A DNA stretch of 43,571 bases. Origin: a virus. The DNA is taken from IMG/VR virus record IMGVR_UViG_3300024496_000051, positions 1-43,571 of that record. One strand, given 5' to 3'. A program made the position numbers and the translations under genes. The first letter of the stretch is position 1; every line of letters begins with the position of its first letter. This document shows, one piece after another, positions 1-43,571 of this stretch. A model generated the notes under the pieces. That model was not told the DNA's origin, did not search any database, and saw only the letters and a program-made list of their open reading frames with translations.

Positions 1-442
1 ACCCTGCTTTGTCGTGATTGATAGCGCGATAATCCATCATCATATCACGAACAGCGTGAAGAGTTAATGGATCAAACTTGTTCATATCGGTCCACAGCGT
101 ACCACCGACAAATACAACATCGTCAATGATCTTTGTGTCACGCTCTAACAGGTACACGTTATCGTGAACCCCGCAGGCCTGACGCATCCAGTCAATAGAA
201 TCAAACCAACGACCATCGCTGTAAAACTCGTGATTGCCCATAATGTAGATAACGTGAGGGAACTGAAAGCTCACACGCTTCAAGAAGTTGCGGAAACGAA
301 TACCGTATTCGCTTTCAGGCTTCAATACCTTTGAAGCAACCATAATGTCACCAGAAAGCACTAGAACGTCGGCATTCTCAATATTTTGGATATTGATGTC
401 TGAAAATTCTAGATGTAAATCGGATACAATTTGGATACGCAT
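1..442 (-). CDS. Calcineurin-like metallophosphoesterase (partial, C-terminus outside window)
   Basis: I translated this by hand because the gene runs off the left edge. It starts at the ATG at 442 (MRIQIVSDLHLEF). The SDLH motif near residue 8, VLSGDI near 30 and MGNHEFY near 65 are the metal-binding blocks of the calcineurin-like phosphoesterase superfamily, which hydrolyses phosphoesters at a two-metal centre. About 147 codons are present. A near-perfect sigma70 promoter lies about 30 bases upstream, so it is probably an early gene. The superfamily assignment is firm; the substrate cannot be told. Confidence 0.85.
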   Translation of the reverse strand, partial: MRIQIVSDLHLEFSDINIQNIENADVLVLSGDIMVASKVLKPESEYGIRFRNFLKRVSFQFPHVIYIMGNHEFYSDGRWFDSIDWMRQACGVHDNVYLLERDTKIIDDVVFVGGTLWTDMNKFDPLTLHAVRDMMMDYRAINHDKAG

Positions 443-470
443 AATAGCTCGCTTTCTGAAATATGTGTAT

Positions 471-499
471 ATTATAGCACCAGTTAAAGATCTTGTCAA
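471..499 (-). promoter_or_regulatory. Consensus sigma70 promoter for the phosphoesterase gene
   Basis: On the minus strand TTGACA (499-494) is followed by exactly 17 bases and then TATAAT (476-471), a perfect match to the sigma70 consensus. The opposite strand carries TTAAATAC at about 504-511, a possible late promoter for the rightward small genes, so early and late promoters would overlap head to head. Confidence 0.8.
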
Positions 500-536
500 T
501 GAGTTAAATACGTATATAAAATCCCGGGAGCGAAAA

Positions 537-815
537 ATGGAATTTTTAAAACTAGTAGGTCAAGTTGGATTCCCAATTGCAGCAGCCTGTGCGGCTGGTT
601 ATTTTGTATTCTTAACCGTTAAGTTTATCCTGCAAGGTGTAAACGGAAGTGTTAATGGACTAAAGAATATCATTGGCGCCCTAGATAATCGCGTCCAAAC
701 TATGAATAATGATTTGGTTAAAATTGATGCTCTTTTGAGCTATGTAATCGGAGTGCGACCAAACGTAGATAGACTTGCTGCTAATGAAGGAAAAGAAGAC
801 GCAAGGAGAGACTGA
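537..815 (+). CDS. Small single-pass membrane protein with helical tail
   Basis: Ninety-two residues starting at ATG 537, after a GGGAG ribosome site. I reject the longer upstream reading because that part lies over the phosphoesterase gene and its promoter. Residues 8-33 form one hydrophobic helix that begins with the phrase VGFPIAAA. A polar, probably coiled helix follows. The gene at 1153 has the same architecture (YGFPIIAALGLGYFV), so the two look like paralogues. The layout resembles small phage holin-like or YvrJ-type proteins; the function is unknown. Confidence 0.7.
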   Translation: MEFLKLVGQVGFPIAAACAAGYFVFLTVKFILQGVNGSVNGLKNIIGALDNRVQTMNNDLVKIDALLSYVIGVRPNVDRLAANEGKEDARRD

Positions 816-1012
816 TGTTATACATAGACTACAATTGGGATTGCAGCCCAAATGGAATTATATTAGATGAAGAATTTAATTCTGACAAGTTGGGTTGGAA
901 GGGCGGAGATTATTTTAAGTTGATCAACATCAACGGCCGACAATACCTAAGAAAAGTAACAGACATTGAAAAGTTTATTGTAGACGGAGCAATAAAAAAT
1001 GATAAAGAATGA
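815..1012 (+). CDS. Small conserved-type phage protein, unknown function
   Basis: Sixty-five residues, beginning MLYIDYNWDCSPNGI. The start overlaps the previous stop by one base (TGATG), which suggests translational coupling. The protein is soluble, acidic and aromatic-rich, with no signal peptide or membrane segment. I cannot assign a function. Tight packing and in-frame coupling support it being a real gene. Confidence 0.65.
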   Translation: MLYIDYNWDCSPNGIILDEEFNSDKLGWKGGDYFKLININGRQYLRKVTDIEKFIVDGAIKNDKE

Positions 1013-1148
1013 AGCAATATGGCGCGACAGCGACCTATTAAAATTTAGTTTGATTGGCGCAGCAATTGGTTTTGCTATAGGTTTTTTATTTGGTTATGAA
1101 GCAGCCTGGAAACCTGTAGTGAATTGTTTTAGACCTTTAATAGGATGA
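999..1148 (+). CDS. Tiny membrane protein (49 aa)
   Basis: This ORF starts with ATG at 999, inside the end of the preceding gene, and stops with TGA at 1146-1148, four bases before the next start. The product begins MIKNEAIWRDSDLLKF and has one glycine-rich hydrophobic segment (SLIGAAIGFAIGFLFGYEAA). It fills what would otherwise be a gap between two coupled genes. The function is unknown; a small membrane or lysis accessory role is only a guess. Confidence 0.5.
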   Translation: MIKNEAIWRDSDLLKFSLIGAAIGFAIGFLFGYEAAWKPVVNCFRPLIG

Positions 1149-1152
1149 TAAT

Positions 1153-1524
1153 ATGGGAACAAATGATTTAGTAGATGCAATTAACCAGTATGGTTTTCCT
1201 ATCATTGCAGCGTTGGGATTAGGATATTTTGTGTACTACATTTGGCAATGGGCCACACAAGAAATTAAACCTGTTCTTAGCGAAGCAAACACAACATTAA
1301 TTAAACTTGTTGATCGTATTCGTATGTTGGACAACGATATGATTAGACTAAACACTAAACTTGCAATGGTATTAGAATATCGTCAAGAAATTGAGGCAGC
1401 GGCTAACGCTCAAGAAAAGAAAGATCTAGACGAACTTCTACACAAATATAAAAGTTTTAGCAAAGGATTTGATTCGACCGGAAAGGCTCCTGCACCAAAA
1501 CAAGAAGATAAACCTAAAAGTTAA
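1153..1524 (+). CDS. Small membrane protein, paralogue of the gene at 537
   Basis: A 123-residue protein. After about 12 polar residues comes one transmembrane helix (YGFPIIAALGLGYFVYYIW), then a long charged helix and a Lys/Pro-rich tail. The GFPI entry motif and the following helical region match the protein encoded at 537-815, so this is probably a duplicated pair. The stop overlaps the stop of the convergent DD-peptidase-like gene by four bases. No enzymatic motif is visible. Confidence 0.7.
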   Translation: MGTNDLVDAINQYGFPIIAALGLGYFVYYIWQWATQEIKPVLSEANTTLIKLVDRIRMLDNDMIRLNTKLAMVLEYRQEIEAAANAQEKKDLDELLHKYKSFSKGFDSTGKAPAPKQEDKPKS

Positions 1525-2264
1525 CGGCTTATAGCCAATTGGTACGCTTCGGGAATACGTGTATGCGTGTTCTTACTATTCAATAGGACGACAATACGGC
1601 GTCCTATTTCTGTATCTAACATCATAACAATACAGCCACCGCTTGCACGAATATAGCCTGTTTTGCTTACAATAAAATTTTTAGTAGCAACTAACGGATT
1701 GGTATTGTGGTAAACAAAAAAACGTTTCTTTTTCTTGCTGACCTTTTCTACTTTACCTTCCCCCATATTAGATGCTTTGGTAATTTCATTATACTTACTA
1801 GCTTCTATAACAATTTTAACCAGCTCTTCAGCTGTGCTAACATTCATTATGTTTAATCCACTGGCATCTGCATAATGTGTTTCTGATAATCCCATAGTAC
1901 GTGCTTTGGCATTCATAGCAGTTATACAAGAACTACGACCCCCGGGATAATTTTCGCAAAGAACTTCGGCAGCCCTATTGTCTGATTTAATTAACATTAA
2001 TTGTAACAATTCGGAACGGGTTGAACCGTTTATTACTTCTTGAAGATCCTGCCACGCATCAAGAACAACCATAGCAGTCATTAATTTTGTAATGCTTGCT
2101 ATGCTTCTTTGTTCTGTAGAATTTTTACTATCAATGATATTACCGTTACCGTCTGCTACTAACCACGACGAAGCGGTGATAAGCACAGGTTTGGTACCGG
2201 CGGCGTTTGATTGCCCGCTATATAATACGGCAAGTAATACCAATAAAGAAATGATTTTACCCAT
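1521..2264 (-). CDS. D-alanyl-D-alanine carboxypeptidase/endopeptidase-like protein (peptidase S11)
   Basis: Periplasmic serine peptidase of the penicillin-binding S11 family (PBP5/PBP7 type), which trims or cuts peptidoglycan cross-links. A signal peptide spans about residues 1-22. The active-site set is complete: SITK (Ser57, Lys60), SDN in KSDNRAAE, and KTG in SKTGYI. The length of 247 aa fits a minimal PBP7-like enzyme. I chose ATG 2264 because a promoter places transcription start almost on it; GTG 2279 is the alternative. It is the last gene before the convergent small genes and lies directly downstream of the CHASE2 cyclase gene, so it may work with the curli operon in the periplasm. 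Confidence 0.85.
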   Translation of the reverse strand: MGKIISLLVLLAVLYSGQSNAAGTKPVLITASSWLVADGNGNIIDSKNSTEQRSIASITKLMTAMVVLDAWQDLQEVINGSTRSELLQLMLIKSDNRAAEVLCENYPGGRSSCITAMNAKARTMGLSETHYADASGLNIMNVSTAEELVKIVIEASKYNEITKASNMGEGKVEKVSKKKKRFFVYHNTNPLVATKNFIVSKTGYIRASGGCIVMMLDTEIGRRIVVLLNSKNTHTRIPEAYQLAISR

Positions 2265-2270
2265 AGATCT

Positions 2271-2299
2271 ATTGTACACTCTGCTAATAATTCTGTAAA
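2271..2299 (-). promoter_or_regulatory. Sigma70-like promoter giving a near-leaderless DD-peptidase transcript
   Basis: TTTACA (2299-2294), a 17-base spacer, then TACAAT (2276-2271) on the minus strand. Only six bases separate the -10 box from ATG 2264, and no Shine-Dalgarno sequence is visible, so the transcript would begin at or next to the start codon. Confidence 0.55.
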
Positions 2300-2300
2300 G

Positions 2301-4346
2301 TTATTTTTCATGTGCGATAAACTCGCCGTTCCAATCATCGCCCAAGTCTTGTTGTTTCATAAACTCACAACGTTCAATCCACATCTTATAGTACTTGTCC
2401 ATTTGACCGTCAAACGATCCTTTCATTTCTCCGCATAAGATAGCAGCCGCATCAAACTTTTTGAGTTTATATAATTCGTGCATCTTATTGTGTGTGTCAC
2501 GTGCCTTTTGGTATTCGTTTTCATTGCCTTTAATACGCAATGCTGTGTAGATAGCATCTGCTACAGTTTTACCTTTTGGTTGCAGGTTATCCAAATACAA
2601 GTAGAAGAAGTCGTCTTTAGTACGGTTGTATGTTTCTGCGCCAATAATGGCCAACACACCGTAGGCTTTACAACGTGCTTCTAGTCGTGCGGCTGTTGAA
2701 ACCATATCACCTAAAATGTCGTAACTGTGTCTGTCAGTTGAACCCATTTCACCGATAAATCCGATACCAGTATTACAGCCCCAACCCATTGCGGCAGGAG
2801 GTAAGCCTTGTGCTTCCATAATTTTGGTATATTCGTCAACTGCATCTAACATTTGTAAACCAACAGCAACAATAGTACGAGCGTGATTAGGATCTTCAAT
2901 AGGTGCTCCGTGTATGTGCATACTTGCGTCACCTACGTACTTAATAACCATACCTTTGTTGTCCATAATAGGACGACTGATAGCATCCATATAGCCGTTC
3001 ATATATTTGCCAAGTCCGGCAACGTCATCACCATAGTGTTCACCAATTGGAGTAAAGCCACGTAGGTCGCTGAACATAACTGATACGTCTTTACGTACAC
3101 CACGTTTGATTAAGTCCGGATCTTTTTGTAGCATCTCTACAACTTCTTTACTGCAATAGCCAGCAAACTGTTTCTTTATGGCTTGCTTTTGTAAGAATTC
3201 TGAGACGAACTTAACACCGTAGGCGTGCAAAGCGACCAGTATTGTTCCAGCGGTAAACGTAGTAGCGTCAAATAAGAATAGAAAGTCAGAGAAAGCGTAG
3301 CGACTAGCAATAACGCCGCCAACAGCCAACACAATCGTTGTAGCCAGACCGACATAAACATACCTTGTTAAAAATAATAATAAAATACCAGCAACTGCTA
3401 ACGATATAATTTCAACTCCGTCTGCATAATCAGGACGTTGAATAACAACACCGTTGACCATAGTACCAATAACTGCTGCCTGTACTTCGTGTGGCCATAC
3501 TGCACCTTTGGCTGTGGGCAATGGATTGCCGATACCTGCGGCTGTTGGTCCTACAATAACAATAGCACCGTGTAGATCTTTTGGAAGGTTGGTTAGACTA
3601 AAGCTACGACCTTCTTGACTCCAGTCAATCCATACACGACCCAATGGATCTGTGCTAATAGGACCGAACTGTGGAATACGCATTTTCTCAACACCACCTT
3701 CAAACAACTTAACCTGGAAGGTATTGTCGTTGGCAGCAACACGTAGAGTTTCTAAACTTAGACTTGGATATAGTTTGCCATCTACTGTAACAATTAGTGG
3801 CATACGACGATTAACACCGTCAACTTCCGGTAGTGTGTTTGTAATGCCTACACCTGCGGCATTTTGTTCTAGTATAGGTACATTGGCAATAAGGCCGGGA
3901 TATTGTACAATTTGATCTAGCCATTCAGGATTAAGAACTGCTGCTCCAGATACCCTAGGAGTGTTCTTAGTCTGTTGTGCAGGTGCTGATCCTAAGATTA
4001 CAGGATATTGCTTTAGAGCTTGCCCTAGCGCACCATCACCGCCGGTACGATCCGGTTCCGGCATAAGCACGTTGAGTACAACAACACCTGCGCCTCTTTG
4101 GTATAAATCTCGAATGATTTCTGCATACTTGGCTCTTGGTAAAGGCCACTGCCCGTATTTGCCTAGTGCTTCTTCGTCGATATTTACTGTTACAATGTTG
4201 TTAACTGTAGGCTCTTTGGCTGTAATTAGTGTGTCAAAGTAGCGTAGTCTTATGCTTTCTACAAAGACAGGATCGGCAATTCTTATACTTATAATAAGTG
4301 CCAATGTCAGTAAGGCTGTCCAAGGACTGGTTAATATTTTTTTCAT
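2301..4346 (-). CDS. CHASE2-domain class III adenylate/guanylate cyclase, membrane-bound
   Basis: A 681-residue sensor enzyme. It has an N-terminal membrane anchor (about 9-22), an extracytoplasmic CHASE2 sensor domain (about 30-305), three membrane helices (about 311-378) and a cytoplasmic class III nucleotide cyclase domain (about 418-610). The metal-binding aspartates are D427 (FSDLRGFT) and D473 (YVGD). The purine-selecting pair K469 and D543 fits ATP and hence cAMP. Arg554 of the transition-state pair is kept, but the usual Asn is Ser550 (GDMVSTAARLE), so activity is uncertain. The start overlaps the preceding lipoprotein stop (ATGA). It sits in the curli operon downstream of FecR, so it may report on the surface or the fibre. 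Confidence 0.9.
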   Translation of the reverse strand: MKKILTSPWTALLTLALIISIRIADPVFVESIRLRYFDTLITAKEPTVNNIVTVNIDEEALGKYGQWPLPRAKYAEIIRDLYQRGAGVVVLNVLMPEPDRTGGDGALGQALKQYPVILGSAPAQQTKNTPRVSGAAVLNPEWLDQIVQYPGLIANVPILEQNAAGVGITNTLPEVDGVNRRMPLIVTVDGKLYPSLSLETLRVAANDNTFQVKLFEGGVEKMRIPQFGPISTDPLGRVWIDWSQEGRSFSLTNLPKDLHGAIVIVGPTAAGIGNPLPTAKGAVWPHEVQAAVIGTMVNGVVIQRPDYADGVEIISLAVAGILLLFLTRYVYVGLATTIVLAVGGVIASRYAFSDFLFLFDATTFTAGTILVALHAYGVKFVSEFLQKQAIKKQFAGYCSKEVVEMLQKDPDLIKRGVRKDVSVMFSDLRGFTPIGEHYGDDVAGLGKYMNGYMDAISRPIMDNKGMVIKYVGDASMHIHGAPIEDPNHARTIVAVGLQMLDAVDEYTKIMEAQGLPPAAMGWGCNTGIGFIGEMGSTDRHSYDILGDMVSTAARLEARCKAYGVLAIIGAETYNRTKDDFFYLYLDNLQPKGKTVADAIYTALRIKGNENEYQKARDTHNKMHELYKLKKFDAAAILCGEMKGSFDGQMDKYYKMWIERCEFMKQQDLGDDWNGEFIAHEK

Positions 4347-4486
4347 CTAGCTGTTGCTCCTGATATTGTTGCAGGATCCCAAGGCTTGCAGCCAGTTCTA
4401 GGTGATTCGTCTTTGTTACAGAAACGGATTCCCACACAACCTGATATTAATAAAACTAGCGATAATATTGATAGTTTTTTAAGCAT
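4343..4486 (-). CDS. Tiny lipoprotein (47 aa)
   Basis: The product begins MLKKLSILSLVLLISGC: a short signal peptide with a clear lipobox (LISGC, Cys at position 17), then about 30 residues including two further cysteines (FCNK and TGCKPW). The stop shares bases with the CHASE2 start codon. A late-promoter-like TAAATA ends four bases before the ATG and overlaps the stop of the gene upstream. The size recalls small entericidin-like or lysis lipoproteins, but I see no homology that proves a role. Confidence 0.65.
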   Translation of the reverse strand: MLKKLSILSLVLLISGCVGIRFCNKDESPRTGCKPWDPATISGATAR

Positions 4487-4493
4487 TCAATAT

Positions 4494-4649
4494 TTATCTG
4501 TTTTTGGGTGTAGGTTTCTTGTTAGGTTTTTGTTGTTGTTCGTTTTTACGTCTTTCCAAAGCACGTATAGTCGTAAGACCTTGATCTTTACGATGTTCAG
4601 CCATTTGCTTATGGAGAAGACGAAGAAAATCTTCGTCTGCTTGTGTCAT
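4494..4649 (-). CDS. Small charged protein (51 aa), unknown
   Basis: The start is ATG 4649 (MTQADEDFLRLLHKQMAEHR), sharing one base with the stop of the large adhesin gene (TAATG), with an AAGGA ribosome site. The protein is a helical, highly charged stretch followed by a Lys/Pro/Gln-rich tail. There is no signal peptide, so it would be cytoplasmic although its operon neighbours are exported. Function unknown. Confidence 0.6.
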   Translation of the reverse strand: MTQADEDFLRLLHKQMAEHRKDQGLTTIRALERRKNEQQQKPNKKPTPKNR

Positions 4650-6571
4650 TATTGTCCTTGATTTACAGTAATAGCAGAGCAACCACCTGCTGTAGCACAG
4701 GTATGTGTAATGGTATAATATTGCTGTGTAGAACCGCTTTGAGTTAATGTTAAACTTGTTGGGGTTCCATATAGGCCTACATTGGCCATATGATTTGCTG
4801 ATCCCTGCTGTAGTATATTTACAGTTTTATTGCCGCCTTCTAGTGTAATCTCGGCATAGTGACTGCCCGAATCTTTTTGTTGAACTATTAGACTATTATT
4901 TGATCCTGCAACATTTATCAACATTCCTTTACCGCCGCCTGTACTAGTCTGTGTTAAATTAACTGTATTTGAATTTGATGCAGATAACGATGTTCCAATA
5001 TTAGCTTCGATATAATTAACAACAGTTGAAGCATTACCACTTTGAGTTATAGTTACGTTGTTGAAACTGCCGTTTCCAAAATAATCTACATAATTATTTT
5101 TGGTACCTGTTTGTTGTACAGTTATTGTATTTGAATTCCCAATCTGTTCTATATAAACCTGGCTGTCTGCTGTTGTTCTATTTAGAAAAGTCTGCACCCT
5201 TGCATTGAAAGAAGTATTAGCGTTGAATGGTGCTGCTGTACCTCCACAACATAGGCTTCCGGGGTTACTAACCGCAGTACCTGTAGAAGTCGATGTTGTT
5301 GTATTGTTAGCATCATAGTAAAAGGTAATTTCTGCAATCTGCATTGAGTCACAATCTAACCCACATCCTTCTCCTGCTTTAGTTGTTGGAAAGAAAATAT
5401 AATAATACACATAGGCGTTAGTGTTAGTTACAGTAATTTCAGAACTAACTGCAAATCGATTTTCACTTAAGTCTAAATTACCTTGTTGAATTAATGTCCA
5501 AGTTGAACCATCATTACTTCCGTATAGTTTATAACTAGTTGGATCACGACCACTAAAATCGTTGGCAGTTGTAATGGTAAACGCATTTACCACCCGACCT
5601 GCATTTAATTTAACTGTAACACCTGCATTTTGTTTATCAAAATTTAGATATTTGGTATTAGGATTATTATCAAATGCATTTGCAGCACCTTCCCCCGCAG
5701 GACTGTTATTACTTGTTGGATAATGATTGATAATATAAGTTCCTGTTGATATACCTTGATTGTAAATTGCGGTAGGAACTGGGGATGGCGGTGGAGGAGG
5801 GCTACCGGCCGTTGCTCCTGTGCCAGCATTGGTCACAGTCATAGTATTATTATATCCGCCTGCTGTACCACTTGTTGTACCACCTGTTGCGCTTGGACCG
5901 CCGCCGTTAGCGTTAGCAACTAGTCCAACTGTGCTAGATCCAGGAATACCGTCACTGTTAACAATACAGGCATTTGATCCGCCCCAGGCTCCCTGACAAG
6001 CACCGAAACCTGGATTACTTGTCCAACCTTGTGCTGTTATGTTATTGTAAGGACCAAATTCTGGGTTATACAATCTATTGCCGCCGCCATTGTGTTGGAA
6101 CGTTGGAGCACGATACCAAGGACCGTAGTCACCTGCCCAATAACTGCCGTCAATACCATACATACTAACTCTAGCATAGGCAACTGTAGCAGCCTGCGCA
6201 GCACTTAGGTTTGCACTGATAGTTAATGTTGACCAAGGAACACTGGTGTCAATACAAGGATTTCCACAAACTGCATTAGGGTTTGGTAAGTTAGCACTAT
6301 ACGATGAGTTGGCACTGGTTACTAATGCTCCACCTGCTGTGTAGAATTCTATTTTTACGTTAGCAGTATCGCTTTGTCCAGCACGTCCACCTCCGTTATG
6401 CGCCAATACACTCATGGTATATGTTCCACCTTGTTGCATTGTGCTATCGAATACAACATATTGACTAATAGTAGTGGTAACATAGGCTGTGGCAATTGCG
6501 TTATAACCCGTTTGTGCATTTGCACTCAGACAAATTGTTAAACCAAGTAAAAATTGTAGTATACGTTTCAT
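4649..6571 (-). CDS. Secreted discoidin-like/curlin-repeat adhesin
   Basis: A 640-residue exported protein with a signal peptide (cleavage after about SANA). The N-terminal part is Gly/Asn/aromatic-rich, then comes a proline linker (PPPPPSP, near 258). Next is a region resembling an F5/8 type C (discoidin) carbohydrate-binding fold (about 275-425: NAFDNNPNTKY, then SYKLYGSNDGSTW). Finally there are curlin-type repeats (470-640) such as SQVYIEQIGNSNTITVQQTG. That repeat is nearly the same as one in the neighbouring curlin protein. A natural reading is a fibre-tip or fibre-bound adhesin: the repeats would dock into the amyloid and the discoidin part would bind glycans. The start overlaps the FecR stop (ATGA). 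Confidence 0.75.
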   Translation of the reverse strand: MKRILQFLLGLTICLSANAQTGYNAIATAYVTTTISQYVVFDSTMQQGGTYTMSVLAHNGGGRAGQSDTANVKIEFYTAGGALVTSANSSYSANLPNPNAVCGNPCIDTSVPWSTLTISANLSAAQAATVAYARVSMYGIDGSYWAGDYGPWYRAPTFQHNGGGNRLYNPEFGPYNNITAQGWTSNPGFGACQGAWGGSNACIVNSDGIPGSSTVGLVANANGGGPSATGGTTSGTAGGYNNTMTVTNAGTGATAGSPPPPPSPVPTAIYNQGISTGTYIINHYPTSNNSPAGEGAANAFDNNPNTKYLNFDKQNAGVTVKLNAGRVVNAFTITTANDFSGRDPTSYKLYGSNDGSTWTLIQQGNLDLSENRFAVSSEITVTNTNAYVYYYIFFPTTKAGEGCGLDCDSMQIAEITFYYDANNTTTSTSTGTAVSNPGSLCCGGTAAPFNANTSFNARVQTFLNRTTADSQVYIEQIGNSNTITVQQTGTKNNYVDYFGNGSFNNVTITQSGNASTVVNYIEANIGTSLSASNSNTVNLTQTSTGGGKGMLINVAGSNNSLIVQQKDSGSHYAEITLEGGNKTVNILQQGSANHMANVGLYGTPTSLTLTQSGSTQQYYTITHTCATAGGCSAITVNQGQ

Positions 6572-7662
6572 CGTCTTAACACACCTGTATTTTGTTTAAT
6601 AATAACAACGTTTCCACCAGGCGATCCATCTCCAATGATTGTTGAAGCATATGCATCATTATGAATAATAGCTACTGTAGTGTTTGAACTATAACCTTGT
6701 GTTTTTACTTCTGCATAGTGATCTTCGTTAGTTCTGTAGGCAATGCCTTTGCCTTTGCTCTGCATATCTGTAGAATCATTCTTTTCCCAGGCCACACAAA
6801 CCTGTGTGCTTGGATTGCATCCTTTTTCACCAGATGCATACGTAAATGGTAATACTTCAGCTTTGTTTAACTCTTCTCTAGCACGCTCAATTCTTTGCAT
6901 CATTTGTCTTTGTGCTTCTGCTTCTAGTTCTTCAAATTCTTTATCCTGTTTTGTTTTTTTATGTTCTTTAATCGCTTCAGCGACTTCTTTTGGCTGAGAC
7001 AAAATTAAATTGTTATTAATTTTACCTTCGATAATGTTCATTACCACAGGTGGTGTAGGTACTGCTGTTATGCTGGTTACATACGTGCCTTCAAATGCTT
7101 TATCTAATATTACTGTACCTGCTTGTGTGCTAACTTCGATTTTACCTACTCGACAGCGTTGCTCTTCAAGCTCATAGGTTTTTACATCTTTCTCATCTTT
7201 ACAACTAGGAACTAAAACAACTAATGATTGTCCTGCTTCGTCCACTGTCATAGTAAAGTCAGTACCACGTACTGCTACTGTTGCTGTAGGTGTGTTTATA
7301 GCTACCTGTTGTGGGTTATTCTTTGCTATTTGACCGCTAGCGTAACGTACTGTGCCCATACCTACTTTAACAGCAAGTTTACCAGCATCAGATTTTTTAG
7401 GATCATAGACAAAGTCGTCAATGACTAATCGACTATTTTCTGTGACCTTTAATTTTGTATCATCTTTGAATGTAATATTGCTAGAACACGCACCGGTGAC
7501 ATAAGTATCCATACTTTCAATTTCTGAACCTTTCTGTCCCGGTAGTTTGTTCTTATTACGTTGTATTTCACACGCGGTACCTTTGTTATCGGCAACCACG
7601 CCGATACCAGCCATTGTGCTGGTTGCTGCCAACAAGCATAAAAGGCCTAGTATCTTACGCAC
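6568..7662 (-). CDS. FecR-domain periplasmic protein with curlin-like tail
   Basis: A 364-residue exported protein starting with GTG at 7662 (GAGGT five bases upstream). After the signal peptide (to about residue 18) comes a FecR-type domain (about 25-160: VTGACSSNITFKDDTKLKV, then NTPTATVAVRGTDF). A charged helical stretch follows (about 225-270), and a C-terminal tail contains GGNVVIIKQNTG, which resembles half of a curlin repeat. FecR domains usually bind surface structures or pass signals across the periplasm. It lies between the two curlin-repeat genes and upstream of the CHASE2 cyclase, so it could link the fibre to signalling. That link is inference. Confidence 0.8.
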   Translation of the reverse strand: MRKILGLLCLLAATSTMAGIGVVADNKGTACEIQRNKNKLPGQKGSEIESMDTYVTGACSSNITFKDDTKLKVTENSRLVIDDFVYDPKKSDAGKLAVKVGMGTVRYASGQIAKNNPQQVAINTPTATVAVRGTDFTMTVDEAGQSLVVLVPSCKDEKDVKTYELEEQRCRVGKIEVSTQAGTVILDKAFEGTYVTSITAVPTPPVVMNIIEGKINNNLILSQPKEVAEAIKEHKKTKQDKEFEELEAEAQRQMMQRIERAREELNKAEVLPFTYASGEKGCNPSTQVCVAWEKNDSTDMQSKGKGIAYRTNEDHYAEVKTQGYSSNTTVAIIHNDAYASTIIGDGSPGGNVVIIKQNTGVLRR

Positions 7663-7665
7663 GAC

Positions 7666-8490
7666 TTACCTCGCGATTGCTGTAACTGGTGAAACAATAG
7701 CTGAACTACTTGTTCGTACTGTAATAGTGTTATGATCACCGGTTGTTTTTAAATCGATCGTGGTGTCGTTAGTTCCTTGTTGTTGAGTAGTAATACTATT
7801 GTAACTACCAACAATAACATTTTTTACATAGTGGCCATTTGCGCCACCTGCATCGATTTGTTGAGAATTAACTATGTTATTATTCCCTGTAATAGATAAA
7901 ATGCTGTCACCGTTAGTAGTTTTTAACTCTTTGGTTACTTCGTTTGAATTACCAGAAATAGTTGTTGTGCTAGAAATATCATTACCAATAATATCTTGAA
8001 TAATAATGTTAGTATCACCTGTTATTGTTTCTGTAACTGTATTTCTTAGATTAGTAGCACTAGAACTAGTACCAATGTTTAACTTGGTCTTATTGCTGTT
8101 TCCTAATACTGTGCTAGTATACGAATTAAGATTTCCTCTAATACTATACTGACTAGAGTTAGCGTTACCTGTTTGCGTTATAGCAACTGTGTTTGTACTA
8201 CCGTTAATGTAACCATAGTTTGTATCGCTAGCTGCTGTAGGAGTTAGAGTTGTAAGACCGGTATTATCAACGCTCAATGTATCTGTTAAAATACCGCCAA
8301 CACTATTAGTTCCGCCTACTTGCTGAATGGTAATAGTATTGCTATTTCCTACCTGCTCGATATAAACTTTGTTTGGACCTGTTGCCGAAGACTGAGCTAC
8401 AGCGACACCCGATAATGGCATTGCAGCCGTTACTAGAATAGTGAGTAATTTTCTCGACAACCCACCAGCGCCTGTATTTCTTTTAATCAT
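7666..8490 (-). CDS. Curlin-repeat amyloid fibre subunit (CsgA/CsgB-like)
   Basis: A 274-residue exported protein with a signal peptide (residues about 1-32, ending SGVAVAQ) and strongly Asn/Thr/Ser/Gln-rich mature sequence. The repeats follow the curlin pattern N-x-I/V-x-I-x-Q-x-G-x-x-N, for example NKVYIEQVGNSNTITIQQVG and NTVAITQTGNAN. Later copies keep the spacing but lose some Gln. This is the type of protein that CsgG exports and that assembles into amyloid. GGGAG lies upstream of ATG 8490. It is the third gene after csgF and csgG. Whether it is the major subunit or the nucleator cannot be told. Confidence 0.85.
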   Translation of the reverse strand: MIKRNTGAGGLSRKLLTILVTAAMPLSGVAVAQSSATGPNKVYIEQVGNSNTITIQQVGGTNSVGGILTDTLSVDNTGLTTLTPTAASDTNYGYINGSTNTVAITQTGNANSSQYSIRGNLNSYTSTVLGNSNKTKLNIGTSSSATNLRNTVTETITGDTNIIIQDIIGNDISSTTTISGNSNEVTKELKTTNGDSILSITGNNNIVNSQQIDAGGANGHYVKNVIVGSYNSITTQQQGTNDTTIDLKTTGDHNTITVRTSSSAIVSPVTAIAR

Positions 8491-8543
8491 TATCTGCTCC
8501 CTGGTGCTCTGTTATGTTTTTATGCACCGTTTTTGTATGATTA

Positions 8544-9401
8544 TTACTTTGTTGCTTCTACTTCTTTCGGTGGTTCAATTTTTGGTTGGACTACCTCTTT
8601 GTAGCTCCAGTGACCTTTACGCACTCCTTCGCGGATGGTTCCCACTACCGCGGCTTGGATTGCTAGGTTTGTAGCCTTGTTGATGCTTTCGTTAATGCTT
8701 CCGCCTGTCTCAGCCTCAATCGCCTGTTCACCAGATGAAACAAATTTCAATACTCCGAACTTGTCCATATAGCTCAGTACCGTCTTGGTAACTGTAGTCG
8801 TTGTTAAAACTTCGCCTGTTGCCACGCTAACTGTTCTCAACGTTACTGTTACTGTGTCTGATTGATATTGTGTTGTTGCACCAATACCAAGCAAACGCAC
8901 ACCACTACCGCCAGTTAATGTGTTTGAATCATAACCAACGATAGCACCTTCGATGATAATGCCAGCAAACATCATTGGCGGTAATGCTTTGGCATCTTTA
9001 CCTTGATACTGCTCTCTCATCTGTCGAATCATTTGACGTTCTTTAATTAGATTCTCTAATCCTACTCGCTCTAGGACTGTGAACCATCTTTGATCGCCTA
9101 CGTCTTGTAATGCTTTGATTAAGTATGCATCACCACCTTGGGTTACTGCCGAACTTAAACTAGCAATATTTGGAACACTCTTACGCTGACCTGTTAGATC
9201 TCTAAAACTGTAGACTGCTACAGGAATAGGACCACTGCTAGGTGGTAAAAGTTTATTTTCTTGTTTGTCGAAAAATTTACTTTGTTCAACTACAGGTGCT
9301 TCAAACTGTTCGCCTGTGATCTTTTCTTTGATTGCTGAACTTGTTGCACAACCAGTTAATACCAAACTTGCTACTGCTAAGGATAAAATTGTTTTTTTCA
9401 T
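8544..9401 (-). CDS. csgG: CsgG curli secretion channel, outer-membrane lipoprotein
   Basis: 285 residues, against about 277 in E. coli. CsgG forms a nine-subunit outer-membrane pore that exports curlins. Visible: a lipoprotein signal with lipobox (VLTGC, Cys18); the conserved blocks IPVAVYSFRDLTGQ, RWFTVLERVGLENLIKERQ, IIIEGAIVGYDSNTLTGG, RLLGIGATTQYQSDTVTV and VATGEVL; and a C-terminal helix region. The loop equivalent to the E. coli pore eyelet (Tyr51-Asn55-Phe56) reads SVPNIASLSSA here, without the aromatic residues. AAGGAG precedes ATG 9401, and csgF ends 12 bases upstream. No csgE or csgC is visible nearby. Confidence 0.95.
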   Translation of the reverse strand: MKKTILSLAVASLVLTGCATSSAIKEKITGEQFEAPVVEQSKFFDKQENKLLPPSSGPIPVAVYSFRDLTGQRKSVPNIASLSSAVTQGGDAYLIKALQDVGDQRWFTVLERVGLENLIKERQMIRQMREQYQGKDAKALPPMMFAGIIIEGAIVGYDSNTLTGGSGVRLLGIGATTQYQSDTVTVTLRTVSVATGEVLTTTTVTKTVLSYMDKFGVLKFVSSGEQAIEAETGGSINESINKATNLAIQAAVVGTIREGVRKGHWSYKEVVQPKIEPPKEVEATK

Positions 9402-9412
9402 TTATTTGCTCC

Positions 9413-9898
9413 TTAGAAGAAAAATGTATTAGCTGGAATGACCATACTGGTACTACCCTGAGGACCAGTTACGCTAATGTTAATAAGATTTACACCACTG
9501 CTATTGGTTGTTACCCACCAGCTAATAGTGCTGCCATTTTCGCCGCCTACGTTACTAATAGTACCGCAAGGACTAGATGCTGAACCACCGGAGCAGCTTG
9601 CGCCTTCGCCGAATAAACTGTCAGTCATTTGTTTAGCTAACTGTGAAAAGATACGACTTTCTACGTTAGCAAGAAAACGTGCAGTTGGAGTGTTTTGAGC
9701 TTCTGCTTTAGCCTTAGCTTCAAGAGCTTCTGCCGCTGCTCTGTTCTTTTCTTTGGCTTGATCTTCTAACTGTTTTATTGTTAGAACGTGAGAACTATAA
9801 CCAGAACCATTAAATGCTGGACTATTAAACTGGTGTGTCATTTCTGCCGAATAGGCAAGAGAAGGCACCAGAATTGTTGCTATTATTATTTTTTTCAT
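9413..9898 (-). CDS. csgF: CsgF-like curli assembly factor
   Basis: 161 residues, starting at ATG 9898 after GGGAG; the in-frame TTG at 9901 is less likely. After the signal peptide (to about SLAYSA) the mature N-terminus reads EMTHQFNSPAFNGS. This matches the E. coli CsgF segment (TMTFQFRNPNFGG) that inserts into the CsgG channel. It is followed by an Ala/Lys-rich helix longer than in E. coli CsgF (138 aa), a Cys pair, and a beta-rich C-terminus. CsgF couples secretion to nucleation at the cell surface. It is the first gene of the operon and has a late-type promoter in front of it. Confidence 0.9.
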   Translation of the reverse strand: MKKIIIATILVPSLAYSAEMTHQFNSPAFNGSGYSSHVLTIKQLEDQAKEKNRAAAEALEAKAKAEAQNTPTARFLANVESRIFSQLAKQMTDSLFGEGASCSGGSASSPCGTISNVGGENGSTISWWVTTNSSGVNLINISVTGPQGSTSMVIPANTFFF

Positions 9899-9924
9899 CA
9901 ATTCGCTCCCGGAATACCGTATAG

Positions 9925-9930
9925 TATTTA
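9925..9930 (-). promoter_or_regulatory. T4-type late promoter motif before csgF
   Basis: The minus strand reads CTAAATAC about 27 bases upstream of csgF. TAAATA is the core of the T4 late promoter. If it is used, the curli operon is expressed with the virion genes rather than early in infection. Confidence 0.45.
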
Positions 9931-9961
9931 GAGCGAATTTGTTCTAGATTAAACTATGTTA

Positions 9962-10897
9962 TTATTCAAACAATTGAGTAAAGATAATATTTTCTTTAAA
10001 ACGATCACTCATTTTATCAAACATCTTTTTATCACGTTCAATAAGAATACAATTTCTACCGGTTGCCTCGGCAGCTTTACCTGTTGAACCACTACCGGCA
10101 AACGTATCAAGAACTGTGTCACCTGGATTTGTACAAAGTTCGATAAAATATTCTAAAATTTCTGTAGGCTTTTGTGTAGGATGAATTTTATCTTTGCCAA
10201 GTCCGCCACTGTATGTGATAGTGTTTGGAATGACAGCACAAGACTTATTGTTTTCTACTTTGCGATTTTTGATCATTTCTTCTGCTTCTGCTTTTGCGGC
10301 GGCGAAGATAGAATCAATTGATTGAGTTCCAAATCCGTCTTTTGTATGTTTGTATATAATACTACTTACTTTATCAGCAACGGCATATCTATCAACAATA
10401 CTGTAAAGATCAGTGTCAGAATTAAATGTTCTTTTTCCACCTGGTTTGATGCCCCAAAGAATATATTCGCATCCACTTACAGGATTTACTTTACGATTGA
10501 AAGGAACTGCGGCAGGCTTTTTCCAGTTCCATACACGCTTAGGTTCAAATCCTTCTTCTTCCATAATCTTCCACAGATATGAAACATACTGATCAGAAAT
10601 GAATACTGCAAAGGCAGCACCTTTACGCATTTTTTTGAACCACATCTTAGACCAACTTCTTAGTTGATTGAGAAACTCTTCGTGACTGACAGAATCCCAG
10701 TTTTGATCAAATGCATCATCAAACTTTTGATTATGAATAGTGTTTTTATCTTCTCCTGTTTCTGGATCTTTCCATACAGGATTTGCAGCACCTTCTGAGA
10801 TATTGTAAGGTGGATCCGTTAAAAGAAAATCAACAGAGTCATCTTTGATTTGATCTGCAACTTCTAAACAGTCGCCTTGAATAAGTGTAGTAGTCAT
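9962..10897 (-). CDS. DNA methyltransferase, beta-class N6-adenine/N4-cytosine type
   Basis: A 311-residue site-specific methyltransferase. The catalytic DPPYNI motif (TDPPYNIS, near residue 32) comes before the SAM-binding FxGxG motif (DTFAGSGSTGKAAE, near 266). This order defines the beta class. A target-recognition region lies between them, and HPTQKP near 240 is the usual motif X region. It transfers a methyl group from S-adenosylmethionine to DNA; the target sequence cannot be read. It has its own consensus sigma70 promoter, so it is probably early and protects phage DNA from host restriction. No partner restriction enzyme is recognisable. Confidence 0.92.
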   Translation of the reverse strand: MTTTLIQGDCLEVADQIKDDSVDFLLTDPPYNISEGAANPVWKDPETGEDKNTIHNQKFDDAFDQNWDSVSHEEFLNQLRSWSKMWFKKMRKGAAFAVFISDQYVSYLWKIMEEEGFEPKRVWNWKKPAAVPFNRKVNPVSGCEYILWGIKPGGKRTFNSDTDLYSIVDRYAVADKVSSIIYKHTKDGFGTQSIDSIFAAAKAEAEEMIKNRKVENNKSCAVIPNTITYSGGLGKDKIHPTQKPTEILEYFIELCTNPGDTVLDTFAGSGSTGKAAEATGRNCILIERDKKMFDKMSDRFKENIIFTQLFE

Positions 10898-10903
10898 ACT
10901 ACT

Positions 10904-10932
10904 ATTATAGCAGAATTAAATTAAGGTGTCAA
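10904..10932 (-). promoter_or_regulatory. Consensus sigma70 promoter, leaderless methyltransferase transcript
   Basis: TTGACA (10932-10927), 17 bases, TATAAT (10909-10904), then six bases to ATG 10897. Transcription should begin on the A of the start codon. The -35 box overlaps the stop codon of the gene upstream. Confidence 0.75.
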
Positions 10933-12557
10933 GTGAACTGAATGTGAAATCCAGGAGCGTTTTGATCAACAGTATCAGTTCCTGCGTGATATTGGTAACC
11001 AAATTTTAAATCTTTAAATGGAGTCTTGATAACATTAATCGATCCGTCGCTGGCAATTGAAATTTTTGCAGCAATGGCATTTTTTCTTGTCATCACGTTG
11101 GTAATAGTTTTTTCCATTTCTTGAGAATCTTCGCCTTCAACAACAGCATTTCTAAAACCCATACCTAACATATATGTTAATTGGCGACTAGCAGCTCTTA
11201 CAAAATTTGCATCAAATTTCTTTTTACCTGCAGACTTTGTACTCTGTTTTGGTTCTTCACCAACATCGGTATCTTTTACATAATTTTTATAATCGCCCGG
11301 AAGACCAACAGGAACTAATGTATCTTTCTTTCCTCTTTTTCTACCGGCAGCAACAGCCGCTGGCATAATGGTTTTTAAATATAACGAATATAAATTTTTC
11401 TGTCCGTCTGGAGTAGCACTTAATTTTTTCACTAGTGCTGTGACAGCAGCCTCCATATCAGCATACGACATTGGAGTTGTTCCGAGTATTTCATTAAGTT
11501 TGACCGCTTCAGGAACTTGAGACTTTTGAGCAGCACGAATTAATTTATCATTGGTTTTTCCATCTTTGCTGATAAAATCTTTTAGAATTTCAAAATGCTT
11601 ACCAGCCTGCCATTCTGGATCTTCTGCTTGCATCGACTTTTCATAATCGTCAATCATATCTCGAATTGCTGAAAAACTATTTCCACTGCCGCCTAAACTT
11701 TTAACAGCAACTGGAGTTCCTTTAACTTCAACGTCAATTAATGGTTTGTTAGAAGTGGCTGAGAAAGAAATTATATCATTGTCACTATCTGCTAAAACTA
11801 TAGGTGTTAGAACTTCACCAAAATCTTGACTAATCAAATTTAAACAAGGTCCAATGTGAGACATTAACTCAGGATCCACACTAGTACGCTGTTTCATAGC
11901 TACATCAAGTAATTGAGACAATGCTTGTTGTAGTTGTGGATCTGACTTAACAACATTAGGTATATTTTTCTTAACCATTGCTACCATTTGTGTTTTAGTT
12001 AAGTCAACTCCTTTAAGACCAAATTTCTCAGGACGTAACATTTGAATACCTACCTGACATTTACCTTCGGCGCCCTCCTGTCCTCCTTTACCTGCAATAA
12101 CAACTGTAAAGACAATTTCACCTTGTTTAAACGTATAAATGAAATTTTGATATGTGCCAGAAACTATCTGGATTGGAGTTTTTGTATTTGTTAGAGTTAA
12201 TCCGTTTTTAGATAAAATGTCTAATACACGTTCTCTAGGCAATGCGTTTAAAATACGGATACTAGGAATTTTCTTTCCGGCGTTTAGATCTTCGACATCA
12301 TTACGAACATTAACAGCAGGAAATTCTTTTATAAGAATATTTTTTATTTTCTCAACTACTGGTTGTTGTTCTGCTTTGTTGGCATATTTTACACCGTCAA
12401 ATTCAAAAGGTCCTGTTCCTTTTGCTCCAGGTCTAGCTTTCTTTAATTGCTGCGGAGGGGCGTCTACAGGGTTTTGATCTTTGGTGGCGGCGACCGGAGC
12501 ATCGGTAGCCACTTTTTTTACAGGTTCTTGTTCAGTAATTATTTCGAAAAAACGCAT
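10929..12557 (-). CDS. Putative internal head protein, unknown function
   Basis: I start it at ATG 12557 (542 aa), because TAAATA lies seven bases upstream and the longer reading would run into the previous gene. The N-terminus MRFFEIITEQEP looks like a T4 capsid-targeting peptide, with an (I/L)-x-E site (ITE) of the kind the T4 prohead protease gp21 cuts. A Pro/Ala/Lys-rich linker and a large mixed domain follow. Around residues 265-300 is IDVEVKGTPVAVKSLGGSGN, which faintly recalls a nuclease core (acidic, E-x-K). The assignment as a packaged head protein rests on the tag and promoter only. Confidence 0.55.
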   Translation of the reverse strand: MRFFEIITEQEPVKKVATDAPVAATKDQNPVDAPPQQLKKARPGAKGTGPFEFDGVKYANKAEQQPVVEKIKNILIKEFPAVNVRNDVEDLNAGKKIPSIRILNALPRERVLDILSKNGLTLTNTKTPIQIVSGTYQNFIYTFKQGEIVFTVVIAGKGGQEGAEGKCQVGIQMLRPEKFGLKGVDLTKTQMVAMVKKNIPNVVKSDPQLQQALSQLLDVAMKQRTSVDPELMSHIGPCLNLISQDFGEVLTPIVLADSDNDIISFSATSNKPLIDVEVKGTPVAVKSLGGSGNSFSAIRDMIDDYEKSMQAEDPEWQAGKHFEILKDFISKDGKTNDKLIRAAQKSQVPEAVKLNEILGTTPMSYADMEAAVTALVKKLSATPDGQKNLYSLYLKTIMPAAVAAGRKRGKKDTLVPVGLPGDYKNYVKDTDVGEEPKQSTKSAGKKKFDANFVRAASRQLTYMLGMGFRNAVVEGEDSQEMEKTITNVMTRKNAIAAKISIASDGSINVIKTPFKDLKFGYQYHAGTDTVDQNAPGFHIQFT

Positions 12558-12564
12558 AGTATAA

Positions 12565-12570
12565 TATTTA
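12565..12570 (-). promoter_or_regulatory. Late promoter motif fused to the bilin reductase stop codon
   Basis: TAAATA on the minus strand; its first three bases are the TAA stop of the bilin reductase gene. Seven bases separate it from ATG 12557 and there is no ribosome site, so the message would be almost leaderless. Confidence 0.5.
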
Positions 12571-13251
12571 GCGGATTTCGGGGAACAGGCATTCTTGTAT
12601 AAACACCCTAACATCTTCTTCCGAAAGCCCTAAACTAACCATTACACGCGGTGTATGAGGGTTTTGTTTTTGATTTTGAGCATAGTAATTCTGTTCAAAA
12701 GTTGCATCTGCGGTAGTATTATTAGTTTCACCTACGGTTTCTAAGTAATGATTAACCAGTATATGTGCTAGACTAGTAATCTGTGACAATTCTGATTCGT
12801 CTTTGACATTGCCCGCAGCTACCATACTAGAGCTAAAAATACGCTGTGCCCAGTCGGGTAATTCACGTTTGCGGATCCACTCGTATCTAGTAACTTCTTC
12901 AGCAAAATAATCTATCATAGGATGCTGTTTGTCTGTAGTTGGGCTATAGTCTATGAAACAGCCTGTGATCTTGTTTTTTCCTGCTATTACATCAAAACCA
13001 AATATAGGAGCAGAGTTATGAATATGGGGGAAAATGCAACAATGCATCATCCATAGTCCTTTGGTTTCTCGAGCATCTACGACGTCAATATGAGCACGAC
13101 GATAAGAATCGGACCTCCAAACGCGATTAACCCACCCAGGCTGATTAAAACGATCCATTCCGGCCTCAAATATTTCAGTACCGGTCTCATCAAACTTTTG
13201 TTCAAGGAGATTTTGGACTTCAATTAAAGTATTCCAAACTTTACTGTCCAC
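12568..13251 (-). CDS. Ferredoxin-dependent bilin reductase (PcyA/PebS/PcyX family)
   Basis: 227 residues. Members of this family reduce biliverdin to phycobilins using ferredoxin electrons. The core MMHCCIFPHIHNSAPIFGFD matches the PcyA-type block: His70 and Asp87 are 17 residues apart, as are the catalytic His88 and Asp105 of Synechocystis PcyA. A conserved-looking FIDYSP follows. The start is GTG 13251, inside the last codons of the heme oxygenase gene (11-base overlap); a stop just upstream in frame excludes a longer form. Placed directly after heme oxygenase, it would complete heme to biliverdin to bilin. The product (PCB, PEB or other) cannot be told from sequence. Confidence 0.88.
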   Translation of the reverse strand: MDSKVWNTLIEVQNLLEQKFDETGTEIFEAGMDRFNQPGWVNRVWRSDSYRRAHIDVVDARETKGLWMMHCCIFPHIHNSAPIFGFDVIAGKNKITGCFIDYSPTTDKQHPMIDYFAEEVTRYEWIRKRELPDWAQRIFSSSMVAAGNVKDESELSQITSLAHILVNHYLETVGETNNTTADATFEQNYYAQNQKQNPHTPRVMVSLGLSEEDVRVFIQECLFPEIR

Positions 13252-13786
13252 GATAAAGATCTCGCATCATTTTAATAGCAAATTCAAATGCTACACGAGC
13301 TTCATCTCCAAGGTCGTCAGTTAATGTTGCACGAATAGCACCCTTCATATCATCAGCATTATCAAAGTCGTAAAACTTGCCACTGCTGATATGTGCTACT
13401 TGTTTTTTAATGATTTGACCGCCGAATAGGTCGCCCATATGGCGGCAGTATAGATGCGCTTTAACCAAATGTTTACGTTCTGGGTCATTGCCTAGTTTAT
13501 GTAGATATGCCTGATACTCTAGAGTAGCAGGTGTTAGATAACAATATGTACCGTCATCTAATTCTTGAAAGTCTGCGTGAATAGCACGTAGACGAGGTAA
13601 ATCTGGCATTGTGTCAAGAAACCCTTGACGCTTACAATACCATTCGATAGGATCATAGACTGCTAACAAATTATATAGATAGTTTCTATAATCTTCTTTT
13701 TCAATTTTTCCGCTAAGTAACATCTTAGCAAACGTTGTTGTTTCTGCTTCGTGATGCAGATCTTTTGTAATCTCTCTTAGACTCAT
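13241..13786 (-). CDS. Heme oxygenase (biliverdin-producing)
   Basis: 181 residues, HO-1 superfamily: it opens heme to biliverdin, CO and iron. The proximal-His region LHHEAETTTF (ligand probably His11) and the distal-helix motif GDLFGGQ (near residue 117) are both present. The length is a little short of cyanobacterial Ho1. The start overlaps the clpS stop (ATGA) and the stop overlaps the bilin reductase start, so the three genes are translationally coupled. Besides feeding the reductase, it would free heme iron, which the phage iron enzymes could use. The family assignment is firm. Confidence 0.93.
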   Translation of the reverse strand: MSLREITKDLHHEAETTTFAKMLLSGKIEKEDYRNYLYNLLAVYDPIEWYCKRQGFLDTMPDLPRLRAIHADFQELDDGTYCYLTPATLEYQAYLHKLGNDPERKHLVKAHLYCRHMGDLFGGQIIKKQVAHISSGKFYDFDNADDMKGAIRATLTDDLGDEARVAFEFAIKMMRDLYRGQ

Positions 13787-14082
13787 TCTTGTTCCACTGT
13801 TATGCGTAAAGGTGATCCGTTTTGACGGGCAATGCCTGTTGCTTCAATACCCTTTTGTTCGGCAATTTCAAAAGGATAAATCCCCGCAATTCCGCTCCCT
13901 GATTCGTGGATTTCTAAAGTGATATCTTTGGCTTTTGATTCAGTGTGTTTAAAAATGCCAGTTAACAAATCTATCACTAATTCCATAGGAGTCTGATCAT
14001 CATTTAAAAACACAACCTTCCACAATTTTGGTGGTTGCAATGATACAACGACTTTTTCTTCTACTACGGTTTCTGTTGACAT
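13783..14082 (-). CDS. clpS: ClpS N-degron adaptor
   Basis: 99 residues, usual ClpS size. ClpS delivers proteins with bulky N-terminal residues to ClpAP. The motif VVFLNDDQTPMELV holds Asn27-Asp28-Asp29, and His59 in LEIHESGSGIAG matches the N-degron pocket histidine (E. coli N34, D35, H66). The last strand, FEIAEQKG, is also typical. AGGAG precedes the ATG. It leads the clpS-heme oxygenase-bilin reductase cluster. A phage ClpS may redirect host proteolysis; its targets are unknown. Confidence 0.93.
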   Translation of the reverse strand: MSTETVVEEKVVVSLQPPKLWKVVFLNDDQTPMELVIDLLTGIFKHTESKAKDITLEIHESGSGIAGIYPFEIAEQKGIEATGIARQNGSPLRITVEQE

Positions 14083-14115
14083 TATAACTCCTACTTCTCT
14101 TATACGTTATTTAAC

Positions 14116-14139
14116 AAAGGGCGAGTTACCCCGCCCTTT
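14116..14139. terminator. Hairpin between hsp20 and clpS
   Basis: AAAGGGCG and CGCCCTTT form an 8-bp stem with an 8-base loop. It follows the hsp20 stop on the minus strand. The T-rich run is better on the plus side, so termination for leftward transcripts may be partial. Confidence 0.55.
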
Positions 14140-14146
14140 TATTATA

Positions 14147-14581
14147 TTACTTTACATCAACGATGTCAATGACTTTTGGCTTTGCAGATTCAGGAACATT
14201 GCGAACTAACTTAATAGTCAGCATACCATTTTCTGTTTCTGCACCAACAACTTCAATATGTTCTGCAAGAGGGAACTCTTTAACAAAATCACGAGTTGCT
14301 AGTCCACGATGTAGATATTGCTCAGGAGCATAATCTGTAGTCATACTTTCGCCCTTGACCACTAGGACATTGTTTTCAACAGTAACAGAAATTTCTGCCT
14401 TGCTAAAACCAGTAACTGCTAATTGAATAGCATATTCATTTTCTTCCAACTTCAAAATGTTGTGTGGAGGATAGTTATTAGACACGCTGTTAGCAAAACG
14501 GCGTTCCATTTGATCGAACATAGTGTCGAAACCTACAAGTGCTCTGTTTAGAGCATCTAATCTAGCTAATTGATTGTTCAT
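14147..14581 (-). CDS. Small heat-shock protein Hsp20/IbpA family
   Basis: 144 residues, starting at ATG 14581 (MNNQLARLDALNRALVGFD); AAGGAG sits seven bases upstream. ATP-independent holdase that keeps unfolding proteins soluble. The alpha-crystallin domain spans about 40-130 and contains the usual ENNVLVVKGE and ENGMLTIKLVR strands. The C-terminal tail carries an I-x-I-like anchor (VIDI). The gene follows dnaK, and its leader shares 17 bases with the dnaK leader. It probably passes clients to the phage DnaK. Confidence 0.92.
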   Translation of the reverse strand: MNNQLARLDALNRALVGFDTMFDQMERRFANSVSNNYPPHNILKLEENEYAIQLAVTGFSKAEISVTVENNVLVVKGESMTTDYAPEQYLHRGLATRDFVKEFPLAEHIEVVGAETENGMLTIKLVRNVPESAKPKVIDIVDVK

Positions 14582-14588
14582 AATAGTC

Positions 14589-14605
14589 TCCTTATAAAGT
14601 AAGAA
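14589..14605 (-). promoter_or_regulatory. Hairpin masking the hsp20 ribosome site (candidate RNA thermometer)
   Basis: In the RNA, UUCUUA pairs with UAAGGA across a five-base loop (CUUUA), hiding the Shine-Dalgarno. The stem is short, AU-rich and includes a G-U pair, as in fourU-type thermometers. Almost the same element precedes dnaK. Confidence 0.4.
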
Positions 14606-14639
14606 CAATTAGGGGCCTCGAAAGTACCCCTGGTTATGA

Positions 14640-16532
14640 TTAGTCGGCTTTCTTCTCTGTGAAGGTAGCATCAACTACATCATCTTCTGCAGACTGAGGT
14701 TGAGCTTGAGCTTGGTCCTTAGCCTGACGTTTCTGTAGCAATACTGACATCGACGGTACAATTTTTTCCAGTGCAGATTTAATATCTTCTACGCTGTCGC
14801 CTTTTGTAGCGGTTTCAATATCAGCAAGTGCTTTTTCAATATCTGAAATCTCTGTGTCTGTCAATTCACTGCGGAACTCTTCAAGATCTTTCTTAACTTC
14901 GTGTACTTGTGCTTCGGCTGAGTTACGAGTATCGATGAGTTCACGTGCTTTCTTATCTGCTTCTGCATTAAGCTCTGCATCTTTGATCATTTGTTGAATC
15001 TCAGATTCACTTAAACCAGAATTAGATTTAATTGTAATTTTGTTTTCTTTACCAGTGTTCTTATCTTTGGCACTGATGTGCATAATGCCGTTGGCATCGA
15101 TGTCAAAGGTAACTTCAATTTGTGGTTGTCCTCTACGTGCAGGAGCAATGCCGTCAAGTTTGAATTCACCTAGCAATTTATTATATTGTACTAGTTCACG
15201 TTCACCTTGGAAAACTTTGATATCTACTGCAGGCTGATTATCTTCAGCTGTAGAAAATACTTGTTGTCCCTTAGTTGGAATTGTGGTGTTCTTTTGAATA
15301 ATCTTGGTAAACACACCGCCCATTGTTTCAATACCAAGTGACAGAGGAGTAACGTCTAGCAATAGAACGTCTTTACGATCGCCACCAAGAACAGCGCCTT
15401 GAATAGCAGCACCGACAGCAACTGCTTCGTCTGGGTTAACATCTTTACGTGGTGCTTTGCCAAATAACTTTTCTACTTCTTCTTGAACCTTAGGCATACG
15501 TGTCTGACCACCGACTAAGATAACTTCCTCAATATCTGAGGCACTTACACCTGCATCTTGCATAGCAGTACGGCACGGTGCTAATGAACGATTAATCAAA
15601 TCTTCTACAAGTGCTTCTAGTTTAGCACGAGTAATTTTAATGTTCATATGCTTAGGACCATTAGCATCTGCTGTAATGTAAGGCAAGTTAACATCTGTGC
15701 TAGCAGAGCTAGACAGTTCAATCTTTGCTTTTTCAGCAGATTCTTTTAGACGTTGTAGAGCAAGCATATCTTTCTTTAGATCAACACCTTGTTCTTTCTT
15801 AAATTCATCAACCAAGTAATCCATAATACGTTGGTCAAAGTCTTCACCACCCAAGAAGGTGTCGCCGTTGGTGGACAACACTTCAATTTGTTTGTCACCG
15901 TCAACATCTGCAATTTCGATAATACTTACGTCAAATGTACCACCACCTAGGTCGTAGACTGCGATCTTGCGATCTTTCTTGTCTTGTTTGTCTACACCAT
16001 ATGCTAGTGCAGCCGCTGTTGGTTCGTTAATGATACGCAGTACTTCTAAACCTGCAATAGCACCAGCATCTTTTGTTGCCTGACGCTGACTGTCATTGAA
16101 ATAAGCAGGAACTGTGATAACTGCTTGTGTAACAGGCTCGCCTAAATAATCTTCGGCAGTTTTCTTCATCTTACGAAGTACTTCTGCTGAAATTTGTGGA
16201 GGTGCTAATTCTTTGCCTTGTGCCTTAACCCACGCATCACCGTTTTTGGCTTCGTAGATTTCGTATGGCATTAGGTCAAGATCTTTTTGTACAGCCTGTT
16301 CTTTGAACTTACGTCCAATTAAACGCTTGGCTGCATAAACTGTATTTTTTGGGTTTGTAACTGCTTGACGCTTTGCTGAAGCGCCAACAATAATTTCGTC
16401 GGGTGTATAGGCAACAATACTAGGAGTAGTGCGAGCACCTTCTGAATTTTCAATAACTTTGGAAGTTCCGTTCTCGATAACAGCCACGCAAGAATTGGTG
16501 GTGCCGAGGTCAATACCGATGATCTTAGACAT
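14640..16532 (-). CDS. dnaK: DnaK (Hsp70) chaperone
   Basis: 630 residues, close to the bacterial 638. The ATPase domain has the signatures [27 protein letters not shown] and [14 protein letters not shown]. The conserved linker [11 protein letters not shown] leads to the substrate-binding domain, and the C-terminus ends in an acidic [14 protein letters not shown] tail like host DnaK. AAGGAG precedes ATG 16532 inside a hairpin. No dnaJ or grpE lies in the window, so it would rely on host or distant phage partners. It is complete with no signs of decay, and may help fold virion proteins. Confidence 0.97.
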
Positions 16533-16539
16533 ACATATC

Positions 16540-16555
16540 TCCTTATAAAGTAAGA
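16540..16555 (-). promoter_or_regulatory. Hairpin masking the dnaK ribosome site (candidate RNA thermometer)
   Basis: UCUUA pairs with UAAGG(A) around the loop CUUUA, covering the AAGGAG of dnaK. The shared leader string CTTACTTTATAAGGAGA also precedes hsp20, which suggests common control or duplication. Confidence 0.4.
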
Positions 16556-16607
16556 TCTAATTGAGCACTATGCTCTGTAACAAGCCCTGTGGTACTTGCT
16601 ACAAATT

Positions 16608-16613
16608 TATTTA
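16608..16613 (-). promoter_or_regulatory. Late promoter motif fused to the exonuclease stop codon
   Basis: The minus strand reads GATAAATA; the TAA stop of the exonuclease gene forms the first half of TAAATA. It lies about 75 bases upstream of dnaK and could drive dnaK-hsp20 late. Confidence 0.4.
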
Positions 16614-17192
16614 TCTTTGATTAGCCAAAGGGCTAAAAAGTTTTCCGTCTAAACTAGATGCTGTGCGTAGAGCTTTGTATACGTTTTGTACGCCTACTGC
16701 TTGATTCCAAGCATCTTCTAAAGCGTGATGCTTTAATACAGGGGGACGGTTAGGGTTAATACCAATATCGAATAGGGTGCGAGTATCACGGACTTCCCAG
16801 AATTGCCAAGGAATAGCCTTGCCAATTTTACGGAAAATATGTTCCATAATAATAACATCAAAGCCAGCACCGTGACTCCAAATGCGTTTAGCACCCCAAC
16901 AAAATTTATACAATTGATTCATTGCATCGTGAATATTAATTCTATTTTCGGGATCAAATGCTTCGTCTTGTGCGGCCTTAGATTGGCTTGCCCACCAATC
17001 TAGAGTGGCCTGACTAACTGTGCAACCTATACGATCGCAACTATCAACATCTACGCGAACGTAGAATTTTTCCATTGTAGGCTCGCTAAGTTCGTCTCCG
17101 AACGGATCAAACTTAACAGCACCAATAGTTAAGATAGTTGCACTAGGGAGGACGTCAAGCGTCTCCAAATCAATCATAATATCTGTATTCAT
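16611..17192 (-). CDS. DEDDh-type 3'-5' exonuclease (DnaQ-like fold)
   Basis: 193 residues. Exo motifs in order: DLETL (Asp8, Glu10), SHGAGFDVI near residue 115, and HHALEDAWNQA near 160, giving the DEDDh set for two-metal 3'-5' nucleolysis. The arrangement is like T4 DexA or the exonuclease VIII/Rv2179c group. It probably degrades host DNA or trims nucleic acid ends; the substrate is not readable. It has its own sigma70 promoter with a leaderless layout, which fits an early gene. Confidence 0.85.
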   Translation of the reverse strand: MNTDIMIDLETLDVLPSATILTIGAVKFDPFGDELSEPTMEKFYVRVDVDSCDRIGCTVSQATLDWWASQSKAAQDEAFDPENRINIHDAMNQLYKFCWGAKRIWSHGAGFDVIIMEHIFRKIGKAIPWQFWEVRDTRTLFDIGINPNRPPVLKHHALEDAWNQAVGVQNVYKALRTASSLDGKLFSPLANQR

Positions 17193-17198
17193 AATACT

Positions 17199-17227
17199 AT
17201 TATACTTTCTTTCATTATATAAGTCAA
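17199..17227 (-). promoter_or_regulatory. Sigma70 promoter, leaderless exonuclease transcript
   Basis: TTGACT (17227-17222), 17 bases, TATAAT (17204-17199), then six bases to ATG 17192. No Shine-Dalgarno is present. Confidence 0.7.
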
Positions 17228-17230
17228 GTA

Positions 17231-18250
17231 TTATTTTACAAATACATCATTAATTTGTCTATTAACCCTAATAAATGTTGTACATTTGGATAATTGTTTT
17301 AGACTAGGTGCGCCTACGTATGTACAGGTACTACGAATACCACCTAATAGATCTAAAACTGTATTTTCCACAGCACCTTTGTATGGAATTGTAACAGTAC
17401 GTCCTTCACTGCTACGATATTCCGCTACACCTCCGTGGTGCTTTTCCATAGCGGTATCTGAACTCATACCATAGAATGTGACTTTGCCATCTTTGACTTC
17501 ACCGCCACCCTCGTTGTGACCTGCCAGCATACCTCCTAGCATTACAAAGTCCGCACCAGCCCCGAAAGCCTTAGCAACATCGCCAGGGCAAACACATCCG
17601 CCGTCAGCAATAATATGTCCGCCAAGACCGTGAGCGGCATCGGCGCATTCAATGATAGCACTAAGTTGTGGGTAGCCCACACCAGTTTGAATACGAGTAG
17701 TACAAACGCTACCAGGGCCAATGCCCACTTTAACAATATCCGCACCACGTAAAATTAACTCCTGTGTCATATCTGCGGTAACAACGTTACCAGCAATAAT
17801 AGTTGATTGAGGGAATGTTTCACGAACTCTAGAAACATAATCTCCAAATCTTTCTTGATATCCATTAGCCACATCAATACAGATAAAATGTATTTCTGGG
17901 TACTCTCGGATAATATTACTAAGGCGTTGAAAATCTTGGTCGCTGGTTCCTGTGCTAACAGCGAAATAATTTCCGCCAATGTCTTCTAGTGTTGTTTGAA
18001 AATATAAAGTATCAATATTTTTTACAAGACAAGTAAACATCCTATGTTGACATAGAGCGTGGGCCATTTGTAATGTCCCAACACCGTCCATATTACTGGC
18101 CATAATTGGAACACCAGTCCATTCAAATTTACTATGTTTGAATTTGTAACTACGAGATAAGTCGACAGATTTTCGACTTGATAATGTAGATCTTTTTGGG
18201 CGAATCAATACATCTTTGAAGTCGAGCTTAACTTCATCTTCGATACGCAT
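17231..18250 (-). CDS. guaC: GMP reductase
   Basis: 339 residues, against 347 in E. coli GuaC, and similar throughout. It converts GMP to IMP and ammonia with NADPH, returning guanine nucleotides to the common purine pool. The catalytic loop [11 protein letters not shown] contains Cys183, the flavin-independent TIM-barrel phosphate loop is [12 protein letters not shown], and the flap contains [15 protein letters not shown]. It lacks the CBS domains of IMP dehydrogenase and has the GuaC N-terminus ([20 protein letters not shown]), so I call GuaC rather than GuaB. Probably supplies purines for phage DNA together with the RNR operon. Confidence 0.93.
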
Positions 18251-18262
18251 ATAAGGCCTTTC

Positions 18263-18502
18263 TTAGAATAATTTAGGTGGGAGTTGTTGTTCGCGAAGTT
18301 TCTTGGCCCAGCGGGCTTTGGCAGCACCTTTTTTACGTTTGCGTTCTGTTGTTGGTTTTTCGTAGAATTCTTTTTTGCGAAGAACATCAAGTGTTCCTGC
18401 TTCTTCTACTTTCTTTTTAAAACGTCTAAGAGCAGAATTAATGTTTTCATTTTCTTTTAATACTACTCCGGTACCCGATGCAATTCTATTAAATTTATTC
18501 AT
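18263..18502 (-). CDS. rpsU: Ribosomal protein bS21
   Basis: 79 residues from ATG 18502 ([12 protein letters not shown]). The bS21 core is clear: [37 protein letters not shown], with a strongly basic tail. bS21 sits on the 30S subunit near the mRNA exit site and affects initiation. Phage copies are known and may replace host bS21 to favour phage messages. That matters here because several genes seem to be leaderless. The start lies eight bases inside the end of the preceding gene. Confidence 0.93.
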
Positions 18503-18887
18503 AATTTTTTGAGATTCTCTCCAGTAAAGTTGAAATATCTTCAACACTATATATAGCACGATCGTTAGCTAAATGTAAATCTTTTAGATTACCAAAATAA
18601 TAAGATTGAGGTTGGGCCGCAGTCCATCCTATAATAATATCTGTACCGTTAGGAGGAACTTCTGCATTAAACAATATAATGTCGCATTTTGGTATTTTGT
18701 CTAATAACCAATCTACACGATTACCCATTTTCCAAACATAGTTAATAAGCGTGTGTGGAAGTTTAGATTCTAATAATGCTGTAGAAACTATTGAACTTTG
18801 TTCATCTGATAGTTCTACGTGTAAGATACGGATACCTTGTAATAGTATATCGTCTGGAGGTGTAACAATTAAAATTCTATCACTCAT
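18495..18887 (-). CDS. Hypothetical protein (130 aa)
   Basis: A soluble alpha/beta protein that starts [18 protein letters not shown]. It has alternating hydrophobic strands ([27 protein letters not shown]) like a response-regulator or Rossmann-type half domain, but no recognisable active site. It is coupled to both neighbours: its start overlaps the stop of the membrane coiled-coil gene by four bases, and its end overlaps bS21. Function unknown. Confidence 0.65.
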
Positions 18888-20326
18888 TTTTTAGCATCTT
18901 GAATACGTTGCCAAATTGTTCCTGCGCCTTGTTCGGCATTTTGTTGATAGCCTTCGATTGTTTTAGTTACTTGATGTCCGTCGACATTTTCCATATATGT
19001 TACAGGATTTATATAATCGCCTGGACGCTCATCTATTCCTGCGGTAAGGATCTTTTCTTTTGCCCATTCTTCAGCAGCAATAGCTTCAACAGTTTCTGGA
19101 TTTTCTTCAGCCCATTTTTGTGCTTCTTGAGCATCTGCAATATAGTCTTCCCAAGGAAGTTTGCTGATAAGACCTCGTTCAAACAATCTACGTTGAATTT
19201 TTAGACTACTATCTGGATTATCTTTCTTCCAAGCTGTCATAGCTGCTTTTTCTATAGCTTGAACACTATTTAAAATTTCTTCTTCTTCTAGTTCATCTTC
19301 TTTTTCGGCAGCGGCTTCAGCTTCAGCAATCATTTCATTCCACTGATCTAGTGGTTTAATTTCGTTGAATTTAGGTTCTTCATCTTCAACTCTATAATCT
19401 TGTATGTTTGCGTGTTTTGGAAACGCCCATCCTACAGGGTGAGGATCTTTTCGAACTGGCTCTTGTTCTGCAATAGTATCTGTGCTAACTACATTAGATT
19501 CCTTTTCGGGGATGTCACTCTCCGTGGTTTCTAATTCTTTATCTTTTTCGTCACGAAACCATTGGAAACTATATTGACTTGATAATAAAAGAATAACTGC
19601 TAGAGGATCAAATACACCGACAATAATAATGATAACCCAACGAACAGCACGTTCTAGTAAATTATTATCGGGATTATCACCGTAGATTAATGCGGCAATG
19701 TATTTTATCGGACCAACCTCTGCTTCCACCTTACGTACTTCAGCGGCGATGGGTGCCCGTTCTTCACTAAGTTTAGCAATTGTTTTCTGTTCGGCTGCAA
19801 TCTCAGAAAGTAATCGAGTGCGTTCCTTGGCCTGTCCTCTACGTAGCGCAACTGCCTTGTCCGCACCTTTTTCATCTTGACTTCGACCCATAACTTGGTC
19901 CACAGCCTCATCCATTTGTTTGAGTGCTTTGCGATTTGCATCTATATTGTCCTTTGCTACTTTAATTTTTTCATCGTAGATAGAAATCTTACTTAGAACA
20001 TCCCCACTTACTAGACTTTGGTCACTGTGTGCTTTTGATAGGAATCCAAAGATACCCATCGAGGTAATTACCATTAAAATTGTAATGGCAATCATCAAGT
20101 ATGTTTTAATAAAAAATGGTGCTCGTTTCCAATTTAATTTTAACCAAACTGTAGCAACAAGTTTGCTGATTTCAAGAGCAACACCCATAACAATAATGGG
20201 GATAACTGCGGCAGCGAAGATAGCTACTAGGCCTGCAACAGAATAATAAATGGCAACAGCGGATAATGATAATCCGCTGAAAAGGGCCAAAAAGGCCATA
20301 ACTTTATCGCTGGTGTGTATTCTCAT
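18884..20326 (-). CDS. Large membrane protein with periplasmic coiled coil, unknown function
   Basis: 480 residues. Three hydrophobic segments in the N-terminal 100 (about 10-30, 33-52 and 74-97), then a charged coiled coil (about 105-200, rich in Lys/Glu/Asp/Ala), a further membrane helix (about 228-250: WVIIIIVGVFDPLAVILLL) and a long acidic cytoplasmic tail. No catalytic motif. The layout resembles cell-envelope tethers or superinfection-exclusion proteins, but this is only a comparison of shape. TAAATA lies seven bases before the ATG with no ribosome site, so it is probably late and near-leaderless. Confidence 0.7.
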   Translation of the reverse strand: MRIHTSDKVMAFLALFSGLSLSAVAIYYSVAGLVAIFAAAVIPIIVMGVALEISKLVATVWLKLNWKRAPFFIKTYLMIAITILMVITSMGIFGFLSKAHSDQSLVSGDVLSKISIYDEKIKVAKDNIDANRKALKQMDEAVDQVMGRSQDEKGADKAVALRRGQAKERTRLLSEIAAEQKTIAKLSEERAPIAAEVRKVEAEVGPIKYIAALIYGDNPDNNLLERAVRWVIIIIVGVFDPLAVILLLSSQYSFQWFRDEKDKELETTESDIPEKESNVVSTDTIAEQEPVRKDPHPVGWAFPKHANIQDYRVEDEEPKFNEIKPLDQWNEMIAEAEAAAEKEDELEEEEILNSVQAIEKAAMTAWKKDNPDSSLKIQRRLFERGLISKLPWEDYIADAQEAQKWAEENPETVEAIAAEEWAKEKILTAGIDERPGDYINPVTYMENVDGHQVTKTIEGYQQNAEQGAGTIWQRIQDAKK

Positions 20327-20333
20327 AGAAAAA

Positions 20334-20339
20334 TATTTA
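20334..20339 (-). promoter_or_regulatory. Late promoter motif fused to a stop codon
   Basis: The minus strand reads ACTAAATATTTTTCTATG. TAAATA contains the TAA stop of the upstream gene and lies seven bases from ATG 20326. Confidence 0.5.
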
Positions 20340-20765
20340 GTTGTGCCAAGTCCATCTATTATCTGCTTCGTTTAAACAGGCAGTAGCTTTCATAGTCTTT
20401 TCGACGTTGTATGCAATGGCTTGAATATAAACTCTTCTACAATAACCTGCACCACTAGGCCAAGTTGCTGAAGATACGGCCATACCGCTGGCATTTTTCT
20501 TATACCAGCGAACAATTTCTCCATCATTTGAAAATAAAACTGCGTGTGTGATAGCTTGATTATATGCTAGTTTTTGTTCATCGTCAAGAGTTTTAAACCA
20601 ACCAAATGATAGATCCACTAACCTGTTGGTCCATTCGCCAGACCTATAATTAAAAAATCTAGGATTTTCAATTTCGTTGGCGTAGACAGGATTACTGGCC
20701 GTGAGTATCAACAACTTCCCAACTACCATCAGGCAACTGACAACTGAGCGCACGGTATTGAACAT
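20337..20765 (-). CDS. Exported surface-antigen-like protein
   Basis: 142 residues. The start at 20765 has a strong AAGGAGGA site inside the previous gene (74-base overlap in another frame). The signal peptide ends near NPVYA. The C-terminal part has the pattern W..nasG.a...T.....GyCR....a....k...ataCLNEADNRWTW, which resembles the C-terminus of 17-kDa surface antigen-type proteins (a Cys pair, then a terminal W). Third gene of an envelope operon. Its role in infection is unknown. Confidence 0.65.
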   Translation of the reverse strand: MFNTVRSVVSCLMVVGKLLILTASNPVYANEIENPRFFNYRSGEWTNRLVDLSFGWFKTLDDEQKLAYNQAITHAVLFSNDGEIVRWYKKNASGMAVSSATWPSGAGYCRRVYIQAIAYNVEKTMKATACLNEADNRWTWHN

Positions 20766-21048
20766 CCTGTCCTCCTTTTTTCATCCATCCATAAAAATAA
20801 CCACAGTTACTACCAATTCCTGCTCGAGCGATAGTAACTCTTTTTATTTGATCGTCGGTACACTCTACGGTAGTACGACTATCAACCTTCTCTCCATTCT
20901 TAGTCTGAATGGTCTGACTAGTATAGCAATACTGTGGTTTCTGTGCCTGAACTCTAGGTGCCGACGAACAACCTGATAACAATGTTATCAACACGAACAA
21001 AGCAATAATAATAGCCCACAAGTAATTTTTTACTGTGTAGGGATGCAT
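20692..21048 (-). CDS. Lipoprotein of unknown function
   Basis: 118 residues with a clear lipoprotein signal: a hydrophobic helix (WAIIIALFVLITLLSGC) and Cys at about 27. The mature part is small, contains five more cysteines, and ends SCQLPDGSWEVVDTHGQ, similar in style to the following surface-antigen-like gene. The start overlaps the LPP20-like gene stop by one base. It would be anchored in the inner or outer membrane facing the periplasm. Confidence 0.75.
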   Translation of the reverse strand: MHPYTVKNYLWAIIIALFVLITLLSGCSSAPRVQAQKPQYCYTSQTIQTKNGEKVDSRTTVECTDDQIKRVTIARAGIGSNCGYFYGWMKKGGQDVQYRALSCQLPDGSWEVVDTHGQ

Positions 21049-21539
21049 TATCGACTCGCTGTCTTTTGTTCTTTGGCTTCGGCAATCAGCTGATCAAATA
21101 CAGCCTTAGGCATTTTCAATTTAACAAAAGTATAGTGACGACCTTGCATAGTGAAATGTCCAACTTCGCGATTTAGATGCTCGCGAATAGTTGTATCTTT
21201 AACAACATAGGAAATCTTTGTGTAAGTAGATTTTTTGTCATTAACAAATTCAATCTTAGTTTCGCTGTTAACTTCGCTGTTAATACGTTTGGCAAAGTTA
21301 TTCATAGCGATTGCATACATTTGTTCTTCTGCGGCTTGAGCGTGAAGCGATTCGCCTGCACCACAAGCATACGCATAATCCTTAGCGAACCAAAACCAGC
21401 CTTCTGTGCCAGCTTGAGCGCAATCAATATACCAACTAGGTTGAGCGTAAGTCTTACGTTCCTCAACTTCTTTCATCGACGAGCAACCTGTTGCAAGAAC
21501 GGACGCTGCCAAAATGCCTGCTAAAACTGCCTTTTTCAT
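21048..21539 (-). CDS. LPP20-like lipoprotein
   Basis: 163 residues. The signal peptide has a lipobox (VLATGC, Cys19), then a short polar linker and a compact domain with PSWYID, CGAGESLHAQAAEEQMYAIA and VKDTTIREHLNREVG, as seen in the LPP20 family of small outer-membrane lipoproteins. First gene of a three-gene envelope operon driven by an unusual sigma70 promoter. LPP20-type proteins often occur with CsgG- and LpoB-type envelope factors in bacteria, so a link with the curli operon is possible but unproven. Confidence 0.7.
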   Translation of the reverse strand: MKKAVLAGILAASVLATGCSSMKEVEERKTYAQPSWYIDCAQAGTEGWFWFAKDYAYACGAGESLHAQAAEEQMYAIAMNNFAKRINSEVNSETKIEFVNDKKSTYTKISYVVKDTTIREHLNREVGHFTMQGRHYTFVKLKMPKAVFDQLIAEAKEQKTASR

Positions 21540-21574
21540 ATGTGCCTCTCTGTGAGTGATTTACGACAATACAA

Positions 21575-21603
21575 AGTATAACACCGCCCTTGGGCGGTGT
21601 CAA
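21575..21603 (-). promoter_or_regulatory. Sigma70 promoter whose spacer is a perfect inverted repeat
   Basis: TTGACA (21603-21598), a 17-base spacer and TATACT (21580-21575). The inverted repeat ACACCGCCCAAGGGCGGTGT fills the spacer and enters the -35 box. It may serve both as terminator hairpin for the lysis genes upstream and as an operator for the lipoprotein operon. Confidence 0.65.
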
Positions 21604-21619
21604 TAGGTTGTTTACCAAT

Positions 21620-21934
21620 TTACTTAAAGAAAATCAATGCCATCATAACAGCCTGGGCAATGAATCCTACTCCAATAGTTACTAGATTGAGCATATCTTT
21701 TTGGACAGCGGCCTTAATAAACAAAAGGCTAAGTCCGCTCCATACTAGCAATATTAAATCTACAGCTGGCATACGATCAGTAAGGCCAGCCATAACTGCT
21801 AACAGGCTAGGTATTGTAGCAGAGTGTAGAAGGACAATAGCCAACCAACCAAAAGTCTCTGCTGATACGTTTGAGATTTTTTCATTAATAGAGGTTTTAA
21901 ATTTTTCAAGGTTAAACTCCGGTAGCGTGATCAT
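21620..21934 (-). CDS. Putative holin (three membrane helices)
   Basis: 104 residues: a polar N-terminus (about 1-24), then three hydrophobic helices (about 26-48, 55-75 and 80-103). No homology is recognised, but the size and topology fit a class I holin. It overlaps the start of its neighbour by four bases, directly downstream of a cell-wall hydrolase gene. Holins open the inner membrane at lysis time. The call rests on context and topology. Confidence 0.6.
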   Translation of the reverse strand: MITLPEFNLEKFKTSINEKISNVSAETFGWLAIVLLHSATIPSLLAVMAGLTDRMPAVDLILLVWSGLSLLFIKAAVQKDMLNLVTIGVGFIAQAVMMALIFFK

Positions 21935-22494
21935 ATACTTTCACCTTTCTCTTTCTTTCCACGATAAAAAATGTGTTGTCCAATTTGCCCGATCTTTTCA
22001 AGCGGCCATTTTGGATTAACGTAGGCAGCGTGATAATAAAGAGCATCTTTCATTACATCTAATCTAAAATTTTCTAAAAGAACCTTTTTAGCTACAGCAT
22101 AACTTTCTGCATAGGCTTCTTTGTTCATCGGTTTTGTTTTTGCGGCTGAGTCGCAGGCCCATGAGAATTGGCATACAACTTTTTCCATAATTACATTTTT
22201 TTGATAAACAACTCCGCAGACATCGTTACCGAATGTTCCCTTGGCTACTCTATTCATTGTAACCTGCGCAACCGCAACTTTACCTTCGAAGGGCTCATAA
22301 CCTGCTTCACGATAAATGTTTTGGGCTAAACATTGTAATTGTTGTTCACGAACTTTGATAGACATTACGTCTTGTGACGAGTAAGCCTGAGCTTCTCTAA
22401 GCATAGTGAATTTCTTTTGTGTAATATTTTGAACCAAAAGAAATACTACTAAAAACCCTAGAAATAGGGATACTAATCTAAATGACTTTTCCAT
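21931..22494 (-). CDS. SleB/CwlJ-type cell-wall hydrolase, probable endolysin
   Basis: 187 residues from ATG 22494, five bases after a strong AAAGGAGGA site; an in-frame GTG upstream is rejected. Residues 6-26 form a single N-terminal membrane segment (a signal-anchor-like region), followed by the Hydrolase_2 domain: LAQNIYREAGYEPFEGKVAVAQV with the expected catalytic Glu, VCQFSWACD and ALYYHAAYVNP. The family cleaves peptidoglycan glycan strands. The membrane segment suggests a SAR-type endolysin exported by the Sec system and activated at lysis, paired with the putative holin downstream. Confidence 0.85.
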   Translation of the reverse strand: MEKSFRLVSLFLGFLVVFLLVQNITQKKFTMLREAQAYSSQDVMSIKVREQQLQCLAQNIYREAGYEPFEGKVAVAQVTMNRVAKGTFGNDVCGVVYQKNVIMEKVVCQFSWACDSAAKTKPMNKEAYAESYAVAKKVLLENFRLDVMKDALYYHAAYVNPKWPLEKIGQIGQHIFYRGKKEKGESI

Positions 22495-22529
22495 AAGTCC
22501 TCCTTTCACTTGGTGTTGTATTACTACAA

Positions 22530-22745
22530 CATTACATTAAGGGAGTTAACTTCACGAGGCTCAATAAAAGAACCCTGACATACGTGTAGTTGTCTCCATT
22601 GGACGCATAGTCTCATAACCTATGTGCCTTTGGAGCCTTGACCGCCCGAATCTCACGGGTTTCTCATTTGGCCAAGACTCGCGGAACCTTTTCAGCTTGT
22701 GACATACTTCGGTTCTACTATCTTAGTTTCTTTGCGAAACGTATA
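22530..22745 (-). ncRNA. Candidate structured RNA in a gene-free gap
   Basis: The 290-base gap between the HNH gene and the endolysin gene has no good ORF but has many stems on the minus strand. These are GTTTC/GAAAC near the 5' end, GAACC/GGTTC, an 11-bp stem (GAGTCTTGGCC with GGTCAAGGCTC) capped by CCCG/CGGG, and CATAG/CTATG. The segment is more GC-rich than its surroundings. I do not recognise the family (not tmRNA, RNase P, SRP or obvious 6S). TATATTATAC lies just upstream as a possible promoter. Confidence 0.35.
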
Positions 22746-22784
22746 ATATATAGTTCATTTTTTGGATATCGGTAACAAAACAGG

Positions 22785-23294
22785 TTATTTTTGACAATTT
22801 TTAGCAACTTGTTTGCAAATTCCAACAAATTCCTCGTCTGAAAGATCTCTCTTAATGCAATTAACCTTCCACGTAACGAGTTGTATATTACCTTTAATAT
22901 AACCTTTTGAACTATCAATCCTATCTATGGTACAGCTATTTGGATTACACCATTTGCCTCCCCAATTTGTCCCGCCTCTAACAAATTCTAGATCAACTCC
23001 AGTGAAGGCACATTTCCAATTTTGAGATTCACCCACTTTATATACTTCATCTAAAGTAATCTTAATCTCTTGAGAATGTTCTCCTCTATTTGAAGCCCTA
23101 GACAAATTTTGCCTTAGGAATTTTAATCTACCACTTACAGTCAGCCAATTGTCCATTCTAGCCTGAGCTTCAAGCGGCCAGCGTTTTGTATTTTTTCGAT
23201 CCCAACCCCAATCTGCATCCTGTCTTTCAGATGTAGATAGTGAGTCAAAAACTTCTCTGTAAATTTTTGATTCGTAAATTCTTTGTACGGTCAT
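22785..23294 (-). CDS. HNH-family endonuclease
   Basis: 169 residues. The C-terminal half has the HNH-like pattern WKCAFTGVDLEF, then SCTIDRIDSSKGYIKGNIQL and VTWKVNCIKRDLSDEEF, typical of small phage HNH enzymes in which the DRID..KGY block forms the metal finger. The N-terminal half is basic and Arg/Trp-rich, probably for DNA contact. The start overlaps the stop of the previous gene (ATGA). It could be a free-standing homing endonuclease next to the structured segment. Confidence 0.75.
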   Translation of the reverse strand: MTVQRIYESKIYREVFDSLSTSERQDADWGWDRKNTKRWPLEAQARMDNWLTVSGRLKFLRQNLSRASNRGEHSQEIKITLDEVYKVGESQNWKCAFTGVDLEFVRGGTNWGGKWCNPNSCTIDRIDSSKGYIKGNIQLVTWKVNCIKRDLSDEEFVGICKQVAKNCQK

Positions 23295-23686
23295 CGGCGC
23301 ATCCTTGATATATCAACTGCTTCTTCGTCTGAAAAAATGGGGACAGCATTAGATTTATGCATAGTACCAATACCTTTGATAGCAGTACCTGTATAAACCT
23401 TATCTGGCGCTTTCAGACAAGGCGCCATATTAGTAGGATCTAAACTAGGAATTTTTGGACCTGTATCTCGAATGAATGGTTTATTCACTACTGGATTCAT
23501 TACAGGAGCGGATAGACCTCGATCACGTTTTTTATTATCAGCATCAATAGCCCATTTTTTCTGCAGGGCTTTCCAGGATTCGTCCAACTCTCTAGCCTTT
23601 CTTGCGTGTTCAGCCGAAGCAAATTTCTTTTTACCTTTTTTCTTGCCTGTGGTTGACAGCCACGGACCTTCCAAGTGCATACTCAA
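23291..23686 (-). CDS. Hypothetical basic phage protein
   Basis: 131 residues, start uncertain: TTG 23686 is correctly spaced from AGGAG, while ATG 23680 gives MHLEGPWLSTTGKKKGKKKF. The N-terminal half is strongly basic and helical (SAEHARKARELDESW); the second half is Pro/Asn-rich and low in structure. A sigma70 promoter lies upstream. It forms an early unit with the HNH gene. Function unknown; DNA or RNA contact is possible given the charge. Confidence 0.65.
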   Translation of the reverse strand: MSMHLEGPWLSTTGKKKGKKKFASAEHARKARELDESWKALQKKWAIDADNKKRDRGLSAPVMNPVVNKPFIRDTGPKIPSLDPTNMAPCLKAPDKVYTGTAIKGIGTMHKSNAVPIFSDEEAVDISRMRR

Positions 23687-23717
23687 AATCGTTCTCCTAC
23701 AAATTTACTATAAGAAT

Positions 23718-23746
23718 AGTATAACTTCATTGTTAGTGATTGTCAA
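23718..23746 (-). promoter_or_regulatory. Sigma70 promoter
   Basis: TTGACA (23746-23741), 17 bases, TATACT (23723-23718), followed by a leader of about 30 bases with an AGGAG ribosome site. The -35 box overlaps the end of the epimerase gene. Confidence 0.7.
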
Positions 23747-24702
23747 GATCCAAAATAAGGATCGTTTTTTAACCAATCGTAGTAGATTTGAAATCCTTCT
23801 TCTACAGATACTTTCGGATCAAATCCAAAATCTCTACGAGCAGCGTCAATGTTTAGTGCTCCACGACTAGGGAAATCTGCATCTTTTTCGCCTACAATGA
23901 TTTCTCCTTTGCCTGCTACTTTTACAGCTAGATTTGCGGCGTCGAGTAAACTATGACTGTGTGACTTTGTTATATTGTAGGTTTTGTTGTCGGTATTGTC
24001 TGAGAGGGCAGCGGCAACAATTCCGTCGGCGGCATCGTCAACGAAGGTGAAGTCCAGGGTTTCTCCGGCTCCGTTAACTTTAAGAGGATGGCCACGCATA
24101 GCGTTGAGGATAAATTTGCTGATGACGCGGTCTTCCACGTCGAGTGGACCATATACAGCAGAGGGGCGTATAATAGTATAAGCAATATTAGTACGACGAG
24201 CATAATCTTTGATAAGCCACTCGCCGGCAAGTTTGAGGATTCCATATTGTCCTTGTGGTTTACAGTCATAATCTTCCTTTACATCATCTTTGAAGTCGCC
24301 GTATACCATAGACGAACTAGTATATACAAACTTTCTTGTTTCATATCTATTTGCCATTTCAAGCAAATTAATTAATCCTTCGCTCATTACACGACTACCT
24401 TGAGAAGGATTAGCGTTTACTACCTTTTGTCTAGGAAAACTAGCAAGGTGAATAACAATCTCTGGTTGCTCAATATTAAAAACATAATCCATTTCGTTTA
24501 GATTGGAAATATCTTTAATGTATAGTCCGCTTAGATCTAAATCGTTAGATCGTTTGTCAATTAGATGATCTAATTGTTCTTGCGGAATGATGCCATAGGT
24601 TGTTTTATTATCTACAATAGAAACAATATGCCCTTGTGATTGCAATCGTTTTACTACGTTATGCCCGATGAGGCCGAGGCCGCCTGTTACTAATATATTC
24701 AT
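23743..24702 (-). CDS. NAD-dependent sugar-nucleotide epimerase/dehydratase (extended SDR)
   Basis: 319 residues. The Rossmann motif GGLGLIG (residues 7-13) and the catalytic YGILK (Y-x3-K, about 152-156) with an upstream SSS define an extended short-chain dehydrogenase acting on NDP-sugars (UDP-glucose/galactose type or reductase). IRPSAVYGP and the C-terminal substrate part are also typical. It could change host surface sugars or make a sugar for phage DNA or fibres. A sigma70 promoter and seven-base spacing to ATG suggest an early, leaderless gene. Confidence 0.88.
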   Translation of the reverse strand: MNILVTGGLGLIGHNVVKRLQSQGHIVSIVDNKTTYGIIPQEQLDHLIDKRSNDLDLSGLYIKDISNLNEMDYVFNIEQPEIVIHLASFPRQKVVNANPSQGSRVMSEGLINLLEMANRYETRKFVYTSSSMVYGDFKDDVKEDYDCKPQGQYGILKLAGEWLIKDYARRTNIAYTIIRPSAVYGPLDVEDRVISKFILNAMRGHPLKVNGAGETLDFTFVDDAADGIVAAALSDNTDNKTYNITKSHSHSLLDAANLAVKVAGKGEIIVGEKDADFPSRGALNIDAARRDFGFDPKVSVEEGFQIYYDWLKNDPYFGS

Positions 24703-24709
24703 AACAGTA

Positions 24710-24737
24710 ATTATACAGGACTAGATAATTAAGTCAA
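24710..24737 (-). promoter_or_regulatory. Sigma70 promoter, near-leaderless epimerase transcript
   Basis: TTGACT (24737-24732), 16 bases, TATAAT (24715-24710), then seven bases to ATG 24702. No ribosome site is present. Confidence 0.6.
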
Positions 24738-24760
24738 GAAAAAGCCCACCGAAGTGGGCT
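24738..24760 (-). terminator. Intrinsic terminator after the fibre gene
   Basis: On the minus strand AGCCCAC TTCG GTGGGCT is followed by TTTTTC. It ends the transcript of the fibre gene at 24767-26098. Confidence 0.8.
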
Positions 24761-24766
24761 GTTTAA

Positions 24767-26098
24767 TTATCTAACAAAGATAAAACCCTGTCTAGGATAT
24801 CTACCAGTTGGGTTCCATCCAAAACCACCAGACTTGATGTTTCTATCTTGGGTAGTTGGGTTTGCGTAGTTATTTGTATACACACCAAAACCAATTGCGG
24901 AATCGTTTGAGGCATCGTCTGCTTCATTATTCATTGTAATACCAAAACGCATACCAACACCGCTGAAAGTATCTCTAGAATTAATTCTTATTCTATTTGA
25001 GTTTGGCTGATTGTCCCAAGTGGTTGAAGGCACACCTCCGGTATTAATTATCCAATTAAGCATAGTTGTTCTTGAAAGAACTGAATCTAAATTAACTTCA
25101 GTGCCTGTGAATAATGTTTTTGCTGTTCTAGCTGTTAGTGCAACAGAAACATAATTAGTTGGAGTTCCCATTCCAAATAAGAAACCTTGAGTTGTTAAGT
25201 GGCTCCAGTATAATTGATTTACTGCATCAGTATCTGAAAGGTCTGTAGTACTGCCAACTTCTTTTGTTCCTGACCAATATGGTCCAAAATAATCCCAAGA
25301 TGTTCCGTCAACGTTTGAACTAATCTTGCCTGCTAGCATATAACCACCAAGGCTCATCAAACAGTATGTTTGGAATGGGCCGTTTCCGATATCAATCCAA
25401 TAGTTTCCATTTGTTGATGTTCCTGTTAATGTTCTAATATGTTCTGCACTAACTGCCGCACGAGCTGCTGTCGAACCGTCGGCCCAGCGTTTCTTAATAT
25501 AAATTGTTCTAGTTGAAGACCCAAAATTGCTGTCTGTTGCATTAATTGTTAATGTGTTATTAGCATCGGCAATACCAGGAGTGTATCCTGTACCAGCCAT
25601 TGTTCCGGTTACCACACCAGTAGAACTTAAACTAAGACCAGTTGGCATAGATCCTGAGATGATAGAAACGTTTTTAGTTCCAGTTCCGCCAATTGGTAAT
25701 GTATAATTGTAGGTTCTTCCTGTTGAAAAAGTATAGGTATCAGTTGGCCATAGGTTTAATGCAATAGGGCTGGTAGTTATTTGATCGCCTTGAGTAACTC
25801 CCCAGGCAACCGCAGAAACTGAGTTATTATCTGATACTACAACAAGGAATTTTCCAGGAGACACTTGATATCGTTTTTCGACAGAGCTAGTTGGGCTAAT
25901 TGTGAAATTGTAAAGTACCCATTCTGCGTCTGTTGGGCTGTATTGATCTGCGCATACAGCAATTTTAACAGTTACATCAACATCGCCTCTGTTACAGATG
26001 TTTACAGAAACAATAGTAGCAACGTTGTTGTCGCAGTAATATATGGCTTGTGGAACATTAGTCGTTAAATCCGACGATCCTAGAACACTTCCTGGCAT
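24767..26098 (-). CDS. Tail fibre/adhesin with Ig-like and fibrinogen-like domains
   Basis: 443 residues, no signal peptide. The N-terminal part (about 1-115) is beta-rich. A putative-Ig repeat (He_PIG type: MPTGLSLSSTGVVTGT) covers about 125-200. The C-terminal part (about 205-443) has NGNYWIDIGNGPFQTYCLM, GGYMLAGKI and a Trp/Gly-rich tail, which resembles fibrinogen C-terminal (FReD-like) recognition domains. This fits a receptor-binding tip protein of the virion. A late-type ATAAATAC lies 22 bases upstream with a GGGAG ribosome site, and a terminator follows, so it is a single-gene late unit. Confidence 0.75.
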   Translation of the reverse strand: MPGSVLGSSDLTTNVPQAIYYCDNNVATIVSVNICNRGDVDVTVKIAVCADQYSPTDAEWVLYNFTISPTSSVEKRYQVSPGKFLVVVSDNNSVSAVAWGVTQGDQITTSPIALNLWPTDTYTFSTGRTYNYTLPIGGTGTKNVSIISGSMPTGLSLSSTGVVTGTMAGTGYTPGIADANNTLTINATDSNFGSSTRTIYIKKRWADGSTAARAAVSAEHIRTLTGTSTNGNYWIDIGNGPFQTYCLMSLGGYMLAGKISSNVDGTSWDYFGPYWSGTKEVGSTTDLSDTDAVNQLYWSHLTTQGFLFGMGTPTNYVSVALTARTAKTLFTGTEVNLDSVLSRTTMLNWIINTGGVPSTTWDNQPNSNRIRINSRDTFSGVGMRFGITMNNEADDASNDSAIGFGVYTNNYANPTTQDRNIKSGGFGWNPTGRYPRQGFIFVR

Positions 26099-26119
26099 TA
26101 TAAACTCCCTTTATCTTTG

Positions 26120-26126
26120 TATTTAT
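26120..26126 (-). promoter_or_regulatory. Late promoter motif before the fibre gene
   Basis: The minus strand reads GAATAAATACA, a match to the T4 late core, 22 bases before ATG 26098. Confidence 0.5.
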
Positions 26127-26143
26127 TCCAGGAAAACATTAAA

Positions 26144-26165
26144 AAGCCCACTAAAGAGTGGGCTT
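26144..26165 (-). terminator. Intrinsic terminator after pqqA
   Basis: AAGCCCACT CTTT AGTGGGCTT followed by TTT on the minus strand, just after the pqqA stop. It makes pqqA a separate one-gene transcript. Confidence 0.75.
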
Positions 26166-26173
26166 GTATTAAA

Positions 26174-26245
26174 TTAACGGTTCATTACATACATTGTAAC
26201 TTCAAAACCGTAGCGCATTTCAACTGCTTCTGGTTTAGTCCACAT
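26174..26245 (-). CDS. pqqA: PqqA-like pyrroloquinoline quinone precursor peptide
   Basis: A 23-residue peptide beginning MWTKPEAVEMRYGFEV and ending TMYVMNR. PQQ is built from one Glu and one Tyr of PqqA, in the motif E-V-T-x-Y; here it is EVTMY. The MWTKP start and the NR end also match proteobacterial PqqA. AAAGGAG is well placed before the ATG and a terminator follows the stop, so the gene is expressed by itself. No pqqB-E genes are in the window, so the peptide would feed host PQQ enzymes. Short length is normal for this family; the match covers nearly every position. Confidence 0.82.
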   Translation of the reverse strand: MWTKPEAVEMRYGFEVTMYVMNR

Positions 26246-26345
26246 AATGTTTCTCCTTTATAAAAACATACTGCATTAGTATGTATCGTTAGTATAAGAC
26301 AAAAACACCACAAAAACCATACGTAAAATCATTAAAATGATATTG

Positions 26346-26353
26346 CATAAATA
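26346..26353 (+). promoter_or_regulatory. Late promoter motif for the riboswitch-terC transcript
   Basis: CATAAATA on the plus strand. Transcription five to seven bases later would begin right at the riboswitch P1 stem (GTGTGTGGGGAG), which supports this being the true start. Confidence 0.5.
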
Positions 26354-26355
26354 CG

Positions 26356-26472
26356 TGTGTGGGGAGTAGTCCGCTCTTTTTAAGAGTTCTATACATCGTC
26401 ATTTCGGTTTTACAACCCGGTGCATAGAGAGAATGGGTCTCGGACAAGACCATAATATCGAGTATATTATGG
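26356..26472 (+). promoter_or_regulatory. yybP-ykoY manganese riboswitch upstream of terC
   Basis: The conserved parts are in order: GGGGAGTAG (26361), a CTCTT/AAGAG hairpin, ATCGTCATTTCGG, CCGGTGCATAG closing the P3 stem (CTATaCA with TGcATAG), a GAGA/TCTC hairpin, and CAAGACC (26445-26451). P1 pairs TGTGG with CCATA. An 8-bp hairpin (CATAATAT/ATATTATG, 26451-26471) competes with the P1 3' strand. ACTC (about 26510) can also pair with the GAGT of the ribosome site, so control is probably at translation. The class senses Mn2+ and usually switches on Mn exporters. Confidence 0.85.
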
Positions 26473-26529
26473 ATCTAAACATCTTCTCTTATTGTATTTC
26501 CATAACATACTCTTTTAAGGAGTTGTAAA

Positions 26530-27219
26530 ATGGAATTATTTACATTACAAGCCCTATGGGCATTTCTCGCTATCATTTTGATAGACATTGTATTAGCCGG
26601 TGATAACGCTCTTGTTATTGGGATGGCGGCTAACAAATTACCAGACCACTTACGCAAGAAGGCAATCTTCTGGGGTACTTTTGGTGCTATTGCTATACGT
26701 TTTGTATCAGTGGCGGCATTAACCTACTTGCTGATGATCCCAGGCTTACGTGCTATTGGTGCTGCCGCACTGATATGGATTGGTTGGAAGTTGGTGTTCA
26801 ATCACGACGAACACAACATCGAAGCCAAGGACACCTTCTGGGGTGCAATTGGTACTATCGTAGTCGCTGATGCTGTTATGGGCATAGATAATGCCTTAGG
26901 CATTGCCGCAGCCGCTAATGGTAGTTTTGTTTTAGTCGCCGCTGGATTGTTGATCAGTGTGCCAATTATCCTGTTTGGTGCTACTATGGTCAGCAAGATA
27001 CTACAACGTTGGCCCGACACAGTATTTGCAGGTTCGTTTGTATTGTTTGCTGTGGCAATGCTAATGCTAATGAAAGAACCATTGATGGCTAGCTGGTGGG
27101 CAGGGTTAGAACCTATTGTGGCTAAACCTTTACCTTGGTTGGCTGCATTTGTTATCACTGCTGTTCAGTATAACAAGGCTAGATTACATTTGCACAAAAA
27201 GTATTTGTTCAAATCATAA
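26530..27219 (+). CDS. TerC-family integral membrane protein, probable Mn2+ exporter
   Basis: 229 residues with about seven membrane helices. The family motifs LAGDNALVIGMAA (about 22-34) and MGIDNALGIAAAA (about 117-129) carry the paired acidic/Asn residues thought to bind the metal. TerC relatives (YjbE, YkoY, Alx) export manganese, and the Mn riboswitch in the leader supports this substrate. Only a few genes in the window read rightwards, and this one is isolated between two terminators. Export of Mn could limit mismetallation of iron enzymes such as NrdB; this is inference. AAGGAG lies seven bases before the ATG. Confidence 0.93.
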   Translation: MELFTLQALWAFLAIILIDIVLAGDNALVIGMAANKLPDHLRKKAIFWGTFGAIAIRFVSVAALTYLLMIPGLRAIGAAALIWIGWKLVFNHDEHNIEAKDTFWGAIGTIVVADAVMGIDNALGIAAAANGSFVLVAAGLLISVPIILFGATMVSKILQRWPDTVFAGSFVLFAVAMLMLMKEPLMASWWAGLEPIVAKPLPWLAAFVITAVQYNKARLHLHKKYLFKS

Positions 27220-27244
27220 AAAAGCCCCGGAAGGGGCTTTTTTA
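27218..27244. terminator. Bidirectional intrinsic terminator after terC
   Basis: AAAAAAGCCCC GGAA GGGGCTTTTTT: a GC stem with A and T tracts on both sides. It ends terC and also leftward transcription through the ahpD remnant. Confidence 0.85.
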
Positions 27245-27257
27245 TTACAGTAAAATT

Positions 27258-27374
27258 TTAACTGTTTAAAACTTTGGCAACCGAGTTCATTACTGCGGCA
27301 ATACGTCCAATGTCACGAAGCTGTTCTACAGTGTAGCCTTCCTTCTTGAGTGTGTCGTAGTGTGCTTTTACGCA
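27258..27374 (-). pseudogene. Displaced 3' fragment of ahpD
   Basis: The reading frame gives CVKAHYDTLKKEGYTVEQLR and continues to VAKVLNS-stop. This matches the last 38 residues of the intact AhpD at 28319, with only a few changes in protein but many synonymous changes in DNA. It has no start. It begins at the second Cys of the CxxC active site, exactly where homing elements tend to insert. Between it and the intact gene lie an HNH endonuclease gene and a 77-aa gene. Confidence 0.85.
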
Positions 27375-27376
27375 GG

Positions 27377-27610
27377 TTAATCTTTATCTTTCAATCTTTC
27401 CCACGAGGCATTAGCAGTATCTTGATTTTTCTTAGCATACTTAGGATCAGTGTCTGCTTGCTTAGAAGTCACTCTATCTACTGCTCGTTTATGAACCTTT
27501 GCCAACTGTTTTTGACCTTTGTTAGTATCGCCGTATTCTTCTAAAGAGCCTTCCGCCACACCTTGCTGGGCGGTTTCTATTAAGTTAATGTAATCTCTAA
27601 GTGTTTTCAT
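27377..27610 (-). CDS. Small protein with capsid-targeting-like N-terminus
   Basis: 77 residues. The N-terminus MKTLRDYINLIETAQ recalls T4 internal-protein leader peptides (MKTYQEFIAEA), with an L-x-E site (LIE) for prohead protease. The rest is polar and basic. ATAAATA ends seven bases before the ATG and overlaps the HNH stop, and there is no ribosome site, so it is probably a late, near-leaderless gene. It sits between the HNH gene and the ahpD remnant, so it may have travelled with that insertion. Confidence 0.6.
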   Translation of the reverse strand: MKTLRDYINLIETAQQGVAEGSLEEYGDTNKGQKQLAKVHKRAVDRVTSKQADTDPKYAKKNQDTANASWERLKDKD

Positions 27611-27617
27611 AATGTAG

Positions 27618-27623
27618 TATTTA
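27618..27623 (-). promoter_or_regulatory. Late promoter motif fused to the HNH stop codon
   Basis: The minus strand reads GGAATAAATACTACATTATG; TAA is the HNH stop and seven bases separate TAAATA from ATG 27610. Confidence 0.5.
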
Positions 27624-28307
27624 TTCCTTGTTCTTACAGTTATCGCCGTGCCAACGATTAAACATTCCGGAACTAACCGTTTTGCTACAATGCGGGCAGA
27701 CTTTTTTGATTTGGCTTGGATGTGTTCCGTTAGCCAGTTGATTCTTTACAGATTTGCCGCCCAAAAAGTTATGGGTTCCTTCCGCTACTCGTTTCTCATT
27801 AGTTTGGCGAGAAACTGCTCCGCCCAAAAACGGATGTGTTCCGTTCTTGACTTTTTCTAACTCTTTTTTACGGGCCCAATCTTTATCCAAAAATGTATGG
27901 TTGCCTTCGGCTATTCGCTTTAAGTTTCTTTTACTTGCCTTTTCACTATCTTGCCAGTGATGATTGCCTGCTTCGACTAATCTGTCTTGTGCTTGCTTTT
28001 GTATCTTGCCACCAAGAAAGTTATGGGTTCCATTCTCAACTGCTTTGAGTGCTCCTAATCTTGATAGATTAGACTTCTCTTCTGGTGTAATATCTAGTGC
28101 TCCGGAAATCAACAAACAAGCATACCAGTCTCCTTGACTGTAGTGTATGTCGTAGTGTTCCTGGATAGTGACTGCTTTAAGATTTAGAGGATTATTATTA
28201 GAGTGATCCCCATCGATGTGATGGATTTCAAAAGATCGTCCATCAGCATCAACGGGGATTTCACCGTAGTGCTGTTTGTATATTTTTCTATAAGATCGGT
28301 CTCTCAT
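27621..28307 (-). CDS. HNH homing endonuclease with tandem DNA-binding repeats
   Basis: 228 residues from ATG 28307 (TTG 28322 is the alternative). The HNH nuclease comes first: FEIHHIDGDHSNNNPLNLKA, then EHYDIHY. Next are about six short repeats of the type NGTHNFLGG / EGNHTFLDK / NGTHPFLGG spaced about 20-24 residues, which probably read DNA along the groove. A C-terminal zinc finger (CPHCSK, then HGDNC) ends it. It follows ahpD directly, and a displaced ahpD tail lies beyond it, so ahpD is the likely homing target. Confidence 0.88.
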   Translation of the reverse strand: MRDRSYRKIYKQHYGEIPVDADGRSFEIHHIDGDHSNNNPLNLKAVTIQEHYDIHYSQGDWYACLLISGALDITPEEKSNLSRLGALKAVENGTHNFLGGKIQKQAQDRLVEAGNHHWQDSEKASKRNLKRIAEGNHTFLDKDWARKKELEKVKNGTHPFLGGAVSRQTNEKRVAEGTHNFLGGKSVKNQLANGTHPSQIKKVCPHCSKTVSSGMFNRWHGDNCKNKE

Positions 28308-28318
28308 AGAAATATTTA

Positions 28319-28825
28319 TCAACTATTCAGCACCTTTGCTACACTATTCATTACTGCCGCTATTCTGCCGATGTCTCTCAACTGCTCAACAGTATAACCC
28401 ATAGTTTTCAAACCATCGTAATGGGCTTTTACGCAAAACTCGCATTTGCCCACAATACTAGCAGCCAAACTAAATGCTTCAAAGTTTGCCTTGGTAGTTC
28501 CACCGTGGCTAGCAATCGCATTCATACGTAACTGAGCTGGCAATCCCTTTAGCTGTTCATCATCTGCCATTTCAACATATGGATACCATACATTGTTCTG
28601 TGCCATAATGCTTGCGGCTGTCATTGCTGCTTCGCCGTGTACTGGAGCATCTGCTAATAGAATACTTAGAACCTTGCCGTTGCCTGTTGCGGCTAATGCA
28701 GCTACAGCACAACCTATTGCAATGTCCGGATCTAATGTACTGCGAAGTAGAACAGCATCTAGGTTTAGTTTTGTATCTTTAGCGTACTCTGGAAGTGCGC
28801 CTTTAATTGTTTCGTTGAAGTTCAT
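28319..28825 (-). CDS. ahpD: AhpD-like alkylhydroperoxidase (CxxC)
   Basis: 168 residues. AhpD proteins are thiol enzymes that reduce AhpC or hydroperoxides. The active site GKCEFCVKAHYD has Cys128, Cys131 and His135 in the family arrangement ExxC-x2-C-x3-H, though a Lys stands before the first Cys. It overlaps the SGNH gene start, and lies two genes downstream of ahpC, which suggests it is the electron donor for the phage peroxiredoxin. The C-terminal 38 codons are duplicated at 27258-27374. Confidence 0.9.
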   Translation of the reverse strand: MNFNETIKGALPEYAKDTKLNLDAVLLRSTLDPDIAIGCAVAALAATGNGKVLSILLADAPVHGEAAMTAASIMAQNNVWYPYVEMADDEQLKGLPAQLRMNAIASHGGTTKANFEAFSLAASIVGKCEFCVKAHYDGLKTMGYTVEQLRDIGRIAAVMNSVAKVLNS

Positions 28826-29232
28826 TTTGTTTTCTCCGCTAGTTCTTTATAACCTGCCCAACTAGGATGTATTGCATCAGCTTGCAATCGTTCTGTTTTA
28901 ATAATTGTATCTCCCCAATTACGAGCAATAATTTCTACAATCTCGTTTACATCAGGTTTACAGAATTTATTATTACAGGGAGGAAGTATCCAATATACAC
29001 GATCTGCTTGTACTCGTTCTCTCATTGATTCTAATTCTTTAAAGGTATGCACACCTTTATGATCATTAGTACCAAGACTGATAATAACAGATTTTGCTGC
29101 TAGATTCTTATCCGCAAATTTACGATTCCATTGCCAAGTGTTATATCCGCCAATGCTGTAACTAATACATTCTTTACGAACATTGGCGGTACCCACCGCA
29201 ATACTATCTCCTAGTATTAGGCAGTCTAACAT
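28822..29232 (-). CDS. SGNH/GDSL-type hydrolase
   Basis: 136 residues from ATG 29232, sharing one base with the ahpC stop. The blocks are present: LILGDSIAVGTAN (nucleophile Ser in GDS), SIGGYNTW (Gly block), SLGTND (Asn block) and DAIHPSWAGY (Asp/His pair). These are esterases acting on acyl or acetyl groups, often on sugars or peptidoglycan. No signal peptide. The position between ahpC and ahpD does not reveal the substrate; deacetylation of surface sugars is one possibility. Confidence 0.85.
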   Translation of the reverse strand: MLDCLILGDSIAVGTANVRKECISYSIGGYNTWQWNRKFADKNLAAKSVIISLGTNDHKGVHTFKELESMRERVQADRVYWILPPCNNKFCKPDVNEIVEIIARNWGDTIIKTERLQADAIHPSWAGYKELAEKTK

Positions 29233-29765
29233 TACAATGTCTCGCCGCCAACTGTACGGTTGCAAGCGCACAATTCACCTGTTTGCAATGCATCCAATAC
29301 ACGAAGTGTTTCTTCTGGGCTACGGCCGACGTTCAAGTTGTTGACAGTAACGTGTTGGATAACGTTGTCTGGATCAACGATGAATGTTGCACGAAGTGCG
29401 GCACCTGCTGGAGCATAGAATACACCTAGTTGTTCAATCAAGCTCAACTCGCCACGCTGTGTGTCTGCAAACTGAGTGTGTGTGATCTTAGCAAGATCGG
29501 GGTGAGCTTTTTGCCAAGCAAGTTTACAGAACTCGTTGTCTGTTGAACCTGTTAGTAGAACAGCATCACGATCCTTGAAATCACCTGCCAACTTATCATA
29601 GGCAACGATTTCAGTTGGACATACGAATGTAAAGTCCTTTGGATAGTAAACGATTACTTTCCACTTGCCAGCGAAGCTTTCGTCTGTAATAGTAAAGAAA
29701 TCATCCTTACCTGGATTAACACCTGTTACGGCAAACTTTTCAATTTTATCACCAACTGTTTTCAT
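29232..29765 (-). CDS. ahpC: AhpC-type 2-Cys peroxiredoxin
   Basis: 177 residues. It reduces H2O2, alkyl peroxides and peroxynitrite. Peroxidatic Cys49 lies in DFTFVCPTE with the conserved Thr, and the C-terminal GELCACNRT gives Cys166/Cys168, an arrangement like actinobacterial AhpC that is reduced by AhpD. ahpD lies two genes downstream, which fits. AAGGAG precedes the ATG, and an AGGAC/GTCCT hairpin is in the leader. It would protect the phage's iron enzymes or the dying cell from peroxide. Confidence 0.95.
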   Translation of the reverse strand: MKTVGDKIEKFAVTGVNPGKDDFFTITDESFAGKWKVIVYYPKDFTFVCPTEIVAYDKLAGDFKDRDAVLLTGSTDNEFCKLAWQKAHPDLAKITHTQFADTQRGELSLIEQLGVFYAPAGAALRATFIVDPDNVIQHVTVNNLNVGRSPEETLRVLDALQTGELCACNRTVGGETL

Positions 29766-29923
29766 TTCATTCTCCTTGTGTGTGTTGAAAACTATATAGG
29801 ACCCTTTGTCCTGTACAACTATTATACATTTAATTATCCTATTAATCTAGCATTTTAATAGGTTTTTTTACAATATTTTTTAATAACGTTAATAGGAAAA
29901 ATCAATAACGTTTTGAAAAATAG

Positions 29924-29943
29924 AAAGGACCCTAAGGTCCTTT
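29924..29943 (-). terminator. Intrinsic terminator after the outer-membrane protein gene
   Basis: AAAGGACC TTAG GGTCCTTT followed by CTATTTTTC on the minus strand. Confidence 0.75.
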
Positions 29944-29963
29944 CAATAAGGCTCTAATTGAAA

Positions 29964-30515
29964 TTAGAAACGATGGATCAAACCAACTTTGGTGATGTTC
30001 TGATCACTGTCACCACGCTGACGATCATAGCCAATATAAATGGTGTCATTCTTAGTTACATCGTAACCAAGTTTGGCACGCCAAGTACGGGTTGTATCGT
30101 TTTGACTGTTGCTAAACGCATCCTGGAAGCGATAGCCTAGGCTAACACCAACAGCACCTTGTTTAACAGCAACACCTGGTTCAACAGAATAGTAGCTGAA
30201 TCCACTTGCGCCGCTAACTTGCTTTTCGCCGACTGCTACACGAGCATATGGTGATACAAGGCCAACACTAGTGGATGCTGTTAGACCAGCTTCATAACGT
30301 GTTGCTAAAGCATCTGTACCATCTGTTCGATAGTTTTTAACAACAATATCACCTGCAAAGTTGTTGTTAATAGATTCTTTAATGCCTAACTCGTAGACAC
30401 GTTGACTTGCTGTGCCGTTAGTACCATTTGCATCCTGACTTTCTAAACGAACTTCGGCTGCTGATACCATACCTGCTACTGTTGCCAAAACTGCGGCAAT
30501 AACTAACTTCTTCAT
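29964..30515 (-). CDS. Small outer-membrane beta-barrel protein
   Basis: 183 residues. The signal peptide ends at VSAA. The mature part alternates polar and hydrophobic residues in about eight strands (for example RVYELGIKESI, SPYARVAVGEKQV, AVGVSLGYRF, DTIYIGYDRQRG), and the final residue is Phe (LIHRF), the usual BAM targeting signal. Size fits an eight-stranded OmpA/OmpX-like barrel. Phage outer-membrane proteins can block receptors or other phages. It has its own promoter with an operator-like palindrome, and a terminator. Confidence 0.85.
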   Translation of the reverse strand: MKKLVIAAVLATVAGMVSAAEVRLESQDANGTNGTASQRVYELGIKESINNNFAGDIVVKNYRTDGTDALATRYEAGLTASTSVGLVSPYARVAVGEKQVSGASGFSYYSVEPGVAVKQGAVGVSLGYRFQDAFSNSQNDTTRTWRAKLGYDVTKNDTIYIGYDRQRGDSDQNITKVGLIHRF

Positions 30516-30585
30516 AAAATCTCCTTATGTGTAATCGTGTGTCTAACTTTATGTAGATAATGTGAATAACACTACGATGAAGTTT

Positions 30586-30605
30586 AATCAGTGTTAACAC
30601 TGATT
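30586..30605. promoter_or_regulatory. 20-bp perfect palindrome at the outer-membrane gene start site
   Basis: AATCAGTGTTAACACTGATT is identical on both strands. It covers the predicted transcription start of the promoter next to it, so it is either a repressor operator or a 5' protective hairpin of the mRNA. Confidence 0.6.
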
Positions 30606-30609
30606 GTTA

Positions 30610-30638
30610 ACTATATATGCTTTTAGATCAGTTGTCAA
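30610..30638 (-). promoter_or_regulatory. Sigma70 promoter of the outer-membrane protein gene
   Basis: TTGACA (30638-30633), 17 bases, TATAGT (30615-30610). It abuts the tmRNA terminator on the right and the palindrome on the left. Confidence 0.65.
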
Positions 30639-30640
30639 GA

Positions 30641-30664
30641 AAAAAGGCTACCGAAGTAGCCTTT
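30641..30664 (-). terminator. tmRNA terminator
   Basis: AAAGGCTAC TTCG GTAGCC TTTTTT on the minus strand, directly after the coding piece of the tmRNA. Confidence 0.85.
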
Positions 30665-30980
30665 ACTATTTTCTGTTTCGAGGTATAGCTACCCAAAGCC
30701 TTAAGCGGCTAATGCGAAACGTGTATCGTTTGCGTTTACTTTTTTTGCTTCTTCGGCCGAGTTCCCCCAACCCTACGGGTTTCACATTCCCGAGCTGTCC
30801 ACTTCGTTACTCATCACCCTGTCGAAACCATGACTGGCCCATTAGGGAGAACACTAGTATGACGTCTGCTACGCCGCGGCCGAAGCCCTTAGTAACGGTT
30901 CTCTAATGCTCTCTCTGGTGGACCAGGCGGGAGTCGAACCCGCGTCCAGAATACCTTTCTCTCTGCTTCATACAGCAATA
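30665..30980 (-). ncRNA. ssrA: Two-piece (permuted) tmRNA
   Basis: Reading leftward, the acceptor piece comes first: the T-arm GACGCGGGTTCGACTCCCGC and the 3' end CTGGTCC-A-CCA (CCA at 30918-30916). An excised loop of about 75 bases follows, then the coding piece starts at 30840 with GGGCCAG, which pairs with CTGGTCC as the acceptor stem. ATGGTTTCGACAGG is the usual 5' sequence. The tag frame (30748-30701) encodes AKKVNANDTRFALAA then TAA. tmRNA rescues stalled ribosomes and tags products for ClpXP-type proteases. The ALAA end suits bacterial proteases. Exact 5' end of the acceptor piece is estimated. Confidence 0.93.
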
Positions 30981-30995
30981 ACTTATATTTAACAC

Positions 30996-31520
30996 TCATT
31001 CTTCATAAATGTCAATATCTTCATCTTCCCAAATTGTACCTTTTTTATCATAGGCTTGATAATAAGCTTCGTTTGGTTTGAGTATGCGCCAACCCTGATA
31101 CTTGAGTCCTGCTAAGGTAGCTTCTTCTTTCTTTAGTAGATCGCAGATAATAAACGATGAGCCGCAGGCTCCTTCTACATTCTTAAATGGACTGTGTTTA
31201 AACTCGTTATTACTCAGAGCCTTGTGCATAGCACCACCCCAGTTAAAAATGATGCGAGTGATACCCAACTTTTGGTTGCGTAAACGAATCTTATCTATAA
31301 GTGAAAGAGTTGATAATGTAGCTTCGTTCTGTTCATTGATTGTTAACAAACATTCTTTGAACTTAAGGCTACCTTTAGTATGGCTGTTGTCAGGAGTTTC
31401 TTTGGTACTCCAAGCCATTTGTGCGTCAACGTGATTGACATAAAATGTTTCACCGTGTGTTTTAAGGACCCACATCGGAACGGTCTCATCTTCTAAGTGT
31501 TTTTTATTAAAATGGAACAC
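30996..31520 (-). CDS. Hypothetical protein (174 aa)
   Basis: It starts with GTG 31520 after AAGGA; the ATG at codon 16 (MWVLKTHGETFYVNHVDAQ) is an alternative. The protein is mixed alpha/beta, ends in an acidic tail (DEDIDIYEE), and has no membrane segment, signal or known motif. It lies upstream of the tmRNA and may share a transcript with it. Similar proteins occur, as far as I remember, in marine T4-like phages, but I cannot name a function. Confidence 0.65.
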   Translation of the reverse strand: MFHFNKKHLEDETVPMWVLKTHGETFYVNHVDAQMAWSTKETPDNSHTKGSLKFKECLLTINEQNEATLSTLSLIDKIRLRNQKLGITRIIFNWGGAMHKALSNNEFKHSPFKNVEGACGSSFIICDLLKKEEATLAGLKYQGWRILKPNEAYYQAYDKKGTIWEDEDIDIYEE

Positions 31521-31566
31521 TACATCCTTACAAGCATATTCAATCTATTGCATTTTATTTTCCTTT

Positions 31567-31600
31567 AAAAATGATAGTTTTTTTGTGTCAGGAAACTATC
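31567..31600 (-). terminator. Terminator-like hairpin between the zinc-ribbon and hypothetical genes
   Basis: GATAGTTT and AAACTATC form a stem followed by ATTTTT on the minus strand. Upstream (31623-31667) a GCCGGA/TCCGGC hairpin has a loop (CCTGT) that can pair with ACAGG downstream, a possible pseudoknot. Confidence 0.5.
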
Positions 31601-31691
31601 AAACCCCGTGAGCGCAGCCCATCCTGTTTTCGCGTCAGCGGAGCCGGAGTATGGTTACAGGTCCGGCAAACTTATTTACACTTTACAATTT

Positions 31692-32459
31692 TTATGCAAA
31701 TATTTCAAGAGCTGTACCGCATTCTTGGCAAAATTTGCTGGTAGCTTTGTTCTGCTTACCGCAGGTCACACATTTTGGTTTGTGTTTGACTGTTACTGCC
31801 TGTTTAACAGCTTCTCCACCCAAAATCTTAAACACCATAGAATGTTTAGTACTTTCTAATGCACCTACATAAGTAGTGGTAAACTTTTGCTCACTCTTGC
31901 TACCCGGAACGGTAATACCAACATCGTTAACTTGATTAACAAATGCCTGAGCAGATGCTGTACTATAACTATCCATAGTTGCAGAACAGGTTACTGATCC
32001 TGCTGGTGCAGCCCAATCTGCTGTAGATCCACGCAGAATTCCGCCTTGTGGGTAGATTTTATTATCGCCGTAATAGGCAGTATTAGTTGTCCAGGTAATT
32101 GGACGAACAGGCTGTTCGTATTGGAATTCGATTCTTACCAATCCGTCTTCAAGTTTGGCACCTCGGTGTTGCTCCACTGAGCCTGTTCTTTCGATGAACT
32201 TGAACTTGTTGCCTTCTGTGAGATTGCCGTTTTTGACTGATCGCTCGAGATCGACTTCTTGTCCAGCGTTAATAACAATCCCACCAGGAACCATATCGTC
32301 ACCGTCAATATATACGTTAACGACAGCACGGGTCGTATGTAGATTCTTAAGTAGTATTGAATATTCTGATCCGAACGGAACATAAACTGTGTCCTTGAAT
32401 TCTCTTAGGACTTTGCCTTTTACTTTAATGGCGGCGGCCATTTTACTTTCGTACATCAT
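31692..32459 (-). CDS. Late phage protein with C-terminal zinc ribbon
   Basis: 255 residues from ATG 32459 after AAGGAG (upstream in-frame starts lack a ribosome site). Most of the protein is beta-rich with no known motif. The C-terminus has CVTCGKQNKATSKFCQECG (two CxxC knuckles), a zinc ribbon. A full TATAAATA late promoter lies about 75 bases upstream, followed by a leader with an ACACTCT/AGAGTGT hairpin, so it is probably abundant late. Likely a virion or assembly protein; this is inference from the promoter. Confidence 0.65.
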   Translation of the reverse strand: MMYESKMAAAIKVKGKVLREFKDTVYVPFGSEYSILLKNLHTTRAVVNVYIDGDDMVPGGIVINAGQEVDLERSVKNGNLTEGNKFKFIERTGSVEQHRGAKLEDGLVRIEFQYEQPVRPITWTTNTAYYGDNKIYPQGGILRGSTADWAAPAGSVTCSATMDSYSTASAQAFVNQVNDVGITVPGSKSEQKFTTTYVGALESTKHSMVFKILGGEAVKQAVTVKHKPKCVTCGKQNKATSKFCQECGTALEIFA

Positions 32460-32535
32460 GATTTCTCCTTTTACGGTACACACTCTAAGTACCTAACATT
32501 TAAAGAGTGTTGGTTGTGGGACCTTCCCACGCATC

Positions 32536-32543
32536 TATTTATA
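32536..32543 (-). promoter_or_regulatory. Consensus T4 late promoter TATAAATA fused to a stop codon
   Basis: The minus strand reads CTATAAATAGATG: the full T4 late consensus. Its TAA is the stop of the 78-aa gene upstream. It drives the zinc-ribbon gene. Confidence 0.65.
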
Positions 32544-32775
32544 GATACTGTTCTATAAATGGATCTTCTTCTGGGAAATAATGCACATCGTACATTATTC
32601 CGCCAATGTTGTATTCTGCACACCAGCTATGTTGATTATTAGTCTCTCTAACTGGTTCTGTCATTTGCAGCATTAACCAAACTCGATCGTGTTCAGCACC
32701 TTCTAGTCTACGTTTTGGTGGACCCATAATCTTACGGATAAATGCTTCTGCTTCTTCTTTGGTTTTAAACTGCAT
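32539..32775 (-). CDS. Small hypothetical protein (78 aa)
   Basis: From ATG 32775 (MQFKTKEEAEAFIRKIMG) after AAGGAT; an earlier in-frame start would cross the tRNA gene and is rejected. The sequence suggests a small alpha/beta fold with EEAEAFIRK helix and aromatic strands (YDVHYFPEEDPF). Function unknown. Co-transcription with the tRNA upstream is likely. Confidence 0.65.
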   Translation of the reverse strand: MQFKTKEEAEAFIRKIMGPPKRRLEGAEHDRVWLMLQMTEPVRETNNQHSWCAEYNIGGIMYDVHYFPEEDPFIEQYL

Positions 32776-32785
32776 ATAAATCCTT

Positions 32786-32861
32786 TGGTGCGCTAGGTGG
32801 GAATCGAACCCACGACACAAGAGGTTTAGAAGCTCCGGCTCTGCCACTAAGCTACTAGCGC
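32786..32861 (-). tRNA. tRNA, anticodon probably CUA (possible amber suppressor)
   Basis: 76 bases including an encoded CCA. Acceptor GCGCTAG/CTAGCGC, U8-A9, D-arm GCTT..GAGC with GG in the loop, and T-arm GTGGG-TTCGATT-CCCAC are all standard. The best anticodon loop is TTCTAAA: U33, CTA at 34-36, A37. The anticodon stem pairs four of five, with a C-C mismatch next to the loop (31-39). Reading TCT (Arg) instead gives a much worse stem. The fold makes the tRNA certain and the anticodon tentative. Confidence 0.8.
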
Positions 32862-32881
32862 ATACGTTTATTATGCTGCCA

Positions 32882-33184
32882 TTAAGCAGTTAGGTCAACA
32901 GTTTCTTCTTCTTTTTGGCTAAGTTTATTTGGACGTAATGGGTCAAGCCAAGTGTCCGGGATGTATGCTTTGGGCGTATCGCCTAGCATATTTTGGAGTC
33001 CGTGGTCGGTACTAATCCACCAATAATGATCCGTAATTTGTGCCTTACATACAATGCCGCGAAAATCAAATTCTTCACCTTGTTTAAAGTGTCCAATATA
33101 ATTTTCTACCAAAACAGTTTTGCCTATGTTCTGAGGACGTAGGCTCATAATGATTTTGGCAATGTCACCTTGTTCACACTTCAT
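32882..33184 (-). CDS. Hypothetical protein (100 aa)
   Basis: It begins MKCEQGDIAKIIMSLRPQNI and has a small beta-rich core (GEEFDFRGIVCKAQITDHYWWI), like an SH3-type barrel, and a polar acidic tail. The start overlaps the previous gene by 11 bases. No catalytic motif or signal. Typical of conserved small phage genes; function unknown. Confidence 0.7.
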   Translation of the reverse strand: MKCEQGDIAKIIMSLRPQNIGKTVLVENYIGHFKQGEEFDFRGIVCKAQITDHYWWISTDHGLQNMLGDTPKAYIPDTWLDPLRPNKLSQKEEETVDLTA

Positions 33185-33431
33185 TCTTTGTCATTCCTAT
33201 AATCTTTGTATGTAAGATCATATTCTCTGTTACTAATTTAGTAATAGTTGCTAATAGGATTAATCGATCAGCGTCAGTGATATCTTCTTTATCAAATTGT
33301 TCAAGGATACTTGCACCAATCATACGCATTGCTTCTGTTTTGCCTTGTTTGAATGCACCCCAATCAAATGGGTCGCCTTCTTCGTGAGCAAAGGCAATAT
33401 CAATTAATTCGTCTAAGGTTATTTTAGCCAT
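33174..33431 (-). CDS. Hypothetical helical protein (85 aa)
   Basis: It begins MAKITLDELIDIAFAHEEGD, is acidic and mostly helical, and overlaps both neighbours (13 bases with DUF454, 11 with the next gene). No known motif. The overlaps and codon use support a real gene in a coupled string. Confidence 0.7.
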   Translation of the reverse strand: MAKITLDELIDIAFAHEEGDPFDWGAFKQGKTEAMRMIGASILEQFDKEDITDADRLILLATITKLVTENMILHTKIIGMTKNEV

Positions 33432-33829
33432 CCTATCCTTTCATTGTTATCAACTCTTCTTTGGTGTTCTTCAACACTCCCAGGAAAACGCCAAGCCCAA
33501 ACGGCAACAAGGGCCATAAATATTGCAGTACTAATAATACCAATTGGTTTTACTCCGCCTGTAAACATTAAAATTAAACTTAGACTCATCATACCTAACA
33601 TAAAGAATTTCATCTTTGTAGGGAACACACGTTTCTGTCCCCAGTTAGTTAAGAATGGTCCAAAGATCTTGTGATTATATATCCATCGATGCATACGTTC
33701 ACTGCCTTTACTGAAACAGTAAGCAGCAAACACCACAAACGGTGAATACGGAATGCCAGGAGTTATTACTCCAATGTAGGCCATGCCAAGAGACAAGAAG
33801 CCTAGAGTTGTCCAAAGAAATTTTTTCAT
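33419..33829 (-). CDS. DUF454/YbaN-family inner-membrane protein
   Basis: 136 residues. LWTTLGFLSLGMAYIGVITPGIPYSPF and the following FCFSKGSERMHRW-type stretch (here YCFSKGSERMHRWIYNHKIFGP) are the YbaN/DUF454 signature, with three to four membrane helices. The function of the family is unknown. The stop lies inside the next gene. It is unusual in a phage and may affect the host inner membrane. Confidence 0.85.
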   Translation of the reverse strand: MKKFLWTTLGFLSLGMAYIGVITPGIPYSPFVVFAAYCFSKGSERMHRWIYNHKIFGPFLTNWGQKRVFPTKMKFFMLGMMSLSLILMFTGGVKPIGIISTAIFMALVAVWAWRFPGSVEEHQRRVDNNERIGWLK

Positions 33830-33830
33830 A

Positions 33831-34814
33831 TTAAGCAGCTACTACTTTGTTAGGTAATGCAGAGACAAGAATGTCCTGATGTAAGTTTGGAGTAAATTTT
33901 CCTCCAGCCGCTCCGTTTAATGTTGCAAGAGCGTTAATTGGTTTAGTTCCTCGAACAGTTTGTCCACCATAAGGTAAACCTGGTATGGCATAACTGATGT
34001 GTATCCACACAGTCTTTCCTGGTAGGTATTCTAATAATAACTGATCGTAAGGAATGTTTTTACTAATCCACACAGCAATATCAAAATAATCATGAGCAGG
34101 CACACCTCTAAACTGTATATCGCAGGCCTGGCCAGTACCGTGTTGTGCTTGATTCGAACCGTGTCTATAGCTGTTGGTTAAGAACGCATTTTTATAATGT
34201 GCTTTGATTGGTTCTACAACATTCAACGCAAGAGCAGCAAGATTGTTAACTATACTCTGAGGAGGTAATCCTTTAACGTTGTCCGCTAGTTGTTGAATAG
34301 TTCTTGGAAAAGTAACATTTTTAATCATTGCTCCAAGAGTAGTTCCTCCCGGAGTTAATACTGTTGAATAACTAATATCACCTGTTACTTCCGCAGATGG
34401 TTTTCCAGCCTTTGGTGCACCAGGTTTAACTCCTTCTCCCTTTGGTGTTGGAGTTGTTGTTATTTTAGCGTAGTCGTCTTTGGTAATACGACCTTCTGCT
34501 AGGAACCTATCAGCTTCCTTTTTACCAGATGTGTTATCTTCGTCGCCTTCTACGTTTTGCACAGCGGCAACTACAGTTACCTTAGGAACCGCTGGAGCGG
34601 AAAAGCTGCCGTCAGTTGCGTTTGCATTATACAATGCAATTGGTACACCGTTAGCAAACACATTGCTAGAATCGTATGTAGGTTCAACACGACCATTACC
34701 GTCAAACCGTAGCCCTGTAATTGCGGTATACGGATGGGTATGAGCAGTAGGACTATAAGGACCGCTAGGACTATTGCCTGCTGCTGGACTCGGATTAACT
34801 GTAGAATTCGCCAT
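33831..34814 (-). CDS. PAAR-like spike protein with M15 peptidase domain
   Basis: 327 residues. The N-terminal part (about 1-65) has SPTAHTHPYTAITG and SSNVFANGVPIALYN, like PAAR-repeat tips that cap tail spikes. A Pro/Lys linker follows. The C-terminal part (about 190-300) has SYRHGSNQAQHGTGQACDIQF and TVWIHISY, the H-D-H zinc site of M15/VanY-type D-Ala-D-Ala peptidases. This fits a tail tip that pierces the outer membrane and opens peptidoglycan at entry. TAAATA ends five bases before the ATG and there is no ribosome site. Confidence 0.78.
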   Translation of the reverse strand: MANSTVNPSPAAGNSPSGPYSPTAHTHPYTAITGLRFDGNGRVEPTYDSSNVFANGVPIALYNANATDGSFSAPAVPKVTVVAAVQNVEGDEDNTSGKKEADRFLAEGRITKDDYAKITTTPTPKGEGVKPGAPKAGKPSAEVTGDISYSTVLTPGGTTLGAMIKNVTFPRTIQQLADNVKGLPPQSIVNNLAALALNVVEPIKAHYKNAFLTNSYRHGSNQAQHGTGQACDIQFRGVPAHDYFDIAVWISKNIPYDQLLLEYLPGKTVWIHISYAIPGLPYGGQTVRGTKPINALATLNGAAGGKFTPNLHQDILVSALPNKVVAA

Positions 34815-34819
34815 ACTAC

Positions 34820-34825
34820 TATTTA
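34820..34825 (-). promoter_or_regulatory. Late promoter motif fused to a stop codon
   Basis: The minus strand reads GGCTTAAATAGTAGTATG. TAA is the stop of the 96-aa gene; TAAATA is five bases from ATG 34814, so the spike message would start at its AUG. Confidence 0.5.
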
Positions 34826-35113
34826 AGCCAATTTAATACCTGTAGTTCCTTGAATATAACTGTCAGAAAACTCTTTAAGAGTTGGCTCAAATACAACAAC
34901 TGTATTTTTAAAAATGCGTACATCTCTATCTGGATTGGCAGTAAACAAATATGGAGCCATTCCAAGACCTTGTTGCCCTGCTGTAAGGACCATAGGTCTA
35001 TTTAATTTAATATAAAGAGCACCGTCCTCAACTAACTTTCCAAGTATTTCCTCACCACTTGTAAGTTTAAGTGTTACAACATCACCTTCTGCTACACCTT
35101 TTTCAATTAACAT
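34823..35113 (-). CDS. Sm-fold-like small phage protein
   Basis: 96 residues. GDVVTLKLTSGEEILGKLVEDG followed by LYIKLNRPMVL resembles the first strands of Sm/LSm-like barrels (Sm1 motif), and the tail is less conserved. RNA binding is possible but not shown. It overlaps glutaredoxin by 11 bases, and its stop is part of a late promoter. Confidence 0.6.
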   Translation of the reverse strand: MLIEKGVAEGDVVTLKLTSGEEILGKLVEDGALYIKLNRPMVLTAGQQGLGMAPYLFTANPDRDVRIFKNTVVVFEPTLKEFSDSYIQGTTGIKLA

Positions 35114-35333
35114 TTGCTAACCTCGCTTTTAATTCAGTAAATCCGCCTACTAATTCTTCGTCTAAAAAGATCTGTGGAACTGTACGTGCGGTAGGCACAG
35201 CTTCTAATAAATCCTCTTTTGAATACCCGTCTCCAATTTTGCGTTCTTCAAATGCAATTCCCTTTTGTGTGAGCAATGCTTTGGCCTGATCGCAATAGGG
35301 GCAATGATACTTACTCCATACAATCGCTTTCAT
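35103..35333 (-). CDS. Glutaredoxin
   Basis: 76 residues, thioredoxin fold, with the CPYC site in WSKYHCPYCDQAKALL (Cys12, Cys15), the cis-Pro region (TVPQIFLDEELVGG) and the GSH-binding GG. It uses glutathione to reduce disulfides; as the last enzyme of the nrdA-iscU-iscA-nrdB string it probably reduces the C-terminal Cys pair of NrdA. Complete and normal length for a short Grx. Confidence 0.93.
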   Translation of the reverse strand: MKAIVWSKYHCPYCDQAKALLTQKGIAFEERKIGDGYSKEDLLEAVPTARTVPQIFLDEELVGGFTELKARLANVN

Positions 35334-35345
35334 TTCTTGTTTCCT

Positions 35346-35513
35346 TTAATTTGAGTATATTACAGCACCCGTCTTGTCTGTGACTCTAACTAGGAGCATA
35401 CCTTTATTTTTATATTGAAGGGCAGCACTTATAGCAGCTTGTTCGCTGCCATAGGTTCCTATAGTTGTCCAAGACTCGTAAGGTGATTTTCTTTTGAATT
35501 GAGCTTTATACAT
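35346..35513 (-). CDS. Small hypothetical protein (55 aa)
   Basis: Translated by hand: MYKAQFKRKSPYESWTTIGT, then SEQAAISAALQYKNKG and a final LLVRVTDKTGAVIYSN. It looks like a small beta-alpha-beta fold. It fits exactly between nrdB and glutaredoxin, six bases downstream of the nrdB stop and 12 bases before the grx start. Function unknown, but its place in the RNR string suggests co-expression. Confidence 0.65.
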   Translation of the reverse strand: MYKAQFKRKSPYESWTTIGTYGSEQAAISAALQYKNKGMLLVRVTDKTGAVIYSN

Positions 35514-35519
35514 AGTTTA

Positions 35520-36629
35520 TTATATAGCTGGTAGAGCGTCGTAGTCGAGATTATCTGACATAACACCAATAACATAACTTGTAGATTCTGTTTCTTGTAA
35601 TGCACTCTGTTTCTTACTAGTATCAGTGTGCTTGTTAAACCAAGGAATAGGAGTAGTCTTTGGATGTGGATTCCAATACTTAATACCAATATCCTTTAGA
35701 GAACCGTGAGCTGTGAAGTCAACAAACTCTTTTAGAATATTAGCATTAAGACCAATCACTGGGCCTAGTTTAAACAGATAGTCGGCCCAGGCTTTTTCTT
35801 CTGCAATAACATCTTTGTAAATTTGAATTACTTCATCTTGACACTCTTGTGCTGCCTTGGCAAATCGTGGATCTTCTTTGACTACCTGATTAATAATATA
35901 AGCAGTCCATCCTTTGTGTAGCAATTCGTCTTGTAGAATTAGGCTAATAATGTTGCCATTACCGATAAAGATCTTGTTCTCAACCATTGCTAGACTTGTA
36001 GCAAATGATGTCATAAAGCGGAAAGCTTCTAATGCGTAACTTGCGTGTAAGGCTAGATAGATTGCTTTGATATGTCCTTCTTCGGGAGAGTTGTTAGGAT
36101 CACTATCAATCTCTTTAATGCAGTTAAACTTATGCAAGTCATCATAATACTTGCCAATACTACTGGCCATATCTACAATTTCTTTGGTGTCATGGATAGT
36201 GTTGAATACTTCCTTAGGCACGTTATAGATGTTACGGATAATGTGACTGTAACTGCGTGAATGAATATTAGTTTCAAAGAAACTCCAGTTATAGACCAAT
36301 GCTTCTAATTCTGGAAGGCTTACGACCGGAGTAAAGATTTGACTTGGGCCGCGACCTTGCAGACTGTCAAGAGCAGTTTGCCTAAGCAGGTTACTAGTGA
36401 AGATATGTTTAACCGCATCTGATGCTTCCTTAAAATCATTTGCATCTTTGGTTAGACTAACTTCTTCTGGGACCCAAAAGAATCCACGGGCTGTCTTTTC
36501 AAAGTCTACAATTTTATTATATTTTACTTCTTCAAATCGTTGAATAGTAACAGGACCTGCCGGATCCAAGAACATCTTACGATTAAGATAGTCTGTCTTT
36601 GTTGTTAAATTATATTGTTGTTTACTCAT
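35520..36629 (-). CDS. nrdB: Ribonucleotide reductase class I beta subunit
   Basis: 369 residues (E. coli 376). It holds the iron centre and tyrosyl radical. Asp88 (LDSLQGR), Glu119, His123, radical Tyr127 (HSRSY), the Glu in LEAFRFM, and Glu/His in DELLH match E. coli D84, E115, H118, Y122, E204, E238 and H241. Between Glu119 and His123 there is one more residue (ETNIH, E-x3-H) than in E. coli (E-x2-H). The C-terminus ends SDNLDYDALPAI, an NrdA-docking tail. Last large gene of the nrd operon. Confidence 0.96.
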   Translation of the reverse strand: MSKQQYNLTTKTDYLNRKMFLDPAGPVTIQRFEEVKYNKIVDFEKTARGFFWVPEEVSLTKDANDFKEASDAVKHIFTSNLLRQTALDSLQGRGPSQIFTPVVSLPELEALVYNWSFFETNIHSRSYSHIIRNIYNVPKEVFNTIHDTKEIVDMASSIGKYYDDLHKFNCIKEIDSDPNNSPEEGHIKAIYLALHASYALEAFRFMTSFATSLAMVENKIFIGNGNIISLILQDELLHKGWTAYIINQVVKEDPRFAKAAQECQDEVIQIYKDVIAEEKAWADYLFKLGPVIGLNANILKEFVDFTAHGSLKDIGIKYWNPHPKTTPIPWFNKHTDTSKKQSALQETESTSYVIGVMSDNLDYDALPAI

Positions 36630-36631
36630 TT

Positions 36632-36958
36632 TTATACTCTAAAACTTTCTCCGCAACCACAACGGTCACGTTCATTTGGGTTAACAAAATCAAACCCTTC
36701 ATTTAATCCATTTTTTACCCAGTCTATAGTTAATCCGTCTAGATATACTAAAGACTTTGCATCTACTAATATTACAAAATCATCTGTAGCAAAATTTGTA
36801 ACTCCAACTTCTGCTTCATACTCGTCTACATATTCTAACACATATGCCAAACCACTGCAACCAGTAGTTTTAACTGCTAGTCGAATTCCTACACCCTTGC
36901 CTCTATTCTTAAGCAAGTGCTTGATCTTTGTTTTGGCTTTGTCTGTTACGGTAATCAT
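36632..36958 (-). CDS. iscA: IscA/ErpA-type A-type iron-sulfur carrier
   Basis: 108 residues. The three cysteines are in place: TTGCSGLAY (Cys34) and the C-terminal RCGCGESF (Cys100, Cys102). It holds iron or a 2Fe-2S/4Fe-4S cluster and passes it on. It overlaps the end of iscU by about 50 bases and lies two bases after nrdB is reached. Location between iscU and nrdB suggests it supplies iron to the NrdB diiron centre or Fe-S to a phage enzyme; this is inference. Confidence 0.95.
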
Positions 36959-37316
36959 TTACGGCCGCTTTGATCGCATCTTCTGCAAGTATCGAACAAT
37001 GAATCTTAACAGGGGGGAGGGCAAGCTCAGTAGCAATTTCGCTATTCTTAATCTGTTGCGCTTCGTCAAGCGTTCTTCCTTTGAGCCATTCAGTAACGAG
37101 CGAACTCGACGCAATCGCGCTTCCACAACCATACGTTTTAAATTTGGCATCTTGAATAATTCCTGTGGTTTCGTCTACTTTAATTTGTAGCTTCATTACG
37201 TCACCACAAGCAGGTGCACCGACCATACCTGTGCCTACTCCTTGTTCATCTTTAGAAAAGCTACCTACATTTCGAGGATTCTCATAATGGTCGATTACTT
37301 TGTCTGAGTAACTCAT
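36909..37316 (-). CDS. iscU: IscU-type Fe-S cluster scaffold
   Basis: 135 residues. [27 protein letters not shown] (Cys37, Asp39), [11 protein letters not shown] (Cys64) and KIHCSILA (Cys107) give the full scaffold site on which clusters are built. The LPPVK chaperone motif (about 100-104) is also present, so HscA-type or the phage DnaK chaperone could act on it. No cysteine desulfurase (IscS) is in the window, so sulfur must come from the host. The start overlaps the nrdA stop by four bases. Confidence 0.95.
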
Positions 37317-39646
37317 AGTTTACAGGCCTCACAATCTTCTTCAATACTTGTTTCAGCTTCTCTTTCATAGAAACCGTTATAGTGTACTTCGGGAGTCTTG
37401 TCCTCGTGTTTGGCGCCTTGCTTATTGATTAGACTATAGTAGAAAGTCTTAATACCCCACAACTGTGCCTGCATCAAGTTCTTAGCAATTAGTGTAGTTG
37501 GAACTTTGCGTTCTGGGAAATGTGCTGGATTGTAGAATGTGTTTGTTGAAATACTTTGATCAACATACGCTGCTAAAACAGCCGCAGTCTTTAGATAACC
37601 TTGGCAGTCTGTTTGATCCCACATCAACTGATACTTATTCTTAAGTCTATTATATTCTGGAACCACTTGTGTAAACGAGCCAGCTTTGGATTCTTTAGTT
37701 GAAATTAAACTCATCGGCATTTCAATACCGTTGGTTGAATTAATAACAACTGAACTAGACTCTACAGGTGCTACAGCCATTAAGGTAGCGTTTCGAACAC
37801 CGTGTGTTTTCATTTCTTTTCTAAGAGTTTCCCAATCGAGTTCTGGAGTAAAGTCAGTAAGTTCGTTAACACCTTGGGCTCTTCTTTCCCAAGGGAAGAT
37901 CCCTTGACCGTATCTTGTTCGGTCGCTGTCTTTACACTTGCCTCTTTCCTTGGCAAGTTCAACTGTTGCTTCTGTAAGGTAAAAGGCCTGATGCTCCATC
38001 CAAACTTTAACTTCCGCCAGTGCGTCTTTGTCGCCATATTTCATTCCTCTTTTAGCGTGCCAATAGGCAAGGTTAGTAATACCAATACCTAGTGGTTGAA
38101 TTTCGTCGTTGCTTAGTTTAGATTGAATACTTAGGAAATCTTGATAATCTAAAATGTTGCAAAGACTACGTTGTAAGATTCGACACGCTCTACGCATATC
38201 TTCTGGGTTTCGGAACGCACCCCAGTTAATGGATCCCAGTGTACATAACGCTATGCGTCCCTCCTCGTCGTCTAATCTCTTAAATGGACGGGTTGGTAAT
38301 AAGATCTCACAGCACAGGTTACTTTGATAGATGGTATGATATTCAGGATCAAAAGGTCCTTGATTCATAACATTATCAATAAACACCAAATAGATGCGAC
38401 CTGTATCTGTACGCTCCTTAAGAATGCCGGACTTGAATACTTCTTCAGCTGACATTGTTTTTTTACGTAAACCTTTTTGCTTTTCGTATTTTACATATAG
38501 TTCTTCAAATCGTTCTGTGTTGCTGTAAAATGCTTCATATAGATCTGGCACTTCATTTGGATCAAAGAAAGTTATATTTTCTTTGTTCTTAAATCTTCTC
38601 CAGAAGAATGACGACAACACGACCCCGTAGTCCATGTGTCTAACTCGTGTCTCTTCTGTACCTTGGTTGTTCTTGAGAACAATGAGATCATCAAACTGAT
38701 GATGCCAAATGGGATAAAAGACAGTAGCAGATGCATTACGAATTCCACCTTGTGAACAACTCCTTAAATCACCGAACCATTTTTTCAGGAATGGTATCAT
38801 ACCTGTGTGCATAATTTCGCCACCTCGAATAGGCGAACCTAATGGACGTAGTCGTCCAATCTCTAAACCGATGCCAGCACGTTTGCTGGCATACTTGGCC
38901 ATCATCTCCCCAGAAGCAAATATGCTATCCAGATCGTCGTCACTGCGGATAAGCACACAACTAGAAAACTGCTTAGTTGGAGTGCCAAGGCCAGCCAACA
39001 CAGGTGTAGCAAGAGTAAACAAACCATCTGAAGCCGCGTTGTAATACTCTTTGATGTAACGCATACGGGCTGCATTAGGTTCTTCTTTATGGAAGACAGT
39101 CGCGGCAGCAACCATATAACGAACTTGTGGTGTTTCATAGATCTCCTTAGTAGCTCGGTTACGCACGAGATACTTTTCGATCAATTGCTCAATAGCTGCG
39201 TAACTGTATTCTTCATCTTTAGAATGATCTAGCATATCATTCATTTTATTCCAGTCATCTTCTGAATACCATTCAAGAAGTTCTGGAGTATATAATCCAA
39301 CAGAAACATTTTTCTTAACAATGTCGTAAAGGTGGGGAGGCTCGTAGTCTCCGTAAACATCCTTTCTCAACATCGAAAGACGTTGTTTGCCTGCTACGTA
39401 CTGATAGTTAGTGTGACCTACATCTGGATTATGTTCAATATCAATTAGATCAACTATTGCTCTAAGTGTAATTCCATCAATCTCTTCTGTAGTAATACCG
39501 TCATAGAAATGTGGTTGGGCTTTAATTTCTATCATTGACTGGCTAACGTCTGCAATGCCTTTACAAACTTTAGCTACTTGGGCTTGCCATTTTTCAACTG
39601 CTAATGGTTCTTTGTTTCCGCTGCGTTTAATAACTGTGATGCTCAT
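37313..39646 (-). CDS. nrdA: Ribonucleotide reductase class I alpha subunit
   Basis: 777 residues (E. coli 761). It reduces NDPs to dNDPs. The N-terminal ATP cone (VIKRSGNKEPLAVEKWQAQV), Cys in FSSCVLIRS, the active-site NLCCEILLPT and LCTLGSINWG, and the C-terminal shuttle Cys pair in EEDCEACKL are all present. A late-like TAATAAATA lies 37 bases upstream. It heads the string nrdA-iscU-iscA-nrdB-small ORF-grx. A complete phage RNR supplies dNTPs from host RNA breakdown, together with GuaC. Confidence 0.97.
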   Translation of the reverse strand: MSITVIKRSGNKEPLAVEKWQAQVAKVCKGIADVSQSMIEIKAQPHFYDGITTEEIDGITLRAIVDLIDIEHNPDVGHTNYQYVAGKQRLSMLRKDVYGDYEPPHLYDIVKKNVSVGLYTPELLEWYSEDDWNKMNDMLDHSKDEEYSYAAIEQLIEKYLVRNRATKEIYETPQVRYMVAAATVFHKEEPNAARMRYIKEYYNAASDGLFTLATPVLAGLGTPTKQFSSCVLIRSDDDLDSIFASGEMMAKYASKRAGIGLEIGRLRPLGSPIRGGEIMHTGMIPFLKKWFGDLRSCSQGGIRNASATVFYPIWHHQFDDLIVLKNNQGTEETRVRHMDYGVVLSSFFWRRFKNKENITFFDPNEVPDLYEAFYSNTERFEELYVKYEKQKGLRKKTMSAEEVFKSGILKERTDTGRIYLVFIDNVMNQGPFDPEYHTIYQSNLCCEILLPTRPFKRLDDEEGRIALCTLGSINWGAFRNPEDMRRACRILQRSLCNILDYQDFLSIQSKLSNDEIQPLGIGITNLAYWHAKRGMKYGDKDALAEVKVWMEHQAFYLTEATVELAKERGKCKDSDRTRYGQGIFPWERRAQGVNELTDFTPELDWETLRKEMKTHGVRNATLMAVAPVESSSVVINSTNGIEMPMSLISTKESKAGSFTQVVPEYNRLKNKYQLMWDQTDCQGYLKTAAVLAAYVDQSISTNTFYNPAHFPERKVPTTLIAKNLMQAQLWGIKTFYYSLINKQGAKHEDKTPEVHYNGFYEREAETSIEEDCEACKL

Positions 39647-39682
39647 TGTGTTTATCTCTGTTCTTATAATGTTGTAGATTGA

Positions 39683-39689
39683 TATTTAT
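39683..39689 (-). promoter_or_regulatory. Late-promoter-like motif before nrdA
   Basis: The minus strand reads TTGTAATAAATATC, next to the stop of the upstream gene, 37 bases before nrdA. nrdA is expected early, so use of this site is doubtful. Confidence 0.3.
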
Positions 39690-40114
39690 TACAATCTAGA
39701 TTTTGACCAAAGCAACTTGGTCTCGATGTTCTTTAATTCGTCTACACCAACTACACTTTTATATTCCAAATTAAGTACATATTTTTTGTCTACTACCAAA
39801 ATATATGAAGCGTCATCTTTATCTGGGATTATGGATTTATGTATCTCACATTCGGTATCAATAAAGCGACTTGTTAATTTAATAGTGTACAGCATTCCAA
39901 GAACAATAGCAAGATCGTCAAGTCGTAGATCCAGAATTAAATGCCACGGATCGGGCCATTCTGTTGGATTTTGAGGGTCTAAATACGGACTGACAAATGG
40001 AGCTTGGCCCCAAAGTCTAGCAACATCCTCTAATGGGTTATCGCTAGTCTCTAGGTTGTCTCTAAATTCTTTCCAGGCTGCAAGTCTTTCCGTTCCATAT
40101 TGATCAAACACCAT
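39689..40114 (-). CDS. Hypothetical protein (141 aa)
   Basis: It begins MVFDQYGTERLAAWKEFRDN and has an aromatic, Pro-rich middle (PFVSPYLDPQNPTEWPDPW) and a charged C-terminal half. No signal or motif. The start overlaps the fibre gene's stop by 11 bases, so it is probably translated with it; a fibre chaperone or connector is possible but unproven. Confidence 0.65.
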   Translation of the reverse strand: MVFDQYGTERLAAWKEFRDNLETSDNPLEDVARLWGQAPFVSPYLDPQNPTEWPDPWHLILDLRLDDLAIVLGMLYTIKLTSRFIDTECEIHKSIIPDKDDASYILVVDKKYVLNLEYKSVVGVDELKNIETKLLWSKSRL

Positions 40115-41705
40115 AGGTTACATCAAAAGAGATGGAACCTGTTTTGCCTGAGGCTAGAGGGTTCTTATATGATAATACGATAGTATCTACAACTGCTGCT
40201 GTAGAGTCATCACCGGTAGTGTTACTAGTTTTAGTAACGTTGAATTCAAAATTAGTCATAAGATTTCCTCCTTCGGATAGAACAAAATTCGGAGAGTAGG
40301 TAAAATTATCTGTAATAGAAATATCTGAACCGTTAGTTCCTGGAGATAGGTCGTCACCAATTACAAACGTAATATTTCCATAACGTGTATGTTCGCCTAA
40401 CTTCAACGAATAGTTGATTGATGTAAATTTATTCAATGCAGAAAATACTGCCAACGGTCTAAAACTATCTGAAAGATATATTTGAGAATAATTTCTATCA
40501 ACAAATGTAGTTAAAGAACCATTGTAAACTTCAGTATATGCTGCCGAAGTTCCAACAGACACAATTCCTGCGTCTTGTTGTCGGTCACTAGTTGAATCTA
40601 TAACAATGTTGTTTGCCGATTCACCAAAGTAGACCATTGGTCCAATTGGATCGGAAGAATTGTTAATTCCGTTACCGACATTTTTAAAAAAACAACGATT
40701 TATAATAGTACCATGACCGTATGTAGATCTAAATGCGTTATTGTAAATTTCTTCAAAGTTGCTGTCATATATTTTCCACTTGGTGCCTTGTGTCGATATA
40801 CCGTCAACGTATATGGCTGTATCATTAACAAAGAAATTACAGTTATCAAAATCAATTTCTGTATCAAACACATCTGTTTGAATACATTTTATACTAATGC
40901 TATTGCTGTTAAAAGAACAATCTATAAATTTTACATTAGTTGTTCTAACACCAATAAGATCATTTTCCCAGAATAACGCAGACGGTTCTGCAATTAATGA
41001 TTCTAGAGAATCGCCTAATACGTACTCTCCTAGGAATGTGATATTTTGAAAGACTGAATCGGCAATGCCCGATAATGTAAATTGCCCTGTTGTTCGTTTA
41101 ATTGTAAGTTGAGAAATATTAATATTCTTAGGTCTATTAGTACTATTAAAATCTACAAGTTCCAGTCCAGTTGAGGTAACAAATCGAATGTTGTGAGCGT
41201 CGATATTTAGAACTGTGCCTAATTGTGTTTCACCTTTAAGAATTGCTTCGCTTGGAATTGTTAGATCACTTGCGAAATAATATTCTCCATTTGGTATTAA
41301 AAGATATTTCTTAAGGGTTGGATCTACATTTTGGAATAGCTGCTGAAATGCAGTTTCAAATGCTTCAACACAATCGGTTACTCCGTCACCTACTGCACCA
41401 AAATCTGTTACAGAAACGTATTCGTCTAGTTTAGATTGTAAACTTCTCGGAACGCTTAATGTTATTGCAGCATTATTAGATGCAAAATGATAGCTCGATG
41501 CTAGCTCTAATATGTTATCGTGTTCTGTAAGGATCTTAGTGTTGCCTACGTAAGGAGCACCTTCTGCAACACTACCGTTACCAATGAATAACTCTTGCGA
41601 GTCAACAGCCCAGGCAAACTCCGCAGAACTTAGTTGCGGAATGCCGCTGTTTGAATTTTTTTGTCCTCTGCGGACTTGTATTTTAGAGATCTGTACGACA
41701 GCCAT
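40104..41705 (-). CDS. Tail fibre/tailspike with beta-helix (pectate-lyase-like) domain
   Basis: 533 residues. The N-terminal head MAVVQISKIQVRRGQ, with AEFAWAVDSQELFIGNG near 28-44, is typical of fibre attachment parts in T4-like aquatic phages. From about residue 96 the start of a right-handed beta-helix is clear: VTDFGAVGDGVTDCVEAFETA, as in pectate-lyase-3-type tailspikes that bind or cut polysaccharide. The C-terminal part is beta-rich. A late promoter (AGATAAATATTC) and CGGGA precede the ATG. Confidence 0.82.
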   Translation of the reverse strand: MAVVQISKIQVRRGQKNSNSGIPQLSSAEFAWAVDSQELFIGNGSVAEGAPYVGNTKILTEHDNILELASSYHFASNNAAITLSVPRSLQSKLDEYVSVTDFGAVGDGVTDCVEAFETAFQQLFQNVDPTLKKYLLIPNGEYYFASDLTIPSEAILKGETQLGTVLNIDAHNIRFVTSTGLELVDFNSTNRPKNINISQLTIKRTTGQFTLSGIADSVFQNITFLGEYVLGDSLESLIAEPSALFWENDLIGVRTTNVKFIDCSFNSNSISIKCIQTDVFDTEIDFDNCNFFVNDTAIYVDGISTQGTKWKIYDSNFEEIYNNAFRSTYGHGTIINRCFFKNVGNGINNSSDPIGPMVYFGESANNIVIDSTSDRQQDAGIVSVGTSAAYTEVYNGSLTTFVDRNYSQIYLSDSFRPLAVFSALNKFTSINYSLKLGEHTRYGNITFVIGDDLSPGTNGSDISITDNFTYSPNFVLSEGGNLMTNFEFNVTKTSNTTGDDSTAAVVDTIVLSYKNPLASGKTGSISFDVTYGV

Positions 41706-41729
41706 AATGATAAAATTCCCGTTATTGAA

Positions 41730-41735
41730 TATTTA
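41730..41735 (-). promoter_or_regulatory. Late promoter motif fused to the nuclease stop codon
   Basis: The minus strand reads TTAAGATAAATATTC. TAA is the stop of the MGME1-like nuclease; the fibre start is 25 bases downstream. Confidence 0.5.
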
Positions 41736-42431
41736 TCTTAAGCTCGTATAGTACTCCTCTACCTTGTTGAGCCACATATCCTGGTACTTGTTAAAGTCCT
41801 TGGGCCATAGATCAAACTGCTGATATTCACAGTTTCTAGAACACATAAAAATATGCCCTTCGCGCATATCGGTGCCATATACTTCATTATGTGCTAATAT
41901 ATAAGCAACTAACTGCAGGAAGTAATCTTCAACCCACTCTGATTTTTTAGGCTTGTTAGTTTGTTTATAATCACATACACTTGGATTGTCTTTATAAACT
42001 GCTACTAAATCTGTTGTTCCTGAATACAACCCTGGGAAATACAAACTTTGTTCCATTGCCCAGACTTCATTAACATCGCTGAGACCGTTAATAATAATTT
42101 GGTCAGCCATTGAATTAGCCTGTACGTGTACAGGATTTTTGCCTGGCATACGCTCTAGGCCTGCAATGAAACGTTCTAAATTACTATGCATAGCAGTACC
42201 AACTCCTGCAGCTTCTGTAGTAATGCGTTTAGCATTTTCTTCACCTACACGTTTCTTCCATTCATTTAAGTGCGTCATATCTTTGGTAGCACTAAGGATG
42301 GTTGTAACACTAGGAAGACTTTCGCCATCGGGTGTTAGATATACACGTTTGCGTGTAACCGGATCGTTAATTTGTTGACAGTTCTTGTATTGGAACTTCT
42401 CCACAAAGGGAGGTGGTGTAAAAGTATTCAT
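41733..42431 (-). CDS. PD-(D/E)XK nuclease, MGME1/Cas4/RecB-like
   Basis: 232 residues. LPSVTTILSATKD near the N-terminus, GLYSGTTDLVAVY with the catalytic Asp, and VCDYKQTNKPK (D-x-K) are the core of MGME1-type exonucleases. These process single-stranded DNA ends in replication or recombination. Upstream are TTGACA (42469-42464), 15 bases and TATAAT (42448-42443), so it is probably early. The T4-like group commonly has a similar nuclease. Confidence 0.85.
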   Translation of the reverse strand: MNTFTPPPFVEKFQYKNCQQINDPVTRKRVYLTPDGESLPSVTTILSATKDMTHLNEWKKRVGEENAKRITTEAAGVGTAMHSNLERFIAGLERMPGKNPVHVQANSMADQIIINGLSDVNEVWAMEQSLYFPGLYSGTTDLVAVYKDNPSVCDYKQTNKPKKSEWVEDYFLQLVAYILAHNEVYGTDMREGHIFMCSRNCEYQQFDLWPKDFNKYQDMWLNKVEEYYTSLR

Positions 42432-42465
42432 ATACTTTATATATTATACTTTTATTTTAGGATTG

Positions 42466-42834
42466 TCAAGCCTGAGCGGCTAATTGTTTTGGAGCGGCAG
42501 ATGCAGCCATTTTATCTACAGCATCTTGGCTTGTTTCTCCACCTTTTACAGGTGTTTCGGTATCTTGGTCTGTGCCAGGAACATTTAGATTAACGCCATC
42601 GGCATTAAAATCTCTTACTAATGCTTGGATAGCAGGAGTACTATCATACATTGATTTAAATGTTTCGTAATCAGAACCCATTTCAAATCCTGCATCAGAT
42701 GCTATTTTTTGAAGTGCTGCCCAGTTTAATTTAGCAGGTTGTCCTTTTGATGAAGCACGACCTATAAAGTTCTTTAAAATCATAACAAACTTGTCTACGC
42801 CTACATCATCACCGGCAAATTCAAAAAATCTCAT
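42466..42834 (-). CDS. Small putative head-associated protein (122 aa)
   Basis: It begins MRFFEFAGDDVGVDKFVMIL, similar in style to the MRFFEIITE and MKLFNIISE leaders in this window, but without the L/I-x-E site. A helical core and an Ala/Gln-rich tail follow. Overlaps the previous gene by one base. Function unknown; co-location with other tagged proteins suggests a head component. Confidence 0.55.
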   Translation of the reverse strand: MRFFEFAGDDVGVDKFVMILKNFIGRASSKGQPAKLNWAALQKIASDAGFEMGSDYETFKSMYDSTPAIQALVRDFNADGVNLNVPGTDQDTETPVKGGETSQDAVDKMAASAAPKQLAAQA

Positions 42835-43109
42835 TATACACCACCCGATGGAGAATTTAAACTAGATAACTGTTTTTGTAGATCTACTAATTCTTGTTGC
42901 TTTTGTTTGATAGCATCTTGAATTTGTTTTCTTTGATCAGCTAGTTGTTTTACTTGTTGTGCTTGAAGTTTAGCCTGTGCCTGAGGATCCTGTGCAGGAG
43001 TCATTGGCTGTGCGCCAGGCTGTCCAGCAGGCTGTTGTCCAAGCATAGGAGCATCGAGTTCAGCTAACCTGGACATTTCACGTTCACTAATGATGTTAAA
43101 AAGTTTCAT
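42834..43109 (-). CDS. Putative capsid-targeted small protein (91 aa)
   Basis: N-terminus MKLFNIISEREM with an I-x-E (ISE) site as in T4 internal proteins; then a Pro/Gln/Ala-rich region and a long coiled coil (QQVKQLADQRKQIQDAIKQ). Its start shares one base with the preceding stop. The leader similarity to the 542-aa and 77-aa proteins is the main evidence for a packaged protein. Confidence 0.55.
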   Translation of the reverse strand: MKLFNIISEREMSRLAELDAPMLGQQPAGQPGAQPMTPAQDPQAQAKLQAQQVKQLADQRKQIQDAIKQKQQELVDLQKQLSSLNSPSGGV

Positions 43110-43564
43110 TAACCTGCTAATACTCTTAATAGACTGTTGCTACGATCAATGCTTTCACGCTGTTCACGTCCAGCTGCTTCTAATCCGCCAGCTGCTGCAT
43201 CGCTTGCGCCAAACTCGTCGCCACCTGCTAGAGCATCTAGTCCACTTTCGTCTCCGCCTGTATTCATCATATCTGGCTCAGCAGGACCCATTTCGTCTCC
43301 AGCTCCCATATCTGCACCTGGCTCACCGCCTAGCATATCTGTTGGCTGCTCTCCACTGGCCAATGAACGAACACTGGTACTTAATGTATCGCGTGTGGAT
43401 TTTAAGTTTTCCAATGCCTGCTGAATAGCCGGAGCACACTGGCTAATAAATGCCTTAGCCTGTTCTTGTCCCATTTCATCGCGGATAGAATCGCCTAGCT
43501 GTAGAAGTGTGTCGTTCTCCATGCCAGATAGTTCTTCGATCCAACGGCTAACTCTGTCGACCAT
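43109..43564 (-). CDS. Hypothetical acidic phage protein (start may lie outside window)
   Basis: At least 151 residues from ATG 43564; only seven bases remain to the window edge, so the true start may lie further right. Helical N-terminal part (VSRWIEELSGMENDTLLQLG), then a low-complexity acidic Gly/Asp/Met-rich stretch (about 75-125) and a basic end. Possibly a scaffold-like or head protein by its neighbours; no motif. Confidence 0.55.
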   Translation of the reverse strand: MVDRVSRWIEELSGMENDTLLQLGDSIRDEMGQEQAKAFISQCAPAIQQALENLKSTRDTLSTSVRSLASGEQPTDMLGGEPGADMGAGDEMGPAEPDMMNTGGDESGLDALAGGDEFGASDAAAGGLEAAGREQRESIDRSNSLLRVLAG

Positions 43565-43571
43565 AGTTTTT

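Follow-up and report, generated by a model that had tools for sequence, protein, structure and literature searches.

The window, by which we mean the whole stretch of DNA analysed here, is a 43.6-kb virus record whose phage genes include ribonucleotide reductase subunits and an exonuclease. A megablast search with positions 24000-43571 returned no near DNA relative in the phage collection. The only RNA genes called by ARAGORN in the window are a tRNA with the anticodon CTA and a permuted tmRNA, there being no other tRNA gene, and an Rfam scan of the window found no riboswitch. The tRNA, the tmRNA and further genes considered below lie as follows:

13783-14082 (-), ClpS adaptor homologue (PF02617, E=3e-25)
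30610-31008 (-), permuted (two-piece) tmRNA with the tag ANDTRFALAA, by ARAGORN and Rfam (Rfam bounds 30641-31029)
30701-30733 (-), reading frame for the tmRNA tag, with TAA as its stop (ARAGORN offset 276-308; UAA at 30701 in the Rfam alignment)
31692-32483 (-), conserved 263-aa gene between tRNA and tmRNA with a C-terminal zinc ribbon (PF13240), the marker for related loci
32539-32787 (-), small ORF directly downstream of the tRNA (start inside 32539-32847), without Pfam match
32786-32861 (-), suppressor-type tRNA with the anticodon CUA (34-36), by ARAGORN, Rfam RF00005 and reading of the sequence
32882-33184 (-), 100-aa gene directly upstream of the tRNA, without Pfam match

ClpS is part of the protease machinery handling tagged proteins. 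Its gene shares the segment 13783-16532 (-) with a full-length Hsp70; counting the tmRNA, the window holds three genes for protein quality control. A curli-type module is located at 7666-9901 (-) with CsgG (8544-9401) and CsgF (9413-9901) identified by Pfam; the part at 7666-8490 has no Pfam match but is repeat-rich and curlin-like in look. At 2301-4346 (-) we noticed a protein with CHASE2 and adenylate/guanylate cyclase domains, an unusual signalling gene in a phage contig, and near it a FecR-domain protein (6568-7662).

The feature at 32786-32861 was confirmed as a genuine tRNA gene with a UAG-reading anticodon. ARAGORN calls CTA on the minus strand, and Infernal aligns 32789-32861 to the Rfam model RF00005 with 56.3 bits. 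Reading the sequence gives an acceptor stem GCGCTAG/CTAGCGC with G1-C72, followed by A73 and an encoded CCA, and an anticodon loop TTCTAAA on a 4-bp anticodon stem adjoining a C31.C39 mismatch. The first-pass annotation had proposed CUA as the best-folding anticodon, which all three lines of evidence bear out, and had named an Arg-TCT call as the result that would speak against it. No Arg-TCT was called, and we rejected both Arg-TCT and a shifted anticodon since no such register pairs. The label tRNA-Pyl is merely ARAGORN's name for CTA: tRNA-Pyl is defined by a 6-bp anticodon stem and a 3-base variable loop, whereas in the window tRNA the stem has 4 bp plus the mismatch, and the variable loop has about 5 bases.

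To place the tRNA we used the 263-aa marker protein, which led to 72 related loci picked independently of the tRNA. A CTA tRNA is present in 54 of them, a tmRNA in 25 and both in 23; because many stretches are short, a missing tRNA or tmRNA at a marker locus means little. The window tRNA is one member of a tRNA class conserved across a clade of large phages. We compared 30 distinct clade tRNAs, namely those of loci fetched by protein or by record plus those of the cultured Xanthomonas phage XacN1, a set that leaves out four tRNA loci (three distant records) with a CTA tRNA of another kind. All 30 carry G1-C72 and 28 carry A73. At the acceptor, T and inner anticodon positions 29-30 of the 30 have standard pairs, with two-sided changes at many of them, and pair 27-43 is standard in 21. 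Position 31-39 is unpaired (C.A, A.C or C.C) in 27 and standard in only 3; of the 414 further distinct tRNAs in these records, 16 lack a standard pair there. Since C.A, A.C or C.C occupies this position while neighbouring pairs covary, the mismatch looks selected. RAS14 is likewise unpaired at 31-39. The C-C mismatch, earlier taken as a reason to doubt the anticodon, therefore proves to be a conserved mark of the tRNA class. Because one pattern scan selected for C.C, wider counts of this mismatch run too high, and the restricted set of 30 was used instead. The open closing pair may reduce decoding efficiency; the class matches a working tRNA in its acceptor end, its CCA, its T arm and at A37 A38.

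We attempted to assign an amino acid to the class by nearest-tRNA comparison and with a classifier (87% cross-validated accuracy). Neither gave an assignment: the nearest tRNAs are a mixture of Leu, Thr and Lys, and the mean probability is at most 0.20 for any amino acid. The nearest tRNA to the XacN1 CUA tRNAs is a UCA tRNA with a paired 31-39 position (L168 515-591, in relative G006), which lies about 7 kb from the tmRNA of the same phage. For 35 of the 38 class tRNAs listed there is no other tRNA within 3 kb. A scan of a bacterial and archaeal genome collection, with a pattern covering only the C.A subtype with G30-C40, returned 6 stretches, in 2 of which ARAGORN called a CTA tRNA (L615, Virgisporangium; L616, a Flavobacteriaceae MAG) and in 4 none. 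On these few matches a bacterial origin was rejected, and the class appears phage-borne.

The tmRNA of the window, absent from the first-pass annotation, is of betaproteobacterial type, scoring 118.7 bits with RF01850 (beta_tmRNA) and 111.7 bits with RF04321 (tmRNA_permuted, cut-off 47). It is separated from the tRNA by 1778 bp on the same strand. A permuted tmRNA was detected in 22 of 28 large relatives, and for 17 of the 38 class tRNAs listed a tmRNA lies 245-3619 bp away within the stretch fetched. In the 11 large records with both genes the distance is below 3.3 kb in 7, 5.9 kb in one and 16-41 kb in three. The 7 close cases compare with 0.42 expected, giving an exact P of 2e-8 if the records were independent, but they are related. 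Another tRNA is present in the stretch fetched of 9 of these 11 records, and the tmRNA is nearer than it in 6 (not in G001, G002 and G005). The order of tRNA and tmRNA varies; the strand is identical wherever one stretch shows both, which adds little because whole regions run on one strand.

Among the matches listed, a permuted tmRNA over the cut-off occurs in 9 of 33 contigs with the C.A pattern versus 3 of 44 with the A.T pattern, and the link therefore seems mainly a property of this clade. A general link of any CTA tRNA with a permuted tmRNA was rejected on these counts. SmpB, the usual partner of tmRNA in bacteria, which a phage need not encode where its host supplies it, was detected in 3 of the 32 relatives and related phages. 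RF-1 domain proteins with open frames of 129-201 aa were seen in 5 of 28 relatives (L119-L123 in G001, G012, G006, G011 and G010); these short proteins are perhaps ArfB-like ribosome-rescue factors.

We also determined stop codon usage in the window and its relatives. With a simple codon-score gene caller, the 54 genes called in the window end in TAA (38) or TGA (16) and never in TAG. A length-only caller gives one TAG among 56 genes of at least 60 aa, an ORF with a TTG start at 36615-37190 that runs antisense to better genes. The earlier statement that about 58 genes end in TAA or TGA without a single TAG thus holds, as does the statement that no gene is interrupted by TAG, which is absent as an in-frame codon from the window genes. 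Stop counts were extended to 18 relatives, 11 with at least 80% of their length covered and 7 with less. In the 11 clade records with a class tRNA, window included, 62 of 1737 genes (3.6%) end in TAG, with a share per record of 0-7% and extremes of 0/140 (G015) and 10/152 (G016). The figure is 41 of 425 for three distant records in which position 31-39 of the CTA tRNA is normally paired, and 44 of 718 (6.1%) for five relatives without a CTA tRNA in the stretch fetched. TAG is the least used stop of the clade, its 3.6% contrasting with a share of 22-30% among off-frame stop triplets. The zero of the window is weak evidence, since the clade rate gives it a P of about 0.14, and is unsurprising given the range among clade records and the avoidance of TAG in other relatives as well. 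A strong TAG depletion caused by the tRNA was rejected, the difference between 3.6% and 6.1% being small and the records non-independent. TAG stops common elsewhere in the genome had been named as a finding that would count against the original idea; such stops do occur in the relatives, but they are uncommon there.

Several tests bear on whether TAG is read as a sense codon. Of the 103 TAG-ending genes in the CTA-positive records, 2.9% have an extension scoring above the coding threshold, as compared to 10% for TAA and 1.4% for TGA; we attribute the higher TAA score to following genes that happen to be in frame. The 6998 cross-record tblastn alignments of these records contain 16 TAA, 5 TGA and 5 TAG as internal stops, counted only with 20 residues aligned on each side, and most of them adjoin gaps or poorly matching ends. 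Orthologues of clade genes ending in TAG terminate 72 times in TAA, 25 times in TGA and 4 times in TAG, and neither a conserved TAG stop nor conserved programmed readthrough was found among the clade orthologues. On visual inspection, readthrough candidates turned out to be separate genes or diverging gene ends, the best of them (in G005) being a separate downstream gene with its own ATG. Two hallmarks of code 15 were looked for: in-frame TAG within conserved genes was not seen in the clade records examined, and a Gln-like acceptor end (weak 1-72 pair, G73) was not seen in the class tRNAs. Phage Gln tRNAs mostly combine U1 with G73. In this clade the genetic code is the standard one, and TAG is a genuine but seldom used stop. 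The suggestion of the first-pass annotation that the window represents a stage before or after recoding is accordingly not supported: the tRNA is kept in most marker loci of a divergent clade in which TAG remains a genuine stop of rare use, what follows TAG does not code, and the aligned homologues have no surplus of TAG.

A survey of IMG/VR indicates that CUA tRNAs of phages fall into two kinds. It excluded CTA tRNAs whose anticodon stem has under 4 pairs (205 to 174), and loci shorter than 4 kb were left out of the recoding count. Among the matches listed, recoded-looking contigs make up 16 of 90 with a paired and 1 of 54 with an unpaired 31-39 position (Fisher P 0.003); the classes were partly picked by their 31-39 letters, and the comparison is therefore confined to the share of recoded contigs inside each. 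The lone unpaired case (L443) is probably not recoded, because only 2 internal stops occur in 72 alignments with clade proteins. Lak-B5 has both kinds, a CUA tRNA of the U1, paired type and a UUA tRNA with an open 31-39 position:

L637 103-175, Lak-B5 UUA tRNA with G1-C72 and A31.C39

The coding density of Lak-B5 rises from 0.55 under code 11 to 0.84 under code 15, and its main stop is TAA (449 of 507). That a UUA member of the class exists despite this main stop argues against strong suppression and suggests weak or special decoding. In Lak megaphages TAG is reported to be read as Gln (PMC6784885), and a TAA-reading tRNA is reported in 51 of 51 Lak genomes, with TAA not recoded (PMC8346664). 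Lak megaphages encode a distant homologue of the marker protein (25% identity); a permuted tmRNA was looked for in Lak-B5 and not found.

As the best explanation we tentatively propose that the tRNA acts in trans as a suppressor on host TAG stops while the phage tmRNA rescues run-off ribosomes. Readthrough of host TAG stops had already been put forward as an alternative in the first-pass annotation and is still the best reading of the sequences. A host synthetase would charge the phage tRNA during infection, and UAG would then be read at some rate. Phage genes, nearly all of which end in TAA or TGA, would hardly be affected; host genes ending in TAG would yield proteins with C-terminal extensions, or their ribosomes would run off the message. 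The phage tmRNA together with host SmpB could then free the stalled ribosomes and tag the extended host proteins for degradation, the outcome being a cheap and selective disturbance of host proteins with ribosomes given back to phage translation. Suppressor tRNAs can carry ribosomes past stops, and SsrA/tmRNA has been reported to deal with the readthrough that they cause (Ueda 2002, cited in PMC3985003). A phage with rare TAG and both genes could turn such readthrough against its host. Against host suppression stand the three of 11 records with the tmRNA 16-41 kb away, the scarcity of SmpB among relatives, the small difference in TAG share between the clade and CTA-negative relatives, the UUA tRNA of Lak-B5 and the open closing pair. 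In a more far-reaching version, which is possible but rather doubtful, the class would be part of a takeover module of jumbo phages: a stop-reading tRNA whose open 31-39 position tunes decoding, coupled to a phage tmRNA, sparing the phage itself through rare TAG, forcing host readthrough and recycling stalled ribosomes and tagged proteins, with the stop that is read varying by lineage (UAG here, UAA in Lak).

The tRNA might instead be a weak suppressor, or none, in elongation, pairing with stops or binding a host factor for another purpose such as slowed termination or a decoy for a host tRNA-cutting defence, with the unpaired 31-39 position as part of its role. The conservation of this unpaired position within an otherwise kept stem, the failure of any canonical isotype to fit and the Lak-B5 UUA tRNA, found where TAA is reported as not recoded (PMC8346664, accessible text), would all agree with such a role. 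The class nevertheless keeps a stop anticodon (CUA, or UUA in Lak-B5) and has what a working tRNA needs in its acceptor end, its CCA, its T arm and at A37 A38, and we consider this alternative unlikely, if worth serious attention. Buffering or regulation of phage genes, by reading the few phage TAG stops or rescuing nonsense mutations, could draw on the existence of TAG stops in the clade; these stops are, however, not conserved, the extensions behind them are rarely coding, the best candidate is a separate gene, and the authors describing XacN1 identified no targets among its 18 amber stops (PMC5852040). Such a function seems improbable to us.

A stage before or after recoding of TAG is very improbable and, for the sequences examined, largely refuted. 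The distant marker homologue in Lak megaphages, where TAG is reported as Gln (PMC6784885), the gain in Lak-B5 coding density under code 15 and the scarcity of TAG in the clade would fit it. On the other side the tRNA is retained across a divergent clade without in-frame TAG, the only recoded-looking contig with an unpaired 31-39 position is doubtful, and the CUA tRNA of Lak-B5 itself is of the paired, U1 type. That a tRNA pseudogene or a misread anticodon such as Arg-TCT happens to lie in a segment lacking TAG stops would be compatible with the C31.C39 mismatch and with the chance level of the zero TAG count, but it is refuted by conservation: next to the score of 56.3 bits, the same CTA tRNA recurs near the same gene with covarying stems, leaving coincidence a negligible probability.

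Non-recoding phages have repeatedly been noted to carry suppressor tRNAs for which no target was given. To these cases the present analysis contributes four points: the open 31-39 position as a mark, conservation throughout the clade, a tmRNA in the neighbourhood and resemblance to the UUA tRNA of Lak. A literature search, covering mostly papers outside subscription, found none on a suppressor tRNA together with a tmRNA in jumbo phages and none on a phage suppressor tRNA with an anticodon-stem mismatch. Non-recoding suppressor tRNAs can be separated by structure from the recoding type and are tied to a ribosome-rescue RNA in the same genomes, and the 31-39 pair provides a simple sequence mark for sorting both kinds in metagenomes. 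If our preferred reading of host suppression is true, a virus would attack its host through stop codons while its own genes stay in the standard code. The cultured phage XacN1 is a system where the idea is testable: on this reading, host proteins of TAG genes would be extended and ANANTFDYALAA-tagged during XacN1 infection.

Among known systems, the code-15 phages (crAss-like and Lak) share with the window a phage-encoded CUA tRNA; there TAG is a sense codon, whereas the clade of the window has no excess of in-frame TAG and its tRNA has A73, G1-C72 and an open 31-39 position. The Lak-B5 UUA tRNA resembles the class in G1-C72, C2-G71, A73 and A31.C39 but reads UAA, probably also UAG, and occurs where TAG is recoded and served by a separate CUA tRNA. 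Zeta crAss-like phages, compared by description, are like the clade in their conserved CUA tRNA, rare TAG and lack of recoding, and their authors propose host weakening or counter-defence; they are gut phages of other hosts, and the accessible part of the source describes no tmRNA link (PMC12386605). The methylophage Melnitz and other aquatic phages encode a two-piece (permuted) tmRNA as the window does, and Melnitz is reported with curli genes similar to CsgG/CsgF of the window; its tmRNA is reported to be of alphaproteobacterial kinship and to stand under a glutamine riboswitch, whereas that of the window matches the betaproteobacterial model, and the text accessible for Melnitz mentions no suppressor tRNA (PMC9004378). 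A 2026 paper on 4-bp anticodon stems concerns an opened 27-43 end and leaves phages unmentioned in its accessible part (PMC13092985). For the jumbo phage RsoM2USA, compared by description, one CUA tRNA is reported (PMC8504454).

The closest counterpart is XacN1. Its homologue of the 263-aa marker is ORF366, which adjoins the tail sheath gene. In its sequence (AP018399.1, locus L262) we noticed at 6042-6461 and 7435-7848, near the CUA tRNAs, a permuted tmRNA (RF04321, 123 bits) and a GOLLD RNA (227 bits), neither of which is among the annotated features of that stretch. Xanthomonas tmRNA is one-piece, so the permuted tmRNA of XacN1 is not a recent host copy. Unlike the window, XacN1 has two copies of the CUA tRNA, which differ in their acceptor stems and lie in a terminal repeat that bears tRNA genes; one of the two has G73. 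Like the window, it combines a CUA tRNA of the same class (C31.A39) with the standard code and has a permuted tmRNA about 1 kb from its two CUA tRNAs.
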